NCBI GenBank assembly: GCA_008690995.1
Contig: VRMN01000002.1
Coordinates: 62,001-126,000 of the forward strand
Source: Porphyridium purpureum
Lineage: Eukaryota > Rhodophyta > Bangiophyceae > Porphyridiales > Porphyridiaceae
Direction: 5' to 3'
Length of the DNA: 64,000 bases
Shown: positions 1 to 64,000 of the stretch, piece by piece
How the letters are laid out: every line of letters begins with the position of its first letter
How positions within the stretch are numbered: position 1 is the stretch's first letter
Made by a program: the position numbers and the translations under genes
The notes under the pieces: model-generated
Database searches by the model: none
Told to the model about the DNA's origin: nothing
The model's input: only the letters and a program-made list of their open reading frames with translations

Positions 1-1942
1 CAAGCAAAAAGGTCCACCCGCTGCTACAGTGGGCGCGCCACGAGGCCGGCACAAAGTGAAACGCGGACGTGCTCCAGTATGGCGCGGTCGAGGTGGGCGT
101 TCTTGGCATCCAAGAACAGTATGACATTCAGCCACCGCAGACGTTGTTTCACGTGTCACGCAGCGCGCTGCTGCACCCCCAGGTCTTAATGAGATATAGC
201 GCGAAGGCGCAGACATACGGGCATGAGCGCGACCTGCCGTTCAGCCACATTGCCGAAGCGAATCGGATACCGATGGCGCTTGTCGCGCAGTGCTTTGTGC
301 CGCACAAGCGGGCATCTGAGCGCGTCGAGCGATTGTCCGCACAGATGTGCCGATCGCTTCGGGCCTAGTCGATAACGAGACGCAGCAGCACGAAAAATGC
401 GACCGCAACGTTGACCGAGATGCAATGCAACCCTGCGGTGCAAATCACACCGCAGCGCTTTCTAAAGATGCCGCTGCTGCGTAATCGCGAAACTGTCACA
501 AAACCCGGTTTTACGGGGTTTTGTGCCCCGGAGAGACCGCGAAGGCGTAGGGAAGAACTGCTACACGTCAGGCAGTGGGCCCGCCACCACGGATGTGAGG
601 TCGGTCTGCAGGAGGTGATCTTCAGAATCCCTTGCTGCTTATGAGGACAACAAACCCTTTTTAGCTGAATGTTCTTCACCACGCTCATCTCTGGTCCTCT
701 TTTTCTCCCGTCACTCGCTCGCAGGAGACGGGGTCCAATTTATATACTTCGCACGAGGTGACCGCTGTACGCCGGGCTGGCGTGGGACGAGATCCTGCAT
801 GGGAACGATCTTGCGAGGCTCGGCATAATCCCGTGCCTGTCGACAGCCCGGAGAAGCGATGCGAGGTGCATCTCTTAGTACAGTGGCTTGAAAGAGTGAA
901 CTTTCTGACAGAAACGGTGCTTTTTCACTATGCTCGTTCGAGCCCATATGCGAGAATGGCCATGCAATGCATCACCACTGTGACAACCTCGAGCAGGGTT
1001 CCTCTTCGAGATGCTCGCGAAGGGACGCAAGTTGATTACTGTGCAGATTTCAAAACACGCACCCGAGGGGTCGCCGCACAGGAGCAAATGGGTCGCGGCA
1101 CAGGCACAATGCACTGACCATTTGCCGCGAACGCGACTATAAAATGCGGCACGCCTGTGGCGGGGTGGAGCAAAGTAGAAGAGACACAATGAAGAAGCAC
1201 AGAAGAAGAGACAAAAGGTAAGTTGTTAAGATAAAAGAGTTTTATGCTGAAACTCATCGTTCTCAAACTTCCATCGTAATCGGAGTTAAGAACGAGACGA
1301 ACGGGCCATCGCGATCGCCTATTCGTCAGAAGCGGACAAGAATTGCAACAGTCACAGCCTGTCAAGCATTCACGCCTGGATCATAGACCCGGCGGCGGGA
1401 CTGGAAATCGAAGGCTGGCTTGACGCTGCCGTCGGGTGAGCGCCACGTGTAGGTTAATCAGGACCCTTGTCGCCGCGCGGGGAGCCTGAGCCATTCACTT
1501 TCGGAGACGGCACGACAATTGGACACACGTGCGTCGAACGGTGACGCCGGCGTGGGTCATGCTGTTCCCGGAAACATCTTGGCTCGGGAGCGGCGGCGCT
1601 GAAAAGCGTACACTACCTTTGCGTGCGCGCGTCGCCATGGAGAAGGAAGCATTCCGCGAAGTGGCGTCGGGACTCTGCTTCAGTTCGCTTAGACAAAGTT
1701 CGAGCGCTGCTTTCTAGATCTGCACGTTCTCGAGCTTGTTGTCCGGACGCCGCAGCTGGACAACTGTGACCGCTTCAACCTGTGGCTCGTCGCGAGCACG
1801 AACGTCTACAAACCTACCGAGCAACATGCCGCCTCGCGTCACGAACTCATCCGCTTGGATGCCGTCCCGGACAGAGCCAGTGCTTGCAATCAATGATTGA
1901 ACACCGAAACTCCCAGTAGACCCACTGGGCATTAGACACGCG
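1..1942. other. gene-poor stretch, no supported gene
   Basis: I find no recognisable protein here. Open frames are short (109 codons or fewer), overlap on both strands and are rich in Arg, Ser and His, as GC-rich non-coding DNA gives. The only suggestive signals are a TATA-like sequence near 1138 followed by an ATG and a splice-donor-like sequence, listed separately. The stretch next to 1942 may include decayed 3' sequence of the neighbouring sulfotransferase gene. Confidence 0.4.
1138..1224 (+). promoter_or_regulatory. possible TATA box, start codon and 5' splice donor
   Basis: TATAAAA lies at 1138-1144 and the first ATG after it is at 1189. Ten codons on (MKKHRRRDK...) the frame meets AAAG followed by GTAAGT at 1218-1223, a consensus splice donor. 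Together they could be the promoter and first exon of a spliced gene. I cannot identify an acceptor or a homologous second exon, so this is a weak call. Confidence 0.15.
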
Positions 1943-2719
1943 TCATACTCCCGGCGCTTTGAGCCGTCTCCAGGAATACGCCATTACACCTATTTTGCTG
2001 CCGTCTCTGCTCGTTTCCGCCACGCGCCTGTGCCGCACTTTCATAAGGTCGTAAGGCACTTGATCAAAGTCACACTGCAAGTAAGCGGGCAAGAAATGCT
2101 CGTTGAGCAACAACACATCTTGCGTTGCCAACGTATGCACCACTTGGACAAACAAGTGAAAAGTCATGGGGCCCGATCCCTGTCCTATAGGAGACAGTTT
2201 CCAAAAGCATTTGAAGCAGTCATGAATGCACGCGCACGCGAGTTCGTACTTGGATCGAAAGGCAGAAACGAGCCGAGATCAAGGATGCCGCACGACGGCA
2301 AAGCCGAAGTACTTATCACTTTTGCTCATCATGAACGCTCGCGTCTCCTTCAGCTTGTTTCCGCGCAAAAAGAAGAGGTCGTGCTCTTCATCATCACGCT
2401 TGGTGTAGTCTTTCCTCCGCGCCGCCTCGCCCTGGTGCATGTAGCGCAGATAGTACATCCAGCTGGTGCATCCTGCCTTGGGGTACACACATCCATAGTA
2501 CTTTCTCAACTTGGAAAACATCTGGAAGCCTCTTTGATTTACATTCCCTGTTCCCAACGAACGAATCTGCGTGTCAGACATCTCTTCGGGCTTCACGCGG
2601 TTGGCGTGCGGGTACGGAAGCGCCCCGCACTCTGACGCCAGCATGGCGCTCAGCACCACGGCTGCGCCCACCACCACCACCACCATCTTTCTTGCCGCAA
2701 CCCACACTCGCGGATGCAT
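1943..2719 (-). pseudogene. carbohydrate sulfotransferase (Sulfotransfer_2/HNK-1ST type), interrupted by one stop
   Basis: Golgi enzymes of this family transfer sulfate from PAPS to sugar hydroxyls. Starting at ATG 2719, the product has a short N-terminus, a hydrophobic anchor (VVVVVGAAVVLSAML, about residues 13-27, type II topology), then the 5'-phosphosulfate-like motif YPKAGCTSW and the 3'-phosphate motif FAVVRHP. A TGA codon (2279-2281) falls directly after RHP. The same frame continues with SRLVSAFRSKYE, which is the rest of the conserved RHPFxRLVSAF block, and later NEHFLPAYLQCDFDQVPYD, a family C-terminal signature. The gene is therefore collinear with the family except for one nonsense codon at the residue after RHP. 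Either it is a young pseudogene, or the base is a sequencing error, or the stop is read through. The length of about 259 codons is short for the animal family. Confidence 0.7.
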
Positions 2720-5700
2720 CGTGCCTCCTATTGCGCTTGCACCACCCCACACCCACAACTGTAACCGGCCTCTGTCCACCTGGCGCCTTCACGTCTGGAT
2801 TTTACCCGCCAGCTCATTCACACCTGCCGCTTGCGAGCAGCGCGCACCCTTTTTCGACTGCCACGCGCGAGGCATTCAAACCAGGCTGTCTCGCGTGACC
2901 GCTTTTCGCAATATCCTAAAATCGAGCGCGCGTGTTTCTGCGGGTGTTCAGTCCGGGAGTACAGCGATCGGGTCTGGTGCGGCAGCTGGGACCGGCATCG
3001 CCGCGCGAGAACGGGGCTAGCATCCATCTGTGCATTCCGTCCTGGATACCCATGTCGGCTTGGACGTAGGGGAGTTTGGTAGCATCCGACTCAAGCATGC
3101 AGCTGCGGATTTCTGATTTGATGTTGTCTCCGTGGCAGTCGACGTGGACTTCCTGTTTGCACACTAGCGGTCCAAAGCCAAATGCTTAGTCGGCTCACTG
3201 CGTCATGAGCCCAGCCGCTACCCTTGCGGCCACGGTCCTCTGTGTCGTTCATCCTTACTCCTCGTGGGACTGTCCCGCGGGGCGGACGGATAAATCTTTT
3301 TCCAAACACCCTCAAACTGACACTCGTGTGGCAAAAAAATCACGGCTTGCTTCCCCGAAGGAGGCCTTCAACTCACGCCGAGACAAATGGATTGACACGT
3401 CCGCCAGCCGTTTGGCCACGGGCGTGGGCGCGTACGAGCATGCGGTAGTAAGGTACTACCCTCACGCGCTCACTCGCATGTCGCAAAAATTGGTTGTGTC
3501 TGCACGCGGTGACTGTCTTGCCTGTCCTCTCACCTTGCTCGAGTCCTCGGCTTACAGAAGAAGACACGGCGTGCGTATCACGCAGGCAAAAAGCTACGCC
3601 AAGTAAGCTGATACCACGGGGTAATTGAATTGATGACTGGAAACCATGACAGCTCGGATTATCGACAAAACAAAAATTGTGATTGCATTTCTTGCACACT
3701 TGGTGCGTTACGACTCATCAGACGCAATACCGGACGATCGTCGAGCCGTGTACTTTGAAAGATATTATCTTCTGCTAAAGTACGGGCAGTAGTCTTCGCC
3801 AGACGCGTAGCCTCCTCCACGGCCGCGCGGGGGCGGACGCGTTAAGAATCGTGCGCTCCTCATCTCCACATTTTTTCAAGCAACTGACTGTCAGGACACT
3901 CAAAATCGCGCACGTGCGTGTTCAACCGCGGGAGCGACTGGCGCTGAGCGCACAACTTGTCTCAGCAAGTGTCAAAGATTTGGGACGCCACAGACGTGAC
4001 GGGCTGAACACGAACCGTTCCAGCCACTCCCAGCTCCCCATTGTTGATCACTCCTACACATCCCCACGTAAAGTGTGGCGCACACCGCAACACGTTCCGC
4101 TCCATGTATCGTGATGCCCATTTCTTTTCCTGGGCCCACCCCACTTTGTCGTTCGCGGGTACGCGCTCTTTTCGAGTTCGATCCAAAAAGCGCCGAAACG
4201 TACGACTTTTTCCAGCTTTGTTATCGGGAAAAAAGTACCGCTTCCTTTCGTGCGGATTCTCCCAAATCAGCTGTGCTTTCTTCCTGAGTAAATCATGGAT
4301 GCATAGCTTCGTTGCCAGTGAACAGTAGAATCGTTGCTTTCAGAATTTAGAGTTGAGCGCTGGCGCTGAGGAGAGCAGAGACATCAAGGGACTCGAGCGT
4401 GAAGCGGGCGCCGGTATTCGTTTGCGCACAACACGCGCCGGGGTGCGCAAGCGAGTGACGGATTCAGCAACAATCTCCTTCAAAGCACAGACATGTTCGG
4501 GTGACGGCTAGCTCTAGCCTGATTTACATGTTCTATGGCTTACACTTACAGCCACTCGGAACCATCGGCGCCTTCGAGAATACCTCGACTTTTCGCGGCC
4601 TTTGGGCGAAATTCCTGGACCTTGCAGTTCGTTCAACTAACGCCTCCACTGGTACTCGATATTGCATCTGGACAACATTGACGTCATTGAGCGACGTGGA
4701 ATACGCGAATACATGGTCGTCGACTCATAGATGTGCATTCCCCAGTTGCTGCTGGCGGCGAGTTTTAAAATTTGGTAGAACGGGCGCTCGAAGAGCCACG
4801 CCAGACAAGTCTGTTTCTCAGTGACCGTCCAGATCGGCTGCCGTGAAGCGTGAACGTGACCGAGCCGCGGCGCACGGCAAGATTTCGCCTGCTCAAAAAA
4901 GCAACGGTACCAAGTGCGTGTCGTCTCTGCGTGGATGTGTAGGGTAGGAGTCTTGAATAGGGATGGCTCAGAAAAGGTGACGATGATGATGACAATGTCG
5001 ATGACGCCGACGTCAAAAATTGGTTTGGTTCATGGCTGCACAGCCGCGACGGCGACGCGGAAAGCAAAGTGTGTTTGAACTGATCATTCTTGTGTGGCAG
5101 CGAGCCGCGGTCCTCGTTCAGCGAACCGCATGGCATGTGGCAAGGAATCAGGCCGATCAAGCGGTTCGCGGTTTTGACGCTATATTTTGAGTGGCGCGAC
5201 CCGCGATTCAAGGACAAGGCACTCTCGTCATGCGCGAGTGCGTGCGGGCAAATGCGTTGCTTGTTCATTGCTGTATCGGTGACCAAATCTGGCCCACTCG
5301 GTGGCGGTCCCGCGCTACTCGGAGGGACCGTCGTCCAACACGACTCGGGCGAAGAATGCACTCGACTAGGCGAATCAAAGGCGGAGCATGAGCGTGCGGG
5401 TGGTGCAGTAAATAATCGACCTACAAGAGGGTGTGTGTTTCGACCTCTAGACGCTCGTCCTTTTTGTTGCGCTCCGGGCAAAACGCCATCAACGATCCGC
5501 CGCGATTGTTATTTCCACGTGCAAGTTGAATGCTGAAGTGTGCCGTGAATGACCTCGACTCGTTCTCATGGATGCAAGGGCGAGAGCCGAGCCGACTGTG
5601 ATTTACGACAGCACCGTTTCCCCCAACAATGCAGCGTCGGTATCAGCACGGTGATACCCGACCGAGGTCAAGACATTCCTCGGTGGTGCTGGCCGGAAGA

Positions 5701-6277
5701 GAGATGCGCGGAGGTTCGGCGCACGCCGTCCCGTCCAAGCACCGGTGCGCCAAAGTTTTTCCCGTCCTACCCGTCGAACAAAGAATCTACCGCGTACCGC
5801 CGCATCCCACGAAGAGATCGCAACCGCGTAAAGCCGTACTGCTTTGCCAACGCACAACAAACCAGCCTCATCCCTTCTCCTTTGCCATCCACAGCATGTG
5901 CCGTCGTCTGTCCGCCACTTAAACACGAGCGCACGCGGCACAAAGTCGGGCCGACGGGACGAGCGGCTGATCAGATCTGCGTGCAGGGGTCTAGCTACAT
6001 ACACAGCACCGTGTACGGGTTCCGACATCAAGGGCAAACGAGCGACGACTGCCGCGGCCGCGACGATTGATTGTGACGACAAGGCAGAACAGCCGGCCAG
6101 CGTCCGTGGCTTTGCGTTTGTCGAGGTTGACAAGCCGCAGCGTTAGCCACGTGTGTGTGTGTGTGTGAACGTGCAACGCGGTGCCACGCGGTACTGGCAC
6201 ACACGATCGAAGGAAGCATCGGTCTGATCGAAGGGCCCTGTTTTCGGCTCGCGGCGGCCGCAGCCAAAACACGTTTC
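2720..6277. other. gene-poor stretch with possible decayed coding fragments
   Basis: No intact gene is supported. On the minus strand two short runs look protein-like although no frame stays open. One, about 4080-4290, reads KLEKVVRFGAFWIELEKSAY. The other, about 4640-4840, reads TCLAWLFERPFYQILKLAAS. Neither matches a family I recognise. Longer open frames (for example 4765-5481 minus, Ser-rich, and 5603-6133 minus) have no domain and compete with equally long frames on the other strand. I read the region as intergenic DNA containing remnants of one or more dead genes. Confidence 0.3.
6151..6167. repeat. (GT)n microsatellite
   Basis: A run of eight GT dinucleotides in the non-coding DNA ahead of the first PPR-like gene. 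Confidence 0.9.
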
Positions 6278-6503
6278 ATGGCGCGCTCGGGCGTGCGCCT
6301 CGGCCTTTCACTATCGCGGCTCTGCGAGCCGTCTCCGCGGAGCAGGGTTGGGACATGCGGCGGCAGCAGCACCTCTGGGCTTCCTGGGCTGCTGAATGGG
6401 CTACTATGGAGCGGCAGCGGCATGTCCGCGTCCGGAGCCCGTGACCTCGGTATCCTGAGCGTGCGAGCGCGGTCTGTGTACATCTGGACGGTTCCGCCGC
6501 CTC

Positions 6504-8513
6504 GTGAGTCGGCCGGCACCGAGCCTGGTGCTGAGTGCGCAAGGCGCCGCGCGGCCGGTACGCCAGGAGGGAAGCACCGAGTCTCTCAATACGCAGCTCG
6601 AGTTTGCGTTGCAGCACCGTAAAGCTGGACCTGAGGACGCGCAGAAAGTATTGGATGCAGCTCATGGGACAAAGTATGACTATTGGACGCTGCTGTTTCT
6701 GATGCGCGCGGCGAGCAACGCGTCTCTGGATGACGCGCGCCGTACCTTGCCCTTTATGGTGCGCGCGCTTCAAAACGCGCGCAGGGACGGTGTCGGCTTT
6801 CATGCCATCGTGCTAAAGCACTTGGTGCCTGTTGCGCTGCGAGCCGGCAAGGTCAATATTTCGGTTGCTGTGAAGAATCTGATCCAGAAACAGCCCGAAT
6901 ATTCGGTGGTGAGTGCACTCGAGATGAAGTTGCTCATCAAGCAGTTTGCCGCCATGCATCGTACAAAGTGGATGCGGGCCGCGTTCGATGAGCTGGTGCT
7001 CGTGCATGGGCATGACAGCGTAGACTCAGATGCCTTTTCACACCTCCTCGAAGGCTACCTGAAGAACGAAGAGCCCGATGCGGCCATGGAAGTCTGGAAG
7101 ATGATGCGGAACGAACCCTTTCTCCAACGCATTCAAATGAATTCCGGCAAGCTCGAGCTAGGTGCGCGCATGTGCAGGGAAACAACAGTGACCGACGGGT
7201 TGTATGATATCACGGAATACATTGCAGATATGTATCGGGAAAAGGCACGACGGCGCGTGAGGTTCGTGCCGACCAATGATGCGCTCCACAATCTTGCTTC
7301 CGCATTCATCAGGCGAACTCATTGGGATCGCGCACTGAGCTGTTTGCAGAGGATGCAGAGTCTACAGTACAGAATACATGCATGGATCGTTCGCCAGTTT
7401 GTTGCCACCTGTGTGCGCGACATGGACTTGCGCGATCTCCCGAAGCTAGCAATTACCTTGAGTATGTGTGAGCCCGGGAGGTTCGCTTCATCTGATGAGC
7501 AGCGTTTGGATATACTGCATGCCATCATTGACGCAATTTACATGGGCGTCATCAAGGGGGCACTGGAGCCCAAGGCTGCCGCTTCTGCGGGGAAAGAAGT
7601 TTTCAGCCGTTGGCCGCGCTTGGTGGAAGACAAGTCGACGACAAGTGCCATCATGTACATGAATACACTTGGAAATAATTTAGAATATGCCGTCCGCACG
7701 GCCGACATTCACCACATGAAGTTTGGAAAGCAAGGTATGCTTCACACGTTTGCGTACAAAACGTTTGTGCGACGTTGTGTACAGAGAGAGATCAAACGAA
7801 ACACGCTCGCAAAGTTTCCGATGCGCCTGATTTTCAGGGAAAGCCACAAGGAAAAGACCGACGCGAGTCTTCGCGTGAAACTCACCGTTTTGTTTATGCA
7901 TGAGCTTGGCCGGCTGCATCGACTCGACCTATGCACAGCACTGTATGAGAAATACGTGCGTTTGTACAAGTTGAACCCGCACGTGATGACATCTTACATG
8001 TATGTTCTGGGCATGGCATCGCGCCCCGCAGAAGCGATTGTGACTCTGAAACGCATGCATGAAGCCCACGGACGACCCAAAGACGGCATCACGTACTCTG
8101 CGCTTGCGTCCGTCGTGCTGGTGAACGGACGGGAGGACCGTCTTTCGGTGGACATCATGACGCAGCTGCTCAAGTACATCGACGGGTACTTGAGCAACAT
8201 TCCAGACGCCGCGACGCGACGAGCCGGACTCGACGCTCTGCGCGAGCGCGAGCGCCAGCACAATCCTTGGTGCAGATGGAACTATTCCGCGCGCGGAGAC
8301 GAGCCAAGCACGTGGACAAGCTGCAGCGGAAAGCGGACGCCATCCGCGCGCTTCTCTCAAGCAAAGTGGCTGCCGCGTAATCCCCGCTTGCGCGCAGTCC
8401 AGCCGCTTCCACGCGCGCGGCGCGACGCGCGGTGCAGCGTTCGACTGTACCGTACAGCGTTTACAGTACAGCTTGCGAGCGTTACGTGGCGAGCGTTACG
8501 TGGCGCAACCTGA
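6504..8513 (+). CDS. PPR-like helical-repeat protein, first of three related genes
   Basis: A member of a small local family of alpha-helical repeat proteins. Shared signatures are the block around PFMVRALQNARRDGV...AGKVNISVAVKN (about residues 80-125), DAFSHLLEGYLKNEEPDAAMEVWKMMR (about 175-205), and near the end YMYVLGMASRPAEAIVTLKRMHEAHG followed by ITYSALASVV. The paired-helix units, with 'D.AM.VWK.M'-type second helices, resemble pentatricopeptide repeats, whose known members bind organellar RNA. Organelle targeting is inferred. Both ends are uncertain. The frame opens on GTG at 6504, and a transit-like N-terminus (MARSGVRLGLSLSRL, from 6278) lies in a different frame just upstream; GTGAGT at 6504 could be a splice donor. 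At the 3' end the homology to the third gene (LQRKADAIRALLSS) shifts into another frame near 8265 and stops at 8380. The Arg-rich tail from there to 8513 is probably not real. Confidence 0.7.
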   Translation: MSRPAPSLVLSAQGAARPVRQEGSTESLNTQLEFALQHRKAGPEDAQKVLDAAHGTKYDYWTLLFLMRAASNASLDDARRTLPFMVRALQNARRDGVGFHAIVLKHLVPVALRAGKVNISVAVKNLIQKQPEYSVVSALEMKLLIKQFAAMHRTKWMRAAFDELVLVHGHDSVDSDAFSHLLEGYLKNEEPDAAMEVWKMMRNEPFLQRIQMNSGKLELGARMCRETTVTDGLYDITEYIADMYREKARRRVRFVPTNDALHNLASAFIRRTHWDRALSCLQRMQSLQYRIHAWIVRQFVATCVRDMDLRDLPKLAITLSMCEPGRFASSDEQRLDILHAIIDAIYMGVIKGALEPKAAASAGKEVFSRWPRLVEDKSTTSAIMYMNTLGNNLEYAVRTADIHHMKFGKQGMLHTFAYKTFVRRCVQREIKRNTLAKFPMRLIFRESHKEKTDASLRVKLTVLFMHELGRLHRLDLCTALYEKYVRLYKLNPHVMTSYMYVLGMASRPAEAIVTLKRMHEAHGRPKDGITYSALASVVLVNGREDRLSVDIMTQLLKYIDGYLSNIPDAATRRAGLDALRERERQHNPWCRWNYSARGDEPSTWTSCSGKRTPSARFSQAKWLPRNPRLRAVQPLPRARRDARCSVRLYRTAFTVQLASVTWRALRGAT

Positions 8514-8948
8514 TGGTTCAGCGACTTGATTGGGCGCACAAATCACCGATCGACCGGATCACCGGCGAATCGCCTTCGCGAGCTGTTTTCACACGGGGCC
8601 GCGCGTGCATGGCCTGACATGGCGTGTGTCGCCAGCGGCAAAATTGGGCGTCTGCGCCTATGGAAAATCTCCAGCCGTCTCGCGCGCACTGCGCGAATCG
8701 GATGTTCGCGGTTGCTATGAGAAAGGGACTGAATCGGGCCGCGGCTCGCGCATGGGCGGCGAGTATTTAGCCGCCAAGCTGCACACGGAGCGTGGTTTGG
8801 AGTGGCGTAGCAAACCTTGGAAAGGGCGCTGCGCTCCAGGTCGCTCTTTTAGCCTCCCCTGCGTGCGAAAAATCGTCTCACGACTTCCGTGTTGGATTTC
8901 GTCAAGGGACCTCGCAAGGTGCTGAGTGGTGGTGAGCATTCATTCGGC
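8514..8948. other. intergenic spacer
   Basis: Between the first PPR-like gene and the glycosyltransferase, both read rightward. I see no gene. A 14-bp tandem doublet (GCGAGCGTTACGTG twice, about 8475-8502) sits at its left edge. The promoter of the glycosyltransferase is presumably here, but I see no TATA box. Confidence 0.4.
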
Positions 8949-10643
8949 ATGTTAGCTAGTCCGGCAGCTGCGGCAGCGGCTGGCGCGCACGCCACCCGTG
9001 CCCCATCACGCTTGCGGCTGCTACTGAAAGTGGTAGTGCTCGCGGCCGTGGTGCGCATTCGCGCGGCGGCGAGCTCCATTGAAGCGCCTCTCACGCGGCC
9101 GGCGCCAAGTGATGTATTATTTGTATCCGATTTCGACACAGCGACAGAGATCAATTACTTTGTCGCGTACGCCAAGGAGCTTCGGGAGCGTGGCCATACT
9201 TGTCGCTTTGCGCTTCCGGGCCGCTTTGTAAGTATGGCACAGCGAAACGGATTCGAGACGTATGAAGTGGCCGATAATCTGTCCAATAATCCGCAGCGGT
9301 CGATTAGCGAACTTACGGGCCAGCTGTCGGAAACGGACAACGACCAGGACTACCTCCGAGTGTTTGGAAAGATCGTCGAGAGTACTGCATTCCAGTATGA
9401 AGCGACAATCACCTCCCTCAAGTCCATCTTGGAAAAGACTGGTGTTCCGGACCTCATCGTGACGACGTTTTTTTCGACGGGAACGATCGACTACGCGCAT
9501 GCACAAGAGATCAAGTACGTAGTGCAGGTCGCCTGTCCACTTGGGTCCTTGGGTGACTATGAGGCAGCCAGGGCGACTCCAAACTCGTTTCTGGACGTGT
9601 CGATGGCGGAACATCTGTCGTTCATCGGCCGCCTGAAGAGAGCAACAATGCTGCCGCGCATGATCATGGCCACGGCGGCGGGTACAACTCGCTTGAATGA
9701 GGCACGGGCTCGTGTCGGCTTGCCTCAATACATGGATCCTCTCACCAACATCCTGGGAAGGCGGGTTGTATCCCCCATCCCCATTGGCTTTGATCCCGTG
9801 CGAAAGCTTCTGCCGACGACGCACTTGATTGGGTTTTTGGCTTCGCGTTGGGAACGGCCGTGCGAGTCGGGCGCCATGTCACCAGATGACCAGGCGCTGT
9901 GGGAATGGCTAGACGCGGCGTCAGATGGCGTGGTGCTTGTTGCTCTCGGCTCACTGGCGCGCGTGCCTCAGCACCGCTTTGCCGAGTTGATGCGTGGCTG
10001 TGCTGCATTTGCCCAGCGAAAAGGCCCTAGCGCCAAGATCCTCGTCTCCAAGCGCAATGATGCTGCTTGGGACACGAGTGCGCTTGGCGCCGATGTTCTT
10101 GAGCGAGTGCGCTTTGAGCCGTGGTTCAATCAGCGCATGGTACTCGCACACCGGAACACGCTAGCATTTGTGACCCATGGCGGTCTTGCGTCCATTGGTG
10201 AGAGTGTGATGAGCCTCGTGCCCATGCTAGTACTTCCTGCATTTGGCGACCAGCCAAGCAATGCGTGGCGCCTGGTGGAGCTGGGTGTCGCCGAGCGACT
10301 GTATCGCCACAGCTTTACAGCTGCCGAAGTGGCTGCCAAATTAGAGGCGATTTCATCCAGCGATGAAGTCGCCGCGGCTGTGCGCCGGCTGTACCAGCTC
10401 AACTCGCTACCCCAATACGGCGTTTCCCGAGGCGCGGACGTGATGGAGGAGGAACTTCTTGTGGGAAGCTCGCATCTTCAGCTCGCGGAGGTCTCGCAGT
10501 CTTTTACTCAGCAATCGTTTGCGGATGTGTATCTGCTGCTGCTGTTGGCGGGTCTGGCTCCTATCGTCGCGTTTGCCATCGCCGTGCGCCTTTTGTCAGC
10601 GCGAAAGCGCTCGTCCATGTCTCAAAAGGCCAAGGACGCCTAG
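8949..10643 (+). CDS. UDP-sugar glycosyltransferase (GT1, UGT-like), membrane-anchored
   Basis: UGTs transfer a sugar from a UDP-sugar to lipids or small molecules. ATG 8949 is preferred to the upstream GTG. It gives 564 residues with a hydrophobic leader (LRLLLKVVVLAAVVRI, about 22-37), then the N-terminal acceptor domain starting DVLFVSDFDTATEINYFVAYA. The C-terminal nucleotide-sugar domain carries the PSPG-like motif FVTHGGLASIGESVM...PAFGDQPSNA (about 405-435), with His and Gly-Gly intact and the DQ pair that contacts the sugar. A final transmembrane helix (about 527-549, LLLLLAGLAPIVAFAIAV) is followed by a short basic tail, the animal-UGT layout of a lumenal enzyme anchored in the ER. 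The acceptor is unknown; sterols are a frequent substrate in algae and fungi. It lies between two PPR-like paralogues on the same strand, with no functional link apparent. Confidence 0.88.
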   Translation: MLASPAAAAAAGAHATRAPSRLRLLLKVVVLAAVVRIRAAASSIEAPLTRPAPSDVLFVSDFDTATEINYFVAYAKELRERGHTCRFALPGRFVSMAQRNGFETYEVADNLSNNPQRSISELTGQLSETDNDQDYLRVFGKIVESTAFQYEATITSLKSILEKTGVPDLIVTTFFSTGTIDYAHAQEIKYVVQVACPLGSLGDYEAARATPNSFLDVSMAEHLSFIGRLKRATMLPRMIMATAAGTTRLNEARARVGLPQYMDPLTNILGRRVVSPIPIGFDPVRKLLPTTHLIGFLASRWERPCESGAMSPDDQALWEWLDAASDGVVLVALGSLARVPQHRFAELMRGCAAFAQRKGPSAKILVSKRNDAAWDTSALGADVLERVRFEPWFNQRMVLAHRNTLAFVTHGGLASIGESVMSLVPMLVLPAFGDQPSNAWRLVELGVAERLYRHSFTAAEVAAKLEAISSSDEVAAAVRRLYQLNSLPQYGVSRGADVMEEELLVGSSHLQLAEVSQSFTQQSFADVYLLLLLAGLAPIVAFAIAVRLLSARKRSSMSQKAKDA

Positions 10644-11250
10644 CCTTTTTCCGTTGCATTGGAAAAATTGTTGATCTTTTTGCGTCGGATGGTGTCCTTC
10701 CTGCTGAAAGGGCACCACTCCAACCAACGCTGTTTGGCCTTTATTGTGTCCGTGGCCGCGTGCCGAACACGCGGATAAGATTACAGGATGCGCGCTGGTC
10801 TTGTGCCGGATCTCAGTGGGGGAAAACCCAGGAAATAAAAATAGGAAGGAAAGACCGCGAGAGATTTGCTGCTAGCGTGAGCAAGACGCGTACGCGTGCA
10901 GCGCGGCGCGCATGTGCAACTGGCTTGCCGCCAACAATTACTGTGCTCCGCGCTCCCGGTTCCCGTTTCTGCGTGCGCCTGCACGTTCAGTGTACAGTCC
11001 TACTGTACTTTTCCGCCCGCGGCATGTCGCGGACGCGGGCAGCAGGAACTCGCGGGCTGCACAGTTCGAGAGCGTGAGGGCAGACGACGCAGAATTGGAT
11101 ACCGTGTTGTTGGCTGTTTCGCCTCCCGTCCGCTGGATCAGCTGCTGCCGCGACTTCTGATCAGAACCGCAAACCCCTGCGTTGGAAAATTCGGTACACG
11201 CTGGGAATCTCCGCTCCAGGCTGAATCCCGCAGAGTGCTAAAGGCATAGC
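10644..11250. other. intergenic spacer
   Basis: About 600 bp between two rightward genes, no supported gene. Short frames on both strands have no recognisable domain. It must hold the terminator of the glycosyltransferase gene and the promoter of the second PPR-like gene. Confidence 0.4.
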
Positions 11251-13608
11251 ATGGCACTGGTGTATCCGGCCGCGACCGTACCGAAAGGGCCGTCCGTTTG
11301 GCGGAGCGCATTATGGAGTCTGACAGGTACTGCGCTCCGCGTGCGAGTCTCTGCCGTCCATCATGCGGAAGTGGGCGCACTGTACGCGACCGTGCAGCGC
11401 CCGTCAAGGCCGCATACGCAGCATGCTGCGCAGCAGGCGGACAACACAGAAGCGTCAGCCAAAAGTATAAACCGAGGTTACTTGGAGGGTCTCAAGTCCC
11501 ATGGGACCACCGCGAGTCTGCACACGAACCGTGGACACTTGTTGCCGCAATCTACAATTGACGTTCCGTCAGCGACAATGGTGACTCATCCTACGTGCCT
11601 CTGGATGGCCCCTTTTTTCCGTGCGACTTTGAGCGCACCTTTGTGCACGCGTAGACTCATGCGCGGCGCACATCATTGGGAACAGGTGAGGGCTTTCTCC
11701 ATGCGCCCACCAGAGCTTAGCGCATGGGAGCAAGATGAAATGCTCGACAGAATTCTGGCTGTTAACAACAAGCTAGACTTGGTTTTACACGATGATTGCA
11801 GCCTTCGCAAGGCGCAGGATATAATCAACCAAGCAGATCGAGACGCCTGCAATTTTTGGACGCTTGACTATTCCCTGCGCATAGCAAGGCGCGCGAAGGA
11901 CGCCACGATCCGGCAAAGGCTGCGCTTTGTCGTGCGCGCGCTTCAACTTGCTCGCGAGAACTCCGTCGCAGCCACATCTTTTACGCTGTCGCATATATTG
12001 GCTTTGGCCATGCCTTCCCGCAAAGTGAATTTGGCGCTGGTCGTTCGTGATATGTGCAACGAGGTACTCGACGCTCGCGCATACGGCGGGCTCATTGCCC
12101 TTTTCTCGACTTGCAAGCGCCCTAAGCTTATGGAAGAAGCATTTGTTGATCTACTCCGCATATACCGCACGGCTGATGCCGATGTCTTCCGGTTTATGAT
12201 GATGGGCTACTTGGCATGCAAGGACGCGCGCAACGCGATGTCAACGTGGAAGCTTATGCGCTCTCCTCGCTTCGCATCCACCGTCCAGATTGACCAACGC
12301 GCGCTCGAGCTGGGGGCCCGTGTCGCTGCGTTGGCCAATGATATTGACGAGGCCACCTGGATTGAGAAAAAGTGGGTCGAGCTGAAGCAGCAGCCGCTCG
12401 ATCGGCTGCATGAGATACGCGCTGTGGCCGTTTCGCCCAGTCGACTCGACCCAAGTGCTGCGCGACGCAACTTGCATCCAGACACGCGTATGCTGAACGA
12501 ACAGCTCCAAGTTGCTCACGATGAGAACGCCGATCTGCCTCGCGTACGGCAATTGCTGGAATCTGCTGCACTGGCGCCGCTGAATACCATGTCACTGATC
12601 CTACTGTTTCGTCTGTTCCGGTCGATGCCAGCCATGAACGTCATGCTTCGTCACCAGCGCCTCGCGTGCGCAGTGCGCGTGCTCCAGCGTGCCCGGAGAG
12701 ATGGCGTAATCTTTGACTCGTACCGAATTATGCACTTGACGCCGCTCGCTGTCTCGCTCGGGAAGGTGAACGTCTTGCTTGCGGTCAAGCACATCATTCA
12801 ACATCAACACCACCAGCAGCTGAATCTGCTCGCGTACAAGGCGCTCATCTCTCACTTTCGCTCGTGCTGGCGCCCGCAGCTCATGTTGGATGTATTCTAC
12901 GAGTTGTTGCAAGTGCACGGCGTCGCGGACGCCGACGCTTTCACGCGCGTTTTGAATGGGCTCCTGGAGGAAAGAAACTTTGATGCCGCGTGGGAAGTGT
13001 GGAAGGTGCTACGGACGCCTCCACACTCGGACCCGGGCCTTGTTGAGATTACGCCGACCCTGCTGGATACCGGAGCGTGGATTCTGTCTAGGCGGCTGGA
13101 TGCAGGCGAAGACGTGAAATGGATCGTGCGCAAGTACGAGGAGCTCGGCATTACCCCAACTGCTCGCAAAGTGGACCTGCTCACGACAGCCGCCATCCGT
13201 GCAGGATTGTTCCATGACGCGCGAGAACTGATGCGCTGGTCCATCCGTTGTCAGTATGTGGTGCACGAGCGTTCGCTCAATCTTTTCCTTTCTGAGTGTG
13301 TCTCATCCAAACAGTCAGAGGAACTGTTGTCCCTGTCCCGTGTTCTGATGGATGCTGAGCGCTTATGCTCGACTGACGAAGACCGCACCGCCTTTTTGCA
13401 TCGGTATGCGCACGTACTGGATGAAGTGGTGGAGCACAGGAAGCTGGACCCTATTGCGGCGTCTGAGAGCCTACAGCGCCTTTTCTTGCGCTGGCAGGTA
13501 AGTGATCACTTACCGATGGCTCACTCAATTCAGCAAGTAGCGTCGCGTATCCGCGATCGTGGCCGCAAGCGACAGCGGGCGCACGAGCCTGATATTCAAC
13601 GGGACTAG
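11251..13608 (+). CDS. PPR-like helical-repeat protein with two copies of the family module
   Basis: The second family member, 785 residues from a clean ATG. The first 50 residues are rich in Ala, Ser, Arg and Val without acidic residues (VWRSALWSLTGTALRVRV), like a mitochondrial or plastid transit peptide. The family module occurs twice. The first copy (about residues 170-390) has RLRFVVRALQLARENSV, SRKVNLALVVRD and DARNAMSTWKLMRSPRF. The second (about 410-780) has LACAVRVLQRARRDGV, LGKVNVLLAVKHI and NFDAAWEVWKVLRTPP. The second copy is closer to the third gene, so internal duplication or fusion of neighbouring genes is likely. It lacks the C-terminal 'YMY.LGMA' block of the other two proteins and ends in a basic tail (RDRGRKRQRAHEP). 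RNA binding is inferred from the PPR-like architecture only. Confidence 0.8.
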   Translation: MALVYPAATVPKGPSVWRSALWSLTGTALRVRVSAVHHAEVGALYATVQRPSRPHTQHAAQQADNTEASAKSINRGYLEGLKSHGTTASLHTNRGHLLPQSTIDVPSATMVTHPTCLWMAPFFRATLSAPLCTRRLMRGAHHWEQVRAFSMRPPELSAWEQDEMLDRILAVNNKLDLVLHDDCSLRKAQDIINQADRDACNFWTLDYSLRIARRAKDATIRQRLRFVVRALQLARENSVAATSFTLSHILALAMPSRKVNLALVVRDMCNEVLDARAYGGLIALFSTCKRPKLMEEAFVDLLRIYRTADADVFRFMMMGYLACKDARNAMSTWKLMRSPRFASTVQIDQRALELGARVAALANDIDEATWIEKKWVELKQQPLDRLHEIRAVAVSPSRLDPSAARRNLHPDTRMLNEQLQVAHDENADLPRVRQLLESAALAPLNTMSLILLFRLFRSMPAMNVMLRHQRLACAVRVLQRARRDGVIFDSYRIMHLTPLAVSLGKVNVLLAVKHIIQHQHHQQLNLLAYKALISHFRSCWRPQLMLDVFYELLQVHGVADADAFTRVLNGLLEERNFDAAWEVWKVLRTPPHSDPGLVEITPTLLDTGAWILSRRLDAGEDVKWIVRKYEELGITPTARKVDLLTTAAIRAGLFHDARELMRWSIRCQYVVHERSLNLFLSECVSSKQSEELLSLSRVLMDAERLCSTDEDRTAFLHRYAHVLDEVVEHRKLDPIAASESLQRLFLRWQVSDHLPMAHSIQQVASRIRDRGRKRQRAHEPDIQRD

Positions 13609-14032
13609 GGCTCGTTGGTTGCATCCTCTGCGAGTCAGCCATCCACCGCGAGAACGCCGTAGCGGAGCGCGGTCTTTCCAATGGTCTTTCTGGGTTTTGC
13701 CAAGCTGATCAAACCACCCAGACGCACTGCTGTCCGACACTCAAGTGGTGTGCTTGGTTCCAAGTCGCAGCGTGCAGCATGATGCGTCCATCGCACTAGT
13801 CATTTGACAGTCGACTGCAAACGGTCTTCGACAGGAATGTAGATTAGGTGTTTTCCTGTGTCCATGGCAGGTCCAGACAGACGCCGTTCAGTTCATTTTT
13901 GCACTAGAAGAAGGAAAACGTGTTCTGCGCACTCACGCTCGTCCCCAACTCTTCGACCACACTTTCAAAGCTACCTCTATTTTGATTTCAGCACAGCGCT
14001 TGTCGTCACGCCGAAGGAAGAGTGCGACTACG
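13609..14032. other. intergenic spacer
   Basis: Spacer of about 420 bp between two same-strand PPR-like genes. I see no gene. An open frame of 110 codons crosses into the next gene in another frame and is not supported. Confidence 0.4.
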
Positions 14033-16381
14033 ATGCTACGCGCGTATGCGCAGGCTCGCATGCACGTGATTCTCAAGTACGAAACAAGCGCGGTGCGATG
14101 GTATGGCGGGTGGAGGAAATGGCGCGCACATGTCAACTCTGTCACTTGCGAGAAGGTCGTCGCATGTTGCTGCCGACGAAACGCCGCTGAGATCATATTG
14201 GACCGCAAAAATGAAGGGGACGCTACGCATTATGTGCGCGTTTGCGGCTCAGCACGGTCATATTCCTCAAACGCGGACTCGAGAGCCGCGTCGCCGATAT
14301 ATAGCAAGCTCGAACAGGAACGCTCGCAAACGAGGGTGCTGAATGACGTGCTTCTTAGCGCCTTGAGAGGCAAGGCGAGCGTCATGGGATCGCTGCGGGC
14401 TCTGGAATCGAGTCGAGCACGATACGACAGTTATACGCTGGGCTTTTGTGTGCGTCTGCTTCGACAGGTGCCACCAGACGAAATGGATTCGCGACAGCGT
14501 CTGCTTTTTGCCGTGCGTGCGTTGCGGCGTGCTCGCCTTCACGGCGTTCGGCCAAATTCACACGTTCTTTCGCATTTAATGCCTCTCGCAAAGCCCTTGC
14601 GAAAGGTGAATATCGTTTTAGCGGCGTTCAACCTAGTCCCACGACGTGATGCGCTTGTTCTTCCGCTCATTACGAGCAAGGCACTCATCAGCTTCTACTC
14701 GATGTGCGGCCGCCCGGACCTCATGGTGCATGCATTCTACGACTCGCTGCGCATCCACGGTGCAGAGGTCGACGCCGACGCCTTTACCCGAGTGCTGTTG
14801 GGCTTCCTTGCTGTGCATGACGCACTGTCTGCCCGTCAGGTGTGGCAGGTGCTTCGCGCACCGCCGTTTTGCAGCGTGGTCCAGCCGGATGTCGCGCTCC
14901 TGAATTGCGGTGCCTGGGTGTGTTCGAGTGGTTCGGAACTGCCGATCGCTGACGAAGCGCGCTGGATTTTGGATCAGTTCAGTGTGCTACAAACGCTGCC
15001 ATCGCCTCGCGTTGCAAACCTCCTGCTGTCATCGTTCGTGCACGCAGGAGAGTTCGAGGCGGCGCGCGAGCACATGCGCTTAATATACGAGACATTTGGC
15101 TACCGGCTACAGGAGCGGCATGTGCAGCATTACATACCAGAGTGTGTGCGGCGAGGCGCTGATGACGAGCTACTGCCTCTTGCGCACGAGCTTGCTCGCG
15201 CTATGCGACTGCAGTTGCTTGGCTCGGATGAACGCGAAGCGATGCGGCTGCTGCGTGCGTACCTCAAACACCTGTACTGTGCCGTGAGCGAGCAACCGCA
15301 GCGGCTTGATGCGACGCATGCCGCTGAGGCTGCCCTTGCCGTCTTTCTGTACGATGACAGCATCTCAGCCAGCTACGTCGTCTACCTAGCGGCTGCGGGT
15401 GGGCGGCTTGACGACGCGTTGCGAATTGCCAACTGGTGTCACACACAGTACGCACCAAATATGGGCATGATGCATGCCTTTGCGTACGACGCTCTAGCCG
15501 AGCAGTGCGCGCACAGCGCGCGCGTTGTGGACTTGCTGCACATGCTGTTTGGGTCAAGCACGCAGCCCACGTGTGGCGGCAGTGGCGACGAGAGTGCGCG
15601 CATTGAGATTCATCCGCACGAACCACACCCTACGAGCATGACGAGCCTTGACGGGGAGCAGCAGCACGACCGCGCAGTCCCGTCCGGTGAAAGCGAGCTT
15701 GGAAAACAAGAAGCGCCTTCAACAGCCTTGAGCGGGGCCATGGTGAAGGTTCCGGATACCGCATCGCATGCTCTTGACGCAAAGGCCGGCGCGGCAGCCA
15801 AACTTGTTGAAACTTTTAGCCGGCTGGGCCGGCTGGACCTTTGCGATGAGGTTTACTCGAGATGTGTGGAACAGGATGCGCTGAGCATGGAGGTATCGAC
15901 GGCTTACATGTACGCGCTTGGTATGGCACAGCCGCCGCGTGCGGAGGAAGCAATTGCGCAGTTCCACGCTCTTCAAACGAAGCACGGTGGGTCGCTGGAT
16001 GTGGTCGTGTTCTCCGCGCTTGGCTCGGTCGTGACCAATGCGGTTGCGCAAGGCGCTATGAACGTGTCTCTCGCCGCAGAGATTCTGAGCCAGATGGAGC
16101 TGCATTTGTGCAGTATGCCTGACATGCGCGCGCACTACGAAAAGTTGCTCGACCAAATGGCAGATGCTCCCGTCGGCGCGCCGTGGCGCGCGAGCCTTGA
16201 GCGTGAGTTGAAAGATGCGGAATACAAGATCGAAGGCTTTACAAAGCTGGACCAGAAAGTGGCGCAGCTTAGGGCGCTTCTGAGTCACCAAGCAGATCCT
16301 CACTCTGTCGACGACGTGAGCATGCTTCCAAACACAATCACAACTTCAAAGCCAAGCGAAACAGACACGGAAACAACCTAG
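14033..16381 (+). CDS. PPR-like helical-repeat protein, third of three related genes
   Basis: 782 residues from ATG 14033, chosen over the upstream TTG. The N-terminus (MLRAYAQARMHVILKYETSA) looks like an organelle presequence. The family module is present once in full: LLFAVRALRRARLHGVRPNS, LRKVNIVLAAFNLV, GRPDLMVHAFYDSLRIHG, ALSARQVWQVLRAPPF. A middle region follows with a low-complexity insert (about residues 515-580), then the shared C-terminal block YMYALGMAQPPRAEEAIAQFHAL and VVFSALGSVV. It ends in a likely coiled coil (LERELKDAEYKIEGFTKLDQ). This is the best full-length reference for the family and is what shows the frame change in the first copy. Its role is unknown; a helical-repeat RNA-binding factor of an organelle is the natural guess. 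Confidence 0.82.
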   Translation: MLRAYAQARMHVILKYETSAVRWYGGWRKWRAHVNSVTCEKVVACCCRRNAAEIILDRKNEGDATHYVRVCGSARSYSSNADSRAASPIYSKLEQERSQTRVLNDVLLSALRGKASVMGSLRALESSRARYDSYTLGFCVRLLRQVPPDEMDSRQRLLFAVRALRRARLHGVRPNSHVLSHLMPLAKPLRKVNIVLAAFNLVPRRDALVLPLITSKALISFYSMCGRPDLMVHAFYDSLRIHGAEVDADAFTRVLLGFLAVHDALSARQVWQVLRAPPFCSVVQPDVALLNCGAWVCSSGSELPIADEARWILDQFSVLQTLPSPRVANLLLSSFVHAGEFEAAREHMRLIYETFGYRLQERHVQHYIPECVRRGADDELLPLAHELARAMRLQLLGSDEREAMRLLRAYLKHLYCAVSEQPQRLDATHAAEAALAVFLYDDSISASYVVYLAAAGGRLDDALRIANWCHTQYAPNMGMMHAFAYDALAEQCAHSARVVDLLHMLFGSSTQPTCGGSGDESARIEIHPHEPHPTSMTSLDGEQQHDRAVPSGESELGKQEAPSTALSGAMVKVPDTASHALDAKAGAAAKLVETFSRLGRLDLCDEVYSRCVEQDALSMEVSTAYMYALGMAQPPRAEEAIAQFHALQTKHGGSLDVVVFSALGSVVTNAVAQGAMNVSLAAEILSQMELHLCSMPDMRAHYEKLLDQMADAPVGAPWRASLERELKDAEYKIEGFTKLDQKVAQLRALLSHQADPHSVDDVSMLPNTITTSKPSETDTETT

Positions 16382-16882
16382 AGAGGGCAAAGTTACGAGA
16401 AGCGGACCCTGCGCATCACAAAGCTTTCTGCTCAAATTTTCACGGCAAGGCGACTCGACATGGTTGCGAGATATGGCAACACTTCAGATGTACGCATGTT
16501 TTTTTTTCCGCAATTTGCCCAATCTTCTGGGTCGCTTTGGTAGAAGGACAAGGGACGCTAGGTCAGCCTCGCTTCAGCGTGTGAGAAGTCAAGTATCATC
16601 ATGAAGAGACAATAATGGAGTTTTTTTCTTCCTTTTTGCAGCATCACGTCGCAAAATCCAAGCGGACACGGTCGTCCCTCTCTTCCGACATGGTTTTCTC
16701 CCGTTGCTTCTTTGGACCAATGTACATTGCGTCCAGCTGTGTCATCCAGACGTGAACATGCAACGCTCTCGTGCGGATGTCGGCGTCCTCACCAACATTC
16801 CGCACTTACGAATAATACAGCAGACCCGAATCAACTTGCTAAAGACAGGCGGATATTATCCGAAAGAGCCAACGCCTCTGGA
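16382..16882. other. convergent intergenic region
   Basis: 3' regions of the third PPR-like gene (rightward) and the MATE gene (leftward) meet here. It contains poly-T runs (about 16500 and 16620) that could serve as terminator or polyadenylation context for the plus-strand gene. No gene is supported. Confidence 0.4.
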
Positions 16883-18757
16883 CTACCTCCAGCCGGTTGC
16901 TGTCGCGAAGGGCCCCGTGCGACTCACGTAGAGGCGGTGTAAGTGCATCAGAAGGCGAGGTAGAAAATAGGCTAGCGCAAGCGCGGCCCACAGCGCCGTC
17001 ACAGAGGGCTCAAAGCCCGCGCCGAAGCCCATTGCCAGGCCCACAGTAGAGGGGCGCGCCGCGGTGATTAGAGCAAAAACCGGTACGACCATAAGCGTCG
17101 CGGCAACGAGTGCGCGTGCATTAAAGGCATAATCTTGAGCACCAAATGAAAGCGCGTCGCGAAGCCACACCTGCGTAAAAACCGGATAGAGCAGCAGCAG
17201 CGCGCGCAACGTGCGCGTGGCCATGGCACGGACCGCAGTGTCCGACGCAAGTGCAGGCACCCACAGGTGCAGTGACGCTTGTGCAGCGAGCGCAATTCCC
17301 AAGGAGCTCACAAGACTAAGTCGCGCGGCGGTGGACACAAAACGGCGCGCCACGCGCAGAGCAACACGAGTCGGACGCAGTTGTAGGTAACGGGATGTAA
17401 GGATCTGACCCGCCACCGCGACACCGTCGTGCAAGTACCCGCAAAAGACAAATGCCGTGATTACGACCTGGTGCGCGGCGGTGTGCAGCACTCCCATGCG
17501 ACTTGCAAAGGCGCTCATCAGCGTCCACACAGACACGTTGGTGAGTTGGCGCACCAGCAGGGCAGATGACGCGCGGAAAAACGCCATGCGGTCGGCGCGT
17601 GCCGGAAAAGGCATGCGAGCATGGATGGCGCCGCGAATATCAAACCGCTGCGGCTGTGCGAGCACACGCTGAGCAAAAGCGAGTGCAACAATAATCTGCG
17701 CTGCCGAGGTGGCTGCGGCTGCGCCTGGTACGCCCCAGCCGAACTGGAACATAAGTAACGGGTCGAGCACGCAGTTGATCGCCCCACACAATGTCGACAT
17801 CACGAGAGGAGTGCGCGTGTCCGAGACACCTCGATGCGCACCGTCGCACACCAAGAGCACAAAAAGAAATGGAAGCGCGAGCAGACGCGCGCGCAAATAG
17901 CCTAGAGCGTGCGGCATGAGGGCGTCCGACGCATTCACAGCGCGAAGAAGCGGCTCTGCAAACTGCCATGCCACCAGAAGCAACGCGAGGCCTACACAGA
18001 CTGCCAGGGTACCAGCAAAGAGCACAATCTGAGCCGCTTTGCGCGCGTCGGGTGAACACAGCAGGCCATCTGCCGGCACTCCATCACTGTCTTCGGGGTT
18101 GCTTGCCATGTCGCACTTGAAACAACTGCTCACCGCCACAGACGTTGAGATGGTGAAAAGCGGCATCCACGCTGAGAAAATAAAGTTGAAAAGCGACGTG
18201 CACGGCCCTAGCGACGCGAGTTGAAGCGTGCCAAGGCGTGCGACGTACATGGTATCCACAATGGACAAAAAGGGGTCCACCAGCACTGCACCCATGGCTG
18301 GCACCGCGAGACCAATCAGTGCCTTTCTAAATTCGCGCTCCTGCTCGTGTCGTGGCGGAACCGCATCCAGAGCTGCGTCGTAATCACTATGTTCTTTGGT
18401 TATCGCCAAGGGTGACAGAGATGGCGTCCTATCTGTGGTGCCCAGCTCATCGGCGCCGGCCGCTATGACATCAGCCGCATTACCATCTGCATCCATATCC
18501 ATGCTGCTGCAGCTGTATCGCGTGACCTGTCTCACACGGTGACGCAGCGCCATCAATCTCCCAAGTGTTGGCTTGCGCGCACATCTGGGCCCACTGCGAA
18601 TCCAGCCATGACAGTGAGCGGTCTCTGTCACGCATCCTCCGGTCACGGAGCGCCCTTGTGCGCCAGCAACGCGGATACGCATATGCAAAGGCGATACATT
18701 GTCGCCCACGCTGCTGTTCAGGCGGCACGGAATCCAACCGCAATTGAAGGCTGCCAT
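16883..18757 (-). CDS. MATE-family multidrug/organic-acid efflux transporter, probably plastid
   Basis: MATE proteins are H+- or Na+-coupled antiporters with 12 membrane helices. The core opens with EFRKALIGLAVPAMGAVLVDPFLSIVDTMYVARLG, the canonical first helix and loop of the DinF/EDS5 branch. Other marks are GAAAATSAAQIIVALAFA, an ASRMGVLHTAAHQVVITAF block, and the final helices around LRALLLLYPVFTQVWLRDALSFG. ATG 18757 gives 624 residues. About 80 residues rich in Arg, Ser, Cys and His precede an acidic linker (MDMDADGNAADVIAAGADE), as in plastid-directed MATEs. This start is a choice: an internal ATG near 18500 would drop the leader. The substrate is unknown. It is divergent from the F-box gene, with a shared upstream region. 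Confidence 0.85.
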   Translation of the reverse strand: MAAFNCGWIPCRLNSSVGDNVSPLHMRIRVAGAQGRSVTGGCVTETAHCHGWIRSGPRCARKPTLGRLMALRHRVRQVTRYSCSSMDMDADGNAADVIAAGADELGTTDRTPSLSPLAITKEHSDYDAALDAVPPRHEQEREFRKALIGLAVPAMGAVLVDPFLSIVDTMYVARLGTLQLASLGPCTSLFNFIFSAWMPLFTISTSVAVSSCFKCDMASNPEDSDGVPADGLLCSPDARKAAQIVLFAGTLAVCVGLALLLVAWQFAEPLLRAVNASDALMPHALGYLRARLLALPFLFVLLVCDGAHRGVSDTRTPLVMSTLCGAINCVLDPLLMFQFGWGVPGAAAATSAAQIIVALAFAQRVLAQPQRFDIRGAIHARMPFPARADRMAFFRASSALLVRQLTNVSVWTLMSAFASRMGVLHTAAHQVVITAFVFCGYLHDGVAVAGQILTSRYLQLRPTRVALRVARRFVSTAARLSLVSSLGIALAAQASLHLWVPALASDTAVRAMATRTLRALLLLYPVFTQVWLRDALSFGAQDYAFNARALVAATLMVVPVFALITAARPSTVGLAMGFGAGFEPSVTALWAALALAYFLPRLLMHLHRLYVSRTGPFATATGWR

Positions 18758-19245
18758 TCCCGCAGAGCCAGGCGCACGGCCTCGGCGCCGCGTTCTTGCC
18801 TTGGAGCGCGCGCACAAAGGCAAGCGCGGCTTGTCACGTGCACACGCTTGAACGTCAGCCTCCACGGATTAAACGCAAATTTGTTCAAACACCCCCATAA
18901 AGCTTCTTTGAGAGTCACGCGCAGCCGACATGCTCACGAGCTGATCGTACCGCCTCGCGGACCTGCGGAACGAGGTCGCGGGCTCCCTTTTGCCAGACGG
19001 ACGCCGCGCGGAGAAAGTACCGCACCTTGGCAGTCACGGCGCGTCGTCCTGCGCGGCCAAAAGAATAGGAGAGCACGGTGTGCGGGACTTGGCTGCTGAT
19101 GCAAAAGCTGGAGCTTTTATTTGATCAGACCGCTTGGTTCGACAGCTTCGCACGTCTCCTGCGGTTGTGATTCGACGAACAAAGGACGCAGGGTCTGGCA
19201 GTCACGTCGTCGTGCCATGCGGGCATATGGCGAAGCGGAAGCACG
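18758..19245. other. divergent intergenic region, shared promoter zone
   Basis: About 490 bp between the leftward MATE gene and the rightward F-box gene, so it must carry both promoters. I see no clear TATA box and no gene. Confidence 0.4.
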
Positions 19246-20991
19246 ATGAACACGAATGAGAACAGGAACGCGCCCCGTGGGCTGGCGGATCTGGACGACG
19301 ACGCGCTCGCGCGCATTGCGTCCCAACTACCTCTCCGAACGCTGGTCGAATTGCAGTGTACAGCGCGAATTTTCAGCAACCTTTTGCACCCGGAGAGCTT
19401 GCTGTGGATTAAGATTGCACGCAATGCGCTCGCTTCTTGCCTCATCGGCTCTGCATCGGCTCAGAACTTCGACGGCGGCATCCGTGTCGCAGATGCAGTG
19501 GAGGCTCTCCCACTGGGCCAGGAGCATGCTGCTCATCCGTCCCAGGTCATGAAGATTCACTCTGCCAGACGTCAAGCGGAGAGAGGCGCAGATCGCGCCT
19601 TGGCAGCACTGTCGCGCCGCATAGCCGGGGCGCGCAACATCGCGCACTTTGTGCATGCGTACATGCAGCCTCTTGAAGGCTGGTGGGGAGCCAGCACGGC
19701 CCCGCGTGGTCAGCTGCTACGCGTGCGACTCGATGAAACAGGCCGCCTCGTTGCGGAGCGAGCTGCCATCCGATACGACGCATCGGACCGCGCAGAGGCT
19801 GCCGGTCTCAGTGCCATGAATCCGCACCTCGTTTTTGATCCGGTGTTTGCCGTAGAACCCTACGAGTCCAGCCAGTCCGGAAGCAATAGTCAAGACAGCT
19901 CATTCATGTCCGAAGCCGTGCGTCTGAACTTGCGCCTGGTTTGGTTTGAGCGTCCTCACGAAGGCGTCGACGCGCAGAACAACTTACTTTATTGCGACTC
20001 CCCGCCTCCCCCGCCATCGTACATCAACGCACTTGCCGTCGCACAAGCGAGGGCTGTGGCCAGTGAACCGCCAGCGAACCTGCCGCTTGTCATTGAACAT
20101 GGCGGCGGTCACACAGATGGCGAAAGTCGAAAGTTCACCGTGACGCGGCCGTGGTCATCACCACGGGCCGCACATGAGGTAAGTCAACGTGAGGGCCACG
20201 AGCAAGGCAGCACTCACGGCTCTAGTCTATCTCTGAATCAGGAGCAACCTCAGTCGAATGTTGATCTACTGGCGATCCAAGTCGCCACGCAGCTCGGGCC
20301 GTATACCACTGCGCACCTGGACTTGAGCGCGACACGCGCACAAGTGATGGAACGCTTTGTTCGCTACCTGCAACACGGCCATGTGCCCGTCGAGTATTGG
20401 CCGCGCCAAGTGATATATCGAAGTGTCGCGCCGCCAGCCGCTGGTCGCCGCCAGCGAGGTGAAAGCTCCAACCGTAATTGGAGGACGGGCTTGCTCGATA
20501 ACGCGCTATGTCCCTGTCCGCGGCGGGCTGGGCTTAGCTGGGGCCTGTATGGTCCGCATGGTGCAGAATTTGTCGAGTTGTCGCGGCGTGTTGGCTTTGA
20601 AGGTGCAGATGGCGAGTTCATTGTTGGAACAAAAGTCACAGGCGATCCGAACGTACCCGCGGGTCACGCCAGCTTTGCTGCACGCGCAGAGTACGTGGAT
20701 GATGAGGCCGTGTTCAGCGGGCTGCGCACCGCGCTCGTTGAACTGGCTCACTTTCATGACGAGGCCCATCACGTTGTGCACGTGCACCGCTGTCAGGGCC
20801 GCGTCGCGCAGCATGGCTTCCAGTATCCAGAGTGGGGCCCGGCCTTGCTGCTGTGTTATGGCGACTCGCGCATGTTTGGCGTTCTGTACGCCATGGACTC
20901 TTTTATTCTCGAATTTCACGAGCTCGAAGACGACGGCGCCCCCGAAGACAGCGCACTCGAGGCTGGCAGCCTTCACGGCGAGCTCGCGTAG
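19246..20991 (+). CDS. F-box protein with FBXO31-like substrate domain
   Basis: An SCF ubiquitin-ligase adaptor. The F-box is at about residues 12-60 (LADLDDDALARIASQLPLRTL, then LLWIKIARN). It is followed by GWWGASTAPRGQLLRVRLDE (about 144-165) and, late in the protein, WGLYGPHGAEFVELS and GTKVTGDPNVPAGHASF (about 430-475). The last two match the blocks of human FBXO31 in which GTKITGDPN.PAG is a hallmark. In animals that domain was reported to recognise C-terminally amidated or damaged proteins, so a quality-control role is plausible here. A disordered, Ser/Gln-rich insert (about residues 205-365) separates the two halves. 581 residues; ATG 19246 lies at a suitable N-terminus. Confidence 0.85.
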   Translation: MNTNENRNAPRGLADLDDDALARIASQLPLRTLVELQCTARIFSNLLHPESLLWIKIARNALASCLIGSASAQNFDGGIRVADAVEALPLGQEHAAHPSQVMKIHSARRQAERGADRALAALSRRIAGARNIAHFVHAYMQPLEGWWGASTAPRGQLLRVRLDETGRLVAERAAIRYDASDRAEAAGLSAMNPHLVFDPVFAVEPYESSQSGSNSQDSSFMSEAVRLNLRLVWFERPHEGVDAQNNLLYCDSPPPPPSYINALAVAQARAVASEPPANLPLVIEHGGGHTDGESRKFTVTRPWSSPRAAHEVSQREGHEQGSTHGSSLSLNQEQPQSNVDLLAIQVATQLGPYTTAHLDLSATRAQVMERFVRYLQHGHVPVEYWPRQVIYRSVAPPAAGRRQRGESSNRNWRTGLLDNALCPCPRRAGLSWGLYGPHGAEFVELSRRVGFEGADGEFIVGTKVTGDPNVPAGHASFAARAEYVDDEAVFSGLRTALVELAHFHDEAHHVVHVHRCQGRVAQHGFQYPEWGPALLLCYGDSRMFGVLYAMDSFILEFHELEDDGAPEDSALEAGSLHGELA

Positions 20992-21765
20992 GACGAAGCG
21001 TGCATCAGAGCAGGCACGAACGCAGGAATGGTGAAGGAGGCGCATGGCATACGTAGGCGCCAATTTGCGTCGCAGCTCGGAAGGATGGTGTTCTGGATGG
21101 AGACACAAGCCAATTCTGCGCGTATGCGGTCCTGCACGCTGACACGTAGCAGAATGGCTGTGTGCGTTATGCAAAGAACCCCGCGCATCAGAGTTGCAGT
21201 CATGCCAAAGAGGTATTGTGCAAGCGCGTGCTGTGCGCTCGCATCGAGTGACGTGCGCAGAACGAGCGCGCCGGTGATGCTGCACATTCTGTAGTTTTTA
21301 TAATCCAATGAAAGAAGTGGGAGCTGCTGTGCAGTATCTACGATTAAAAGTTACTGTGGGAACGACAGCTCCCGACCCCCTCTAAATGAAAAATGTTGAG
21401 TCTTCGCCGAGCAGCCTTGTTTGTGGCCGCGCGCACCATGTCTAATTTGTCTCACACAGTTGAGCTGCTGCACCGCGCGTGAGAAGGTGTCGTTGCAACA
21501 CGGAGGGCGGCTTTCCTGGACGCCACTTCCTTGCGAGCGTCCTGGCAGGAATTTCAGCGAATGCCAGTCGCGCATGCCGCTTGTCTCGCGCTCAGACCCG
21601 TGCACCATTCTTTTTCCAGTGAAGTTGCGGACGGTGCCACTAGCGGACACTGGCAGTTCGTTGAGGCCTACTGGCCACGTGTTTGTCTCTCAGCGTGAAC
21701 AGGCTACGCACAGGAAACTGGAAACTGCGTCCAGTCACGCGCCTAGACGGGGGGCTAACCCGATC
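20992..21765. other. intergenic spacer
   Basis: About 770 bp between two rightward genes. Open frames on both strands lack domains. The frame of the p24 gene is open back to 21421, but I place its start at 21766 because the signal peptide begins there; the upstream part shows no conservation that I recognise. Confidence 0.35.
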
Positions 21766-22563
21766 ATGGTGGCGTTTGCTGCTTGCGACTCGTCATCACG
21801 GAGGCGGAGATTCGGCGTGTTCCAGACGCTTGCGCTTCTGTGGGCTTTTGCGCGGCTGCTCTCTGCCCTGAGCGACTGTGCCGAACGGCTTGGTTTGAGC
21901 TCGATCGAGGCGCATCTGCCAGTAGTGGCGGCATTTGAGCTGAGCCTGGAGGCCAACTCGGAAAAATGCTTCGTAGAGGCCTTCGAGCCGGACGTTGAGG
22001 TGCAAGTGGAGGCATGGGTGGTGCATGGGAAGGGTGACTTCCAGGTAGACCTGAGCGTGCGCTCTGAATTGTCTTCAGCGCACGAAGCGGCCGTTTTCGA
22101 GGCGCACGACATGGACCACATAAAACGTACCATTGCGAGCGGGTTAGGAGGTGATTTCCGTGTCTGCTTCCGCGCGACCTGCTCGCCCAACGGCGATGCA
22201 TCACGTGGCGGAGGCCGTGGAATGCACCTTCATTTGTCCAAGGCACCGAACACGGAGCGCATTGTCTCATGGCGTACGCAAGCAGCCATTCCGACTGGCG
22301 AAGACCGCCACGGCGAACTGGCCAAGGATGCGCAATTCACGCAGTTGCGTACCGTGGTTGACACTCTGCACGAACGCTTTGTTGTCATTGTGAAGGAGCT
22401 CGACGCCATCCGCGACGCCGAGATGCAGACTGCTGACAGCGCGCGCAGCAATGCTCTGCTCGTTATGGGACTGGGCACGCTCAGCTGCACGCTCATCGTC
22501 GCGACAGGTCTGTATACGGCCTCTTTCCTGCTCACGCGCCTCAAGCAGCGAAAGGTGCTCTGA
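21766..22563 (+). CDS. p24/emp24/TMED-family cargo receptor
   Basis: p24 proteins cycle in COPI and COPII vesicles and sort secretory cargo. From ATG 21766 the product has 265 residues: a basic then hydrophobic signal peptide (FGVFQTLALLWAFARLLSAL), and a lumenal GOLD domain (FELSLEANSEKCFVEAFEPD...VQVEAWVV through GDFRVCFRATC) with the two cysteines that form the family disulfide. A membrane-proximal coiled coil follows (QLRTVVDTLHERFVVIVKEL), then one transmembrane helix (ALLVMGLGTLSCTLIVATGL, about 229-250) and a short cytoplasmic tail LTRLKQRKVL. The tail has basic residues but neither the usual FF nor a strict KKXX motif, so its coat binding may be atypical. This is the standard family length plus a longer loop in the GOLD domain (SPNGDASRGGGRG). 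Confidence 0.82.
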   Translation: MVAFAACDSSSRRRRFGVFQTLALLWAFARLLSALSDCAERLGLSSIEAHLPVVAAFELSLEANSEKCFVEAFEPDVEVQVEAWVVHGKGDFQVDLSVRSELSSAHEAAVFEAHDMDHIKRTIASGLGGDFRVCFRATCSPNGDASRGGGRGMHLHLSKAPNTERIVSWRTQAAIPTGEDRHGELAKDAQFTQLRTVVDTLHERFVVIVKELDAIRDAEMQTADSARSNALLVMGLGTLSCTLIVATGLYTASFLLTRLKQRKVL

Positions 22564-22967
22564 GCGACGCTATCAGGTGGCACGCTGTGTCGCAAGAGGG
22601 ATGTGCGCGTCGCCTGACGGCACAGGTCTGGCGCAAATCGAGCAAGGTTCAATACAATAGTCAGTGGCGTGGGGTTCGTGCTCAGAATACTGCGGTGTCA
22701 TTTGTCAATCTCAAGCTCGTTGGGTCATGTGCGGTTTTACCAAGTCACTCCAGATATCCAAGGAAAGCGGACATCGCCCCCGTTATGAGTAGCCGAGCCG
22801 GAAAGATGCTACAGCTACCTCCCACGAGTTCAAGAAACGTATAAGATTCCGGTCACACACCGGGTAGCGCGGCGATTCAAATACAAAAGAGAACCAAAAA
22901 AGAAAAAAAGAGAAAAAGCAGACGTCCCGCGGGGGAAAGGAAAGCACAACCATAGCCGAGCAAAGCA
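22564..22967. other. convergent intergenic region
   Basis: 3' ends of the p24 gene and of the leftward repeat-rich WD40 gene. It contains an A-rich run (about 22885-22920) that on the minus strand gives a T-rich tail after the WD40 gene's stop. No gene is supported. Confidence 0.4.
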
Positions 22968-25538
22968 CTATTTGCCTCCAAACATCGCAAAAGCATTCTT
23001 AAAGCTGGACCCTGCATCGTCCGCTGGTGGATCCGCCCGTGCGTCTACGGGGACTGTTTCGGGCGCCGCTACCGCCACATTCTCAACGATGTCCTCTGGC
23101 TCTTTCACCGCCGACCCACTGCCATCAAACGCACTCATCATGTCCTTGACTGACTTACCCCGCGAGATCTCACGGTCTGGCACGACGCCTCTCTCCTCCG
23201 GCGCGCTTGGCGATGAGCCGTCAAACGCACCCATAAGATCCCTGATCGACTTGGTGCGTGGCGCTTCTGGAACCGCCTCCTCAATAGACTCGGTCAGCTT
23301 TGGAGCCGTCGCTGCTGCTTCCGGTTCTACGACATCTTCCGAGTCAGACAGAGGCATTGCGACCTTTTCGTTAAACATCGCAAATCGCGACTTCATCTCG
23401 TCCGAGTGCTCAACTGGAATTGTCTTCTTTTCTTCCACTTGCGACCCCATATTGTTTTCAAACATCGCGAACCTTGACGCCAGCGAATTCTTGGCGGGTG
23501 CCGGTGCGACTTCTTCTTCGGTCGGAGGCGCCTCTTCTGCCACCGATGCCATCGCCTGGTCTTGTGCGAGAGCTGCGGACTCGTTGTCTGCTCCAGCGCC
23601 GCCCTCAAACCCGGTGGACAGACCACGCACCGTGCCCTTCGACAGGGCATCTTCTGTCGCAGCATCTCCACTGTCAGTATCGATAGGCGGTGCCCTCGTT
23701 GCGAATGCAACATCTTCTGAATCATTAGCGGCAGCATCGCCCGGCTGTTCATCCTCCACGTCCGCCTCCTCACCCTCCAGAATTTCCGAATCTGGTTCCA
23801 AGGCTGCATCGCCATCCACTGCCTCCTCATCATCTTGCTGCGCGACGTCGGCTTCATCTTCCTGTGGCGCGAAGACGACGGCCGGGTCATACTCTGGTGC
23901 AAGCTCACCGTCGTCGTCCAGCTCATAGAAATCAGAAATGTCGACGGCGTCAAGCGGCTCAGCAAACGAAATCATGGAGCGCGTGCCGTTCTTTTCCGGC
24001 AGCGGGACCGAGTGCATGAGCCGGGCGTTGCGCGCTGATACCTTCCACTTTTTGAAAATGCGAGACTCCTCCGAGAATGTGAGCAGGTTGAGCACTTTCC
24101 CGCCGTCCACCTCGCGAGTTGGCAGCAGAGCCATGACACCCACCGGCTCGCCGGCATGCGGCACAAACGCCAAAAGCGCTTCGCAGCTGTTTACGTCCCA
24201 CAGTACCACTTTGCCGTCCTCACCCGCAGAGAAGGCCAAGTTGTCGTTCACCCAGCAAAACTCGAGTGGTGTGCCCGTATGGCCTACCGTAGACACGTTC
24301 ACCGTCTCGTCGGACAGCACGGTGGTCACGCTTTCCGGGGCCGGACCATAAAAGTTGCCTTCATCGTCCATGAACGGAAGCGCCGACTCATCTCGCTCAA
24401 AGGCCCGAAGCTTGGCAGACTCGGTACGCACAGGGGGCACGGCGGCCTCTCGACTCTTCACGCTATCGCGAGCAGCCTCAACCTCAGCGTCAGAATCCGC
24501 ATCGGAATCCACATCGGAGTCCTCATTGGCCACGTCGGCAGCCATGGCGGCTGTGTCTTCCGGATCAAGTGCCTGATCCATTTGATCATCCGCATTCTCC
24601 TCGGCCTCCTCTTCCGCTACGGCAGCGCTCACTGCGTTACTTTCAAACTTTTGCGACAAACTGCGTACCGTAGATCCGTGCGATTTGGGCTCTTCGTGTT
24701 CTGCCTCGGCTAGCACTGCGTCACCATCTTCATCCTCGTCCTCATCTTCATCGGCTTCCACCGCAGCAGCCGTCGCCACGGCGGCCGCTTCCACCGATCC
24801 CCCTTCAAACCTCTGTGACAGGCTGCGCACACCGACAGAGCTCTGCGACTTGGGCTCCTCTTCGACAGGCGCTGACATCATTCCCGACGCGGATTCTGGC
24901 TCTGAAGCCATATCGGTCACCGCGCCTTGCTCAAACCTCTGCGACAGACTCTTTACCATGTCCGTACTGCCAGTCGTAACCGTCCGCTCCGGCATGGAAT
25001 CATCGTCGTTCACTGGCGTTCGCGGGCCCTCGGAGTACTTTTGCGACAGACCCCTGACCATATCCGAGCTGCCGCCTGTGACCACGCGCTCTGGCATGGG
25101 GTCGGCTTGCGCTGGCGTCGTGGAGCCCTCAGAGTACTTTTGCGACAGGCTCTTGATCAGCGGCGTCTGGGTGTCCTGCGCAGTTTCTGGGACCATAAAC
25201 TTCTGCGAAAGACTGCGCACGCCGCCGCCGCCACTGCTGCTGCTCGTGGGCGTCGCAGCAGAGGCCTCGACCGGCGCCGCCTCGAACTTTTGCGACGCGC
25301 TCTTGAACATGCTGCTGCTGCTCGGGATCGCCGCGGCGGCCTCAGTGGCGACGTCCGGTTTCGACCCGCTGCTCTCAAACTTTTGTGACAGGCTGCGCAC
25401 GCCCTCAGACACGCTGACGGCGGGCGCATCCGCCGCGACCTCGCGCGCGGCGTCTGGCGACGCGTTTGCAAATCCTTGCTCGAACTTTTGCGACAGCGAC
25501 TTGGCATACCCCGGCGGGGGCATCGCGTCCTCGTCCAT
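22968..25538 (-). CDS. acidic WD40-containing protein with repeated SLSQKFE-type motifs
   Basis: 856 residues from ATG 25538. The first 300 residues carry nine copies of a short motif of the form (V/I)(R/K)SLSQ(K/R)(F/Y)E, spaced 25-55 residues apart in acidic, Ser/Ala-rich disordered sequence. Two adjacent spacers are near-identical (PMPERVVTGGSSDMV and SMPERTVTTGSTDMV). A short WD40 section follows (about 400-520, GHTGTPLEFCWVNDNLAFSA and DGKVVLWDV). The C-terminal third has related short motifs in two flavours: SRFAMFE/SRFAMFN/NAFAMFGG, and KSIRDLMGAFDGS/KSVKDMMSAFDGS. I know no family with this layout. Repeated identical peptides on a disordered chain suggest a multivalent scaffold binding several copies of one partner; cytoskeletal or vesicle-coat contexts are guesses. 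The highly open antisense frames are a by-product of its Ser/Ala/Asp/Glu codons. Confidence 0.8.
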   Translation of the reverse strand: MDEDAMPPPGYAKSLSQKFEQGFANASPDAAREVAADAPAVSVSEGVRSLSQKFESSGSKPDVATEAAAAIPSSSSMFKSASQKFEAAPVEASAATPTSSSSGGGGVRSLSQKFMVPETAQDTQTPLIKSLSQKYSEGSTTPAQADPMPERVVTGGSSDMVRGLSQKYSEGPRTPVNDDDSMPERTVTTGSTDMVKSLSQRFEQGAVTDMASEPESASGMMSAPVEEEPKSQSSVGVRSLSQRFEGGSVEAAAVATAAAVEADEDEDEDEDGDAVLAEAEHEEPKSHGSTVRSLSQKFESNAVSAAVAEEEAEENADDQMDQALDPEDTAAMAADVANEDSDVDSDADSDAEVEAARDSVKSREAAVPPVRTESAKLRAFERDESALPFMDDEGNFYGPAPESVTTVLSDETVNVSTVGHTGTPLEFCWVNDNLAFSAGEDGKVVLWDVNSCEALLAFVPHAGEPVGVMALLPTREVDGGKVLNLLTFSEESRIFKKWKVSARNARLMHSVPLPEKNGTRSMISFAEPLDAVDISDFYELDDDGELAPEYDPAVVFAPQEDEADVAQQDDEEAVDGDAALEPDSEILEGEEADVEDEQPGDAAANDSEDVAFATRAPPIDTDSGDAATEDALSKGTVRGLSTGFEGGAGADNESAALAQDQAMASVAEEAPPTEEEVAPAPAKNSLASRFAMFENNMGSQVEEKKTIPVEHSDEMKSRFAMFNEKVAMPLSDSEDVVEPEAAATAPKLTESIEEAVPEAPRTKSIRDLMGAFDGSSPSAPEERGVVPDREISRGKSVKDMMSAFDGSGSAVKEPEDIVENVAVAAPETVPVDARADPPADDAGSSFKNAFAMFGGK

Positions 25539-25981
25539 CGTGCCTCTGCGTCTCCTTGATCCCTGAGCTCCCTACGCTCCCTCGCGAATCGCCGCCCGTC
25601 TCCGAGGCAGATGCAAGCCCACCTACCCACCAACGCCGCGTGCACGCGCCCACTCCTTCCCCGCCCCCCCCCGACCCGCGCGCGCGCTCTGAACAACAAT
25701 CACGCACGCACAGCTCTTCTCCCGCTCTTTCCCTTCGTTCGGTTGAAAGTACGTGAACGTGTACCTCCCCATCCCCCCGATTCCTATCAAAACAACACCG
25801 CCTGCTTATCAAGACGCCGTGGCGCCGTCTATTTTTACGTGAGGCGGCAGTAGCGGTTTTTACTTGCGCATTTGTGGGGGGGTTCAGTGCGGCTGCGGGG
25901 GGTTCAGTGCGCGTTTCATACTAAAACGCGCGCTCCCGATGATCGCAGCACGAGCGCGCGCGGACCGTTTCGTTTTGCGGC
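25539..25981. other. upstream region of the WD40 gene
   Basis: About 440 bp between the WD40 gene start and the copia insertion, probably promoter and 5' leader of that minus-strand gene. It contains a C-run near 25665 and a spaced 15-bp direct repeat (listed separately). Confidence 0.4.
25877..25911. promoter_or_regulatory. 15-bp direct repeat upstream of the WD40 gene
   Basis: GGGGGGTTCAGTGCG occurs at 25877-25891 and again at 25897-25911, a 20-bp period (two helical turns), about 340 bp upstream of the WD40 gene's ATG. A pair of factor-binding sites on one DNA face would look like this. The function is inferred. Confidence 0.2.
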
Positions 25982-25986
25982 AAGGC

Positions 25987-26283
25987 TGTTGTGGGTTTTA
26001 GGGTTTGCCGACATGTTGTAGCACCGCAGAACATTCTAGATGCTGGTGCTGATGCACGCGTCCTGCGGCGGTAGGCGCTCCTGTGCCCGAGCAGGGAATT
26101 TGGTAGTGACGAGATTGCGGCTTTGCGGGTATAAAAGCGTGCTCTGGCGAGCGACCCGGCGGCGGCGTAATGGAGAAGAAGGGCTACGGATTTAGGGAGT
26201 GAAAAGCGTAACTTTGCACTGACGAGTATAAGTTGTTTGTTTTTTCTTAGACGAACATCTCAGTAGTGACAGAAACCATAACA
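25987..26283 (+). repeat. 5' LTR of the copia element
   Basis: 297 bp, TG...CA ends. It carries TATAAAA at 26130-26136, the likely promoter of the element. Confidence 0.95.
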
Positions 26284-26300
26284 CAAAGTTACTCTTTGCG

Positions 26301-27524
26301 ATGGCTCCCAAGGGACAGCCAACTGCGGCCGCAAGGGGCGGCGCAGGAGCGCGCGGCGGGGCCGCGGCGAGGCACAGAATCCTTACGTCGACGAGGACAG
26401 GCAAGCAGCAGACCGGGGGGGTTGCCAAATTGCCGACCTTGCGCTACCTACCGCGCGGCGAACTTCCTGCGGTTGAGGTTGTGACTTGGTTTAAAGCACT
26501 GGAGACGCACTCGCAGCGAGAGTACGGCGAAGTAGCGCGTCTTTTCTATCTTGGGGAAGGTGGAATGACATACCCAGTGTATGAAGACATCTCCGTCATT
26601 GGCCAGGATGAGGCCGTGATTGTGGATCCGTCGAGCGTTGAGTCCTTCGTGGCCCGAGAAAGGGTCAAGCATCAGATAGCACATTACTACAAGAAAACGA
26701 ACGAGCTGGAAGAACACAAAAGGCAAGTGTTCGGGCTCATCAGAGGCCAACTGAGCTTGGAGTCGGAAGCAGCGATTGTCAGGGTTGCAGGTATGGAAGC
26801 TGTCATGGTGGACGGGAACGACCCGAAGAAGCTGCTGGAGGCCATACTGTCGACACATCTGACGAAGGGAGCGAAAAGCTTGGTTGAGAATCAGAGCCAC
26901 GCCAGGAAGCAATACGATTCGCTCGCGGTGGGTGTTGGCGAAGGGTTGACGGCGTTCAAGGGCAGGTTTTATGCAGCGATCCGAGCCATGATTGTGGTCG
27001 GGGAGGCACCTCCCGATCAGGCGCGACAGACCGTGGACTTCCTGGGCAAGCTTCAGATGAGCACGCAGTACCGAGAGCCGGTAGTGTGGTTGAAGAACTC
27101 TCAGACCGACATGAACACGGTTGAAGAGGCGGTGTTCGAGGTAGGCGAGTACGTGTCGCCCATGTGGCAAAACCGCCCTCGCCCCGGCACAACATTCGCC
27201 GCGGGTGGTGCTCGGGAGAGTGATAGCGACACCGAGGATGCAAAAGCGGCAAAGCCCGACAGAGCATTTAAAGGCAAATGCTATGGTTGCGGCCAGTTCG
27301 GGCACATGTTTGCAAATTGCGACGTCGCCGCACCTGCGGCCGGCCGCCGAGCGCACCCGGAAGAGGAAACCATAGCTCTGCTGAAGGAGCAAGTTGCCTC
27401 GCTGATGGCCGAACGTGATGCGCCTGTGCGCGCCCACCGTAAGTACAAGAAGAAGACGGGGGCCGCACTGCTTGGCGGGCTAAGCGTGCTGGACGACGAA
27501 AGCACGTCTGAAAACGATGAGTGA
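26301..27524 (+). CDS. gag: copia gag (capsid/nucleocapsid) protein
   Basis: 407 residues starting 18 bp inside the 5' LTR. The N-terminus is rich in Ala, Gly and Arg; the middle is helical capsid-like sequence. A CCHC zinc knuckle (CYGCGQFGHMFANC, about residues 327-340) is the nucleocapsid mark, followed by an acidic, coiled end. It forms the particle that packages the element's RNA. It is in the same reading frame as the following pol frame, a layout compatible with stop-codon read-through. Confidence 0.9.
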   Translation: MAPKGQPTAAARGGAGARGGAAARHRILTSTRTGKQQTGGVAKLPTLRYLPRGELPAVEVVTWFKALETHSQREYGEVARLFYLGEGGMTYPVYEDISVIGQDEAVIVDPSSVESFVARERVKHQIAHYYKKTNELEEHKRQVFGLIRGQLSLESEAAIVRVAGMEAVMVDGNDPKKLLEAILSTHLTKGAKSLVENQSHARKQYDSLAVGVGEGLTAFKGRFYAAIRAMIVVGEAPPDQARQTVDFLGKLQMSTQYREPVVWLKNSQTDMNTVEEAVFEVGEYVSPMWQNRPRPGTTFAAGGARESDSDTEDAKAAKPDRAFKGKCYGCGQFGHMFANCDVAAPAAGRRAHPEEETIALLKEQVASLMAERDAPVRAHRKYKKKTGAALLGGLSVLDDESTSENDE

Positions 27525-27536
27525 CGGGGCGGCACG

Positions 27537-30500
27537 TTGGGTCCTGAACGGACCCACCGTGCGACAGTGATGCAGAATGCCATGTTTGACCATGGAGAAG
27601 TGGGACTCGACACGTGCTCGAGCGACCACATATATCGGGACAGTAGTTTGCTGGCGGACGTGAAAGAGTCTGACTGTCACCTGTTGGTGAGTGGGATAGA
27701 CTCGTCGTCTGGACTGCTGCTGAAACGAGAAGGATTGGGAAGGTATGGCGTCGCATACACGTCGCATCGCGTGGGAGGAAATGTTGTTTCGCTGGGTAAG
27801 TTGCGAGCGGATGGATACAGAGTAGACTACTTAGCGAACTCTAATTGCTTTAGAGTGAGCGACAGTAAATCTGCATCTTACTTTCAAATGCGACCCGACT
27901 TCATTTATACTAATAGAGACAACACCCTTGACTCTGCCAACACGCGAAGGGCGGCGGCGTGCCCAGCCATACTGACCACGGTCGGTGAGCGCGAGGCACA
28001 ATTCACACCGAGGCAGGTGGCTGCGGCGAAAGAGGCTTTGGAACTCGTGCGGAAACTAGGATATCCTTCTATTCGCGCGGTGAGGCAAGGAATGATTAGC
28101 GGTGCGATCAAGAACTGCGATGTGACAGTACGCGACATCGATAGAAGCATCGCGCTCTGGGGACCTGCACTTCCTGCCTTGAAAGGACGTACGACGGGTC
28201 ACAAAACACCTGCCGTGCCCGAAGCTCCTCTGACGATGCCGTTCAGGGACGCACAAATGTGTTGCGATATTATGGCCGTGGACCGAAACCTGTTTTTGAT
28301 TTCAGTAGTCAAACCATTTCAGTTTTTCATGGCCACGCCAATTAGGAACAAATCAGCGGAGGACATTCACGCGGCCCTGACGAAGCAGCTGAAGACGTTG
28401 CGTGGGCACCAAGTGATCGTGAGAATGATACACTCGGATCGAGAGAGTGGCGTAAAGGCCGTGGTTGACTGGATGCACGAGAACGGGATATTGCCAGAGT
28501 TGACCGGGGCAGGGGAAGCGGTTCAAGCAGCCGAGCGCGGCATTCGACTGGTGAAAGAACGTGCCCGCGCGGTGATTAGCGGGTTGCCGTTTGTGTTGCC
28601 TCGCCTGCTCGTGCCTGCCCTTGTCGAATATTGCGTTCAGCGCATAAATGGCCTGCAGAGTAGTGTGTCCAGTGGCGCTCTTTCGGGTAGGTCCCCGAAA
28701 GAGGAGATGACGGGTCGTGTATTGGACGCGAAAAGGGACCTTGCCCTCGGGTTCGGGGACTACGTGCAAGTGCACGCCGCGCATGTGGACAATAGCATGG
28801 CAGAGCGCACAGTGGGGTGCATCGCACTACATCCCACTGAAAACTTGTCCGGGGCGTGGAACTTCTTGAATCTGAATACAGTAGCAATGACTGTGCGGCA
28901 AAGCTGGACTAGTTTGCCGACGCCTGATTTTGTACTTGATAGGCTCAACGAGCTCGCGGCGACAAGAGGGCAAGTGGAAGTCGGCATCGAGGGAAATGCG
29001 AGCGTCAGCCTGGACGAGCAACAGCAAGGGCTCCCCGCGGAGGGCGCAGGCGAAGAGGGAGAGTTGGAAGAACAGTCGGAAAACGAACTCCCAGACATGC
29101 TGGAGGGCGATTGGGAAGAGTCGATGGAAGATGGTGGGATACGGGATCCAGAGCATGCGATGAAGTCGAGCAAAGCATCTGTGACACCGGATGGTGAGGT
29201 GGAAGTTGAAGTGGCTGAGCAGAGGGACGTTCCGAGCGTCACGGACCTTCCAGCCGTGATGGAGCGGCTTGATGCAGAACACGAGACGCGAGAAGGTGGA
29301 ACTCTGGACCCTAAGAATGCTTTGCAACAGAGTCCGTCCATGGATACGTTCGTGAGTGCGGACCGTCGCGAACAAAGAAATATGACGGTAGTCTCAAATG
29401 CTCAGAATGCTTTGGAAGATCAAATTGGCTGCACGCGTGAGCTCAATGAGCCTCGAGGCGAACGACCGGGGGAATTGCGCAGTGTTGCGGGTCGGACGTC
29501 CGATAAGGCAGGCATAGATGAGCCGAGAGCGCAGATAGCTGGGAAACGAACACAAGATAACACAGGTGACGATTGGGAGCGCAACCTGCGCACGCGCATT
29601 ATGCCAGCGCGCATGCCGCACGAAACGGATAGTGCTGGACACGCAGAACAGCGGACCGGTCTGGCACGAAAAGCAAGTTTAGGTGCTCCGCAAGACACGG
29701 TGTTGTTTAAGTCTGAGGGACCAACGAGCGCAGCGAGTCGGAAAGCGTCGCGCCACGGCCCCAGGCGGAGCCTGCGGCCGGGGGTACAGTTGGAGGTACA
29801 GTGCCCTACTACTGATCCCGGGACTGCCGACGCTGTGCTGAGGGGCGCTGTAATCGATGCTCGGCTTGCTGAACTCGAGACTCGAGAGCGTCAGCTGCTG
29901 AGGGCCATAAGACTGGCCTCTATTGAGAAGCGATTGAAGGAAATCGATGCCAGGGAAGAAGAGCTGAGGCTGGAGAAACGGCTGAAGCGAAAATCTCGGG
30001 AGGCGGGGAACGATGAACACGCCGAGGACGATGCAGAAGCGGCGTCGACAAAACGCGCCAGGGCATTCGTGGTGAAGGCGGTCCGCGCGGGCATGGCGCT
30101 GAACTTATCTGTGAAGAAGGCGGTCAAGAAATTCGGGTCCAAAGCAATGGAAGCAATAGTGCGCGAGGTGGCCCAGTTGGATCAGCGCTACGGGTACGGC
30201 GTTGTGGAGCCTGTCGATACCAAGACCATGACGCCACAAGAGAGAAAGTCCATTATACCGTCACATATGTTTGTGAAGGAGAAACTGGACTCGACTGGGG
30301 CTGTGGAAAAGGTGAAGGCGCGTATTGTGGCAGGTGGCAACAAACAGGACGCCGTCCTGTACCCCGACAGATCGGCGCCCACCGCGGCCACAGATAGCGT
30401 TCTGATCTTGGCTGCCATTGCGGCGAGAGAAGGCAGATCCGTTGGGAAAATGGATTTCCCCGGCGCGTTCCTTCACGCGCCGATGCCCGCCGACGTGCCG

Positions 30501-31697
30501 GCCACTCATATGAGAATTGATAGCTTCCTGGCTGACGTGCTAGTCCGACTGGATCAAAAGTACGAACAGTATTTGCGAAAGGATGGGTCACTCGTTGTCA
30601 AGCTGACGAAAGCGTTGTATGGCACTTTGATCGCGGCACGACAATGGTACATGAAAGTTGCGGGGCTGTTCGAGGATCTGGGATTCGTGGTAAATCCTTA
30701 TGATGCATGTGTGTTTAATCGGGAGTCCGTGTCGATGATTCTCCACGTGGACGATGTCATGCTATTCGGCAAGTCGGAGGCTGCGGTGAAAGGTGTCATG
30801 AAAGAAGTTAGAGACAAGTACCCGGGACTGACGTGCGAAACCGGAGTCAAGATCGATTATCTCGGAATGCTGTTTGACTTTCGAAAAAAGGGATTCGTGA
30901 CCATCAGTATGCAGGGGTATGTTGATGCGCTCATTGAGGAGAGCGGCACGAGAGGCACCGCCAAAACGCCAGCAGGCGCTTCTCTGTACGAAGTGCGCAG
31001 CGATGCAGTTGGTCTCGGTGCAGAGCGAGCCAGAAGGTACCACACCCTAGTCTGCAAACTTCTGTATTTGGCCAAGCGCATACGACCAGACTTGCTCACA
31101 ACGGTGGCAATGTTGGTGACGAGGACGGATAAGCCGAGCGTAGATGATGAAATGAAGCTGAGCCGCGCTCTCAAGTACCTCAACGGTACCCGCGGCCTGC
31201 ATCTGACTTTGGGCGCGAGTGATGAGCTTGCAGTAATAGGAGCGGTGGACGCTTCATTCGCGGTGCATGCTGACTGCAAAAGTGTCAGCGGCACAGCAGT
31301 GACACTCGGGCGCGGGACCATATTTGCGAAAAGCGCAAAGCAGCGGCTGGTGACCAGAAGTTCGACAGAAGCGGAACTAGTCGGAGCCAGCGAAGCGCTC
31401 GGACAAGTGTTGTGGACAGCAAACTTTCTCAAGTCGCAGGGGTACAAGGTCAAGGAAAGCGTGATTTTACAAGACAATCTGTCCACGATTGCCATGTTGC
31501 AGCGCGGAAGGTCGAATTCTGCGAGGACCAGACACGTGAATATCCGTTATTATTTCGTGCACGACTACCTGAGGCGCGGCGAACTGAGAATAGAGCACTG
31601 TCCGTCCCAGGACCTTGTGGCAGATATACTCACGAAGCCGATCCAGGGTGATCGTTTTGTGAGGTTAAGAGACAAGTTGTTGGGTGTCACGGAGTGA
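27537..31697 (+). CDS. pol: copia pol polyprotein (protease, integrase, reverse transcriptase, RNase H)
   Basis: 1386 residues, long for the family because of a disordered acidic linker of about 350 residues between integrase and reverse transcriptase. In order: an aspartic-protease-like start (GLDTCSSDHIYRDSSLL), a pre-integrase and integrase core (DIMAVDRNLFLISVVKPFQ; MIHSDRESGVKAVV), reverse transcriptase (KARIVAGGNKQDAVLYP, KMDFPGAFLHA, and the catalytic block ILHVDDVMLFG) and RNase H (GAVDASFAVHAD; RSSTEAELVGASEAL; QDNLSTIAMLQ; HVNIRYYFVHDYL; ADILTKPIQGDRF). It copies element RNA to DNA and integrates it. Its first codons follow gag in the same frame. Confidence 0.92.
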   Translation: MGPERTHRATVMQNAMFDHGEVGLDTCSSDHIYRDSSLLADVKESDCHLLVSGIDSSSGLLLKREGLGRYGVAYTSHRVGGNVVSLGKLRADGYRVDYLANSNCFRVSDSKSASYFQMRPDFIYTNRDNTLDSANTRRAAACPAILTTVGEREAQFTPRQVAAAKEALELVRKLGYPSIRAVRQGMISGAIKNCDVTVRDIDRSIALWGPALPALKGRTTGHKTPAVPEAPLTMPFRDAQMCCDIMAVDRNLFLISVVKPFQFFMATPIRNKSAEDIHAALTKQLKTLRGHQVIVRMIHSDRESGVKAVVDWMHENGILPELTGAGEAVQAAERGIRLVKERARAVISGLPFVLPRLLVPALVEYCVQRINGLQSSVSSGALSGRSPKEEMTGRVLDAKRDLALGFGDYVQVHAAHVDNSMAERTVGCIALHPTENLSGAWNFLNLNTVAMTVRQSWTSLPTPDFVLDRLNELAATRGQVEVGIEGNASVSLDEQQQGLPAEGAGEEGELEEQSENELPDMLEGDWEESMEDGGIRDPEHAMKSSKASVTPDGEVEVEVAEQRDVPSVTDLPAVMERLDAEHETREGGTLDPKNALQQSPSMDTFVSADRREQRNMTVVSNAQNALEDQIGCTRELNEPRGERPGELRSVAGRTSDKAGIDEPRAQIAGKRTQDNTGDDWERNLRTRIMPARMPHETDSAGHAEQRTGLARKASLGAPQDTVLFKSEGPTSAASRKASRHGPRRSLRPGVQLEVQCPTTDPGTADAVLRGAVIDARLAELETRERQLLRAIRLASIEKRLKEIDAREEELRLEKRLKRKSREAGNDEHAEDDAEAASTKRARAFVVKAVRAGMALNLSVKKAVKKFGSKAMEAIVREVAQLDQRYGYGVVEPVDTKTMTPQERKSIIPSHMFVKEKLDSTGAVEKVKARIVAGGNKQDAVLYPDRSAPTAATDSVLILAAIAAREGRSVGKMDFPGAFLHAPMPADVPATHMRIDSFLADVLVRLDQKYEQYLRKDGSLVVKLTKALYGTLIAARQWYMKVAGLFEDLGFVVNPYDACVFNRESVSMILHVDDVMLFGKSEAAVKGVMKEVRDKYPGLTCETGVKIDYLGMLFDFRKKGFVTISMQGYVDALIEESGTRGTAKTPAGASLYEVRSDAVGLGAERARRYHTLVCKLLYLAKRIRPDLLTTVAMLVTRTDKPSVDDEMKLSRALKYLNGTRGLHLTLGASDELAVIGAVDASFAVHADCKSVSGTAVTLGRGTIFAKSAKQRLVTRSSTEAELVGASEALGQVLWTANFLKSQGYKVKESVILQDNLSTIAMLQRGRSNSARTRHVNIRYYFVHDYLRRGELRIEHCPSQDLVADILTKPIQGDRFVRLRDKLLGVTE

Positions 31698-31758
31698 CGG
31701 AAGGATCGAATGGCGTGTCGCTGCGCACAGCCATGCTCGTGCAATGAGCGAGGGAGTG

Positions 31759-32055
31759 TGTTGTGGGTTTTAGGGTTTGCCGACATGTTGTAGCACCGCA
31801 GAACATTCTAGATGCTGGTGCTGATGCACGCGTCCTGCGGCGGTAGGCGCTCCTGTGCCCGAGCAGGGAACTTGGTAGTGACGAGATTGCGGCTTTGCGG
31901 GTATAAAAGCGTGCTCTGGCGAGCGACCAGGCGGCGGCGTAATGGAGAAGAAGGGCTACGGATTTAGGGAGTGAAAAGCGTAACTTTGCACTGACGAGTA
32001 TAAATTGTTTGTTTTTTCTTAGACGAACATCTCAGTAGTGACAGAAACCATAACA
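31759..32055 (+). repeat. 3' LTR of the copia element
   Basis: 297 bp, about 99% identical to the 5' LTR, followed by the target duplication AAGGC at 32056-32060. Confidence 0.95.
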
Positions 32056-32060
32056 AAGGC

Positions 32061-32437
32061 GTCTCGATCCGGTGCAGGTACACCTCAGCTGCGGCTGAAG
32101 TACAGTGCGTGCGATCGTCTGTGAGCTGCAGGAGCTGAAGTGCGAGGTGGTGGTGGTCGTGGTGGCGGTCGTGGTGGCGGTCGCGGTGGTCGTGATTCAC
32201 GGCGCATGGTCGTGTCGAGGTCGGTTCTGCGTTGTATGGCTTTGTCCTTGGCAAAGAGCAGCAGCCACAGCGGCATGCTCCATGTCCAGCCGCATCGGTT
32301 GTAGCTGCACCTTCCATGCATGCACCCACAGAACAGAAGCTGCAGCAGAGCTCCCGCCCGCGCACACGCGGCCGAGTCTCAGACTCAGTGTCAGTCACGT
32401 GTACGTGTGGGTATGTGTGTCAGCCATCAGAGCCTGG
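32061..32437. other. spacer with GGTGGTCGT-type repeat
   Basis: Between the copia element and the 3' end of the dehydrogenase gene. It contains an imperfect tandem repeat of GGTGGTCGT/GGTGGCGGTC units at about 32146-32200. Long open frames through it on both strands are repeat-driven, and I do not accept them as genes. Confidence 0.45.
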
Positions 32438-33226
32438 TCACAGTTTGGCGTCACGCTGTTGCTGCTGCCACACAACGGGTCGGTTTGGAATGAGCGTGAT
32501 TTCAAGGGGGGCGACGGTGGGTGCCGTGCGGCAAATGTACAGCACGGCCGCCGCAACATCCTCCGGCTGGATGAGCGTGTTCGGATCGCCCGTGCCCAAC
32601 GGTCCCGAACGCAGCCCGAGCTCCGTGGCCGCCAACCCAAAGTTCAGCACCGATACTTTGATGTCGTAAGGGCGCAGCGTGTTGGACATGACACTCGCAA
32701 AGGCGTTCACTCCGGCCTTGCTGGCAAGATACGGCTCGATGCCGACGTACGCAGGGTTCACCGCGTCCCTGATGGCAAAGGTGCCGAGGTACACCACCGT
32801 GCTGCTCTGGTTGCGCGCCTTGTTTTGGATCATATACGGCACCGCAAATCGCGTCAGATGCATCACGCCATGCAGCAGATTGATCTTCATGACCTGGTCC
32901 CACACGGCCACGTCGACGCGCGTGATCTCGCGCCGCCGGTTCTGCCCCGCGCCGCAGATGAGAATGTTGATCCCGCCGAGCTCCTCGGCGCAGCGGCGCA
33001 GCGCGGCCTGCATCGCGTCATCGTCGACCACATCGCATGCTTCAAACAGACACGGCACGCCGAAGCGCTGCACAATCTCGGCGCGCACGCGCTCGAGCGC
33101 CGCGGCGTCGCGCCCGACCAAGAACAAGCGGCAGCCGCTGCGGCCCAGCTCCAGCGCAATGTGCCTGCCCACGCCGCGACTCGCGCCCGTCACGAACGCC
33201 ACCTGGTCCTTCAAGTCGGCCTGCAT
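32438..33226 (-). CDS. short-chain dehydrogenase/reductase (classical SDR)
   Basis: NAD(P)(H)-dependent oxidoreductase of 262 residues, the usual classical SDR length, if it starts at ATG 33226 (MQADLKDQVAFVTGASRGVG). Further upstream codons in the frame look non-coding. The Rossmann motif TGASRGVG is at 13-20, a basic residue after beta-2 (GRD, 38-40) suggests NADPH, and the CGAG block (91-94) replaces the usual NNAG. The catalytic YxxxK is Y166-L-A-S-K170. The usual catalytic Ser about 13 residues before the Tyr is not evident; Thr149 in YLGTF may serve. The substrate is unknown. Fatty-acyl, sphingoid-base and sterol reductases share this fold, and I cannot choose between them. Confidence 0.82.
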   Translation of the reverse strand: MQADLKDQVAFVTGASRGVGRHIALELGRSGCRLFLVGRDAAALERVRAEIVQRFGVPCLFEACDVVDDDAMQAALRRCAEELGGINILICGAGQNRRREITRVDVAVWDQVMKINLLHGVMHLTRFAVPYMIQNKARNQSSTVVYLGTFAIRDAVNPAYVGIEPYLASKAGVNAFASVMSNTLRPYDIKVSVLNFGLAATELGLRSGPLGTGDPNTLIQPEDVAAAVLYICRTAPTVAPLEITLIPNRPVVWQQQQRDAKL

Positions 33227-34153
33227 GGTGCCGCGCCACCACGCGCCCGCATCTGCCACCGCCACACCCTCCCCCCTCCACCCCCGCATCAGCGCGCGCG
33301 CACGCATTCCGCACCCGCAGCGGCTTACACCGCACCAACGTCCACGGTACACTGAGTACACTGAGTACGGTATGTACAGTGCGTGCCGCGCGAACCCTAG
33401 CGCACGTGCAGCAGCGCCAGTCCGCAAAACGGCGCGGTTTTGCTATGCGCCGCGTGAAACGGCAGCTGCGCGCGCTCGCGTCGTTTTGCGCAAAAGGCCG
33501 CAGTGGAAAAAGGCTCTCGCTGGTGAGGAGGTGAGGAGGTGGAGCGGAAAGTGGACATCGCGAGGAATCTTGGAGATACGCGAGAAGAAGATATAGAGAC
33601 AGACCCACACGCGCATTTGTTCCGAGCTGACAAGAAACGCGCGCGCGCGCGCGTAATCGTAAACTCGTACGTACATACACGCGTTCGCGTGGGAGGTGTG
33701 TTCGTCCGTGGCTGCGTGGCTTGCGCTTGGTTGGCTTCCAGTATCATTTTTCATTTCGCTGCGTTTCCATCTTCCGCTTGAGAACGGCGAGGTGGAAACC
33801 GGGAAGGGGTTGACTCTGTGTGAGTACGTTGGAGCAGACTCCCAAGCATGATGCTCTAAGCAACGTCGTTGTTTTCCCTCTGTTCCGCCGAGTCTCGTCT
33901 CGTCCGAGTGCGCGCGTCAAGGGGGCTCGAGGTGGGCGTTTCGCGCGCCATACTTGCAAACCGGGCTGACGGTCGCACAAGCCCAGGATTCAGCGCCAGA
34001 GTTGCGCTCAAGAAACTGGACACCCGCGCCGCAAAACGCAAGTGGGTCTTAGCGCTGTGCTCGTCAAAGCACCTGACAACGCGCTAGCCGACAAGAAATT
34101 CAATTTGTGCTTGAGTTTTTTTTAAACCTTTTCCAAGGCTGAACAGGGGCTCG
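33227..34153. other. divergent intergenic region
   Basis: About 930 bp upstream of both the leftward dehydrogenase gene and the rightward RING gene. It holds a 9-bp tandem doublet (ACTGAGTAC twice, about 33351-33368) and a CG dinucleotide run (about 33638-33653). No gene is supported; short frames here lack domains. Confidence 0.4.
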
Positions 34154-34885
34154 ATGGACACGGGTCATTCTGACTGTAATGACGACGCGCCCGGCTGTGC
34201 AATCTGCATGGCGGAGCGCGCGGACATCGCTGAGGACGAGCTCGCGATGCTGCCATGTGGCCATGTGTTTTGCATCCACTGCCTTGTGAGCTGGAGCCTG
34301 CTGCAGTGTAAATGCCCGCTGTGTACCGCAGCGTTCAGCACAATGACCGTGCGGAGGGATCCCTCCACGGGCCGTCCGCTCAGCTACGGTGGGGAAGCTG
34401 GTGGCAGCGGTGATGACGCGGCCGAGCTGGCCTGGTTCGAGTGCGCGGTTGGAACTATGCAACGCGCCAGCTGGGTCCGCATCACCGAGCTGTGCTCTGC
34501 GCGTGAGGATATCATGGCGTCAATCCACCTCCAAAACAGCGTGGCATACGCCTTGGCTGACGGGCGTGGCGATAGCACATTGTTGTATCAGCGCAGCGAG
34601 CAGCACGAGGACGAGCTTGAGGAGGCATGTTTTGCTGAGGCTGGTGAGCTCTGGGAATCCTCTCGACGCGCCATGCGCCAAGGCGCTGGTTCCGGCAGAA
34701 AATCACGCGAGAAGAATAGCCTCGGCGCGACAAGCCTTCAGACCGCCCAGACGGGACCGATTCAGCGCGGCAGTGGAAATGCGCTTCACTGGGAGCGCGT
34801 CATGAACCGACCCGCCGCCATGCCTTCTGCTTCTTCTTCGTCTTCGCGAAAGGGCAAGCGCAACCGTGCGCAAGTAGTCATTTGA
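34154..34885 (+). CDS. RING-finger protein, probable E3 ubiquitin ligase
   Basis: 243 residues with an N-terminal C3HC4 RING (about residues 15-57): GCAICMAE, then LPCGHVFCIHCLVSW and CKCPLC. All eight zinc ligands are present. The RING recruits a ubiquitin-charged E2. The remaining 180 residues are not a known domain; they contain a helical segment (EEACFAEAGELWESSRRAM) and a Ser-rich, basic C-terminus (SSSSSRKGKRNRAQ) that may be a nuclear signal. The C-terminal arrangement recalls E3s in which the RING is followed by a segment rich in Trp and acidic residues, but I cannot assign a substrate. Confidence 0.82.
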   Translation: MDTGHSDCNDDAPGCAICMAERADIAEDELAMLPCGHVFCIHCLVSWSLLQCKCPLCTAAFSTMTVRRDPSTGRPLSYGGEAGGSGDDAAELAWFECAVGTMQRASWVRITELCSAREDIMASIHLQNSVAYALADGRGDSTLLYQRSEQHEDELEEACFAEAGELWESSRRAMRQGAGSGRKSREKNSLGATSLQTAQTGPIQRGSGNALHWERVMNRPAAMPSASSSSSRKGKRNRAQVVI

Positions 34886-35005
34886 CCGTGCGTACATGTC
34901 GACCTTTTTATTTTTTGCTTTACGCTCGTTCCATTTTGGTGGTTGTTTTCAACATGTTGCTTTTCTTCCCCCTCCTTTCGTTTCTGATGTCATAAGAAAA
35001 ATGGG

Positions 35006-35713
35006 TCAGGTTGCAAAGCCAGCTGATTTCCAGCCCGCCTTCTTCTCAAGCGCTAGTCGCATATTCTTGATCCGCTTGCGATTCACGTTTTGGTCGTCCG
35101 CGCCTGTCCTGGCCTGAGACCGATAGTCGACTGTCTTGTTGTCCGGGGCAAAGAGCGCCTCAAAGTCATCCACAAAACCAAAGGTGGGGCTCTCAAACTC
35201 TGCCGAAATGTACCAGCCGTCACCCCTGTCAGACTTGACCGGCTTGGACACTATGATCGTGGCGCCCGGCTGCTCGTTGATCACTTCGGTCACCTCGGCC
35301 ACCGCCTGAGAAAGCGTCTTGCCCGAGTAGTTCCACGGCGGAATGTACATCTGCGAGTCAATACTGTTGCTTGTGGAGACGCAGTTTTTCGACAGCGGGC
35401 ATAAGTTGAGGTATCGGCCTCCTCCCTGCGGCCCCAAGTACCCAGGCCGAGACGACGGCCACTTGAAGATCGGCGCCGCAGATGCCGCGTCGATGCCCGC
35501 TCCCGCCGCACACGCAGCTACTGCACCTACCGCTGCGCTGAGAAACGCGCGCCGCGGCGTGCTCCCAAGATCCAGCGTCGCATCTGTCTCGCTAGCCGAC
35601 CGCGCCGGGCCCTCGGCGCCAGGCGTTGTCTCACACATCCTCACCGCAGCGCGCTGGCCCGTGCGCGTCGCACGCAATTGCAGCTGCGGCTGCACAAATG
35701 CTGCAGCGTTCAT
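35006..35713 (-). CDS. DUF1499 protein, thylakoid-lumen targeted
   Basis: 235 residues from ATG 35713. The N-terminus is bipartite: a basic, Ser/Thr-rich plastid transit segment, then TPRRAFLSAAVGAVAACAAGAG with twin arginines at 54-55 and a likely AxA cleavage near residue 80 (SAAPIFKW), the pattern of Tat-routed lumen proteins. The mature part matches DUF1499: LNLCPLSKNCVSTSNSIDS, the AVAEVTEVI helix, SAEFESPTFGFVDDFEALF and VDYRSQARTGADDQNVNRKR. The biochemical role of DUF1499 is unknown; members occur in cyanobacteria and plastids. The gene is the clearest sign that the organism is photosynthetic. Confidence 0.85.
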   Translation of the reverse strand: MNAAAFVQPQLQLRATRTGQRAAVRMCETTPGAEGPARSASETDATLDLGSTPRRAFLSAAVGAVAACAAGAGIDAASAAPIFKWPSSRPGYLGPQGGGRYLNLCPLSKNCVSTSNSIDSQMYIPPWNYSGKTLSQAVAEVTEVINEQPGATIIVSKPVKSDRGDGWYISAEFESPTFGFVDDFEALFAPDNKTVDYRSQARTGADDQNVNRKRIKNMRLALEKKAGWKSAGFAT

Positions 35714-36026
35714 CAAATACGGATCGGCTCACGTGCACACCAGTCGAACACGGCGTCTGCTCGGAAGCTGCGAGCGTGGCGCGCACCGTCCGCAATGTCT
35801 CTTTGTCGGTCCCCACCGATCTCGCCGCCTCCACACAGATCGAACGAAACATCTCGCTTACAACTGAACACCCCCTAATGGAGTGTCCAGTTGAAGTATA
35901 CCGCTAGTACAGCGGGGAGGTACAGTCGATCGTTGTGGAACTCGAACTCCGCGCGAGTAGCTGGGGCACGGACATTGGTGTCACTGGTGTGTTGCGGCGG
36001 CGTTGGCTGTGCCCAGGCGGCACGGC

Positions 36027-36875
36027 ATGGTGTCGTTTCTCGGTTTTGGCGCGCGCCGCGAGCAGGCAGGCTCCATTGATAAATCGGGCGACGGCTTTCC
36101 CGCCGCACGGCCGCCGCGCGAGGTGCCGGCGGGCGACCACGCGAGCACGCGCTTTGGGATCGGCGGCTCCCGCAGCGATGTGCCGCAGTATGACCACGTG
36201 TCGCCTGGCATCCCGCCAGAATTGTTTCCGTACGGCCTCCCGCAGCCGCCGCGCAGCTTCCTTATTGCCGGGATCGGGTGGGGATACGGATTGGGCTGCT
36301 CGCTGGGGCCATTCTATGGCACAGGCGTGGGCTTTGGCTGGCCCGGCGGCGTCGTTCTAGGCGCAGGCGCCGGTATCGGCGCCGTGTGTGGCGCAGGTTT
36401 TGGTGGGGGCGCACTCGCAGGGAATGGAAACGCCTACCTGCCGTTCGGCCTCATGCGCTCGTTCTTTTTCGCGCCCAAAGTGTTGTGGGCCGAGCGCGCC
36501 ATTGAGCGTTGGCGCATCGAAAACGAGCGCCGTATCCACCTCCGCCGCGTGCAGCGCTACAAACGCGGCGGCTTGTCGTCCTCGCAGCGTTTCTGGGCTG
36601 CGGTTGCGCAGCAGCTGTCGCGTTTCAACACCAAGCTCGTACAGTCGGGCGCAGACTTGGACGCCAAGCATCGCCAGAGGCAAACGGCCGAGACGCACAG
36701 GCCCGGAACAGACAGCGAGCGCGTCGACGATGAAGCAAGCGCTGTGCTACCGGCACCACCACCAGCTCATTTGTCTACTGCCGAGTCGCAACGCATGTTG
36801 ATGCACAAAATCCAGGCGCTGCAGCTCGAGAACGAAGCGCTGCGGCAAAAGCTGCTTTCGCCTGCGCACCAATGA
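36027..36875 (+). CDS. glycine-rich membrane-associated protein of unknown function
   Basis: 282 residues from ATG 36027. A Gly/Phe/Trp-rich hydrophobic core (about residues 80-140: SFLIAGIGWGYGLGCSLGP, VGFGWPGGVVLGAGAGIG) could span or line a membrane. It is followed by a basic helical segment (WAERAIERWRIENERRIHLR) and a C-terminal leucine-zipper-like helix (MHKIQALQLENEALRQKLL). The glycine-rich core resembles in style the small glycine-rich plastid-envelope proteins of plants (TGD5 type), but similarity by composition is weak evidence. It is divergent from the DUF1499 gene. Confidence 0.6.
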   Translation: MVSFLGFGARREQAGSIDKSGDGFPAARPPREVPAGDHASTRFGIGGSRSDVPQYDHVSPGIPPELFPYGLPQPPRSFLIAGIGWGYGLGCSLGPFYGTGVGFGWPGGVVLGAGAGIGAVCGAGFGGGALAGNGNAYLPFGLMRSFFFAPKVLWAERAIERWRIENERRIHLRRVQRYKRGGLSSSQRFWAAVAQQLSRFNTKLVQSGADLDAKHRQRQTAETHRPGTDSERVDDEASAVLPAPPPAHLSTAESQRMLMHKIQALQLENEALRQKLLSPAHQ

Positions 36876-37105
36876 ACACGCACTACGCCAGCTTTTTGAG
36901 AACGCAACGCTTCATGATGGACCCTGGCCGTGACTGGGCTATGTGGGTTTGTGTGTGCATGTGCGCGCGTATGTTTGTGTCTATTTGCATGTGCATTTGC
37001 GCGTGTGTGGGTGGACCCACAAGTCGCCGAAGAACATATTACGTGTTGCGGGGACTGTTGGGCTTCGTGCAAGGCCGTGGCAGACACGCTGTGCCGCGAA
37101 AGCGC
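36876..37105. other. convergent region, TG-rich
   Basis: Short convergent spacer containing an imperfect TG/TGCG-rich tract (about 36948-37010). No gene. Confidence 0.4.
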
Positions 37106-38560
37106 TCACGCCCAAGAAAGTGTCTCAGTCGGAGATATTTGACACGCTCCGACAAGAAGACGGTACGCGTCGTCCATTTCCCGCAGCCATGTCTCATTCG
37201 CGAGGTGCGCTGGCGCGGTGTCTTGTACTTCTTGCAGGCTGAGAATCTTGTCGCGCTTCTTGCTCTGAATCGAGTTGTGGCGGGCGGCCAGCAACGCTGG
37301 ATTCCACGAAGAGTCACCATCCTGTTCAGCGCCCACGCTGAGGCCCCAGAAGTGTGCGATGCGCGCATACGCCGTGCGGAAGGAGATCTGCTCAAGCTCC
37401 TCAACAGACGTTTCAAGCACGCGCAGTCGGCCCGATGCAATCGCAGCGGCGTGCCGGCGCAGCAGCGCCTGCCAGCGGCACTCGGTGTCATCCACGTACC
37501 ACAAGTATTTTTGGAATCGGTTCAGTTGCGTGCGCCACACGTCCAGCGGTGGTCGCAGAAGCACGTGCGCGTGATGCGGTGACGCAAACCAACGCAACTG
37601 TGACGTTTCATCACTGCGCATGGAGCCATTGTCCTGCCTGCGTTCATTTCCAGGTTTGCGGTCAATGTGAGCCCATGCGTCTTGCGACGCCGGCCCAAGA
37701 GCCATCAGGCTCAGCGCGAGCTGAATGCGATCCCGTCGCATGCGTACGATGCGCACGGTTCCTGGCAGCACCTCTAGCAACGAGTCTGCCATACCAAACG
37801 CCAGCGGCACGTGCCCGGTAAAGATATGAGTATGCACGCCTGGTCCGTGGCGTCGCATCTGATCGAGGTAAAAGGGCAGTCGGTTCTGTCGCACAAACGC
37901 CAATGCGGCCGCCTCGAACGACTTTTCGCTTTCTCCTTCGTATCCCTGGCCCCCTTTAACGCCCTGTATAGCATCGGGGGTCCGGATCTCACCGTCTTGG
38001 TCGCTCACGCTGGCGACCGCCGCACGAGGGAGACTGACCAGCTGCCGGTAGTAGCGGTCAACGAAAAGCTTGGTTGGCATGGAATTGTGTTCAGTCTGAT
38101 GCGTCACAAATGGCTGTGGTCGACTGGCCGACTGCGCATTTTGATGCCTGGCCAGGTCCAAGAATACCGCAGCGAGATGCGCAGTGGCGCATCGTCCTGT
38201 GCTGAATACAAAACCAAACACTGGACTGTCGTCCGCTGCTGCATTGGCTGACGTGTGCGGTGCGCCGTGACGCGTGCTGGCTCCCGAATCAGATGTATGG
38301 AATAAACCAGTCGAAAGAGTCGCGGTGTACCGACCGAGTCCTAAAGCAAAGATAGTCCAAACGCCGACTGCTGCGGCTATTCCAAGCAGCAGAACAGCCA
38401 CCAGCGCGACACGCACGACACGTTGTGGTACGGACACGTGCTGTTCGCCGGCCATGTGCGTGGCTTCCAATCGCTGCGTTGCGCCGCATTCCCGCGCATG
38501 CACCGGTCGGCGGAGGCGCGCATCCTCTGCGCGCGGCTTCACCGCCGTGGACGTCGCCAT
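37106..38560 (-). CDS. type II membrane sulfotransferase-like protein
   Basis: 484 residues from ATG 38560 (an upstream GTG is also in frame). A basic cytoplasmic N-terminus is followed by a single anchor (about 48-74, VVRVALVAVLLLGIAAAVGV) and a lumenal domain starting FGFVFSTGRCATAHLAAVF (about 115-133). STGRC(G/A)T is the PAPS 5'-phosphosulfate loop of a broad sulfotransferase family. A later RIVRMRRDRIQLALSLMALG fits the 3'-phosphate-binding strand and helix (Arg then Ser). Golgi localisation and transfer of sulfate to a glycan are inferred, in line with the sulfated wall polysaccharide of red microalgae and with the interrupted sulfotransferase at 1943-2719, which belongs to a different subfamily. 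The usual Gly of RCGT is Ala here. Confidence 0.7.
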   Translation of the reverse strand: MATSTAVKPRAEDARLRRPVHARECGATQRLEATHMAGEQHVSVPQRVVRVALVAVLLLGIAAAVGVWTIFALGLGRYTATLSTGLFHTSDSGASTRHGAPHTSANAAADDSPVFGFVFSTGRCATAHLAAVFLDLARHQNAQSASRPQPFVTHQTEHNSMPTKLFVDRYYRQLVSLPRAAVASVSDQDGEIRTPDAIQGVKGGQGYEGESEKSFEAAALAFVRQNRLPFYLDQMRRHGPGVHTHIFTGHVPLAFGMADSLLEVLPGTVRIVRMRRDRIQLALSLMALGPASQDAWAHIDRKPGNERRQDNGSMRSDETSQLRWFASPHHAHVLLRPPLDVWRTQLNRFQKYLWYVDDTECRWQALLRRHAAAIASGRLRVLETSVEELEQISFRTAYARIAHFWGLSVGAEQDGDSSWNPALLAARHNSIQSKKRDKILSLQEVQDTAPAHLANETWLREMDDAYRLLVGACQISPTETLSWA

Positions 38561-39303
38561 GCTCCGGCCACAGCTCCAGTTCGATACTCCCGATGTCGCA
38601 CCCACTCACAACATGCCGCGTGCGTCTCGCCGCTGTACAGTGCGGCAAATGTCGACGGCAATTGAGCGTGCCGCGGAAAAGGTGCGCGTGTTTTTGTTGA
38701 CGTGCGGCGTGCGTACCGTCGATGCAGGCCGGCGCAGTCGACAATATAGGCACGCCAACGCGACTGCGTGCGTCAAGCAGACTGCTGCTGGGCATGAGCG
38801 GGCGGGGCTGGATTGCGGGCTGTACAACTGGGCGTGGCGGGCTGGTCTAGCGGAGGTTTGGAAACGAGCGCACGCGGCTCCACAGAGCGTGGTGTAGCGG
38901 CGTGGCTTGGTTGGGCTTTGTGTGAGGAGCAAGAGCACGTCCGGACGTGTCCTGCATCTGTTTCTTGACGGCCCAATAGCTCAAGTCACAAGGGGGAAAA
39001 AGGGAGAAGAAAGCCGCGAGTATCGTCACTTGCTGCTGCCGGTGGAGACGTGAGCGCAGTGCTTCGACAAGGGGAGGGAGCAAGGTTCAGGCGGTGCGCA
39101 ATTCGAAGCAATCTCGTTTGCCGATACAAATCCCGTGCAAAGCGAAGAAGGGTCTCGGTGAGTGCAGAATTGGTTGACGGGCGGCGTGTACGGTTGATCT
39201 TAAAAAGTGAGACAGTGTGCTGTTGCGCGACCCTGGACAGTCCGCTGGGCACCTGTTGCACCTCTGCTTGACGCAAAAGCTTACAGGCGACGAGGAATGT
39301 GCC
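38561..39303. other. divergent intergenic region
   Basis: About 740 bp between the leftward sulfotransferase gene and the rightward unknown gene. The 207-codon plus-strand frame here is antisense to the sulfotransferase and has no domain. Promoters of both genes are expected. Confidence 0.4.
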
Positions 39304-40284
39304 ATGTGGCAGTGGCTACTGACCTGCTGCGGACTCTGTGACCCTGCCTCAGATCCTGGCGCCGTGAGCAATGGCAATGGCGTGAGCCACAGCCAGAGCG
39401 GGACCGGTAACGCGAACAGCAATGGAAAGTACATGTACGCACTGGATCCGGGGCATGTGGACTTTGACATTGAAATGAGCAAGCGCGCGCTTGATTCGCA
39501 CTGCGGCGGTGACGCAAAGCACGCGCAGAAGCGCAGCAAGGTATTGCTAGGCAAATCGTTCGTTGTACTCGAGCGCGAGTTCAAGAACCGCGGCTACGAC
39601 GACACAGCCATTGCGTCAATGAGGTCCGTGTTCTCATGGATTTGTGATTCGGCCTCCGAGACGTCTTTGCAGCTCTCGCTCTACCCCGATTCAGAGGACA
39701 AAATCACTAACATTGAGGACGATCCTGAGTATCAGGAGTGGATGTCGCAGTTGGCCGACATTAACGACACCAAAATGCTATTCTTTGATGAAGAGGAGGA
39801 GGAGCAACGGCAGCGAAAGAATGAGAAGCCTCGGCAACAGCAGCCGTCTGAGCGTCAGCCTCCTGCCATGCCATCGTCTACTTTGCCAGGGCATGCGCAG
39901 GTGTCGCCCCAAGAGGCTGGACAAGGCTCTGAAAATCAACCAAAGCACTCTTCGTCAGAGCGCAATCGTCAGATGGAGCAACGCACCGCTGTGGAAGCGC
40001 TGACGCTGGAGCGGCCCGAATCGCCCCGTAGTGGAGAAAGAATTGCACCGGAACTGTACGCACGCGCCGATGAGCAGCAAGCGGCGATGCGCGAGTCACG
40101 TGAACACGAGAACCAGGTCGCGATTGCAGAGCGTATTGTGAACCATAAACAGGAGCGCACGCTCAGCCAGCCGGAAAATGAGACGTCGCCTGATGGCGCC
40201 GCGTATATTGTGATGCGGCAGGATCATGAATCTGAAACGGCTGGTGAATTGGCATACGCACCATCAAGCGTGGACACACTCTAG
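39304..40284 (+). CDS. acidic protein of unknown function, possibly lipid-anchored at its N-terminus
   Basis: 326 residues from ATG 39304, preferred over an upstream non-ATG start. It begins MWQWLLTCCGLCDPAS: an aromatic patch and three cysteines in five residues suit S-palmitoylation. A Ser/Gly/Asn-rich linker leads to the only folded-looking part (about 80-165: KVLLGKSFVVLEREFKNRGY and SVFSWICDSASETSLQL). The rest is acidic (FFDEEEEEQRQRKNE) and Gln/Glu/Pro-rich, hence disordered. I do not recognise the family. Confidence 0.6.
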   Translation: MWQWLLTCCGLCDPASDPGAVSNGNGVSHSQSGTGNANSNGKYMYALDPGHVDFDIEMSKRALDSHCGGDAKHAQKRSKVLLGKSFVVLEREFKNRGYDDTAIASMRSVFSWICDSASETSLQLSLYPDSEDKITNIEDDPEYQEWMSQLADINDTKMLFFDEEEEEQRQRKNEKPRQQQPSERQPPAMPSSTLPGHAQVSPQEAGQGSENQPKHSSSERNRQMEQRTAVEALTLERPESPRSGERIAPELYARADEQQAAMRESREHENQVAIAERIVNHKQERTLSQPENETSPDGAAYIVMRQDHESETAGELAYAPSSVDTL

Positions 40285-40471
40285 TCGAAACCATGCGCAC
40301 AGAACGCTTGTGGGTGCTTAATCAATGTATACACACGTACATGAGTGCACTCCATGCTTGTTCAGAAGCAGAACAGCTTTGGGTGCCAGTCTACGCGCAG
40401 GCACGGCGCGCGGGATACGTCCGACGATGTGACAAGCAGGAAATGAATCCATCCTTGTGTGTGTGTGCGTA

Positions 40472-40504
<33 letters not shown>

Positions 40505-40708
40505 ACGTCTGAATGTCAGCTTTTTCAATGTGGTATATAAATGGATGACAACATGTGGCTTTGTGTCATCATAGAAATTCTGCCATGCGAGATTCTTCAT
40601 CATGTACACGGAGTTGAGTGAGCGGCCCCAACATGTCGTCAGGCACCACTCCACCACCGCTCGTCACCACACTCGCCCTCGGCTGCCGTTCGTGCCCGCT
40701 CCTTCACA
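40285..40708. other. convergent region with microsatellite
   Basis: 3' ends of the unknown gene and of the TBC gene. Apart from the microsatellite (separate entry) nothing is seen. Confidence 0.4.
40456..40503. repeat. (TG)n microsatellite
   Basis: About 48 bp of nearly pure TG with two interruptions, in the 3' region of the gene at 39304-40284. It is the longest simple repeat in the window and probably length-polymorphic. Confidence 0.95.
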
Positions 40709-43700
40709 TCACCAAAACATGGAAAGCAAAAAGTCGTCCGCGATGGCAGAGCGGGGCCGGCTGGTGTTGCCGACGACGCGGCCTACGCGCATATAGAGGC
40801 GCGCGCCGAGGTGGACGGCACTAGCTCCGTCGACACGTGTGAGCATGCTGTTGACAAAGCGCACGATCTGGTCAAACTCACCCTCTGGCAAACGGAGGAT
40901 TCGATCACGCTGATATACGAGCAGCGCCGCAGCCATGTACAGGTGCAGCTCACCTGCCGCAACATGGTCGAGCCACAGGAGCTCCCATACATTGCAAATC
41001 TCGTCGAACGGAAACTCACGCTTGTACTGCACAAGCACCCAGCGGTACAATGAATAGTAGTCTGGGTCAGTTCGCTCAAAGTACTGCGCCAGCTGCGAGT
41101 CCACAACTGACACAATGCGTCGAATGTGCGACAGCTGCTTGCGGATGCTTACCTGATCTGGGGAGAAATTACTTCCTACACGCTTCATCAGACGGCAAAA
41201 ACAGCCAAACACAAGCGCTTCGCTCTCGGTCGCCTCGCGCGGGCTCACCCAACGCATCGCACCATTTGTCTGTTGCCCCGGCTGCTCGGTCACCACATAC
41301 AGTGCGTGCACCAACGGCGATAAAAAGTCAGACATGCCCTGGCAGTACCCAATACTCTTGTCCTTCATAGCATATGCAGATAGTACGCGCTGCATTACGC
41401 TCAAGTTGGCGTTCGAGCTTTCGTCGCCTTGCTCAAATGCACCGACGCTGCGGTCCGTGCGAACCACGTCTTTCAAGATTTGTGCTCGGATCTCCGTGAC
41501 GTACGCGATATGTGCTGCAAAGTTGCTTTGCTCTGGCAAGGGCGCGGCATCACATCGGCTCGCCGTCTCAGTCGCCAAATCATTTGGCTCCTGCTTGTGA
41601 TCACGTTCCTGACCATGCCCGCCACTCACCGCGCCCTGTGCAGACGCCAGTGGGAGCCACTCATCCGAGCTGGTACGCCCTTGTCTCTGCAAGTCGCAAG
41701 ACGGCAACGAGCCTTCAAGCTGCTCTTGCGCCTCGAATGCTTCAAGATCGACCCCACCCAAAGCCAAATCCAGGCCGTTGCTTGCGCCCGTCGCGCTGTC
41801 GCTCTTCTGCTGTTCGGCAAGCGTGAGCAAAGCACGCATCCAAACGCGCGTCCATTCCGCGTACTCCTGCACCAGCTCGTCGATGACATGCTGACGCGTC
41901 GTCGCGTCCGAGTCCCACGCAAACACACCAAGAATAAACGGAATGCATTCACGTCGCGCGTCGCGGGCCAGCCCGCCCTCAAAAATCGCCTGGCGAAGCG
42001 TCAGCGGATCAACCACCTGCATTGCGCTCGGGCCTGCGGCACTGGCGCTCATATTGTAAAGTATCGCATCGAGAGTGACTTGGACGCGCTGCGCCTCAAA
42101 GCCGTGTCGTCCCAGCGGCAAGGGCTCGACCAGCATAGACATTGAGCGCTCCGCCACGCTTTCGTCGCCGTCGTCGTGCGAATCTGCCGAGGGAACAGCG
42201 GAGCTCTGGGGCGGCCGATAATTTCTCACGCCGCGCATCTGATGTTTGCTCCTGCGCGAAAGAGACTGTCCGGGACCCTCAGGACTTGCGCTGGGACGGC
42301 CCGAAACCTGGTCGCCTGGACCGTAACTGGGCTGGGCGTTGGTGAATATACGACCCAGCTCGTTCTGCACGCCGCGCGCGGCAATCGTAATGCGCGAGAA
42401 TGGCTGTAGCAAATGGATACGCCACTGATCATCCTCAATCTGTTTGCGCAGCTCCTGCTCCACTTCGCGGCGCAGCGAGTCCTGCTTGTCGAGCTCCTCG
42501 AGCGACCGCACGGTACCTGTGTTTGCGGTTCCTTCTGCGCCGCGTTCATATGTCCTCTGCGTGGCGGACAAGGAACCAGTGCGATCAGTACCAGACGCAA
42601 CGCTCCTCCGCTCAGCGCTGTCGCTGTATCCCTTCTGGTTCAGCACCTTTCTCATTCGCTGCGGTATGAACTTTTCACCCGTCACGCCGTACAGGGCGGC
42701 GTCGACCGCATCTGCGTCATATGGGTCCCAAAACTGCAGAAACGATGATGATGCGCGGTGCGTGGCCTGTGCCTGCTGCACCAGGTACAAGTGGCGGTCT
42801 TCTCGGAACGGCGACACGCCCGCGTACCCGGACAGACCCACTAAGAATTGTTCAGCGGCGAGGTCACTGCGCAATTTAAGCTCTATGAGTACTCGTGCGC
42901 CTCTCAATGTGATGCGGAACCACCCGCTCACCGGTGAAATCTGCGGGTTGCGTGGGTCTGCCTGCAGTGCTCGCACTGTCAAAAAGTGGGACAGGGCAAT
43001 CGGAGCACCGAGCACACCCAACTTTTTGGTCAGAATGTGCTCCACCAGCAATTGCGCGCATGTTGCCAGCGCCGTGCGCCGTCGCGAGGCTATATCTGTT
43101 TCTGCGTCAGCTGCTAGCAAGCTCGAGCCGAGGACGCCGCGGCTCGACGACTTTCTTCTCGACGATTTTGATTTAGACGCTTTTGCTCCGGATGCCTTGA
43201 AAGCATTGCTGCTACTCTCTTTCCGCCGTTGCGACTCAGGATGAGAATCAAGCAGCGGTTGTAGCTCTGCATCCTTGCTCCTGGAAGGGCCTCCTTTCAA
43301 TGACGTGCTCCGAGCAGATTCAGCGTCACCGCGCGGCGAGAGCTCGACATCGTCGTGCTCCCATCCTCCAGAAACCGATTCAAGCACTGCCGTGACGCCA
43401 GCTAAAAGCTCGCCCGTGTACGGCTCAATCCGAAAGAACACTTCATACGGCGCATCTGCCACGGGTGCCGCGCTGCTGTTCTTGCTCCTGCTATCGATGC
43501 GCGGAGGCGGCGGTGGCGCGGCGGGGTTGATAGCATGATCCGCCGCGGCGAGCGCGGAGTGCGATGACGTGGACGGCAGCTCCACCAAACAGATACGCGC
43601 CTTGACCGGCCAGCGCGCCGGGAACAAGCGTTCCAGCGCCTCGTCCACGGGCAGGGCACCGCCGACCAGCTGCTGCAACGCACGGCGCTTGCTTTCGCCT

Positions 43701-43918
43701 GTCTGCTCGGCCGCGGCGTGACCATCTGCATCCCGTCTTCTTTGCGCGTGCAGCTCGAGCAAGACGTCCGCCGCGTCGTCGTGGTACAGCATGGCCAATG
43801 CGGAGCGCAGCTTGATGCAAGATTCCCGCACGCCGCGCGCGTTGCACTGTCGTGACGCAGCTGTTGAGTCGCGGACTGGTGAGCTTCGGGCGCGTGCTTC
43901 GGCAATGGCGTGGCGCAC
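40709..43918 (-). CDS. TBC-domain Rab GTPase-activating protein (Gyp7/TBC1D15-like)
   Basis: TBC proteins switch off Rab GTPases on membranes. The frame encodes up to 1069 residues. The start is uncertain: GTG at 43918 or the first ATG at 43792 (MLYHDDAADVLLELHAQ). The catalytic domain fills the C-terminal third: IFEGGLARDARRECIPFILG (about 635-655, typical of the Gyp7 branch), the arginine finger ILKDVVRTDRS (about 812-822), the glutamine finger IGYCQGMSDFLSP (about 855-868), and FPFDEICNVWELLWLDHV near the end. An insert of roughly 100 residues between the first TBC block and the arginine finger is also usual in Gyp7/TBC1D15. The N-terminal half is mostly disordered with a possible lipid- or Rab-binding fold (RKVLNQKGYSDSA). 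Confidence 0.85.
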   Translation of the reverse strand: MRHAIAEARARSSPVRDSTAASRQCNARGVRESCIKLRSALAMLYHDDAADVLLELHAQRRRDADGHAAAEQTGESKRRALQQLVGGALPVDEALERLFPARWPVKARICLVELPSTSSHSALAAADHAINPAAPPPPPRIDSRSKNSSAAPVADAPYEVFFRIEPYTGELLAGVTAVLESVSGGWEHDDVELSPRGDAESARSTSLKGGPSRSKDAELQPLLDSHPESQRRKESSSNAFKASGAKASKSKSSRRKSSSRGVLGSSLLAADAETDIASRRRTALATCAQLLVEHILTKKLGVLGAPIALSHFLTVRALQADPRNPQISPVSGWFRITLRGARVLIELKLRSDLAAEQFLVGLSGYAGVSPFREDRHLYLVQQAQATHRASSSFLQFWDPYDADAVDAALYGVTGEKFIPQRMRKVLNQKGYSDSAERRSVASGTDRTGSLSATQRTYERGAEGTANTGTVRSLEELDKQDSLRREVEQELRKQIEDDQWRIHLLQPFSRITIAARGVQNELGRIFTNAQPSYGPGDQVSGRPSASPEGPGQSLSRRSKHQMRGVRNYRPPQSSAVPSADSHDDGDESVAERSMSMLVEPLPLGRHGFEAQRVQVTLDAILYNMSASAAGPSAMQVVDPLTLRQAIFEGGLARDARRECIPFILGVFAWDSDATTRQHVIDELVQEYAEWTRVWMRALLTLAEQQKSDSATGASNGLDLALGGVDLEAFEAQEQLEGSLPSCDLQRQGRTSSDEWLPLASAQGAVSGGHGQERDHKQEPNDLATETASRCDAAPLPEQSNFAAHIAYVTEIRAQILKDVVRTDRSVGAFEQGDESSNANLSVMQRVLSAYAMKDKSIGYCQGMSDFLSPLVHALYVVTEQPGQQTNGAMRWVSPREATESEALVFGCFCRLMKRVGSNFSPDQVSIRKQLSHIRRIVSVVDSQLAQYFERTDPDYYSLYRWVLVQYKREFPFDEICNVWELLWLDHVAAGELHLYMAAALLVYQRDRILRLPEGEFDQIVRFVNSMLTRVDGASAVHLGARLYMRVGRVVGNTSRPRSAIADDFLLSMFW

Positions 43919-44050
43919 AGCAGAGCAAGCACCACACTCGCTCGAGATACCTCCTCTGCGACTCCCTGCGAACTCTGCAGCAACATGTGGAAGGAGTACA
44001 CTAAGTGTACCTAATTAACCGTTTCCAAATCGGTTTACTGTACATCGATC

Positions 44051-44078
44051 GTTCCGGTTCCGGTTCCGGTTCAGGTTC
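44051..44078. repeat. GGTTCC hexamer repeat
   Basis: Four to five imperfect copies of the hexamer between the TBC gene and the protease pseudogene. Confidence 0.8.
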
Positions 44079-44169
44079 ACTGAACCAGATGGGCTGCCGC
44101 CATTCCCTGCAGAGGCACATCTGCTGCTGCTGATGCTGTGGTTGTTGTCCTCCGAGGTTGTCATTGGAG

Positions 44170-45428
44170 CTATTGGTGTTCGGTGTTAGCAGTGGAGACC
44201 ACGTTGCCAAGGGCGTCCAAAACGGTGAGCCCATTCGGCATGCGCCTGGGCGGCAGCTCCCGGATCATGCCGCGTGATACGTGCTCTTTGAGCTTGGCTA
44301 GCGCAGCAGCTGCTTCGGAGCTACCCAGACGGTCTTCCTGCGCGGCGTCGCGCCGTCTAAAGATGCCGTCTGGGCTGGGGACAGTGTACGCGTTCGCTTG
44401 CCGGTAGTCTGCAGCGTAGTTGAGGTCCTCCAGCGCACCCAGGGTCACGCGACTCAAATCGGCAACGCGCGGCGTAGAGCTGCCGAGGATCGTGTTGGAG
44501 ACGCTGGTCATGAGCTCGTCCACCAAGGTCGCCTCACCCCAGTGATTGCAAATGGTGCCTTAGCCCGCCATCACTGAACTCAACTGGCGGCATGCCGGCA
44601 AAATCTGAGCCGCCCTCATTGATCCACTCGCGTTTTGCGGCGGGAAACAAGTAGTTGCCCCGCATGCCGGGAACACAGTCGATGCGCGCCCGATACCCAA
44701 CAGAGTCAAAGTCGATCTTCCGCCAAAAAGGTGCCGATGCCTAGCATATGAAGCAATTCGTGCGTGACAAGATCTACCCACAACTCCTCCCACAGCGGCG
44801 CGTCCGACATGAATGTAAAGTCGGACACGTCAAACTGGACGACGCCCACGGTCGGCATCAGGTCGTACTGGCACCCAGGCAAAGTTTGTGACGGGTATGA
44901 TGTGGAGCCGTTTACGGGCGATACGCACACGCCAAAGCGTTCTTGGTTGAAGGCCGAGCCCAGGACGCCACCCACGCCATCGATGGACTGGACGCCCCAC
45001 AAAACTCTGAGCACTACATTGGCGTTGATCAGGCTCTGGCCCGTGACGATCTGCGCCAGCCTGCTCTTCGCGAGGTCGAACACGCGCCGCGCATCGGCCG
45101 TGTGCGCCTGCTCGGGGCTGAACATCTCCAGCTCAATGGAGAATGTGGGTGTCGGCAGTTCTGACACATACGCAACCAGCAAGCAGAGGTCAATCGCGCA
45201 TACCGGGTTGAAGCAAGGAACCATCTCTGCCTCCTCGCGGCACATAGCAGTCGCCTCGAGTGCCGAGCTCGCGACATAAACCTCGCAAATCTGTGCCAAG
45301 CACGTGGCCTCCAACGAATAGCACATGGTTGTCTCCAGCTTGCACGGTATGAGCAGTGCGCCTGCCCGCGATGAGAGCGCCGCGCTCGCAGCTACCATCA
45401 GGAGCACGAGAATCCACGTCTCGTGCAT
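44170..45428 (-). pseudogene. leishmanolysin-like zinc metalloprotease (M8), frameshifted
   Basis: A secreted or surface metzincin-type protease. From ATG 45428 there is a signal peptide (TWILVLLMVAASAALSSRAGA), a Cys-rich propeptide region, and the zinc site VDLVTHELLHMLGIGTF (about residue 220). After that motif the frame ends early (AEDRL). A shift of one base restores the expected continuation DFDSVGYRARIDCVPGMRG; the likely extra base is in the T-run near 44733. A second one-base shift near 44565 restores NHWGEATLVDELMT, which has the third zinc ligand (His) and the Met-turn region, and the frame then runs to 44170. Both changes look like single inserted bases, one in a homopolymer, so assembly error is as plausible as true decay. 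Corrected, it would be about 420 residues, complete for the family's catalytic core. Confidence 0.75.
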
Positions 45429-46170
45429 CACAGCGATGGCCAGGCCGAGTCGTACTTTGCGAGCAAGCGTCGACTGTGTAAAGCAGAAATCATTCAGGCT
45501 GCAATTCCAGATCGTATCTTATACTACCGGTAACGGTGGCCATCGGCACGCACCGCGCGCCGACCGCCTGCCGGCGGCGGAGGCCGGGTTGCGCCACATG
45601 TCAAATCGGACCTGGCTATGCAAATTGGGGTAACATCCAGAGCCGCACGCCCAGGCGTCCCATGAGTAAATTCACCGCGCCACCCGCGCACGTGCCGTGA
45701 TTACGCGTGTTGCGGGTGTCGTCGCGCAATCTCTGGATCATCGAGTCGCGACCATTATCATCATGAACCTCTTTAACCTCTGCAAAAGCTTCCTAAAACC
45801 CTCACCTCTCTCGCATAGTCGTCATTTGCCATTCCTTATTCCCCCCTTCCCCGCCTAAAACAAGCAAAGCAACTGGAAAACCTTGTCCCATTTTGGAACG
45901 TTGAAAGGCGGGACGGCTGGAGTGGAGAGGGGTGTGACATGATGTGGCTCTTGTGCAAATGCGCCGGTATCTATCTCTAACCCTGGAGTTGATCATGAAC
46001 GTCACGCGCTCCCGATGTACAAAGAAAAAGAGCGGAGGAGCATGACGGAGGAATAGCAGGCGCGCGCCTCGCGCTCTTCCCGTCATTCCTCTTCCAGCCA
46101 GCCCACACCACGCGCGTGCCCATTGGTTTGGTGCCGCAACTTGCCAAAGTGGGGAAACGTGCATCGTCAA
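45429..46170. other. intergenic region, no gene
   Basis: Upstream of the protease gene. GC-rich at first, then balanced. Overlapping frames of 120 codons or fewer have no domain. The protease promoter is expected at its left end. Confidence 0.4.
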
Positions 46171-47040
46171 TCAAAGATTGAGCGTTGCGCTTGGTTGGTC
46201 AGTCCGTAAGCTGTTTGTCCCGGTAGTCTTGGCTTGGTGGTTCGGGAGGTACAGCTGGATGATTAAAATAATATTGTTTTTTAAACATTGGTCGAACTGG
46301 TTCGCGCGTGTTGGAGAGAGTAAGGTGCGACCAGAACGGATAGGGGACAGTAAAATTTCTAAGAACAATTAGACACTTCATATTAAATTTTGACTTTTTA
46401 CTAGGAACATGATTTGGGGCGGGCGGGTGGTGCCGGCATGCAAGAAATTTGTTGCACAAAACGGATAGGGGACAGTCACGGGAAGCCTTATATCTCGGAA
46501 AGAAATGAAGGAAAGGAAGTGAAGAGACGTGCATCGAGCCAAACTCGTAAAGAGCTTCATTTCGATACCAAAAATCGCAATATTGACCCCTCGGATGAGA
46601 AGATATGACACTTTCAGGGCCTTTGGGAGTGGGACAAAAAGTGAGAGCCATTGTGACATACATTAGGTGCTTTATGCAATGCAATTTATTCTAGGTAGAT
46701 GCTCCCATCGTACACGTACATAGTTTCGCTTCTGCGGACGCTCCAAACCGCACAAAGGCATGAAAAATCAAGATTTATGACATCAAAAGGATTCGGCCCG
46801 TAAATAATGGCCGGCAAATTTGTGCTACACAACGCATTTACCGTGTAATTCAGATCCTAAATTCAATGGCAATCAGGACAGCAATGAGCTTAACCAGTGC
46901 GCGCAGGAGAAATCCAGCTCATGTACCAGTCTGTGTCGTTGAAACGTTATATACTGTACCTATGTAAGGTGAAAAGTGTACTTACACAAGTCGACTATGC
47001 ACGGATATAAGTTGTGTAGACATTATATTTATACCATATA
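46171..47040. other. AT-rich tract, likely remnant of a mobile element
   Basis: Base composition drops visibly (long A/T runs, e.g. around 46260-46400 and 46960-47040) against the GC-rich host DNA on the left. No protein is recognisable. A 17-bp direct repeat (AACGGATAGGGGACAGT) is at 46335-46351 and 46460-46476. The same AT-rich character resumes at 48587-48736 and 54193-54390 once the Tc1 and gypsy insertions are set aside, so the three pieces were probably one tract. Confidence 0.4.
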
Positions 47041-48584
47041 CAGTCCTGGCCAAGATGTTTGCAACACCCTCATAAAAAGTGAAATTCGTGTAAAAGTGAA
47101 GAATCTTGATAGACAAGGGCATGTTTTGAGCACGCCAATCGATCGCGCGTCCCAAGAAATACTGGGGCGCGTCCAACCGGGAGGAAAAGGCAAGGAAAGA
47201 GCGCTTGGGCAATGGAGACAGCAAAAAGGGGGTGTTGGCGAGCGGCGCAAGTTTTGGAATGTGAGAAAGAAAACACGAAGATCAAGAAGGATGAGACTTT
47301 AGTACTTGGTGTGGTGGCCGCGCGCGTCCAGTACAGCTTGAAGACGGCGAGGCATGGACTCTAAGAGTGGAACTACGTACTTTTGGGCCACGGTCGCCCA
47401 CGCCGCAAGCACGACAGCCTTAAGTTCTGCGACGCGTGCGAACTGGCGGCCTTTTCGGTAAACCACGCGCGGCAAGACGCCCCAAATGTTTTCAATTGGG
47501 TTAAGGTCCAGAGACCTTGCAGGCCACGGCAGCACAGTGACGCCGAGTGCGTCGAGCCACGCTTTGGTCGAGTTGGCCGTATGTGCCGGGGCATTGTCTT
47601 GCTGGAAAGTGTAATTGAAGTCATACATTTCCAGGCCGAACGGAAGCAAGGCTTCCAGCAAGACTTGTTGATACTTCACGGCATTCAAGCCACCCTCGAC
47701 GAAGACGGCCATTGTTAGGCCGCGCAGGGACATACCGGCCCACATGTGAACCTTGCCACCTCCAGAGTGCTGGCGCCTGGCGTACGAACTTGACTTGGCG
47801 CGACAGTCGACCCATCGCTGCGAGGAGCCGAACGGGCCATCGCAGCTCCAAATCTTCTCGTCTGAAAAGACCACTTGATGCCAGAAAGCCATTGGTTTCG
47901 CAATGAATGCGGTGGCAAACGCCAATCGCTTCCTGATGTTGTCATACGACAGCGAAGGTTTCCGCGAGACTCGCTTGTAGCGAAGAAAGCCTGCTGCTTG
48001 AAGCGTCCGACGCACTGTCCTGGCCGAGCACTGCAAGTGCAGCTCGTGAACCACCTGTCCGGACGTCAGTGCATCAACAGATACGGCGCGAATGATGCGG
48101 CGTTCCGATTTGCAACTCAAAAGCCGTTTCGGACCTGGCTTCTTGCGGACGATCCGGTGCCCCGTTGGCACAAGAAAATGACTGACAGTTGCATAGGATG
48201 GCCGCGAGCGATCTGGGCGCGTCATGAAGCCTTCGCAATTGCTCGTGCCGACAGCTCCTGGCCCGCAAGGGCGTCGATCTGCCCTTTTTCGTGTTCCGAC
48301 AGTCACGGCGCCATCGTTCGGCCGTTGCGCGCTCAATTTCGATCTGGAGACTCTCCACTTGCGCACGACGAGATGGATCAGCGAGCGAAGATCCTTTGAG
48401 CACCTTCTGATGGTCTGGGAAAAACAAAAACGCGCGCGCCGCGCCTTGGTTCATCGTCATGCTCGATGTGGACAATGTTAAAAAAGAGTTAAAAATAAGC
48501 TTTCTATTAAAATGGGCTATTTTACTATAAGATCCATTTTTTTGGACCAAAATGCAGGTGTTGCAAACATCTTGGCCAGGACTG
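47041..48584 (-). mobile_element. Tc1/mariner DNA transposon, 1544 bp
   Basis: Perfect 28-bp terminal inverted repeats beginning CAGTCCTGGCCAAGATG at both ends and flanked by the TA target duplication (47039-47040 and 48585-48586). It contains one transposase frame on the minus strand. Intact ends suggest recent or recently mobilised DNA. It inserted into the AT-rich tract. Confidence 0.95.
47299..48225 (-). CDS. Tc1-like DD34E transposase
   Basis: A cut-and-paste transposase of 308 residues from ATG 48225; the frame is open back to a GTG at 48366. The second helix-turn-helix is visible (SARTVRRTLQAAGFLRYKRV). The catalytic triad is complete: VVFSDEKIWSCDG (first Asp), FQQDNAPAHTANSTKAWL (second Asp), and SLDLNPIENIWGVL (Glu), the Asp-Glu spacing being of the DD34E type. 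A plausible first DNA-binding segment (RRAQVESLQIEIERATAERW) lies upstream in another frame (about 48360-48420), so the N-terminus may be damaged by a frameshift. The catalytic half looks intact. Confidence 0.88.
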   Translation of the reverse strand: MTRPDRSRPSYATVSHFLVPTGHRIVRKKPGPKRLLSCKSERRIIRAVSVDALTSGQVVHELHLQCSARTVRRTLQAAGFLRYKRVSRKPSLSYDNIRKRLAFATAFIAKPMAFWHQVVFSDEKIWSCDGPFGSSQRWVDCRAKSSSYARRQHSGGGKVHMWAGMSLRGLTMAVFVEGGLNAVKYQQVLLEALLPFGLEMYDFNYTFQQDNAPAHTANSTKAWLDALGVTVLPWPARSLDLNPIENIWGVLPRVVYRKGRQFARVAELKAVVLAAWATVAQKYVVPLLESMPRRLQAVLDARGHHTKY

Positions 48585-48586
48585 TA

Positions 48587-48731
48587 CATGTTCCAGTCTG
48601 ACTCATAAACGTACATTTACGCCTCTTATACGTACAGTATATCCTGCCTTCAAGACATTATATCTGTATATTCTACGCCCTACATACGTATAGTATAAAT
48701 GTGTATTGTTTAGTCATATGTGTACCTTTTT
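48587..48731. other. AT-rich fragment between two insertions
   Basis: Contains short repeats of the type TACGTACAGTATA and CATACGTATAGTATA. It is continuous in style with 54193-54390, on the far side of the gypsy insertion. Confidence 0.4.
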
Positions 48732-48736
48732 ATCAT

Positions 48737-49026
48737 TGTTACCAATGCTGTGCCTTTATTCTCTCTTACCTCTTCTTCTGTCTCCGAGCAAGACCTGACC
48801 GGCTAGTCCGGGCAGGCGCGTCGCCTTTTTATACCCTTACTTCCGCTAGGGACAGCAAGGCGCCAAGAGAAATGACAATGCAAACCATTGGCATTTCTGC
48901 GCGCGTCTAGAAGTTTCTGGAACCTCTAGAAGCTTCTAGAAACGGTTAAACGGTCTGCCGGTTTAACGGCTTACCGGTTTTGGATTAACCGAACCGTTCT
49001 AGGTCACTGGGGTCGAACGGATAACA
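48737..49026 (-). repeat. 3' LTR of the gypsy element
   Basis: 290 bp. It contains GCCTTTTTATACCC, a TATA box when read on the minus strand (about 48827-48834). Confidence 0.93.
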
Positions 49027-49145
49027 TCTCCCCCCCTCTTGGCTCGACGTCTCGGCGAGACTCCAAACTAAGTTGCATTCTTGGCTCGAGGAACCCGCGC
49101 TCCGGGAGAAAACATCTGCCTAGCAAACTTCTCACAATACCCAAG

Positions 49146-52100
49146 TCATTCAGAGTCAGACTCTTCGATAATTTTCAACAAGTCTGGCTCTGAATCGGAC
49201 GCTGGCAGGTCGTCGGGTACTTCTTCATCATTTTCCCCTGCCATGTAGTCTTCGCGTCCATAGTATGGCTTCAGATGCTGGATCGGAAAAACATCATGAC
49301 AAGCCACACCCTCAGGCAAAATCACTCGGTAAGCATGCGAGCTTACCTTCTCAATGACAGGCACCGGACCAAGAAACTTTGGTGCCGCCAAATCACTCTT
49401 GTTCGGCCGCAGTTGCGGCGCCGTGACCAACACTTGATCACCAACTTGAAACTCCCGGGCATCCTTGCGTCGATCGAAGAACTTCTGCATTCTCCCCTGG
49501 GCTTCGATCAAATTGTCGCGGACTTCTTCATGGACTTTGCACAGGCGAAACCAGTGCTCCGCCATGTCCTTCGTCTGTCCGTCGCGCGCAGGCGTCCACC
49601 CTTCGCTCGGTGGAAACCAAGGATCCCTTCCATATACCACTTTGAACGGCGCGAATCCAGTGGCACTGCTTGGTGCGGAGTTGTACGCAAACTCGTACAA
49701 CGGCAAGTCTCGTACCCAGCCACTATTCGTCGCCATCAACTTGAGCATTTCCCGAATCACGCGGTTCACTCGCTCAGTTTGGCCATCTGTCTGCGGGTGG
49801 TTGGCGGTAGACATAGCCAACTTCATGCCCACCCGCTTGCTCAACTGCTGCCAAAACGTTGACGTAAACAGCGGATCTCGGTCCGACACAATTGACTTGG
49901 GGTATCCGAAACGGCTCACGACGTGCTTCACGAACAAGTCAGCACAACGCTTTGCTGTCAAGTCCTTGCGCGTCGGGATAAACAGCGTCATCTTCGAATA
50001 GCGATCCACCACAGTCATGATTGCATCACAGCTGCCTTCGCTCCGAGGCAGCTCTGTCACAAAGTCCATCGAGATGTCGACCCAAGGTCCTTCTGGGATC
50101 GACAAGGGCTTCAGCTTTCCAAACGACCGATTCTCTGACTTTGTCACTTGGCATGCGTGACAAGTCTTCACAAAACGGCTCACGTCTCGCTTCATCTTTG
50201 GCCAGTAGAAGCGAGTGATCAAAGATGCATACGTCGTGTCCGCTCCACGGTGCCCTGCTGTCGGGATATCGTGGTGGAGCTGCATGACACGCTCTCTGAA
50301 CTTCCTCGGCACGCAAACGCGATTCCTCAAGTACAAGAGCCCAGCTTCGGTTCGAAAACCTTGGTGGGTCGGTAAATCTCCCATCAAAGTACCAAAGTCT
50401 GGGTCACTCGAGTAAGAACCCACGAATGCCTGGAAACCCATACCAAATTCATCACACCGAACTTGGTACTCTAGCGCGTGCAACTCCGGCTTCCTCGACA
50501 AAGCATCGGCTACCACGTTCGACTTTCCCTTCACATAGTCGATTGTGATATCAAACTCGGCCAAAAAGTCCAACCACCGTGCTTGCCGGCCATTCAGCTC
50601 CTTCTGCGTCATCAAATGTTTCAACGCCTCATGATCTGTGTGAAGCACAAACTTTGCCCCGTACAGATAAGGTCGAAACTCTCGCAGACAATGAATGACG
50701 GCCATGAGCTCTCCTTCATAGCTGCTGTACCTGGTCTCTCGGTCCAGCAGCTTCCTCGACGTAAACGCGACCGGTCTGCCTTCCTGTGCCAGCCATCCCC
50801 CCACCGCGACTTCGGAGCGGTCCGTGTACACCTCAAATGGCTTTTCAGGGTCTGGCAAGGCCAACACCGGCGCTTCCGTCAACATCCCGACAATCTTCTT
50901 GAAGGCGTTCTTGCCTTCATCTCCCAGTTCGATCAGCTGCTTCTTCGACTTTGCGTTCTGCAACAGCGAAGTCAGCGGCGCCACGACGGTAGAGTATCCT
51001 TTGACAAACCTGCGAAACCAGTTTGTCATTCCCAAAAAGGATCTCAACTCTGTCACCGTCTTTGGCACTGGCCAATCTTTCAAAGCTTCCACCTTCCGTG
51101 GATCCATCTTCACGCAACCGTTGCCGACAATGTTCCCCAGGTATTCGACTTCAGAAACGAAGAAGCTGCACTTCTTGCGCTTCAAACGATACCCCGCCTT
51201 TTGCAAGCGCGACAACACTTCCTTCAGGACCTCGCCGTGCGACTGCCGATCCTTGGTAAAGACCAAAATATCGTCCAAGTAGACAATGACGGTCTTGTCC
51301 AGCAGATCTGCAAACAGCTCGTTCATGGCCCTCTGAAAAGTTGCCGGCGCGTTGCAAAGACCAAACGGCATCACACGGAACTCGAACTGTCCGTACCTGG
51401 TCTGGAACGCGGTCTTCGGCACGTCCTCTCTCCGAACACGCAACTGGTGGTATCCCGATGCCAAATCCAACTTTGAGAAACAGTGAGCTGCGCCCAGTCG
51501 ATCCAGCAACTCATCCATGTTCGGCAACGGATACCGGTCCTTCACAGTTGCGTCGTTCAACGCCCGATAATCAACGCACATCCTCATGCTGCCGTCTTTC
51601 TTCTTCACGAACAGCACGGGTGCTCCAAACGGGCTCTGACTCGGCTGGACGAATCCTTTGTCCAGCAAGTCATCCAAAGTCTCTCGGAGGACTTTCAACT
51701 CCGCAGGGCTCAGTCGGTAGACCCTGCCCACTCTCACAGGCTTCTCATCTTTCAGCCTAATCACATGCTCCACTGTTCGGCTCTCAGGCAGCCCTCGCGG
51801 CTCCTCGAACAGATTTTCGAAATCATTGAGCATCTTCTTCACAGAGTCAGCTTCTTTGCGCTCCACTGAACAGGGCTCCTCCCTTCCTTTCAGCACGCCG
51901 AGGTAGCACTCTTCTACCTCCTGACTCTTCAACAGCCGACGGAGCTCTTTCCGCGGCACCAGCATCTGCGTCATGCTCCAGGCCCTCTTCTCTCCGTAGG
52001 CCAACATGCCAGACTGCCAATCAATCACTGGGTTCTCCCGCTTCAGCCACTCCATGCCCAAGATTGCGTCTTGTCCCGCAATCCGGCAAATGGCAAAGTT

Positions 52101-52637
52101 AGCGGTTCCTGAGTACCCATCGCTCAGTGTAAACTTGACATTGGAAACTTCTCCGGCTGTCTCCAATACAGACCCGTCTGCCAGGGTCACATGATCTCTC
52201 TTCCACGACGCCTTCTGCTTCAGGCCGTCGGATTTCAGCACAAAGTCCACGCTCATAAAGTTGTCCGTCGCGCCACTGTCAATCAAAAACGTGGCCTCTC
52301 CATCGGACTTGTGCACTTTTCCGCGAACTCGAAGAAGCATGGCAGCTCCCATCCCTCCAAGTTCCTTGATCACGGGCTGATTTGCGCTCGAGTTTCGCCC
52401 ACAAGGTGTCGGACAGCCAGACCTTGGCTTACCAAGGCCACCACAGCGGTCTCCATTGCCGCCCCTAGAGGTCTCGTAACGTCTGCGAGCCTCCTTTCCC
52501 TCTGACTGTCCGAGGAACCTCTCTACTCGAGCTCCTCGTTTTTTGACTCCAGCGAGTCTCCCTCCAGCTGCTGGATAGTCTTCCTTGCCTCGGGACACTT
52601 CCTGGCGATGTGTCCCGGCCTTCCACAATTCCAGCAT
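49146..52637 (-). CDS. pol: gypsy pol polyprotein
   Basis: 1163 residues: aspartic protease (FLIDSGATDNFMS), reverse transcriptase (MRMCVDYRALNDATVKDRYP, FSKLDLASGYHQL, and the catalytic VIVYLDDILVFT), RNase H (FEVYTDRSEVAVGGWLAQEG), and an integrase with an HHCC zinc finger (HHDIPTAGHRGADT to CHACQ) and a catalytic core (SMDFVTELP, SIVSDRDPLFTS). It ends with a short C-terminal domain (HDVFPIQHLKPYYG). It overlaps gag by about 115 bp in another frame, the frameshift arrangement common in Ty3/gypsy elements. Replication and insertion of the element. Confidence 0.93.
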   Translation of the reverse strand: MLELWKAGTHRQEVSRGKEDYPAAGGRLAGVKKRGARVERFLGQSEGKEARRRYETSRGGNGDRCGGLGKPRSGCPTPCGRNSSANQPVIKELGGMGAAMLLRVRGKVHKSDGEATFLIDSGATDNFMSVDFVLKSDGLKQKASWKRDHVTLADGSVLETAGEVSNVKFTLSDGYSGTANFAICRIAGQDAILGMEWLKRENPVIDWQSGMLAYGEKRAWSMTQMLVPRKELRRLLKSQEVEECYLGVLKGREEPCSVERKEADSVKKMLNDFENLFEEPRGLPESRTVEHVIRLKDEKPVRVGRVYRLSPAELKVLRETLDDLLDKGFVQPSQSPFGAPVLFVKKKDGSMRMCVDYRALNDATVKDRYPLPNMDELLDRLGAAHCFSKLDLASGYHQLRVRREDVPKTAFQTRYGQFEFRVMPFGLCNAPATFQRAMNELFADLLDKTVIVYLDDILVFTKDRQSHGEVLKEVLSRLQKAGYRLKRKKCSFFVSEVEYLGNIVGNGCVKMDPRKVEALKDWPVPKTVTELRSFLGMTNWFRRFVKGYSTVVAPLTSLLQNAKSKKQLIELGDEGKNAFKKIVGMLTEAPVLALPDPEKPFEVYTDRSEVAVGGWLAQEGRPVAFTSRKLLDRETRYSSYEGELMAVIHCLREFRPYLYGAKFVLHTDHEALKHLMTQKELNGRQARWLDFLAEFDITIDYVKGKSNVVADALSRKPELHALEYQVRCDEFGMGFQAFVGSYSSDPDFGTLMGDLPTHQGFRTEAGLLYLRNRVCVPRKFRERVMQLHHDIPTAGHRGADTTYASLITRFYWPKMKRDVSRFVKTCHACQVTKSENRSFGKLKPLSIPEGPWVDISMDFVTELPRSEGSCDAIMTVVDRYSKMTLFIPTRKDLTAKRCADLFVKHVVSRFGYPKSIVSDRDPLFTSTFWQQLSKRVGMKLAMSTANHPQTDGQTERVNRVIREMLKLMATNSGWVRDLPLYEFAYNSAPSSATGFAPFKVVYGRDPWFPPSEGWTPARDGQTKDMAEHWFRLCKVHEEVRDNLIEAQGRMQKFFDRRKDAREFQVGDQVLVTAPQLRPNKSDLAAPKFLGPVPVIEKVSSHAYRVILPEGVACHDVFPIQHLKPYYGREDYMAGENDEEVPDDLPASDSEPDLLKIIEESDSE

Positions 52638-53329
52638 TTGAGCTCGGTACGAACACGCCTCTGACCCTGCACATGTCCCAGCTCCATCGGGACGGGTCCT
52701 TCCTGCGCTGCGCGACCGAAAAATGGCGTCCTCACACTTGAATCACGCACGCCGCGGGTCGCATGAATGGCGTCGTCCACGACCACCGCCACCTGCGCAG
52801 CCTCCGCAAACGTGCTCACTCCTCGCTTGTACACTTCCAAGCGGACCTCGGGCTTTAGACCCCTCACAAAGCGGTCCATCATTTCTGCGTCCGACAAGTC
52901 CGGAATCACAAGTGCCGCGTCCTGAAAAGCCGCCACATACGCATGGGCCGGGCCTTTCTGCGAAAGACGCGTCAACTTGTCCCTTGCACGCCTGATCGAA
53001 TCCTGCGGCGTGAACCGAGCACTCACGAGGGCAGCAAAATCATTCCACGTCCTGGGGATCTCCTGCGGGTAGAGCTCGCAGTTCAGAACCCACCAATGAA
53101 GCGCCTCTCCCTCGAAATAGTCTGATGCCAAGTCCACAGCACGCCTCTCCGCAAGCAGACGTTTCTCCAAATCGTCCGGGTGGATGCTCTCCAACAACCG
53201 GCCCAAGATCTTCTTTCTCGCCTGGAACAACCACGTCTTCACAACCAGAAGGTCACGCTTCCCGTCGAACCTCATCAGACGGGCCTCCTTCGGGCCACGT
53301 GGTCCCAGCGTCTCCGAATCAATCTCCAT
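52523..53329 (-). CDS. gag: gypsy gag protein
   Basis: 268 residues. The capsid-like retrotransposon-gag domain (WLFQARKKILGRLLESIHP, EGEALHWWVLNCELYPQEIP, ARDKLTRLSQKGPAHAYVAA) is followed by a CCHC zinc knuckle (CWNCGRPGHIARKCPEA, about residues 235-250). It is preceded by about 570 bp of untranslated leader inside the 5' LTR. Confidence 0.92.
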   Translation of the reverse strand: MEIDSETLGPRGPKEARLMRFDGKRDLLVVKTWLFQARKKILGRLLESIHPDDLEKRLLAERRAVDLASDYFEGEALHWWVLNCELYPQEIPRTWNDFAALVSARFTPQDSIRRARDKLTRLSQKGPAHAYVAAFQDAALVIPDLSDAEMMDRFVRGLKPEVRLEVYKRGVSTFAEAAQVAVVVDDAIHATRGVRDSSVRTPFFGRAAQEGPVPMELGHVQGQRRVRTELKCWNCGRPGHIARKCPEARKTIQQLEGDSLESKNEELE

Positions 53330-53896
53330 GCTTTCTGGACTAAAGCACGTTCAACGATCACGACAACACGAACAGCAAGCCTCCGATGCTCACTTTCTCC
53401 AACAGCTGCGCGAACCACAAACGGGCTCGGTCGCCCTCACGAACACAAACCGACACACGAAGCTGTCCTCTCACGCACACACACGCACAGCAATCTTCTC
53501 ACGTACACACGACAAAGCGCACAGCAATCCTCCTCTGTTGCGCTGGATGGGGAGCGGCCCGGGCCTTTGCACTGGGGCGGGGATTATAGATGCGATCTTG
53601 TATGGAGGTGTTCGGCGCCTACCTTCGCAAAGGTGGTCGTGCGACACTAGGATGAATCCTAGTGAAGGCTGACCGTTACGGCTCTTGCCTACTAATACGT
53701 GCTAAGGCAGAGAGCGAGTCCGCCGTCAAGGCCTAGGCCTATCGTACAGCCAAGACTGAGACCCGCTTCCACCCGTCGCACCCTCCGGATCGACTTACTC
53801 GAACCCCCTTACCCGCAGACTCTCCCACCCAGGCAACCCCGGAGAAGCTCTAAGAGAACCTTAGAGCAACCCCAGGTAACCAGCGATGATACCAAA
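53330..53896 (-). other. gypsy 5' leader with primer-binding site
   Basis: Non-coding leader between the 5' LTR and gag. The primer-binding site adjoins the LTR at about 53880-53894. Plus-strand open frames here are not genes. Confidence 0.7.
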
Positions 53897-54192
53897 TGTT
53901 ACCAATGCTGTGCCTTTTACTCTGCTTCTTCTTCTTACCTCCTCCGTCTCCGAGCAAGACCTGACCGGCTAGTCCGGGCAGGCGCGTCGCCTTTTTATAC
54001 CCTTACTTCCGCCAGGGACAGCAAGGCGCCAAGAGAAATGACAATGCAAATCATTGGCATTTCTGCGCGCGTCTAGAAGGTTCTGGAACCTCTAGAAGCT
54101 TCTAGAAACGGTTAAACGGTCTGCCGGTTTAACGGCTTACCGGTTTTGGATTAACCGAACCGTTCTAGGTGGCTGGGGTCGAACGGATAACA
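53897..54192 (-). repeat. 5' LTR of the gypsy element
   Basis: 296 bp, promoter side of the leftward element. The TATA box on the minus strand lies at about 53992-53999. Confidence 0.93.
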
Positions 54193-54395
54193 ATCATTGG
54201 TTCACGGTTTATGTTTGTCAAGTATAAGCGTACATACATGACTTCTGTATTTACATAAAGGGATATATATGCGTATGGTATATAGTACATGAAAACGTCT
54301 AGTATATTTATAGTATATTGATGAAATATATACGGACCAACACGGCTTTTAGTGGATTGCTATACTATGACGTATGCACAGAGACTGCAATCGTG

Positions 54396-54629
54396 CGACA
54401 AGCACCGAAGAAAACAGACAATACGCACGACAAACACAGCGAGCAATAACGCAGTCGTACAACAAGCACCGAAGAAAACAGACAGGAAGCAGGACAAACA
54501 CAGCGAGCAAGAACGCAGTCGTACAACAAGCACCGAAGAAAACAGACAATACGCACGACAAACACAGCGAGCGAGAACACAGGCATACGACAAGCACCGA
54601 AAGAAACAGACAAGAAGCACGACAAACAT
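54396..54629. repeat. 64-bp minisatellite, about 3.7 copies
   Basis: Units start at 54396, 54460, 54524 and 54588 (partial). Each unit contains two related halves, ACAAGCACCGAAGAAAACAG and GACAAACACAGCGAGC. The unit length is not a multiple of three, so the open frame across it is incidental. The position, at the edge of the gene block and on purine-rich sequence, fits subterminal transposon repeats. Confidence 0.9.
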
Positions 54630-54781
54630 GGTACGTGAATAAAAAAATCAAAAGTCAGAGGGTTGTCCGTACGGAAATGCTCGAGCCAAGAGGACTGGTA
54701 TGGCGTTCCGAAACTGATGTGTACCAACGTACCAAACGCGTGACATGCACATTCAGAGATACTTCGAGGTACCTCTGTTCA

Positions 54782-56659
54782 TCAGTCGTCCAAAAGCCGC
54801 GCGTCGACAACAGTCGCAAGACCACTCTTGATGGTGGTTTCATTGTCGGGATCGAGCGAAAGTCGCGTACGCGAAGATAGGGATGAGTCGCTCATTTGTC
54901 CGTTCATCTCCTCCAGCGTTTTCATCAGGTCCATGTTCTTCTGTGCGGTACCGCGATCAAGCACCTGCAGCTTCATGCGAATTTGTTCAAGCTGCATGAC
55001 GACTTTCTCGTGCCCGATCGGGATTTCGCACGTCGTATTTGCGAACGCAGACCATTCAATTGGGGTATCCCAAGGCCATTCAATGGTTCTCTGTGCGGGC
55101 ATCGGTGTATCGTGTACACGAATGTATTCCTCTCCGTCGCATTCTACCTCTGCGCTTCGAGACCCGGTATCGGACTGCAACGCGCACGCTACAGTTCTTA
55201 GGATCTCCATGCAGATGATCTCGTAGCGCATCAAGCAACGGATTGCCTCACGTGACAAGCCGTACGGTGATGCCTCAGTGGCTGTGGTCGCGGCATATGC
55301 CTGCAATGGCGTTGGCGCGTGCGCTTGCAATCGTCCGTGGGTCGTACGGCTACGAGGCCAAAAAGGATTGCTTGGTTTCGAAACGCACAAAGCAAGAATT
55401 CCGTGTACAATGACTTTTACAAGCTTCTTCCTCCACTTCATCACAATTTGGTCGTGTGACGAGAACAGGCTTCGCACCTTGTGGAGTTCGAATGCCTTCG
55501 CGATTGCCGGGTACCCGAACACCTGCTTCACCATGTCCACGGCTCCACTCGTTCCGGTACCGGGATCAATCTGAAATGTGTGATGAAACATTTCATGCAT
55601 TGCGCTCCTTGCGCGGCGTACCATGATCTGCAGAACAGCGCGCAAGGTGAACCGCAATTCCCGGAGTACTCCTTTCGCCTTGTCCAAATCGCTGTGCATG
55701 TCCATGAAGTTCTCTGAACTTGAGCACAACGAGGTACCTCCAGCTTTGAGCGCACACAGCAACTCGAACGTTTCGAGCGGAGGGACCACAGAGCTGCCGC
55801 TCTCGGAACCCGCGTCCCAAGTCTTGCGTGCATTCTCGAAGTAGTATGGACTGGTACCAGAGCAGAGGGGCAAGAGTCCGGTACGGAACAAATTGCGCGT
55901 TGACATGTCGCACACCGAACCACGTGACCGACGCAGTTGGCTCGGCCTTGGTTCCATCGCATCAACATTGCCGTGCGGCTCTGTTTCTGTTCGTGTGATA
56001 TCCGCGTGTGCGCCCGATGTGTCGTGCGACGAGCCATCTTGCACATTCCTTGCACCACTCACAGCACTACGCCCAGCATTCGACAGCTCACCGTCAATAT
56101 GCGGGGTACCCCTCTGCATTAGAGCGGATTGTAAGGTCTCCGACGCAAGCGGATCGCCCGGTGCGTTACGAGCGCTTTGTGGTTCCTCTGTTGCGCGTGC
56201 GCGTTCATCCTGCGCTGCTGTATTTGTCCTCGCTGCGGTGTCCGCACTCTCGCAGCTGTCCAGCCTTGATACCAAACCCGTATTACTTTGCGGTACTGCT
56301 ACTACGTCAACTGTCTGTCGACCACCCGCAAGTCGGTTTGATCGCGACGAGCTACTTGTATTCGAGTGCGCATCATCCACCTGTGCAAGTCCGGTACCAG
56401 GATGATCTTTCGCAGTCTGTGATCCCGTTCGCTGGGCAGTACTGCATGCCAGGGCAAGCATACGCTGCCGCGTGGCCTCATACGGCTCGCTCCTCTTCTC
56501 GATCGAGACAGAGGTACTCAAAGACCCGCCGACCTCGCCTCCGGACGTGCGTGCCCTTTTTTTCCGGCCCACCGTACCCGCATCAGCCTCCGCTGCCTTC
56601 GTGGAAGGTTTGCGCGTACGCGTTTTGGAGCCGGGCGTACCCGCGTGTTCCTGTTCCAT
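54782..56659 (-). CDS. element-borne protein of unknown function, coiled-coil C-terminus
   Basis: 625 residues from ATG 56659; the frame stays open further but the upstream part looks non-coding. The N-terminal 290 residues are low-complexity (Ser, Thr, Arg, Glu, Ala) with basic clusters (GRKKRARTSGG) suitable for nuclear import. The C-terminal half is predicted helical and conserved-looking: ETFELLCALKAGGTSLCS, LRELRFTLRAVLQIMVRRAR, SHDQIVMKWRKKLVKVIVHG, then EKVVMQLEQIRMKLQVLDRG as a coiled coil. I do not recognise the family. It is divergent from the PWWP-like gene, sharing about 470 bp of promoter. It could be an accessory transposition protein. Confidence 0.6.
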   Translation of the reverse strand: MEQEHAGTPGSKTRTRKPSTKAAEADAGTVGRKKRARTSGGEVGGSLSTSVSIEKRSEPYEATRQRMLALACSTAQRTGSQTAKDHPGTGLAQVDDAHSNTSSSSRSNRLAGGRQTVDVVAVPQSNTGLVSRLDSCESADTAARTNTAAQDERARATEEPQSARNAPGDPLASETLQSALMQRGTPHIDGELSNAGRSAVSGARNVQDGSSHDTSGAHADITRTETEPHGNVDAMEPRPSQLRRSRGSVCDMSTRNLFRTGLLPLCSGTSPYYFENARKTWDAGSESGSSVVPPLETFELLCALKAGGTSLCSSSENFMDMHSDLDKAKGVLRELRFTLRAVLQIMVRRARSAMHEMFHHTFQIDPGTGTSGAVDMVKQVFGYPAIAKAFELHKVRSLFSSHDQIVMKWRKKLVKVIVHGILALCVSKPSNPFWPRSRTTHGRLQAHAPTPLQAYAATTATEASPYGLSREAIRCLMRYEIICMEILRTVACALQSDTGSRSAEVECDGEEYIRVHDTPMPAQRTIEWPWDTPIEWSAFANTTCEIPIGHEKVVMQLEQIRMKLQVLDRGTAQKNMDLMKTLEEMNGQMSDSSLSSRTRLSLDPDNETTIKSGLATVVDARLLDD

Positions 56660-57130
56660 CTGCCCGGACACCGACGCCTGCCTCCTACACCGCCCCTTTC
56701 GTCGACCAACGCGCAACACTTGTCGCTCGACTCTGCGTCGATCCTGGCCTTCGAGCCATGCGCGGCAGAGGCGTATGCCCGTCCAGGTCCCTAGATATGT
56801 AGGAAAACATTCCCTTTTGATACGAAAACATATACAATACACTCGGTTTCTTCTGTACAGCATGTATCAAAACGCACTATGTTTCATATAAAGTACGCAC
56901 GAAACCACACGTGAAACCGAAAAAGAGCCTATGTTCCTGGGAAAAAAAGGCGCGCTCAAAGCAGAAACAGGGGTGTACCCTAGGGCCCCGGTGCCCAGTG
57001 CTTCAAAATATGTAAGCTTTACGCGCACAACTTCGCGTGCGCGCGCGGAGTTGCCTGACTTTGTGTGTGCGCAGAGGTGACAGAGCTCTCGTGCGAGTCG
57101 ATTGGGGAGCTGGAGTAGTTGGGTGCAAGA
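56660..57130. other. divergent promoter region inside the element
   Basis: About 470 bp between two divergent genes, with AT-rich patches (about 56810-56890). No gene. GTAC palindromes are sparse here compared with the adjoining coding sequence (CTGTACAG at 56856 is one). Confidence 0.4.
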
Positions 57131-58174
57131 ATGGGCAGCGTTCAAGGAGCGAGAGGCGTGATCCATTCATTGCTGTACAGCGTCGTAGAGCGTCTGGATG
57201 ACTGTGCCGCACGGCTCGACAGGATGCGTGCTACGGTTGGCCGGCATTTAGAGATGCTGGGCGACTCGGACGAGACAGATCACGTACGTGCAGATGAGGA
57301 AGCACTCGCTCAACGTGAAGCACACTCACAGGTACCTGCAGAAGAAGAGTCTGAGAGAACGAGGAGCAACAGCCCTATGCGCAGGCGCAAGTTGCGAAAG
57401 GTCGGGGAAGCAGGTCGCGTACGTGTCGATGGCGGCGAGCGCATGAATCGCGTACGCGTTGAAGAAAGCGAACGTGCGAAGCGTGCAGAAAAGCGCACAC
57501 GCGTCAAAGATGGAAACAGTACGAAGCGCGTACGCGATGATGGCAAAGACCAGTCTGTGAGGCGCGCACGCGATGAAGGAGATGCCCGTCGGCTCGATGC
57601 GCTTAGGAGTGCAATCGAGGCTATAACCAGCGGTGACGCGAAGCACCTAAAAATGTACATCCCTTGCAGGACTCTGGACGTCGTGTGCAAAGCTGAACAG
57701 CAGATTTGGTGGCCTGCAAATGTGGTCGTGGACGAGCGTCAGATTCCTGCGTCTGTTAAACGATTGCGAGAGCAAATTCGCGCACGCGTAGGTGAAGAGG
57801 TTGCATTGGCTGCCGTACGGTACTATCCTGTCACCCGCAGAGAATGGGGCATTGTACGCGTCGTCCCGGAGAAGTTCATTCCTATTGAAGTTTTTAAGCA
57901 GAATGCCTTTGCTGTACAGCGATACCACATTTGGGACAGTATTCCTGCTGCGATGAGCGAAGCCTTCAGTGAAGCATTCCTGAGCACGTGCGAGGAAAGG
58001 GACGATGGATATGCTCTCGCACGAGACGTCATAAGCAGTGCGCGACTACCAGGGGCGTCTGAGGTGCGCCGCAACATTTCTGACCATGCGCATAGCCACG
58101 TGGATTTGGAACATCGTGTACACGATCTTAATACATATCATAGCCAGTTTTCTTCATCATCAAGTGAGCATTAA
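57131..58174 (+). CDS. PWWP/Tudor-like chromatin-reader candidate, element-borne
   Basis: 347 residues from ATG 57131. An N-terminal helical segment (LLYSVVERLDDCAARLDRMR) is followed by about 110 highly charged residues in an irregular repeat of Arg-Val/Asp-Glu units (RVRVEESERAKRAEKRTRVK), with nuclear-signal-like clusters. A compact domain follows (about 170-265): MYIPCRTLDVVCKAE, IWWPANVVVDERQIP, then VALAAVRYYPVTRREWGIV and PEKFIPI. An aromatic WWPA.V core after a short beta-strand is the PWWP signature; PWWP domains read methylated histone tails and bind DNA. The assignment is by motif only. The tail is Ser-rich. Confidence 0.55.
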   Translation: MGSVQGARGVIHSLLYSVVERLDDCAARLDRMRATVGRHLEMLGDSDETDHVRADEEALAQREAHSQVPAEEESERTRSNSPMRRRKLRKVGEAGRVRVDGGERMNRVRVEESERAKRAEKRTRVKDGNSTKRVRDDGKDQSVRRARDEGDARRLDALRSAIEAITSGDAKHLKMYIPCRTLDVVCKAEQQIWWPANVVVDERQIPASVKRLREQIRARVGEEVALAAVRYYPVTRREWGIVRVVPEKFIPIEVFKQNAFAVQRYHIWDSIPAAMSEAFSEAFLSTCEERDDGYALARDVISSARLPGASEVRRNISDHAHSHVDLEHRVHDLNTYHSQFSSSSSEH

Positions 58175-58278
58175 ACGGGTACCCGCGTGGGCACGTTATT
58201 GAGCCGAACATTTCATATCGCTCGGAAGTTTCAGTCATGCGCGTCGGATCTGTGGCGTCTGTGATCAGCGCGTGCGCG

Positions 58279-59175
58279 TCATTCGTCGTCTGCTGTGGAA
58301 GAGATGACAGCTTGTATAAGATCTTCTGGTTCCGAGAGAATACTTGCACTTGCTTGCGTACGCAGAGATGCTCGCAGATGTCGATGCTCAGGTGTCTGTG
58401 GGCTTGACTGTGGCGGTGTCGCAACGAAAATGGTGGGCCCTCTGTCACGGCTATCTCCACCCGGCAACCGGTCAGCTGGTACCAGACGTTGTTGGACAAC
58501 TTCGGATTGAACCAGGTGGTCAACACCGCCGTACTCTTGTAGGCATGTGTGAACAGCATACGCGTCCAACGCGAACACCGGCGGTTCTGCCCAGCGATAC
58601 TTTCTGCGGCCGTACGGCAAGGCTTGTCCACCAGTATCTTTCTCGAACAGCTTGCTGGCCGTCCACTGATGTTGAAGCTGACACCACGCCAGCCACATGC
58701 GCTCGTCCAATTCGGGTACCCGCAACGGTCCATCCTCAGGGTACAACGCGGTCTCGAAGACTGTCACCGAAAGCGCGGCACATTCTAGTGCGAGTTCCCA
58801 GAATTCAAACGCGTATACCAAACGCCTGTACTTAATGTCATCTACCGACGCGATGCTGCCTTCCCCGAATGGCTTATCATTGAGGATTCTTCCATGATAC
58901 TGGGGGTACCCCTGGTAACTGCGATTCGGAGCCTGCAAGCGCGCAATGTCGTACCCTGGTACTTTGTCCAGGATATCCTTGGAGCGCATACGCCACATCT
59001 GTCGCGCGACCGCTCTTGTACAGTCCGAGAATATCGTCCAGTCTCTCTCCGTTAAGCGAAAGAAGTCACGCACCGCTGGTATGGAATAAGCGCGTACGCG
59101 AGGCAGAAACGACCCGACCAAGCCGCGGTCCCATGCCCAATAGTGCGTGGACAACAGAGCCGGATCAACATCCAT
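58279..59175 (-). CDS. element-borne protein, paralogue of the product at 59516-60388
   Basis: 298 residues from ATG 59175 (MDVDPALLSTHYWAWDRGL). Rich in Trp, Tyr and Arg. The block ELDERMWLAWCQLQHQWT, ASKLFEKDTGGQALP and CLQEYGGVDHL...VVQQRLV aligns with KENILWYAWCMFNHAYAS, SHAFEKVDPGTREQP and FVAQADIT of the convergent-side neighbour on the plus strand, so the two are diverged copies in opposite orientation. No known domain. The C-terminus (EPEDLIQAVISSTADDE) is acidic. It is tightly convergent with the PWWP-like gene (about 100 bp apart). Confidence 0.55.
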   Translation of the reverse strand: MDVDPALLSTHYWAWDRGLVGSFLPRVRAYSIPAVRDFFRLTERDWTIFSDCTRAVARQMWRMRSKDILDKVPGYDIARLQAPNRSYQGYPQYHGRILNDKPFGEGSIASVDDIKYRRLVYAFEFWELALECAALSVTVFETALYPEDGPLRVPELDERMWLAWCQLQHQWTASKLFEKDTGGQALPYGRRKYRWAEPPVFALDAYAVHTCLQEYGGVDHLVQSEVVQQRLVPADRLPGGDSRDRGPTIFVATPPQSSPQTPEHRHLRASLRTQASASILSEPEDLIQAVISSTADDE

Positions 59176-59201
59176 TTCGTGCTCCGTCCAATTGGCGTGC
59201 G

Positions 59202-59271
59202 CCCTTTTCCCCGAAACCCCAATATCCTGCTTCCTGCCCTCTTCCCCGAAACTCCAACAACATGCTTCCAA
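59202..59271. repeat. 35-bp imperfect tandem duplication
   Basis: Two units beginning CCCTTTTCCCCGAAACCCC (59202) and CCCTCTTCCCCGAAACTCC (59237), with a fainter third start near 59271. It lies just upstream of the preceding minus-strand gene. Confidence 0.75.
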
Positions 59272-59515
59272 CCCTCCCGTTTCCAAAGCCTCGTCACATG
59301 CGCACGTACGTGTCTGCGCTTTCTGTCACACCCTCGACGGCCGCACCGATTGCTCGCAAGCATTTGAACATCGGCGACACAGACATTGGAGTTCATGCGC
59401 AGAGTATTTACATGTTCAAGCAGAGGCGAGTGCGTGAGTGAAGCATTTCGTGTACGCGAAAGGAATTGCGGTGCACAGGCTGGTACGCGTACGCGACACT
59501 TGACAATCTGACAGG

Positions 59516-60388
59516 ATGGCAGAGCGTGCGCTGGACAGCCCTAGGCGGCGGGATGTATCGGTTGGAGTCGCGCGCCGAGAGCTCATCGACCTGCTGAGCA
59601 AGCAGCGCGGTGTCGGATACGACCGGGAGCTCCAGCGGCTCGCAATGGGTGAGCCGCTCTCGTACGAGGAATAGACCGTTTTGCACCGGGTAACAGCCAT
59701 GCACTTCATCTTCAGTAGGTACAACACGATGCATGGCTCGGATCTTGCATACGCCCAAAAGCTGCAAGTTCAGTACGCTGGTTCCGGGCACCTGCGTACT
59801 CCTGAATTGGGCTGCGGCTGGCCGCACGGCAGACGAGCACGAGGCGCAGTACGCCATTATCCCGAGAAGACCTCGGCGTACTGGATTTGGTCGCTCGCAC
59901 GAGTCTGTGCACGGCGTGCCGTACGGCGAGATTTGCGTTTCCGTGGCGTCGACGTCGACGACGCAGATGCTGCGTCGAATTTCTCGAACGAGTACGACCT
60001 GGAACCAGTCGAAAAGGAGAATATCCTTTGGTACGCGTGGTGCATGTTCAATCACGCGTACGCGTCAAGTCACGCCTTTGAGAAGGTCGATCCAGGTACC
60101 AGGGAGCAGCCATTCTGTGACACACCGTTAGGCTCTCCGTTGCAATTGAGTGCGGTACCGCTTTCGTATTCAACTATGTGGATGCCGCGACTTATTGCAG
60201 ACTATGCCGTACGGCCCACAGATCCCGAATGGATTGTGCTGGTCCTCAACCGGTTCGTCGCACAGGCCGACATCACGAACGTGGTCGAGCCGCAATTGGG
60301 CGACCTGGCCAACCCAACGTACGTCCGTGAACTCCAGAAACAGCCTCTGGACCCAGGCGAAGGATCGTTGAGGCTCGTACGTGCATAG
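59516..60388 (+). pseudogene. element-borne paralogue, interrupted
   Basis: The plus-strand copy of the family at 58279-59175. One frame opens at ATG 59516 (MAERALDSPRRRDVSVGV) and, with an interruption, continues to 60388. Conserved blocks are RRELIDLLSKQRGVGYDREL (aligning with RSKDILDKVPGYDIARLQ of the paralogue), SAYWIWSLARVCARRAVRR, and ENILWYAWCMFNHAYASSHA. The uninterrupted part is 59681-60388 (235 codons). The downstream frames to 61694 may be the broken remainder of the same long gene, with about four breaks over the whole stretch. Function unknown. Confidence 0.5.
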
Positions 60389-60394
60389 CTGCGC

Positions 60395-60824
60395 ATGGAG
60401 CGTAGCCTGCAGGCGTTTCAAACGCGGGAGGCTGAGGTACCTCTGCATGGGAGCACACACGTGGTGGATCTCTTCGAGCCTCAGGGCCATGAGACGGCGA
60501 TCGGCGAGCAACAGCCAACGGAAGGATGGCCGTCTTTTCAGACGTTCCTGCCGCACGGCTACTTTGATGCTCTGGGCTTGTACAAGGGACCAGAAGACAT
60601 GCGCAACGTGCGCGGCTTCAGCGATACCGCTAATCATCCAAGTGCTCTCTTTCGGACGCGCGACAGATTCGGAGAAGAAGGCAGGATGGCGGCGACAGGT
60701 GCGTATCAGCCGAGCCTCCGCCTCGCGCACGCGCTTTCAGTCAGGAGCACAGGAACGCGTACGCGACAATACACAAGATGTCCCAGACATCGATTACGGG
60801 ACTGAGTGGGGCGAGATCCCTTGA
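60395..60824 (+). CDS. element-borne open frame, possibly part of the broken gene upstream
   Basis: Starts MERSLQAFQTREAEVPLHGS, seven bases after the preceding stop and in the same frame. It contains GWPSFQTFLPHGYFDALGLY and FGEEGRMAATGAYQPSLRL. Near 60740 the better protein-like sequence passes to another frame (RDNTQDVPDIDYGTEWGEI, ending 60824). I take it as one decayed coding segment. No domain is recognised. Confidence 0.35.
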
Positions 60825-60983
60825 AAGCGAGCCGCGGCGACTGCGGGGCCTGTCGATGCAGCACGTCGTACGACAGATGGCGAAGGGAGTCCACGCATTC
60901 CACGATTCCGAAGAGCTTCTGAGTTTGGTCATGATGACCAACGGGACCCGAAGATTCGCCGTACGGTAACTACGGGAGTTCCT

Positions 60984-61694
60984 GTGCAGGCACGCGCACA
61001 GCATATGCATGCTTTTCCTCCGCGGACGCCTGGATCCGTGCGGCGCCCAGAAAATGAGGGCGTAGTTGAGGTATCTTCCTGGGGTTACCGGGCATCCGCG
61101 CGTAGGCCGAGGCCCATGTATGATGAACGCGTGCGCGTTTCGCAGGGCACCGAACCGTTTTATCGTCATGTTTTGAGACCCGTACTATCGCCTGGGGTAC
61201 CCCCTCTGTATGGACAGGGCTCAAGGCCGTACGATGAGCCCGTCGAGTGGCCATACGAAAGATGGCCTGCACCAGTGCAGGCCCAAGACTATGCGGTGCC
61301 CTTTGCAAGCACGCGTGCACCGATGTATGCACCTGTTCGTGCACGCGCATTGCATGAAGTACCAGATGAGACTGCGCTTTGGGAAGCATTGCAGCGGCAA
61401 GAGTATGATCCGCATGCACGGACGTACGTCAGATCTCCAGGCACCTGGCATGAAGCAGGTGCTTCTTCGCACATGCCTCCTGGAGGATGGCCCCAACCCG
61501 CACGGGCGCCTGCCGCGTACGAAAGGTCTTTCGGGTACGAAAGGCCTCCTCGCTACGAGAGACCTTGGCCAGCGCAACGTGTACACGAGAATCCGGTTGG
61601 GTACGACAGTTCATCCTTTCCATTGCGCTTTCGTGTACACGATGTTCCCACCGGGTATGAAAGGCAGCATCTGCCCCCCTGCACACGGACTTGA
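60984..61694 (+). CDS. element-borne Pro/Tyr/Arg-rich low-complexity protein
   Basis: 236 codons. The frame is open upstream to about 60825 (GEGSPRIPRFRRASEFGHDD), so the true start is unclear. The sequence is dominated by Pro, Tyr, Arg and Glu with YERP-type repeats (YERSFGYERPPRYERP) and RPYDEPVEWPYERWPAP, as in disordered scaffold or RNA-binding tails. An AATAAA about 215 bp after its stop (61911) could be its polyadenylation signal. No homology recognised. Confidence 0.4.
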   Translation: MQARAQHMHAFPPRTPGSVRRPENEGVVEVSSWGYRASARRPRPMYDERVRVSQGTEPFYRHVLRPVLSPGVPPLYGQGSRPYDEPVEWPYERWPAPVQAQDYAVPFASTRAPMYAPVRARALHEVPDETALWEALQRQEYDPHARTYVRSPGTWHEAGASSHMPPGGWPQPARAPAAYERSFGYERPPRYERPWPAQRVHENPVGYDSSSFPLRFRVHDVPTGYERQHLPPCTRT

Positions 61695-61939
61695 ACCAGC
61701 CGGATAAACGCACGTGCATGACGCTTCGGGTCATTCGTTTCACGGTAGCGTCTCTGATTTACCATCGGGTCAGCCGACAGACGAACAGATGTACATCAAT
61801 CCAGAGCATGAGCCGGAAGCGTCTGACCCTGCGAGCTGGAGCTTGCACTAGTTGTGAGCTGTACAGCATGTGCTTGCTGTAGACGCTGCTCAGAGATGTT
61901 TGTTGTCGAATAAACGACGTACGTCCTTGTTTCCACACT

Positions 61940-63994
61940 TTACGCCCACAACTCTATACCATCGAATATATCGGGTCGTAGAATGAACCACCACCTAGCA
62001 GGTACCTGTTCATCAACACCTGCACGCCCAATACCACAGCGCGAAGCGCATTGAGATGAAGAAGCATACGCTTCACCTGGATCAAGAGCGGTACCGCTAT
62101 TGTAAGTATCCAGAAAGGCTGTAATCTTGCAACGGAGCTGCGACGCAAGCACAATTTTGACTTCATCGTCTTCACGTACGTGATCAAAAATGCCTCGTAA
62201 GTGTGTACATACTGTCGCGCCACCACGGCTCCGAGGCACACGCTCTACTTTCAAGTGTCGTACGATGGCGATATCCTGTACAGACGGCATACCCTGCACA
62301 GGGTCCCGTGGTAATACTCCTTTCGTCTGGATTGGATGTACATCAACGTCGATTGTCCCAATCAAGACGAGACGGGCATATCGAAGACGCTGACGTACGT
62401 CATCCCAATACTGAATAAAGTCATACCTTTCCTTGCCGTAGTAGTCCCAGTACGCAACAAAGCGCTCACTCTGCATGTTCGCATGGTTGTGCCGCACGGC
62501 GATACGAGGCGTATAGCACACCTTATACTCTTGCTCGTACGAGTTTTGCATTTCATCCGACATCCATGTGCGCCGACCCTTCTGAACGTGATGCGTAAGT
62601 GAGTCCCACACCGTGACTGCTTCTTTCATGGTCGATGTACATCCAACTGACGCTGAGACCGTGTGTGTAGTGCTTGGAAACGAAGGCATCGCCGTCACTT
62701 GAAAAGACCATTCATCTGTCGATCGCGCACGGACACAGGTCCAGGAGTAGACAATCCCTTCCGGCCACGACCCCGTGCATACCACATCTTCCGGTACTGG
62801 AGCTGCTCTAAACTCTAAAGGATGTGTCGGTTCACCGATTCCATGGTCGTGCGACATTGACGGGATGCGCTCTGCCGGATCTAAAAGTAAGCTACTGATG
62901 TCTGCAAGATCGAATCGCTCATGCTGTTCAAGCATGTATCTATGCGGTACCGCCAGATTTACGCCAGCCACTTTTCTGTGCACCCTTTTGCATATGCGCA
63001 TGAGAGACTCGCTTGTACAAGTGTCGTGTAATCGCTTGCGCCCGAACTCCTCCAGATCTTTGCACAGATGCAAGAGCGCATGAAGTTTTGGCGCATCCCA
63101 AACAATTCCCGTCAAGTACTTGAGCTGCTGTATCTTATCCATGAGACTCGATACTAGATCTCTTCCTTCACGTACGTGTGCATCTGTTGGTCGAGCAAGA
63201 GACATCTTCGCGTACACGGATAAGGCTTGACAACACGTGATAAGATACACTGCTTTCCAGGCAGGGCCCATGGTCTTGTAATATCCATCGCAGGCGACAG
63301 CCACAATGACTTGTACAAGTAGTCCTGGCGAGTACTTATTCTCCACCATCTTGGACAACTGCTCGAACGGATTTGGCGTACGTCGGATCGGAATGTATAC
63401 TCCGGAAGAACGTGATAGACGCTCACGATCTTGTACCGTGCTGATTACAACCAAGCACTTGCCCAATGCAGAGTTACGAATGCGTGTAATGTTGTCAGCC
63501 GTTCGGCGTCCACCACTTACCTTTCGGCGTTTCTTTTGTCGTGTGGTACCACCATCATCACCGTCACTCGTTTCCGAGGAGGTGATCTCGTCACTGTCAA
63601 TTTCCATATCTTGCCCGAACCCAGACGCGTCGAGTTGCGCCACGGAAGCTGTTCCGCGTATGCGTCTGTCTTGTGCGTACCGGTCCAGAATGTACAAGGC
63701 TATGTTTGCCAGTTGACGGAGTATTCCAAGCTTGAAGCCATGCATCCAGTCCACACCAACGAGTGCAAAGAGACCGCGTTTATCCCAACGATTGAGGTAC
63801 CTCGCTTTTGCACCTGGAATATGGCGTATATTATATTTTGCACGCTGCCTGGCAGCACCTCCGCCCGACTGCTCAGCTATCGCAAACATGGGCTCTTCTT
63901 CGCGGTACTCAAAGCTCGTGTACGCGTTGAATGCCTCAGATCCAGGAACAAGACATACTTGACAGGGCCGCTCCTGAGTCATACGCGAGTTCAA
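61940..63994 (-). CDS. transposase-like protein (CACTA/Plavaka type), N-terminus outside window
   Basis: At least 684 residues; no convincing start before the window edge, so it is partial. Features shared with Tnp2/Plavaka-type transposases are VGVDWMHGFKLGILRQLAN (about residue 80-98, the D.xH...G.xK block), and WDAPKLHALLHLCKDLEEFG followed by TSESLMRICKRVHRKVAG and HRYMLEQHERFDL (about 300-365, equivalent to the PKxHxLxH...FG...ExxH...ML..R region). A C-terminal RYARLVLIGTIDVD resembles the post-catalytic domain. An acidic and basic insert (SETSDGDDGG, RQKKRRKVSGGRR) looks like a nuclear signal. I assign it by motif order alone. A KDZ-type transposase is the alternative. Confidence 0.5.
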   Translation of the reverse strand: MNSRMTQERPCQVCLVPGSEAFNAYTSFEYREEEPMFAIAEQSGGGAARQRAKYNIRHIPGAKARYLNRWDKRGLFALVGVDWMHGFKLGILRQLANIALYILDRYAQDRRIRGTASVAQLDASGFGQDMEIDSDEITSSETSDGDDGGTTRQKKRRKVSGGRRTADNITRIRNSALGKCLVVISTVQDRERLSRSSGVYIPIRRTPNPFEQLSKMVENKYSPGLLVQVIVAVACDGYYKTMGPAWKAVYLITCCQALSVYAKMSLARPTDAHVREGRDLVSSLMDKIQQLKYLTGIVWDAPKLHALLHLCKDLEEFGRKRLHDTCTSESLMRICKRVHRKVAGVNLAVPHRYMLEQHERFDLADISSLLLDPAERIPSMSHDHGIGEPTHPLEFRAAPVPEDVVCTGSWPEGIVYSWTCVRARSTDEWSFQVTAMPSFPSTTHTVSASVGCTSTMKEAVTVWDSLTHHVQKGRRTWMSDEMQNSYEQEYKVCYTPRIAVRHNHANMQSERFVAYWDYYGKERYDFIQYWDDVRQRLRYARLVLIGTIDVDVHPIQTKGVLPRDPVQGMPSVQDIAIVRHLKVERVPRSRGGATVCTHLRGIFDHVREDDEVKIVLASQLRCKITAFLDTYNSGTALDPGEAYASSSQCASRCGIGRAGVDEQVPARWWFILRPDIFDGIELWA

Positions 63995-64000
63995 CGTAAC

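Follow-up and report, generated by a model that had tools for sequence, protein, structure and literature searches.

An array of palindromic sites with nearly free arms in a large mobile element of Porphyridium purpureum: what looks like a self-recognition code

The element and its genes

The window, a stretch of 64,000 nucleotides of a Porphyridium purpureum contig (here C1), ends in an island of GTAC-centred palindromes. This island is a piece of a large multi-gene mobile element that holds an array of sites in its interior; judged by sequence comparison, it is one copy of an element of about 11.8 kb. Positions 116387-128039 of C1 match positions 264474-276129 of contig C11 at 99.3% over 11,656 bp (BLAST), and positions 116193-116628 match C11 263961-264396 at 93.3%. 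The ends are taken from the flanks of these two copies: what the two have in common ends with ...CTGA at C1 128033, the BLAST match running 6 bases further. The element thus occupies 54193..64000 of the window and extends 2.0 kb past its end; the array runs on beyond it too. A preliminary description of this DNA had placed the start of the island at 54.66 kb: the first site does lie at 54666, but the element begins slightly earlier, near 54193. Besides the copy on C11, divergent copies are present elsewhere in the genome. Those on C30 and C3 are about 95% alike in the gene compared, so that the copies within each pair, C1/C11 and C30/C3, are not independent.

Near the left end lie 64-bp tandem repeats in 3.8 copies (54387..54628). 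They are followed by genes A to E, whose limits are those of open frames, not of transcripts. Gene A (54782..56863, minus strand) encodes 693 amino acids of unassigned function and has relatives in C11, C3 and C30, those in C3 and C30 at 57-60%. Gene B (57119..58174, plus strand) is a frame of 351 codons with a weak PWWP-like domain, below threshold (PF00855, E 0.012), at residues 188-243, or 57680..57847 on the plus strand. Gene C (58279..59286, minus strand) has 335 amino acids and no assigned function. The region of gene D (59390..61860, plus strand, limits approximate) holds a frame of 721 codons that is intact in the C3 copy and interrupted by stops in C1 and C11. Gene E, a frame of 1,099 codons on the minus strand, fills 61940..64000 and continues to C1 127239; its N-terminus, past the window end, carries a C2HC-like finger. 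A Pfam scan of A-E gives no family above cut-off. Protein searches with three queries (the E protein, an alignment of E proteins, and the A protein), scoring for each about 8,000 candidates that share most words, return P. purpureum entries only, and 16 pattern matches in viral contigs include no relative.

Gene E is, by its motif pattern alone, a probable transposase. Its conserved blocks (CxxC; D..HG; H, then a TT...E...K block) resemble those of Plavaka/KDZ-type transposases. There are differences too: a genome-wide search with Pfam Plavaka PF18759 at E <= 10 gives 0 matches, and the ends of C1 and C11 have no terminal inverted repeat, nor any 10-bp inverted match. The E protein of C1 has no Pfam family at E <= 1, its relatives have only two chance-level matches, and PDB sequences yield none; a Mutator-like transposase, a trait of VANDAL elements, is likewise not seen in E of C1 at that threshold. 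Helitrons have consensus ends 5' TC and 3' CTRR without inverted repeats. Here the ends read (A)TCATTGG and CTGA, a Helitron-like reading that may be chance, and A-E have no Pfam match to a Helitron Rep/helicase.

A site defined by complementarity

Between 54660 and 64000 there are 118 occurrences of GTAC, against 35.7 expected from base composition and 99.5 from a second-order Markov estimate. The palindromes centred on them measure 4, 6, 8, 10, 12 and 14 bp in 38, 13, 8, 49, 9 and 1 cases: 67 reach at least 8 bp (7.5 expected), and 59 at least 10 bp (1.9 expected). The preliminary description had counted about 114 GTAC and about 64 palindromes of 8-14 bp, close to these figures. Its threefold excess of GTAC holds against base composition and shrinks against the Markov estimate; since the count is near the latter, the striking part is the symmetric extension, not the number of words. 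For each of the 15 remaining self-complementary 4-mers, the island has 2 occurrences with 3-bp arms at most.

The signal is confined to the island within the window. The other 54,659 bases have 207 GTAC, with arms of at least 2 bases in 12 (13.5 expected) and of at least 3 bases in 3 (3.4 expected). When six genes are shuffled 300 times each with their codons preserved, a gene holds on average 0.4-1.2 GTAC palindromes and never more than 6, for 6-18 observed. Chance and composition are ruled out by these shuffles together with the 59 palindromes against 1.9, and the two explanations that the preliminary description had set against its own reading, the same signal in ordinary host genes and codon usage, both fail, the first as judged from the rest of the window. 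The selection on dyad symmetry that it proposed is supported by the same controls. It had also linked the signal to the element and suggested looking at other copies: these carry the same signal.

CA and TG serve as centres too. From 54193 on, 24 of the 150 GCAC/GTGC words are perfect sites, 2.4 being expected; the other 54,192 bases of the window hold 15. The array in the window thus runs over 54666..63803 and comprises 83 sites with complementary 3-bp arms, 59 with a GTAC core and 24 with a GCAC or GTGC core. The 10-bp site consists of three arm bases, G-[TA, CA or TG]-C, and three arm bases.

This length is well defined. As had been described, 10 bp is the usual size (exactly so in 49 of the 59 GTAC palindromes of at least 10 bp), and in two copies a match between the next two bases outward is rarer than chance, with 15/91 and 16/104 sites where 22.9 and 26.2 are expected. 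The same two copies use 27 and 29 different arms: the sequence is nearly free and the complementarity is kept, which rules out one dispersed word and agrees with the earlier view of varied self-complementary flanks, distinct from a HIP1-like word. The outer pair is C or G in 88/91 and 101/104 sites. The strength of arm pairs counts; their letters do not.

The sites stand about one per 100 bp, with median spacings of 88-100 bp. In three elements the spacing is more even than chance, none of 5,000 random placements being as even, and in C1 a single spacing of 90 is below 20 bp, for 13.3 expected. Most sites lie within genes; some, in small numbers, lie in short intergenic gaps, including the divergent gaps A/B and C/D. 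The right end of the element is different: in C1 its 800 bp contain 18 GTAC, none of them armed, and the 1,043 bp of C3 contain 2 armed sites.

Conservation between copies

Of the 91 sites of C1, 84 have a gap-free alignment with the divergent copy C3 and enter the comparison; pair counts restricted to aligned sites with at least 5 of 10 letters in common do not. Among the 84, 30 are identical over all 10 bases, against 362 of 9,067 background 10-mers; arm pairs are unchanged in 202 of 252 cases (background 3,110/7,025), and altered pairs are still complementary in 13 of 50 (background 351/3,915). The site TCCGTACGGA at 54666..54675 (C1 116669) is the same in C3, and the site GATGTACATC at 61788..61797 (C1 123791) reads GACGTACGTC there, both arms having been altered together. 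Among 63 GTAC sites of C1, 25 correspond to a GTAC site in C3, 24 of them identical over 10 bases, and 18 to a GCAC/GTGC site with complementary arms, 14 of which differ at the centre only. Unarmed GTAC are also kept, in 26/81 cases vs 29/59 for armed ones (p = 0.054).

The sites are kept by purifying selection. Between the near-identical C1 and C11, no recent protection is measurable: 3 of 62 substitutions fall in site columns (910 of 11,301), where about 5 are expected.

Related families with other words

A distant sister element, read up to C8 809000, has the same design with an ATAT core (A-TA-T). Its E protein is 30-34% identical, and it encodes a PWWP domain that passes the Pfam cut-off; apart from E and this domain, its genes have no detectable similarity to A-D. 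An exact mirror order of genes between the two types of element was considered and fails, the correspondence being limited to E and the PWWP domain. Two further families carry other dispersed words, GGANTCC, whose spacing is not significantly even, and ATCCG. The E-families L032, L035, L037 and L039-L042 have no such word.

Possible readings of the array

That the array is a selected, family-specific recognition array is, taken alone, almost certain. The further step, that it serves the element for self-recognition in a role like that of VANC, is the reading that we favour; it is drawn by analogy and proposed tentatively, the joint claim falling short of an even chance. An element-encoded factor, for which the candidates are the PWWP-like B, or A, C or D, would bind or mark the element at the sites and so preserve its transcription or transposition in the face of silencing by the host, the part that VANC proteins play, through family-specific motifs, in Arabidopsis VANDAL elements; a separate core for each family would confine each factor to its own element. 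The large red-algal element and its distant relative with another core look like carriers of an undescribed self-recognition code. In its explicit form, which we find conceivable at a little less than even probability, the reader would check the mutual complementarity of the arms, not their letters, at sites tiled every 100 bp or so through coding DNA, and the core (GTAC, then ATAT) would be a tag of family identity. Base pairing seems required for reading free arms: because arms are judged by complementarity, the reader most likely sees a base-paired, mini-hairpin state.

Such a state could arise during transcription. The non-template strand, exposed over about 10 nt in the bubble, would fold into a mini-hairpin with a TA or CA loop and be read by an elongation or counter-silencing factor; this special form of the self-recognition reading, with a defined reader state, we hold to be unlikely. 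The 10-bp length, the G:C clamp and the free but complementary arms fit it. So does the excess, in gene sense, of GCAC sites (55 of 178 words) over GTGC sites (18 of 149; p = 5e-5), seen in C1 alone (p = 0.015) and in C3 alone (p = 0.002), the words numbering 178 or 179 and 149 or 150 depending on gene limits; fourfold sites show no general sense T-to-C bias that might lie behind it. There is a precedent in RfaH:ops, described in PMC5995543 as a tiny non-template DNA hairpin read in a bubble of 10-11 nt. However, a stem of 4 bp with a loop of 2 nt is very weak by itself, sites are also present, in small numbers, in the gaps between genes, the ATAT element has no strand bias (4 ACAT vs 5 ATGT), nor have GAAC and GTTC (7/73 and 8/78), the ATCCG word of another family is unpaired and found on both strands (22 and 20), and no NusG/Spt5-like Pfam match occurs in the element proteins scanned. 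Hairpins in the mRNA, which a protein of the element would bind to promote export, packaging or stability, share the free complementary arms and the GCAC sense bias in their favour and are very improbable. Single mismatches at GCAC-core sites do lean their way, with 10 G.T vs 1 A.C, but GTAC cores have 12 of each kind, few G.U-type pairs occur in the whole set, both strands carry genes, and the words of other families are unpaired or strand-symmetric; on the mismatch counts plain RNA hairpins are disfavoured.

An architectural array, bound along the element to compact it or exclude nucleosomes and with no role in identity, fits the even spacing with few short gaps and the presence of sites in genes and gaps alike; it leaves unexplained the family-specific switch of core and the nearly unarmed right end, rich in GTAC, and is rather improbable. 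We consider improbable that the sites are marks set by an element or host methyltransferase, the array protecting or labelling the element: TA-centred dyads, even coverage and words that differ between families like enzyme specificities all suggest it, but this leaves the free yet complementary arms without an explanation, the centre can also be CA or TG, and Pfam scans and a motif search of the element proteins reveal no methyltransferase, although one that is remote in sequence or encoded by the host may exist. The GTAC-specific restriction or modification system of the preliminary description is unsupported, because GCAC and GTGC serve as well, the sister uses ATAT and no methyltransferase is seen in the genes scanned; the dimeric protein that it also proposed fails in its plain form, a dimer reading one sequence, to explain 27-29 arms each matching its partner. 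A mutational process, which it also mentioned, could take the form of breaks at GTAC whose repair by short fold-back copying would write and renew palindromes in the absence of selection. Templated correction would indeed produce paired arm changes, but the arms are conserved between copies instead of drifting together, perfect arms are kept at GCAC and GTGC sites, the spacing is even, extension past 10 bp is avoided, and GTAC at the right end are unarmed: palindrome-writing by mutation is scarcely credible. The earlier interpretation as a whole is partly supported.

If the self-recognition reading is true, arms without fixed letters hinder protein coding little, so that the whole element can carry tags inside its genes; if they are read by pairing, they would form a dense, element-specific address in coding DNA. 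The array would then show how a mobile element is recognised over its whole length and how families are kept apart, and would do so in red algae, a lineage with little known about the silencing of elements. Since no single long word repeats, such arrays can escape ordinary motif finders; a simple scan of centre word times arm complementarity detects them.

Comparison with known systems

In open-licence papers we found no description of such arrays, and no statement that DNA methylation serves to silence elements in P. purpureum; the main text of the P. purpureum genome paper does not contain 'transpos', 'palindrom' or 'methyl'. The HIP1 word of cyanobacteria is one fixed octamer found genome-wide: both are highly iterated short palindromes, but here the arms are many and restricted to one type of element. 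If its sites are read as mini-hairpins, the array would resemble RfaH/ops, where a tiny DNA hairpin is recognised in part by its pairing, within about 10 nt. RfaH/ops is bacterial, with one or few fixed-sequence sites per operon, and the element proteins scanned have no NusG/Spt5-like domain match.

The comparison that the favoured reading draws on is with VANDAL elements, whose family-specific motifs are bound by element-encoded anti-silencing proteins. According to PMC5735166 and PMC10398659, the motif is YAGTATTAY for VANC21 and AGTTGTCC/AGTTGTAC for VANC6, varies between related families, and sits in tandem repeats of non-coding regions. Both are multi-gene DNA elements with a short motif present many times over and different among related families, as in the GTAC and ATAT arrays and the GGANTCC and ATCCG words, several families having none. 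VANC motifs are fixed words in non-coding tandem repeats; the sites of Porphyridium, in contrast, have free complementary arms, are evenly spaced, and lie mostly within genes.

GTAC palindromes in the island

In the region 54660-64000, GTAC occurs 118 times. The threefold excess given in the preliminary description stands against base composition, which predicts 35.7 occurrences, but not against a second-order estimate, which predicts 99.5. The palindromes themselves are amply confirmed: 59 of the 118 GTAC are centres of palindromes of at least 10 bp, with 1.9 expected, and each of the 15 other palindromic 4-mers has at most two comparable ones in the same region. Permuting the synonymous codons within each of six genes, with 300 shuffles per gene, yields a mean of 0.4-1.2 GTAC palindromes per gene and a maximum of 6, while the real genes contain 6-18: codon usage, a possible explanation raised at the outset, is insufficient. 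Nor does the rest of the window carry the same signal, the symmetric extension of GTAC being at chance level across its remaining 54,659 bases. In six 8-kb host stretches, simple repeats are raised and no palindromic word of this kind was found; two of these stretches, at window 32000-48000, have an excess of GTACA (29 vs 7.0 and 26 vs 8.7 expected) in which palindromic arms are absent.

The element and its copies

The window covers positions 62001-126000 of contig C1. The island belongs to a mobile element that extends from about 116193 (window 54193) to about 128033 on this contig, with gene order A(-) B(+) C(-) D(+) E(-). The assembly comprises 22.16 Mb in 46 contigs; the published assembly of strain CCMP1328 has 22.1 Mbp in 52 contigs, and repeats make up 14% of it, with 'unknown' ones having accumulated (PMC6811547).

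A close copy on contig C11 (264474-276129) is 99.3% identical to C1 116387-128039 over 11,656 bp. Contig C3 holds a divergent copy, with 68-76% identity in matching stretches; contig C20 has a split, C3-like copy, and contig C30 a C3-like piece. The C20 copy (60931-73071, loci L014 and L015) is interrupted within gene D by a stretch of about 7 kb, flanked by two direct repeats of about 1.06 kb each, 98.7% identical, and is probably the site of an LTR retrotransposon insertion. Gene D keeps an open frame in C3; in C1 and C11 its frame is interrupted.

Searches with the element proteins match P. purpureum entries named 'hypothetical protein', plus the window's own entry. Gene E has 26 matches across the genome which, beyond close copies, form families at 25-34% identity. 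We take E to be a probable transposase from its motif pattern; sequence tests against known families (Pfam, Plavaka, PDB sequences) were all negative. The element ends, at C1 116193 and about 128033, read (A)TCATTGG and CTGA, and no inverted match of at least 10 bp was found between them. Helitrons terminate in TC and CTRR, a pattern that these ends fit, though this may be chance; no Rep/helicase domain was matched among the element proteins scanned. The direct left neighbour is itself a repeat (C1 116001-116195, 90.8% identical to C3 186206-186400), and a few kb to the left, at window 49146-52637 (-), lies a Ty3/gypsy-type retrotransposon polyprotein with protease, reverse transcriptase, RNase H and integrase.

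Site grammar and spacing

Among 4-mers having complementary outer bases, three stand out as cores between 3-bp complementary arms: G-TA-C, G-CA-C and G-TG-C. Such armed sites number 63, 13 and 15, respectively, in C1, and 54, 23 and 28 in C3, with 1.3-2.1 expected for each; enrichment is weak for GAAC (7 in C1, 4 in C3) and GTTC (4 in C3). Of the three arm pairs, the outermost consists of C and G at 88 of 91 sites in C1 and 101 of 104 in C3, the middle one is unconstrained, and the inner one avoids A. That the flanks vary while remaining self-complementary, rather than repeating a single dispersed word, is borne out by the 27 (C1) and 29 (C3) distinct arms in use, of 64 possible. Complementarity one step beyond the arms is below chance (15/91 vs 22.9 expected in C1, 16/104 vs 26.2 in C3), and the site length is therefore fixed at 10 bp.

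Armed sites occur within genes and in intergenic gaps, in every codon phase, and are evenly spaced: the coefficient of variation is 0.66 in C1 (n=91), 0.51 in C3 (n=105) and 0.63 in a sister element with core ATAT (n=71), against 0.97-0.98 at random, and none of 5,000 random placements was as even in any of the three. Median spacings are 99.5, 87.5 and 100 bp. The GTAC-rich right end has no armed site in 800 bp with 18 GTAC in C1, and two in 1,043 bp with 12 GTAC in C3. In C1 this end (127440-128000, locus L006 1440-2000) is AT-rich, its roughly 18 GTAC lacking complementary arms and often having AT directly after them; these are perhaps binding sites of the same or another factor.

Selection on pairing

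Flank identity between C1 and C3 is 0.44-0.88 at C1 sites. Comparing the two at the 84 of 91 C1 sites that align without gaps, we find all 10 bases unchanged at 30 of 84 sites, against 362 of 9,067 background 10-mers, and fully complementary arms in C3 at 59. Only 50 of 252 arm pairs are altered, against 3,915 of 7,025 background complementary pairs at equal distances, and 13 of the 50 remain complementary (background 351 of 3,915). At some sites both arms have changed together, as in GATGTACATC/GACGTACGTC, which shows their letters to be free and their pairing not. Against selection, it must be noted that unarmed GTAC are also kept fairly often, at 26 of 81 compared with 29 of 59 armed cores (p = 0.054). 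Between the recent copies C1 and C11, the sites are not significantly protected: 3 of 62 substitutions fall within site columns, which make up 910 of 11,301.

In gene sense, GCAC is armed more often than GTGC (55/178 and 18/149, p = 5e-5), and the same holds for C1 (19/82 vs 6/74), C3 (36/97 vs 12/76) and C30 (10/24 vs 2/18) considered singly. Single arm mismatches of types G.T and A.C number 12 and 12 at GTAC sites, 10 and 1 at GCAC, and 5 and 6 at GTGC. A general T-to-C bias in gene sense is absent from fourfold sites (C/T 0.211/0.236, G/A 0.302/0.252), and no strand bias appears between GAAC and GTTC or in the ATAT element (4 vs 5). The asymmetry is real and may favour a transcription-linked reader.

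Other families

The sister element lies on contig C8, and the pieces of its E-like frame that match are 30-34% identical. It repeats the site design around an ATAT core: among 95 ATAT in 8.2 kb, the arms measure at least 2 in 61 cases (6.0 expected) and at least 3 in 37 (1.5 expected). It also uses ATGT and ACAT cores, and its outer pair is not confined to G:C. A related copy at C1 1054-1061 kb (97.4%) likewise has the ATAT design. In one gene of the C8 element a PWWP domain scores 29.6 bits, where the Pfam cut-off is 25.6; PWWP domains are chromatin readers. The other genes of this element have no detectable similarity to A-D.

Words were compared across families at the examined loci, a part of the genome. 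GGANTCC is dispersed in one E-family (L024, L034), at 22 places in 3,552 bp, and ATCCG in another (L026, L038), with 42 and 44 occurrences in two copies, about 10 expected, and a strand split of 22 and 20. In L026 the ATCCG occurrences are more regular in their spacing than chance predicts (P 0.0016); for GGANTCC evenness is not significant (0.26). These are possibly the families' own recognition words. At L032, L035, L037 and L039-L042, no word clearly exceeds host controls. The top words of L030, L031 and L044 are part of 12-bp tandem repeats (CGAAAAACTGCC and variants), which sit just past the E frame.

Comparison with known systems

Evenly spaced sites of fixed grammar, under selection for pairing and with a core that switches between families, suggest a self-recognition array, in which an element-encoded factor would read the armed sites in base-paired stem form and might thereby counter silencing of the element. 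By analogy, the nearest system would be VANDAL/VANC, where an element-encoded anti-silencing protein binds family-specific motifs (PMC5735166, PMC10398659). Family-specific recognition words are common to both; what appears to be new in P. purpureum is that arms would be judged by mutual complementarity. For the reading of pairing within a very small DNA stem, a precedent is RfaH at ops, where the stem lies in the non-template strand of a 10-11 nt bubble (PMC5995543).
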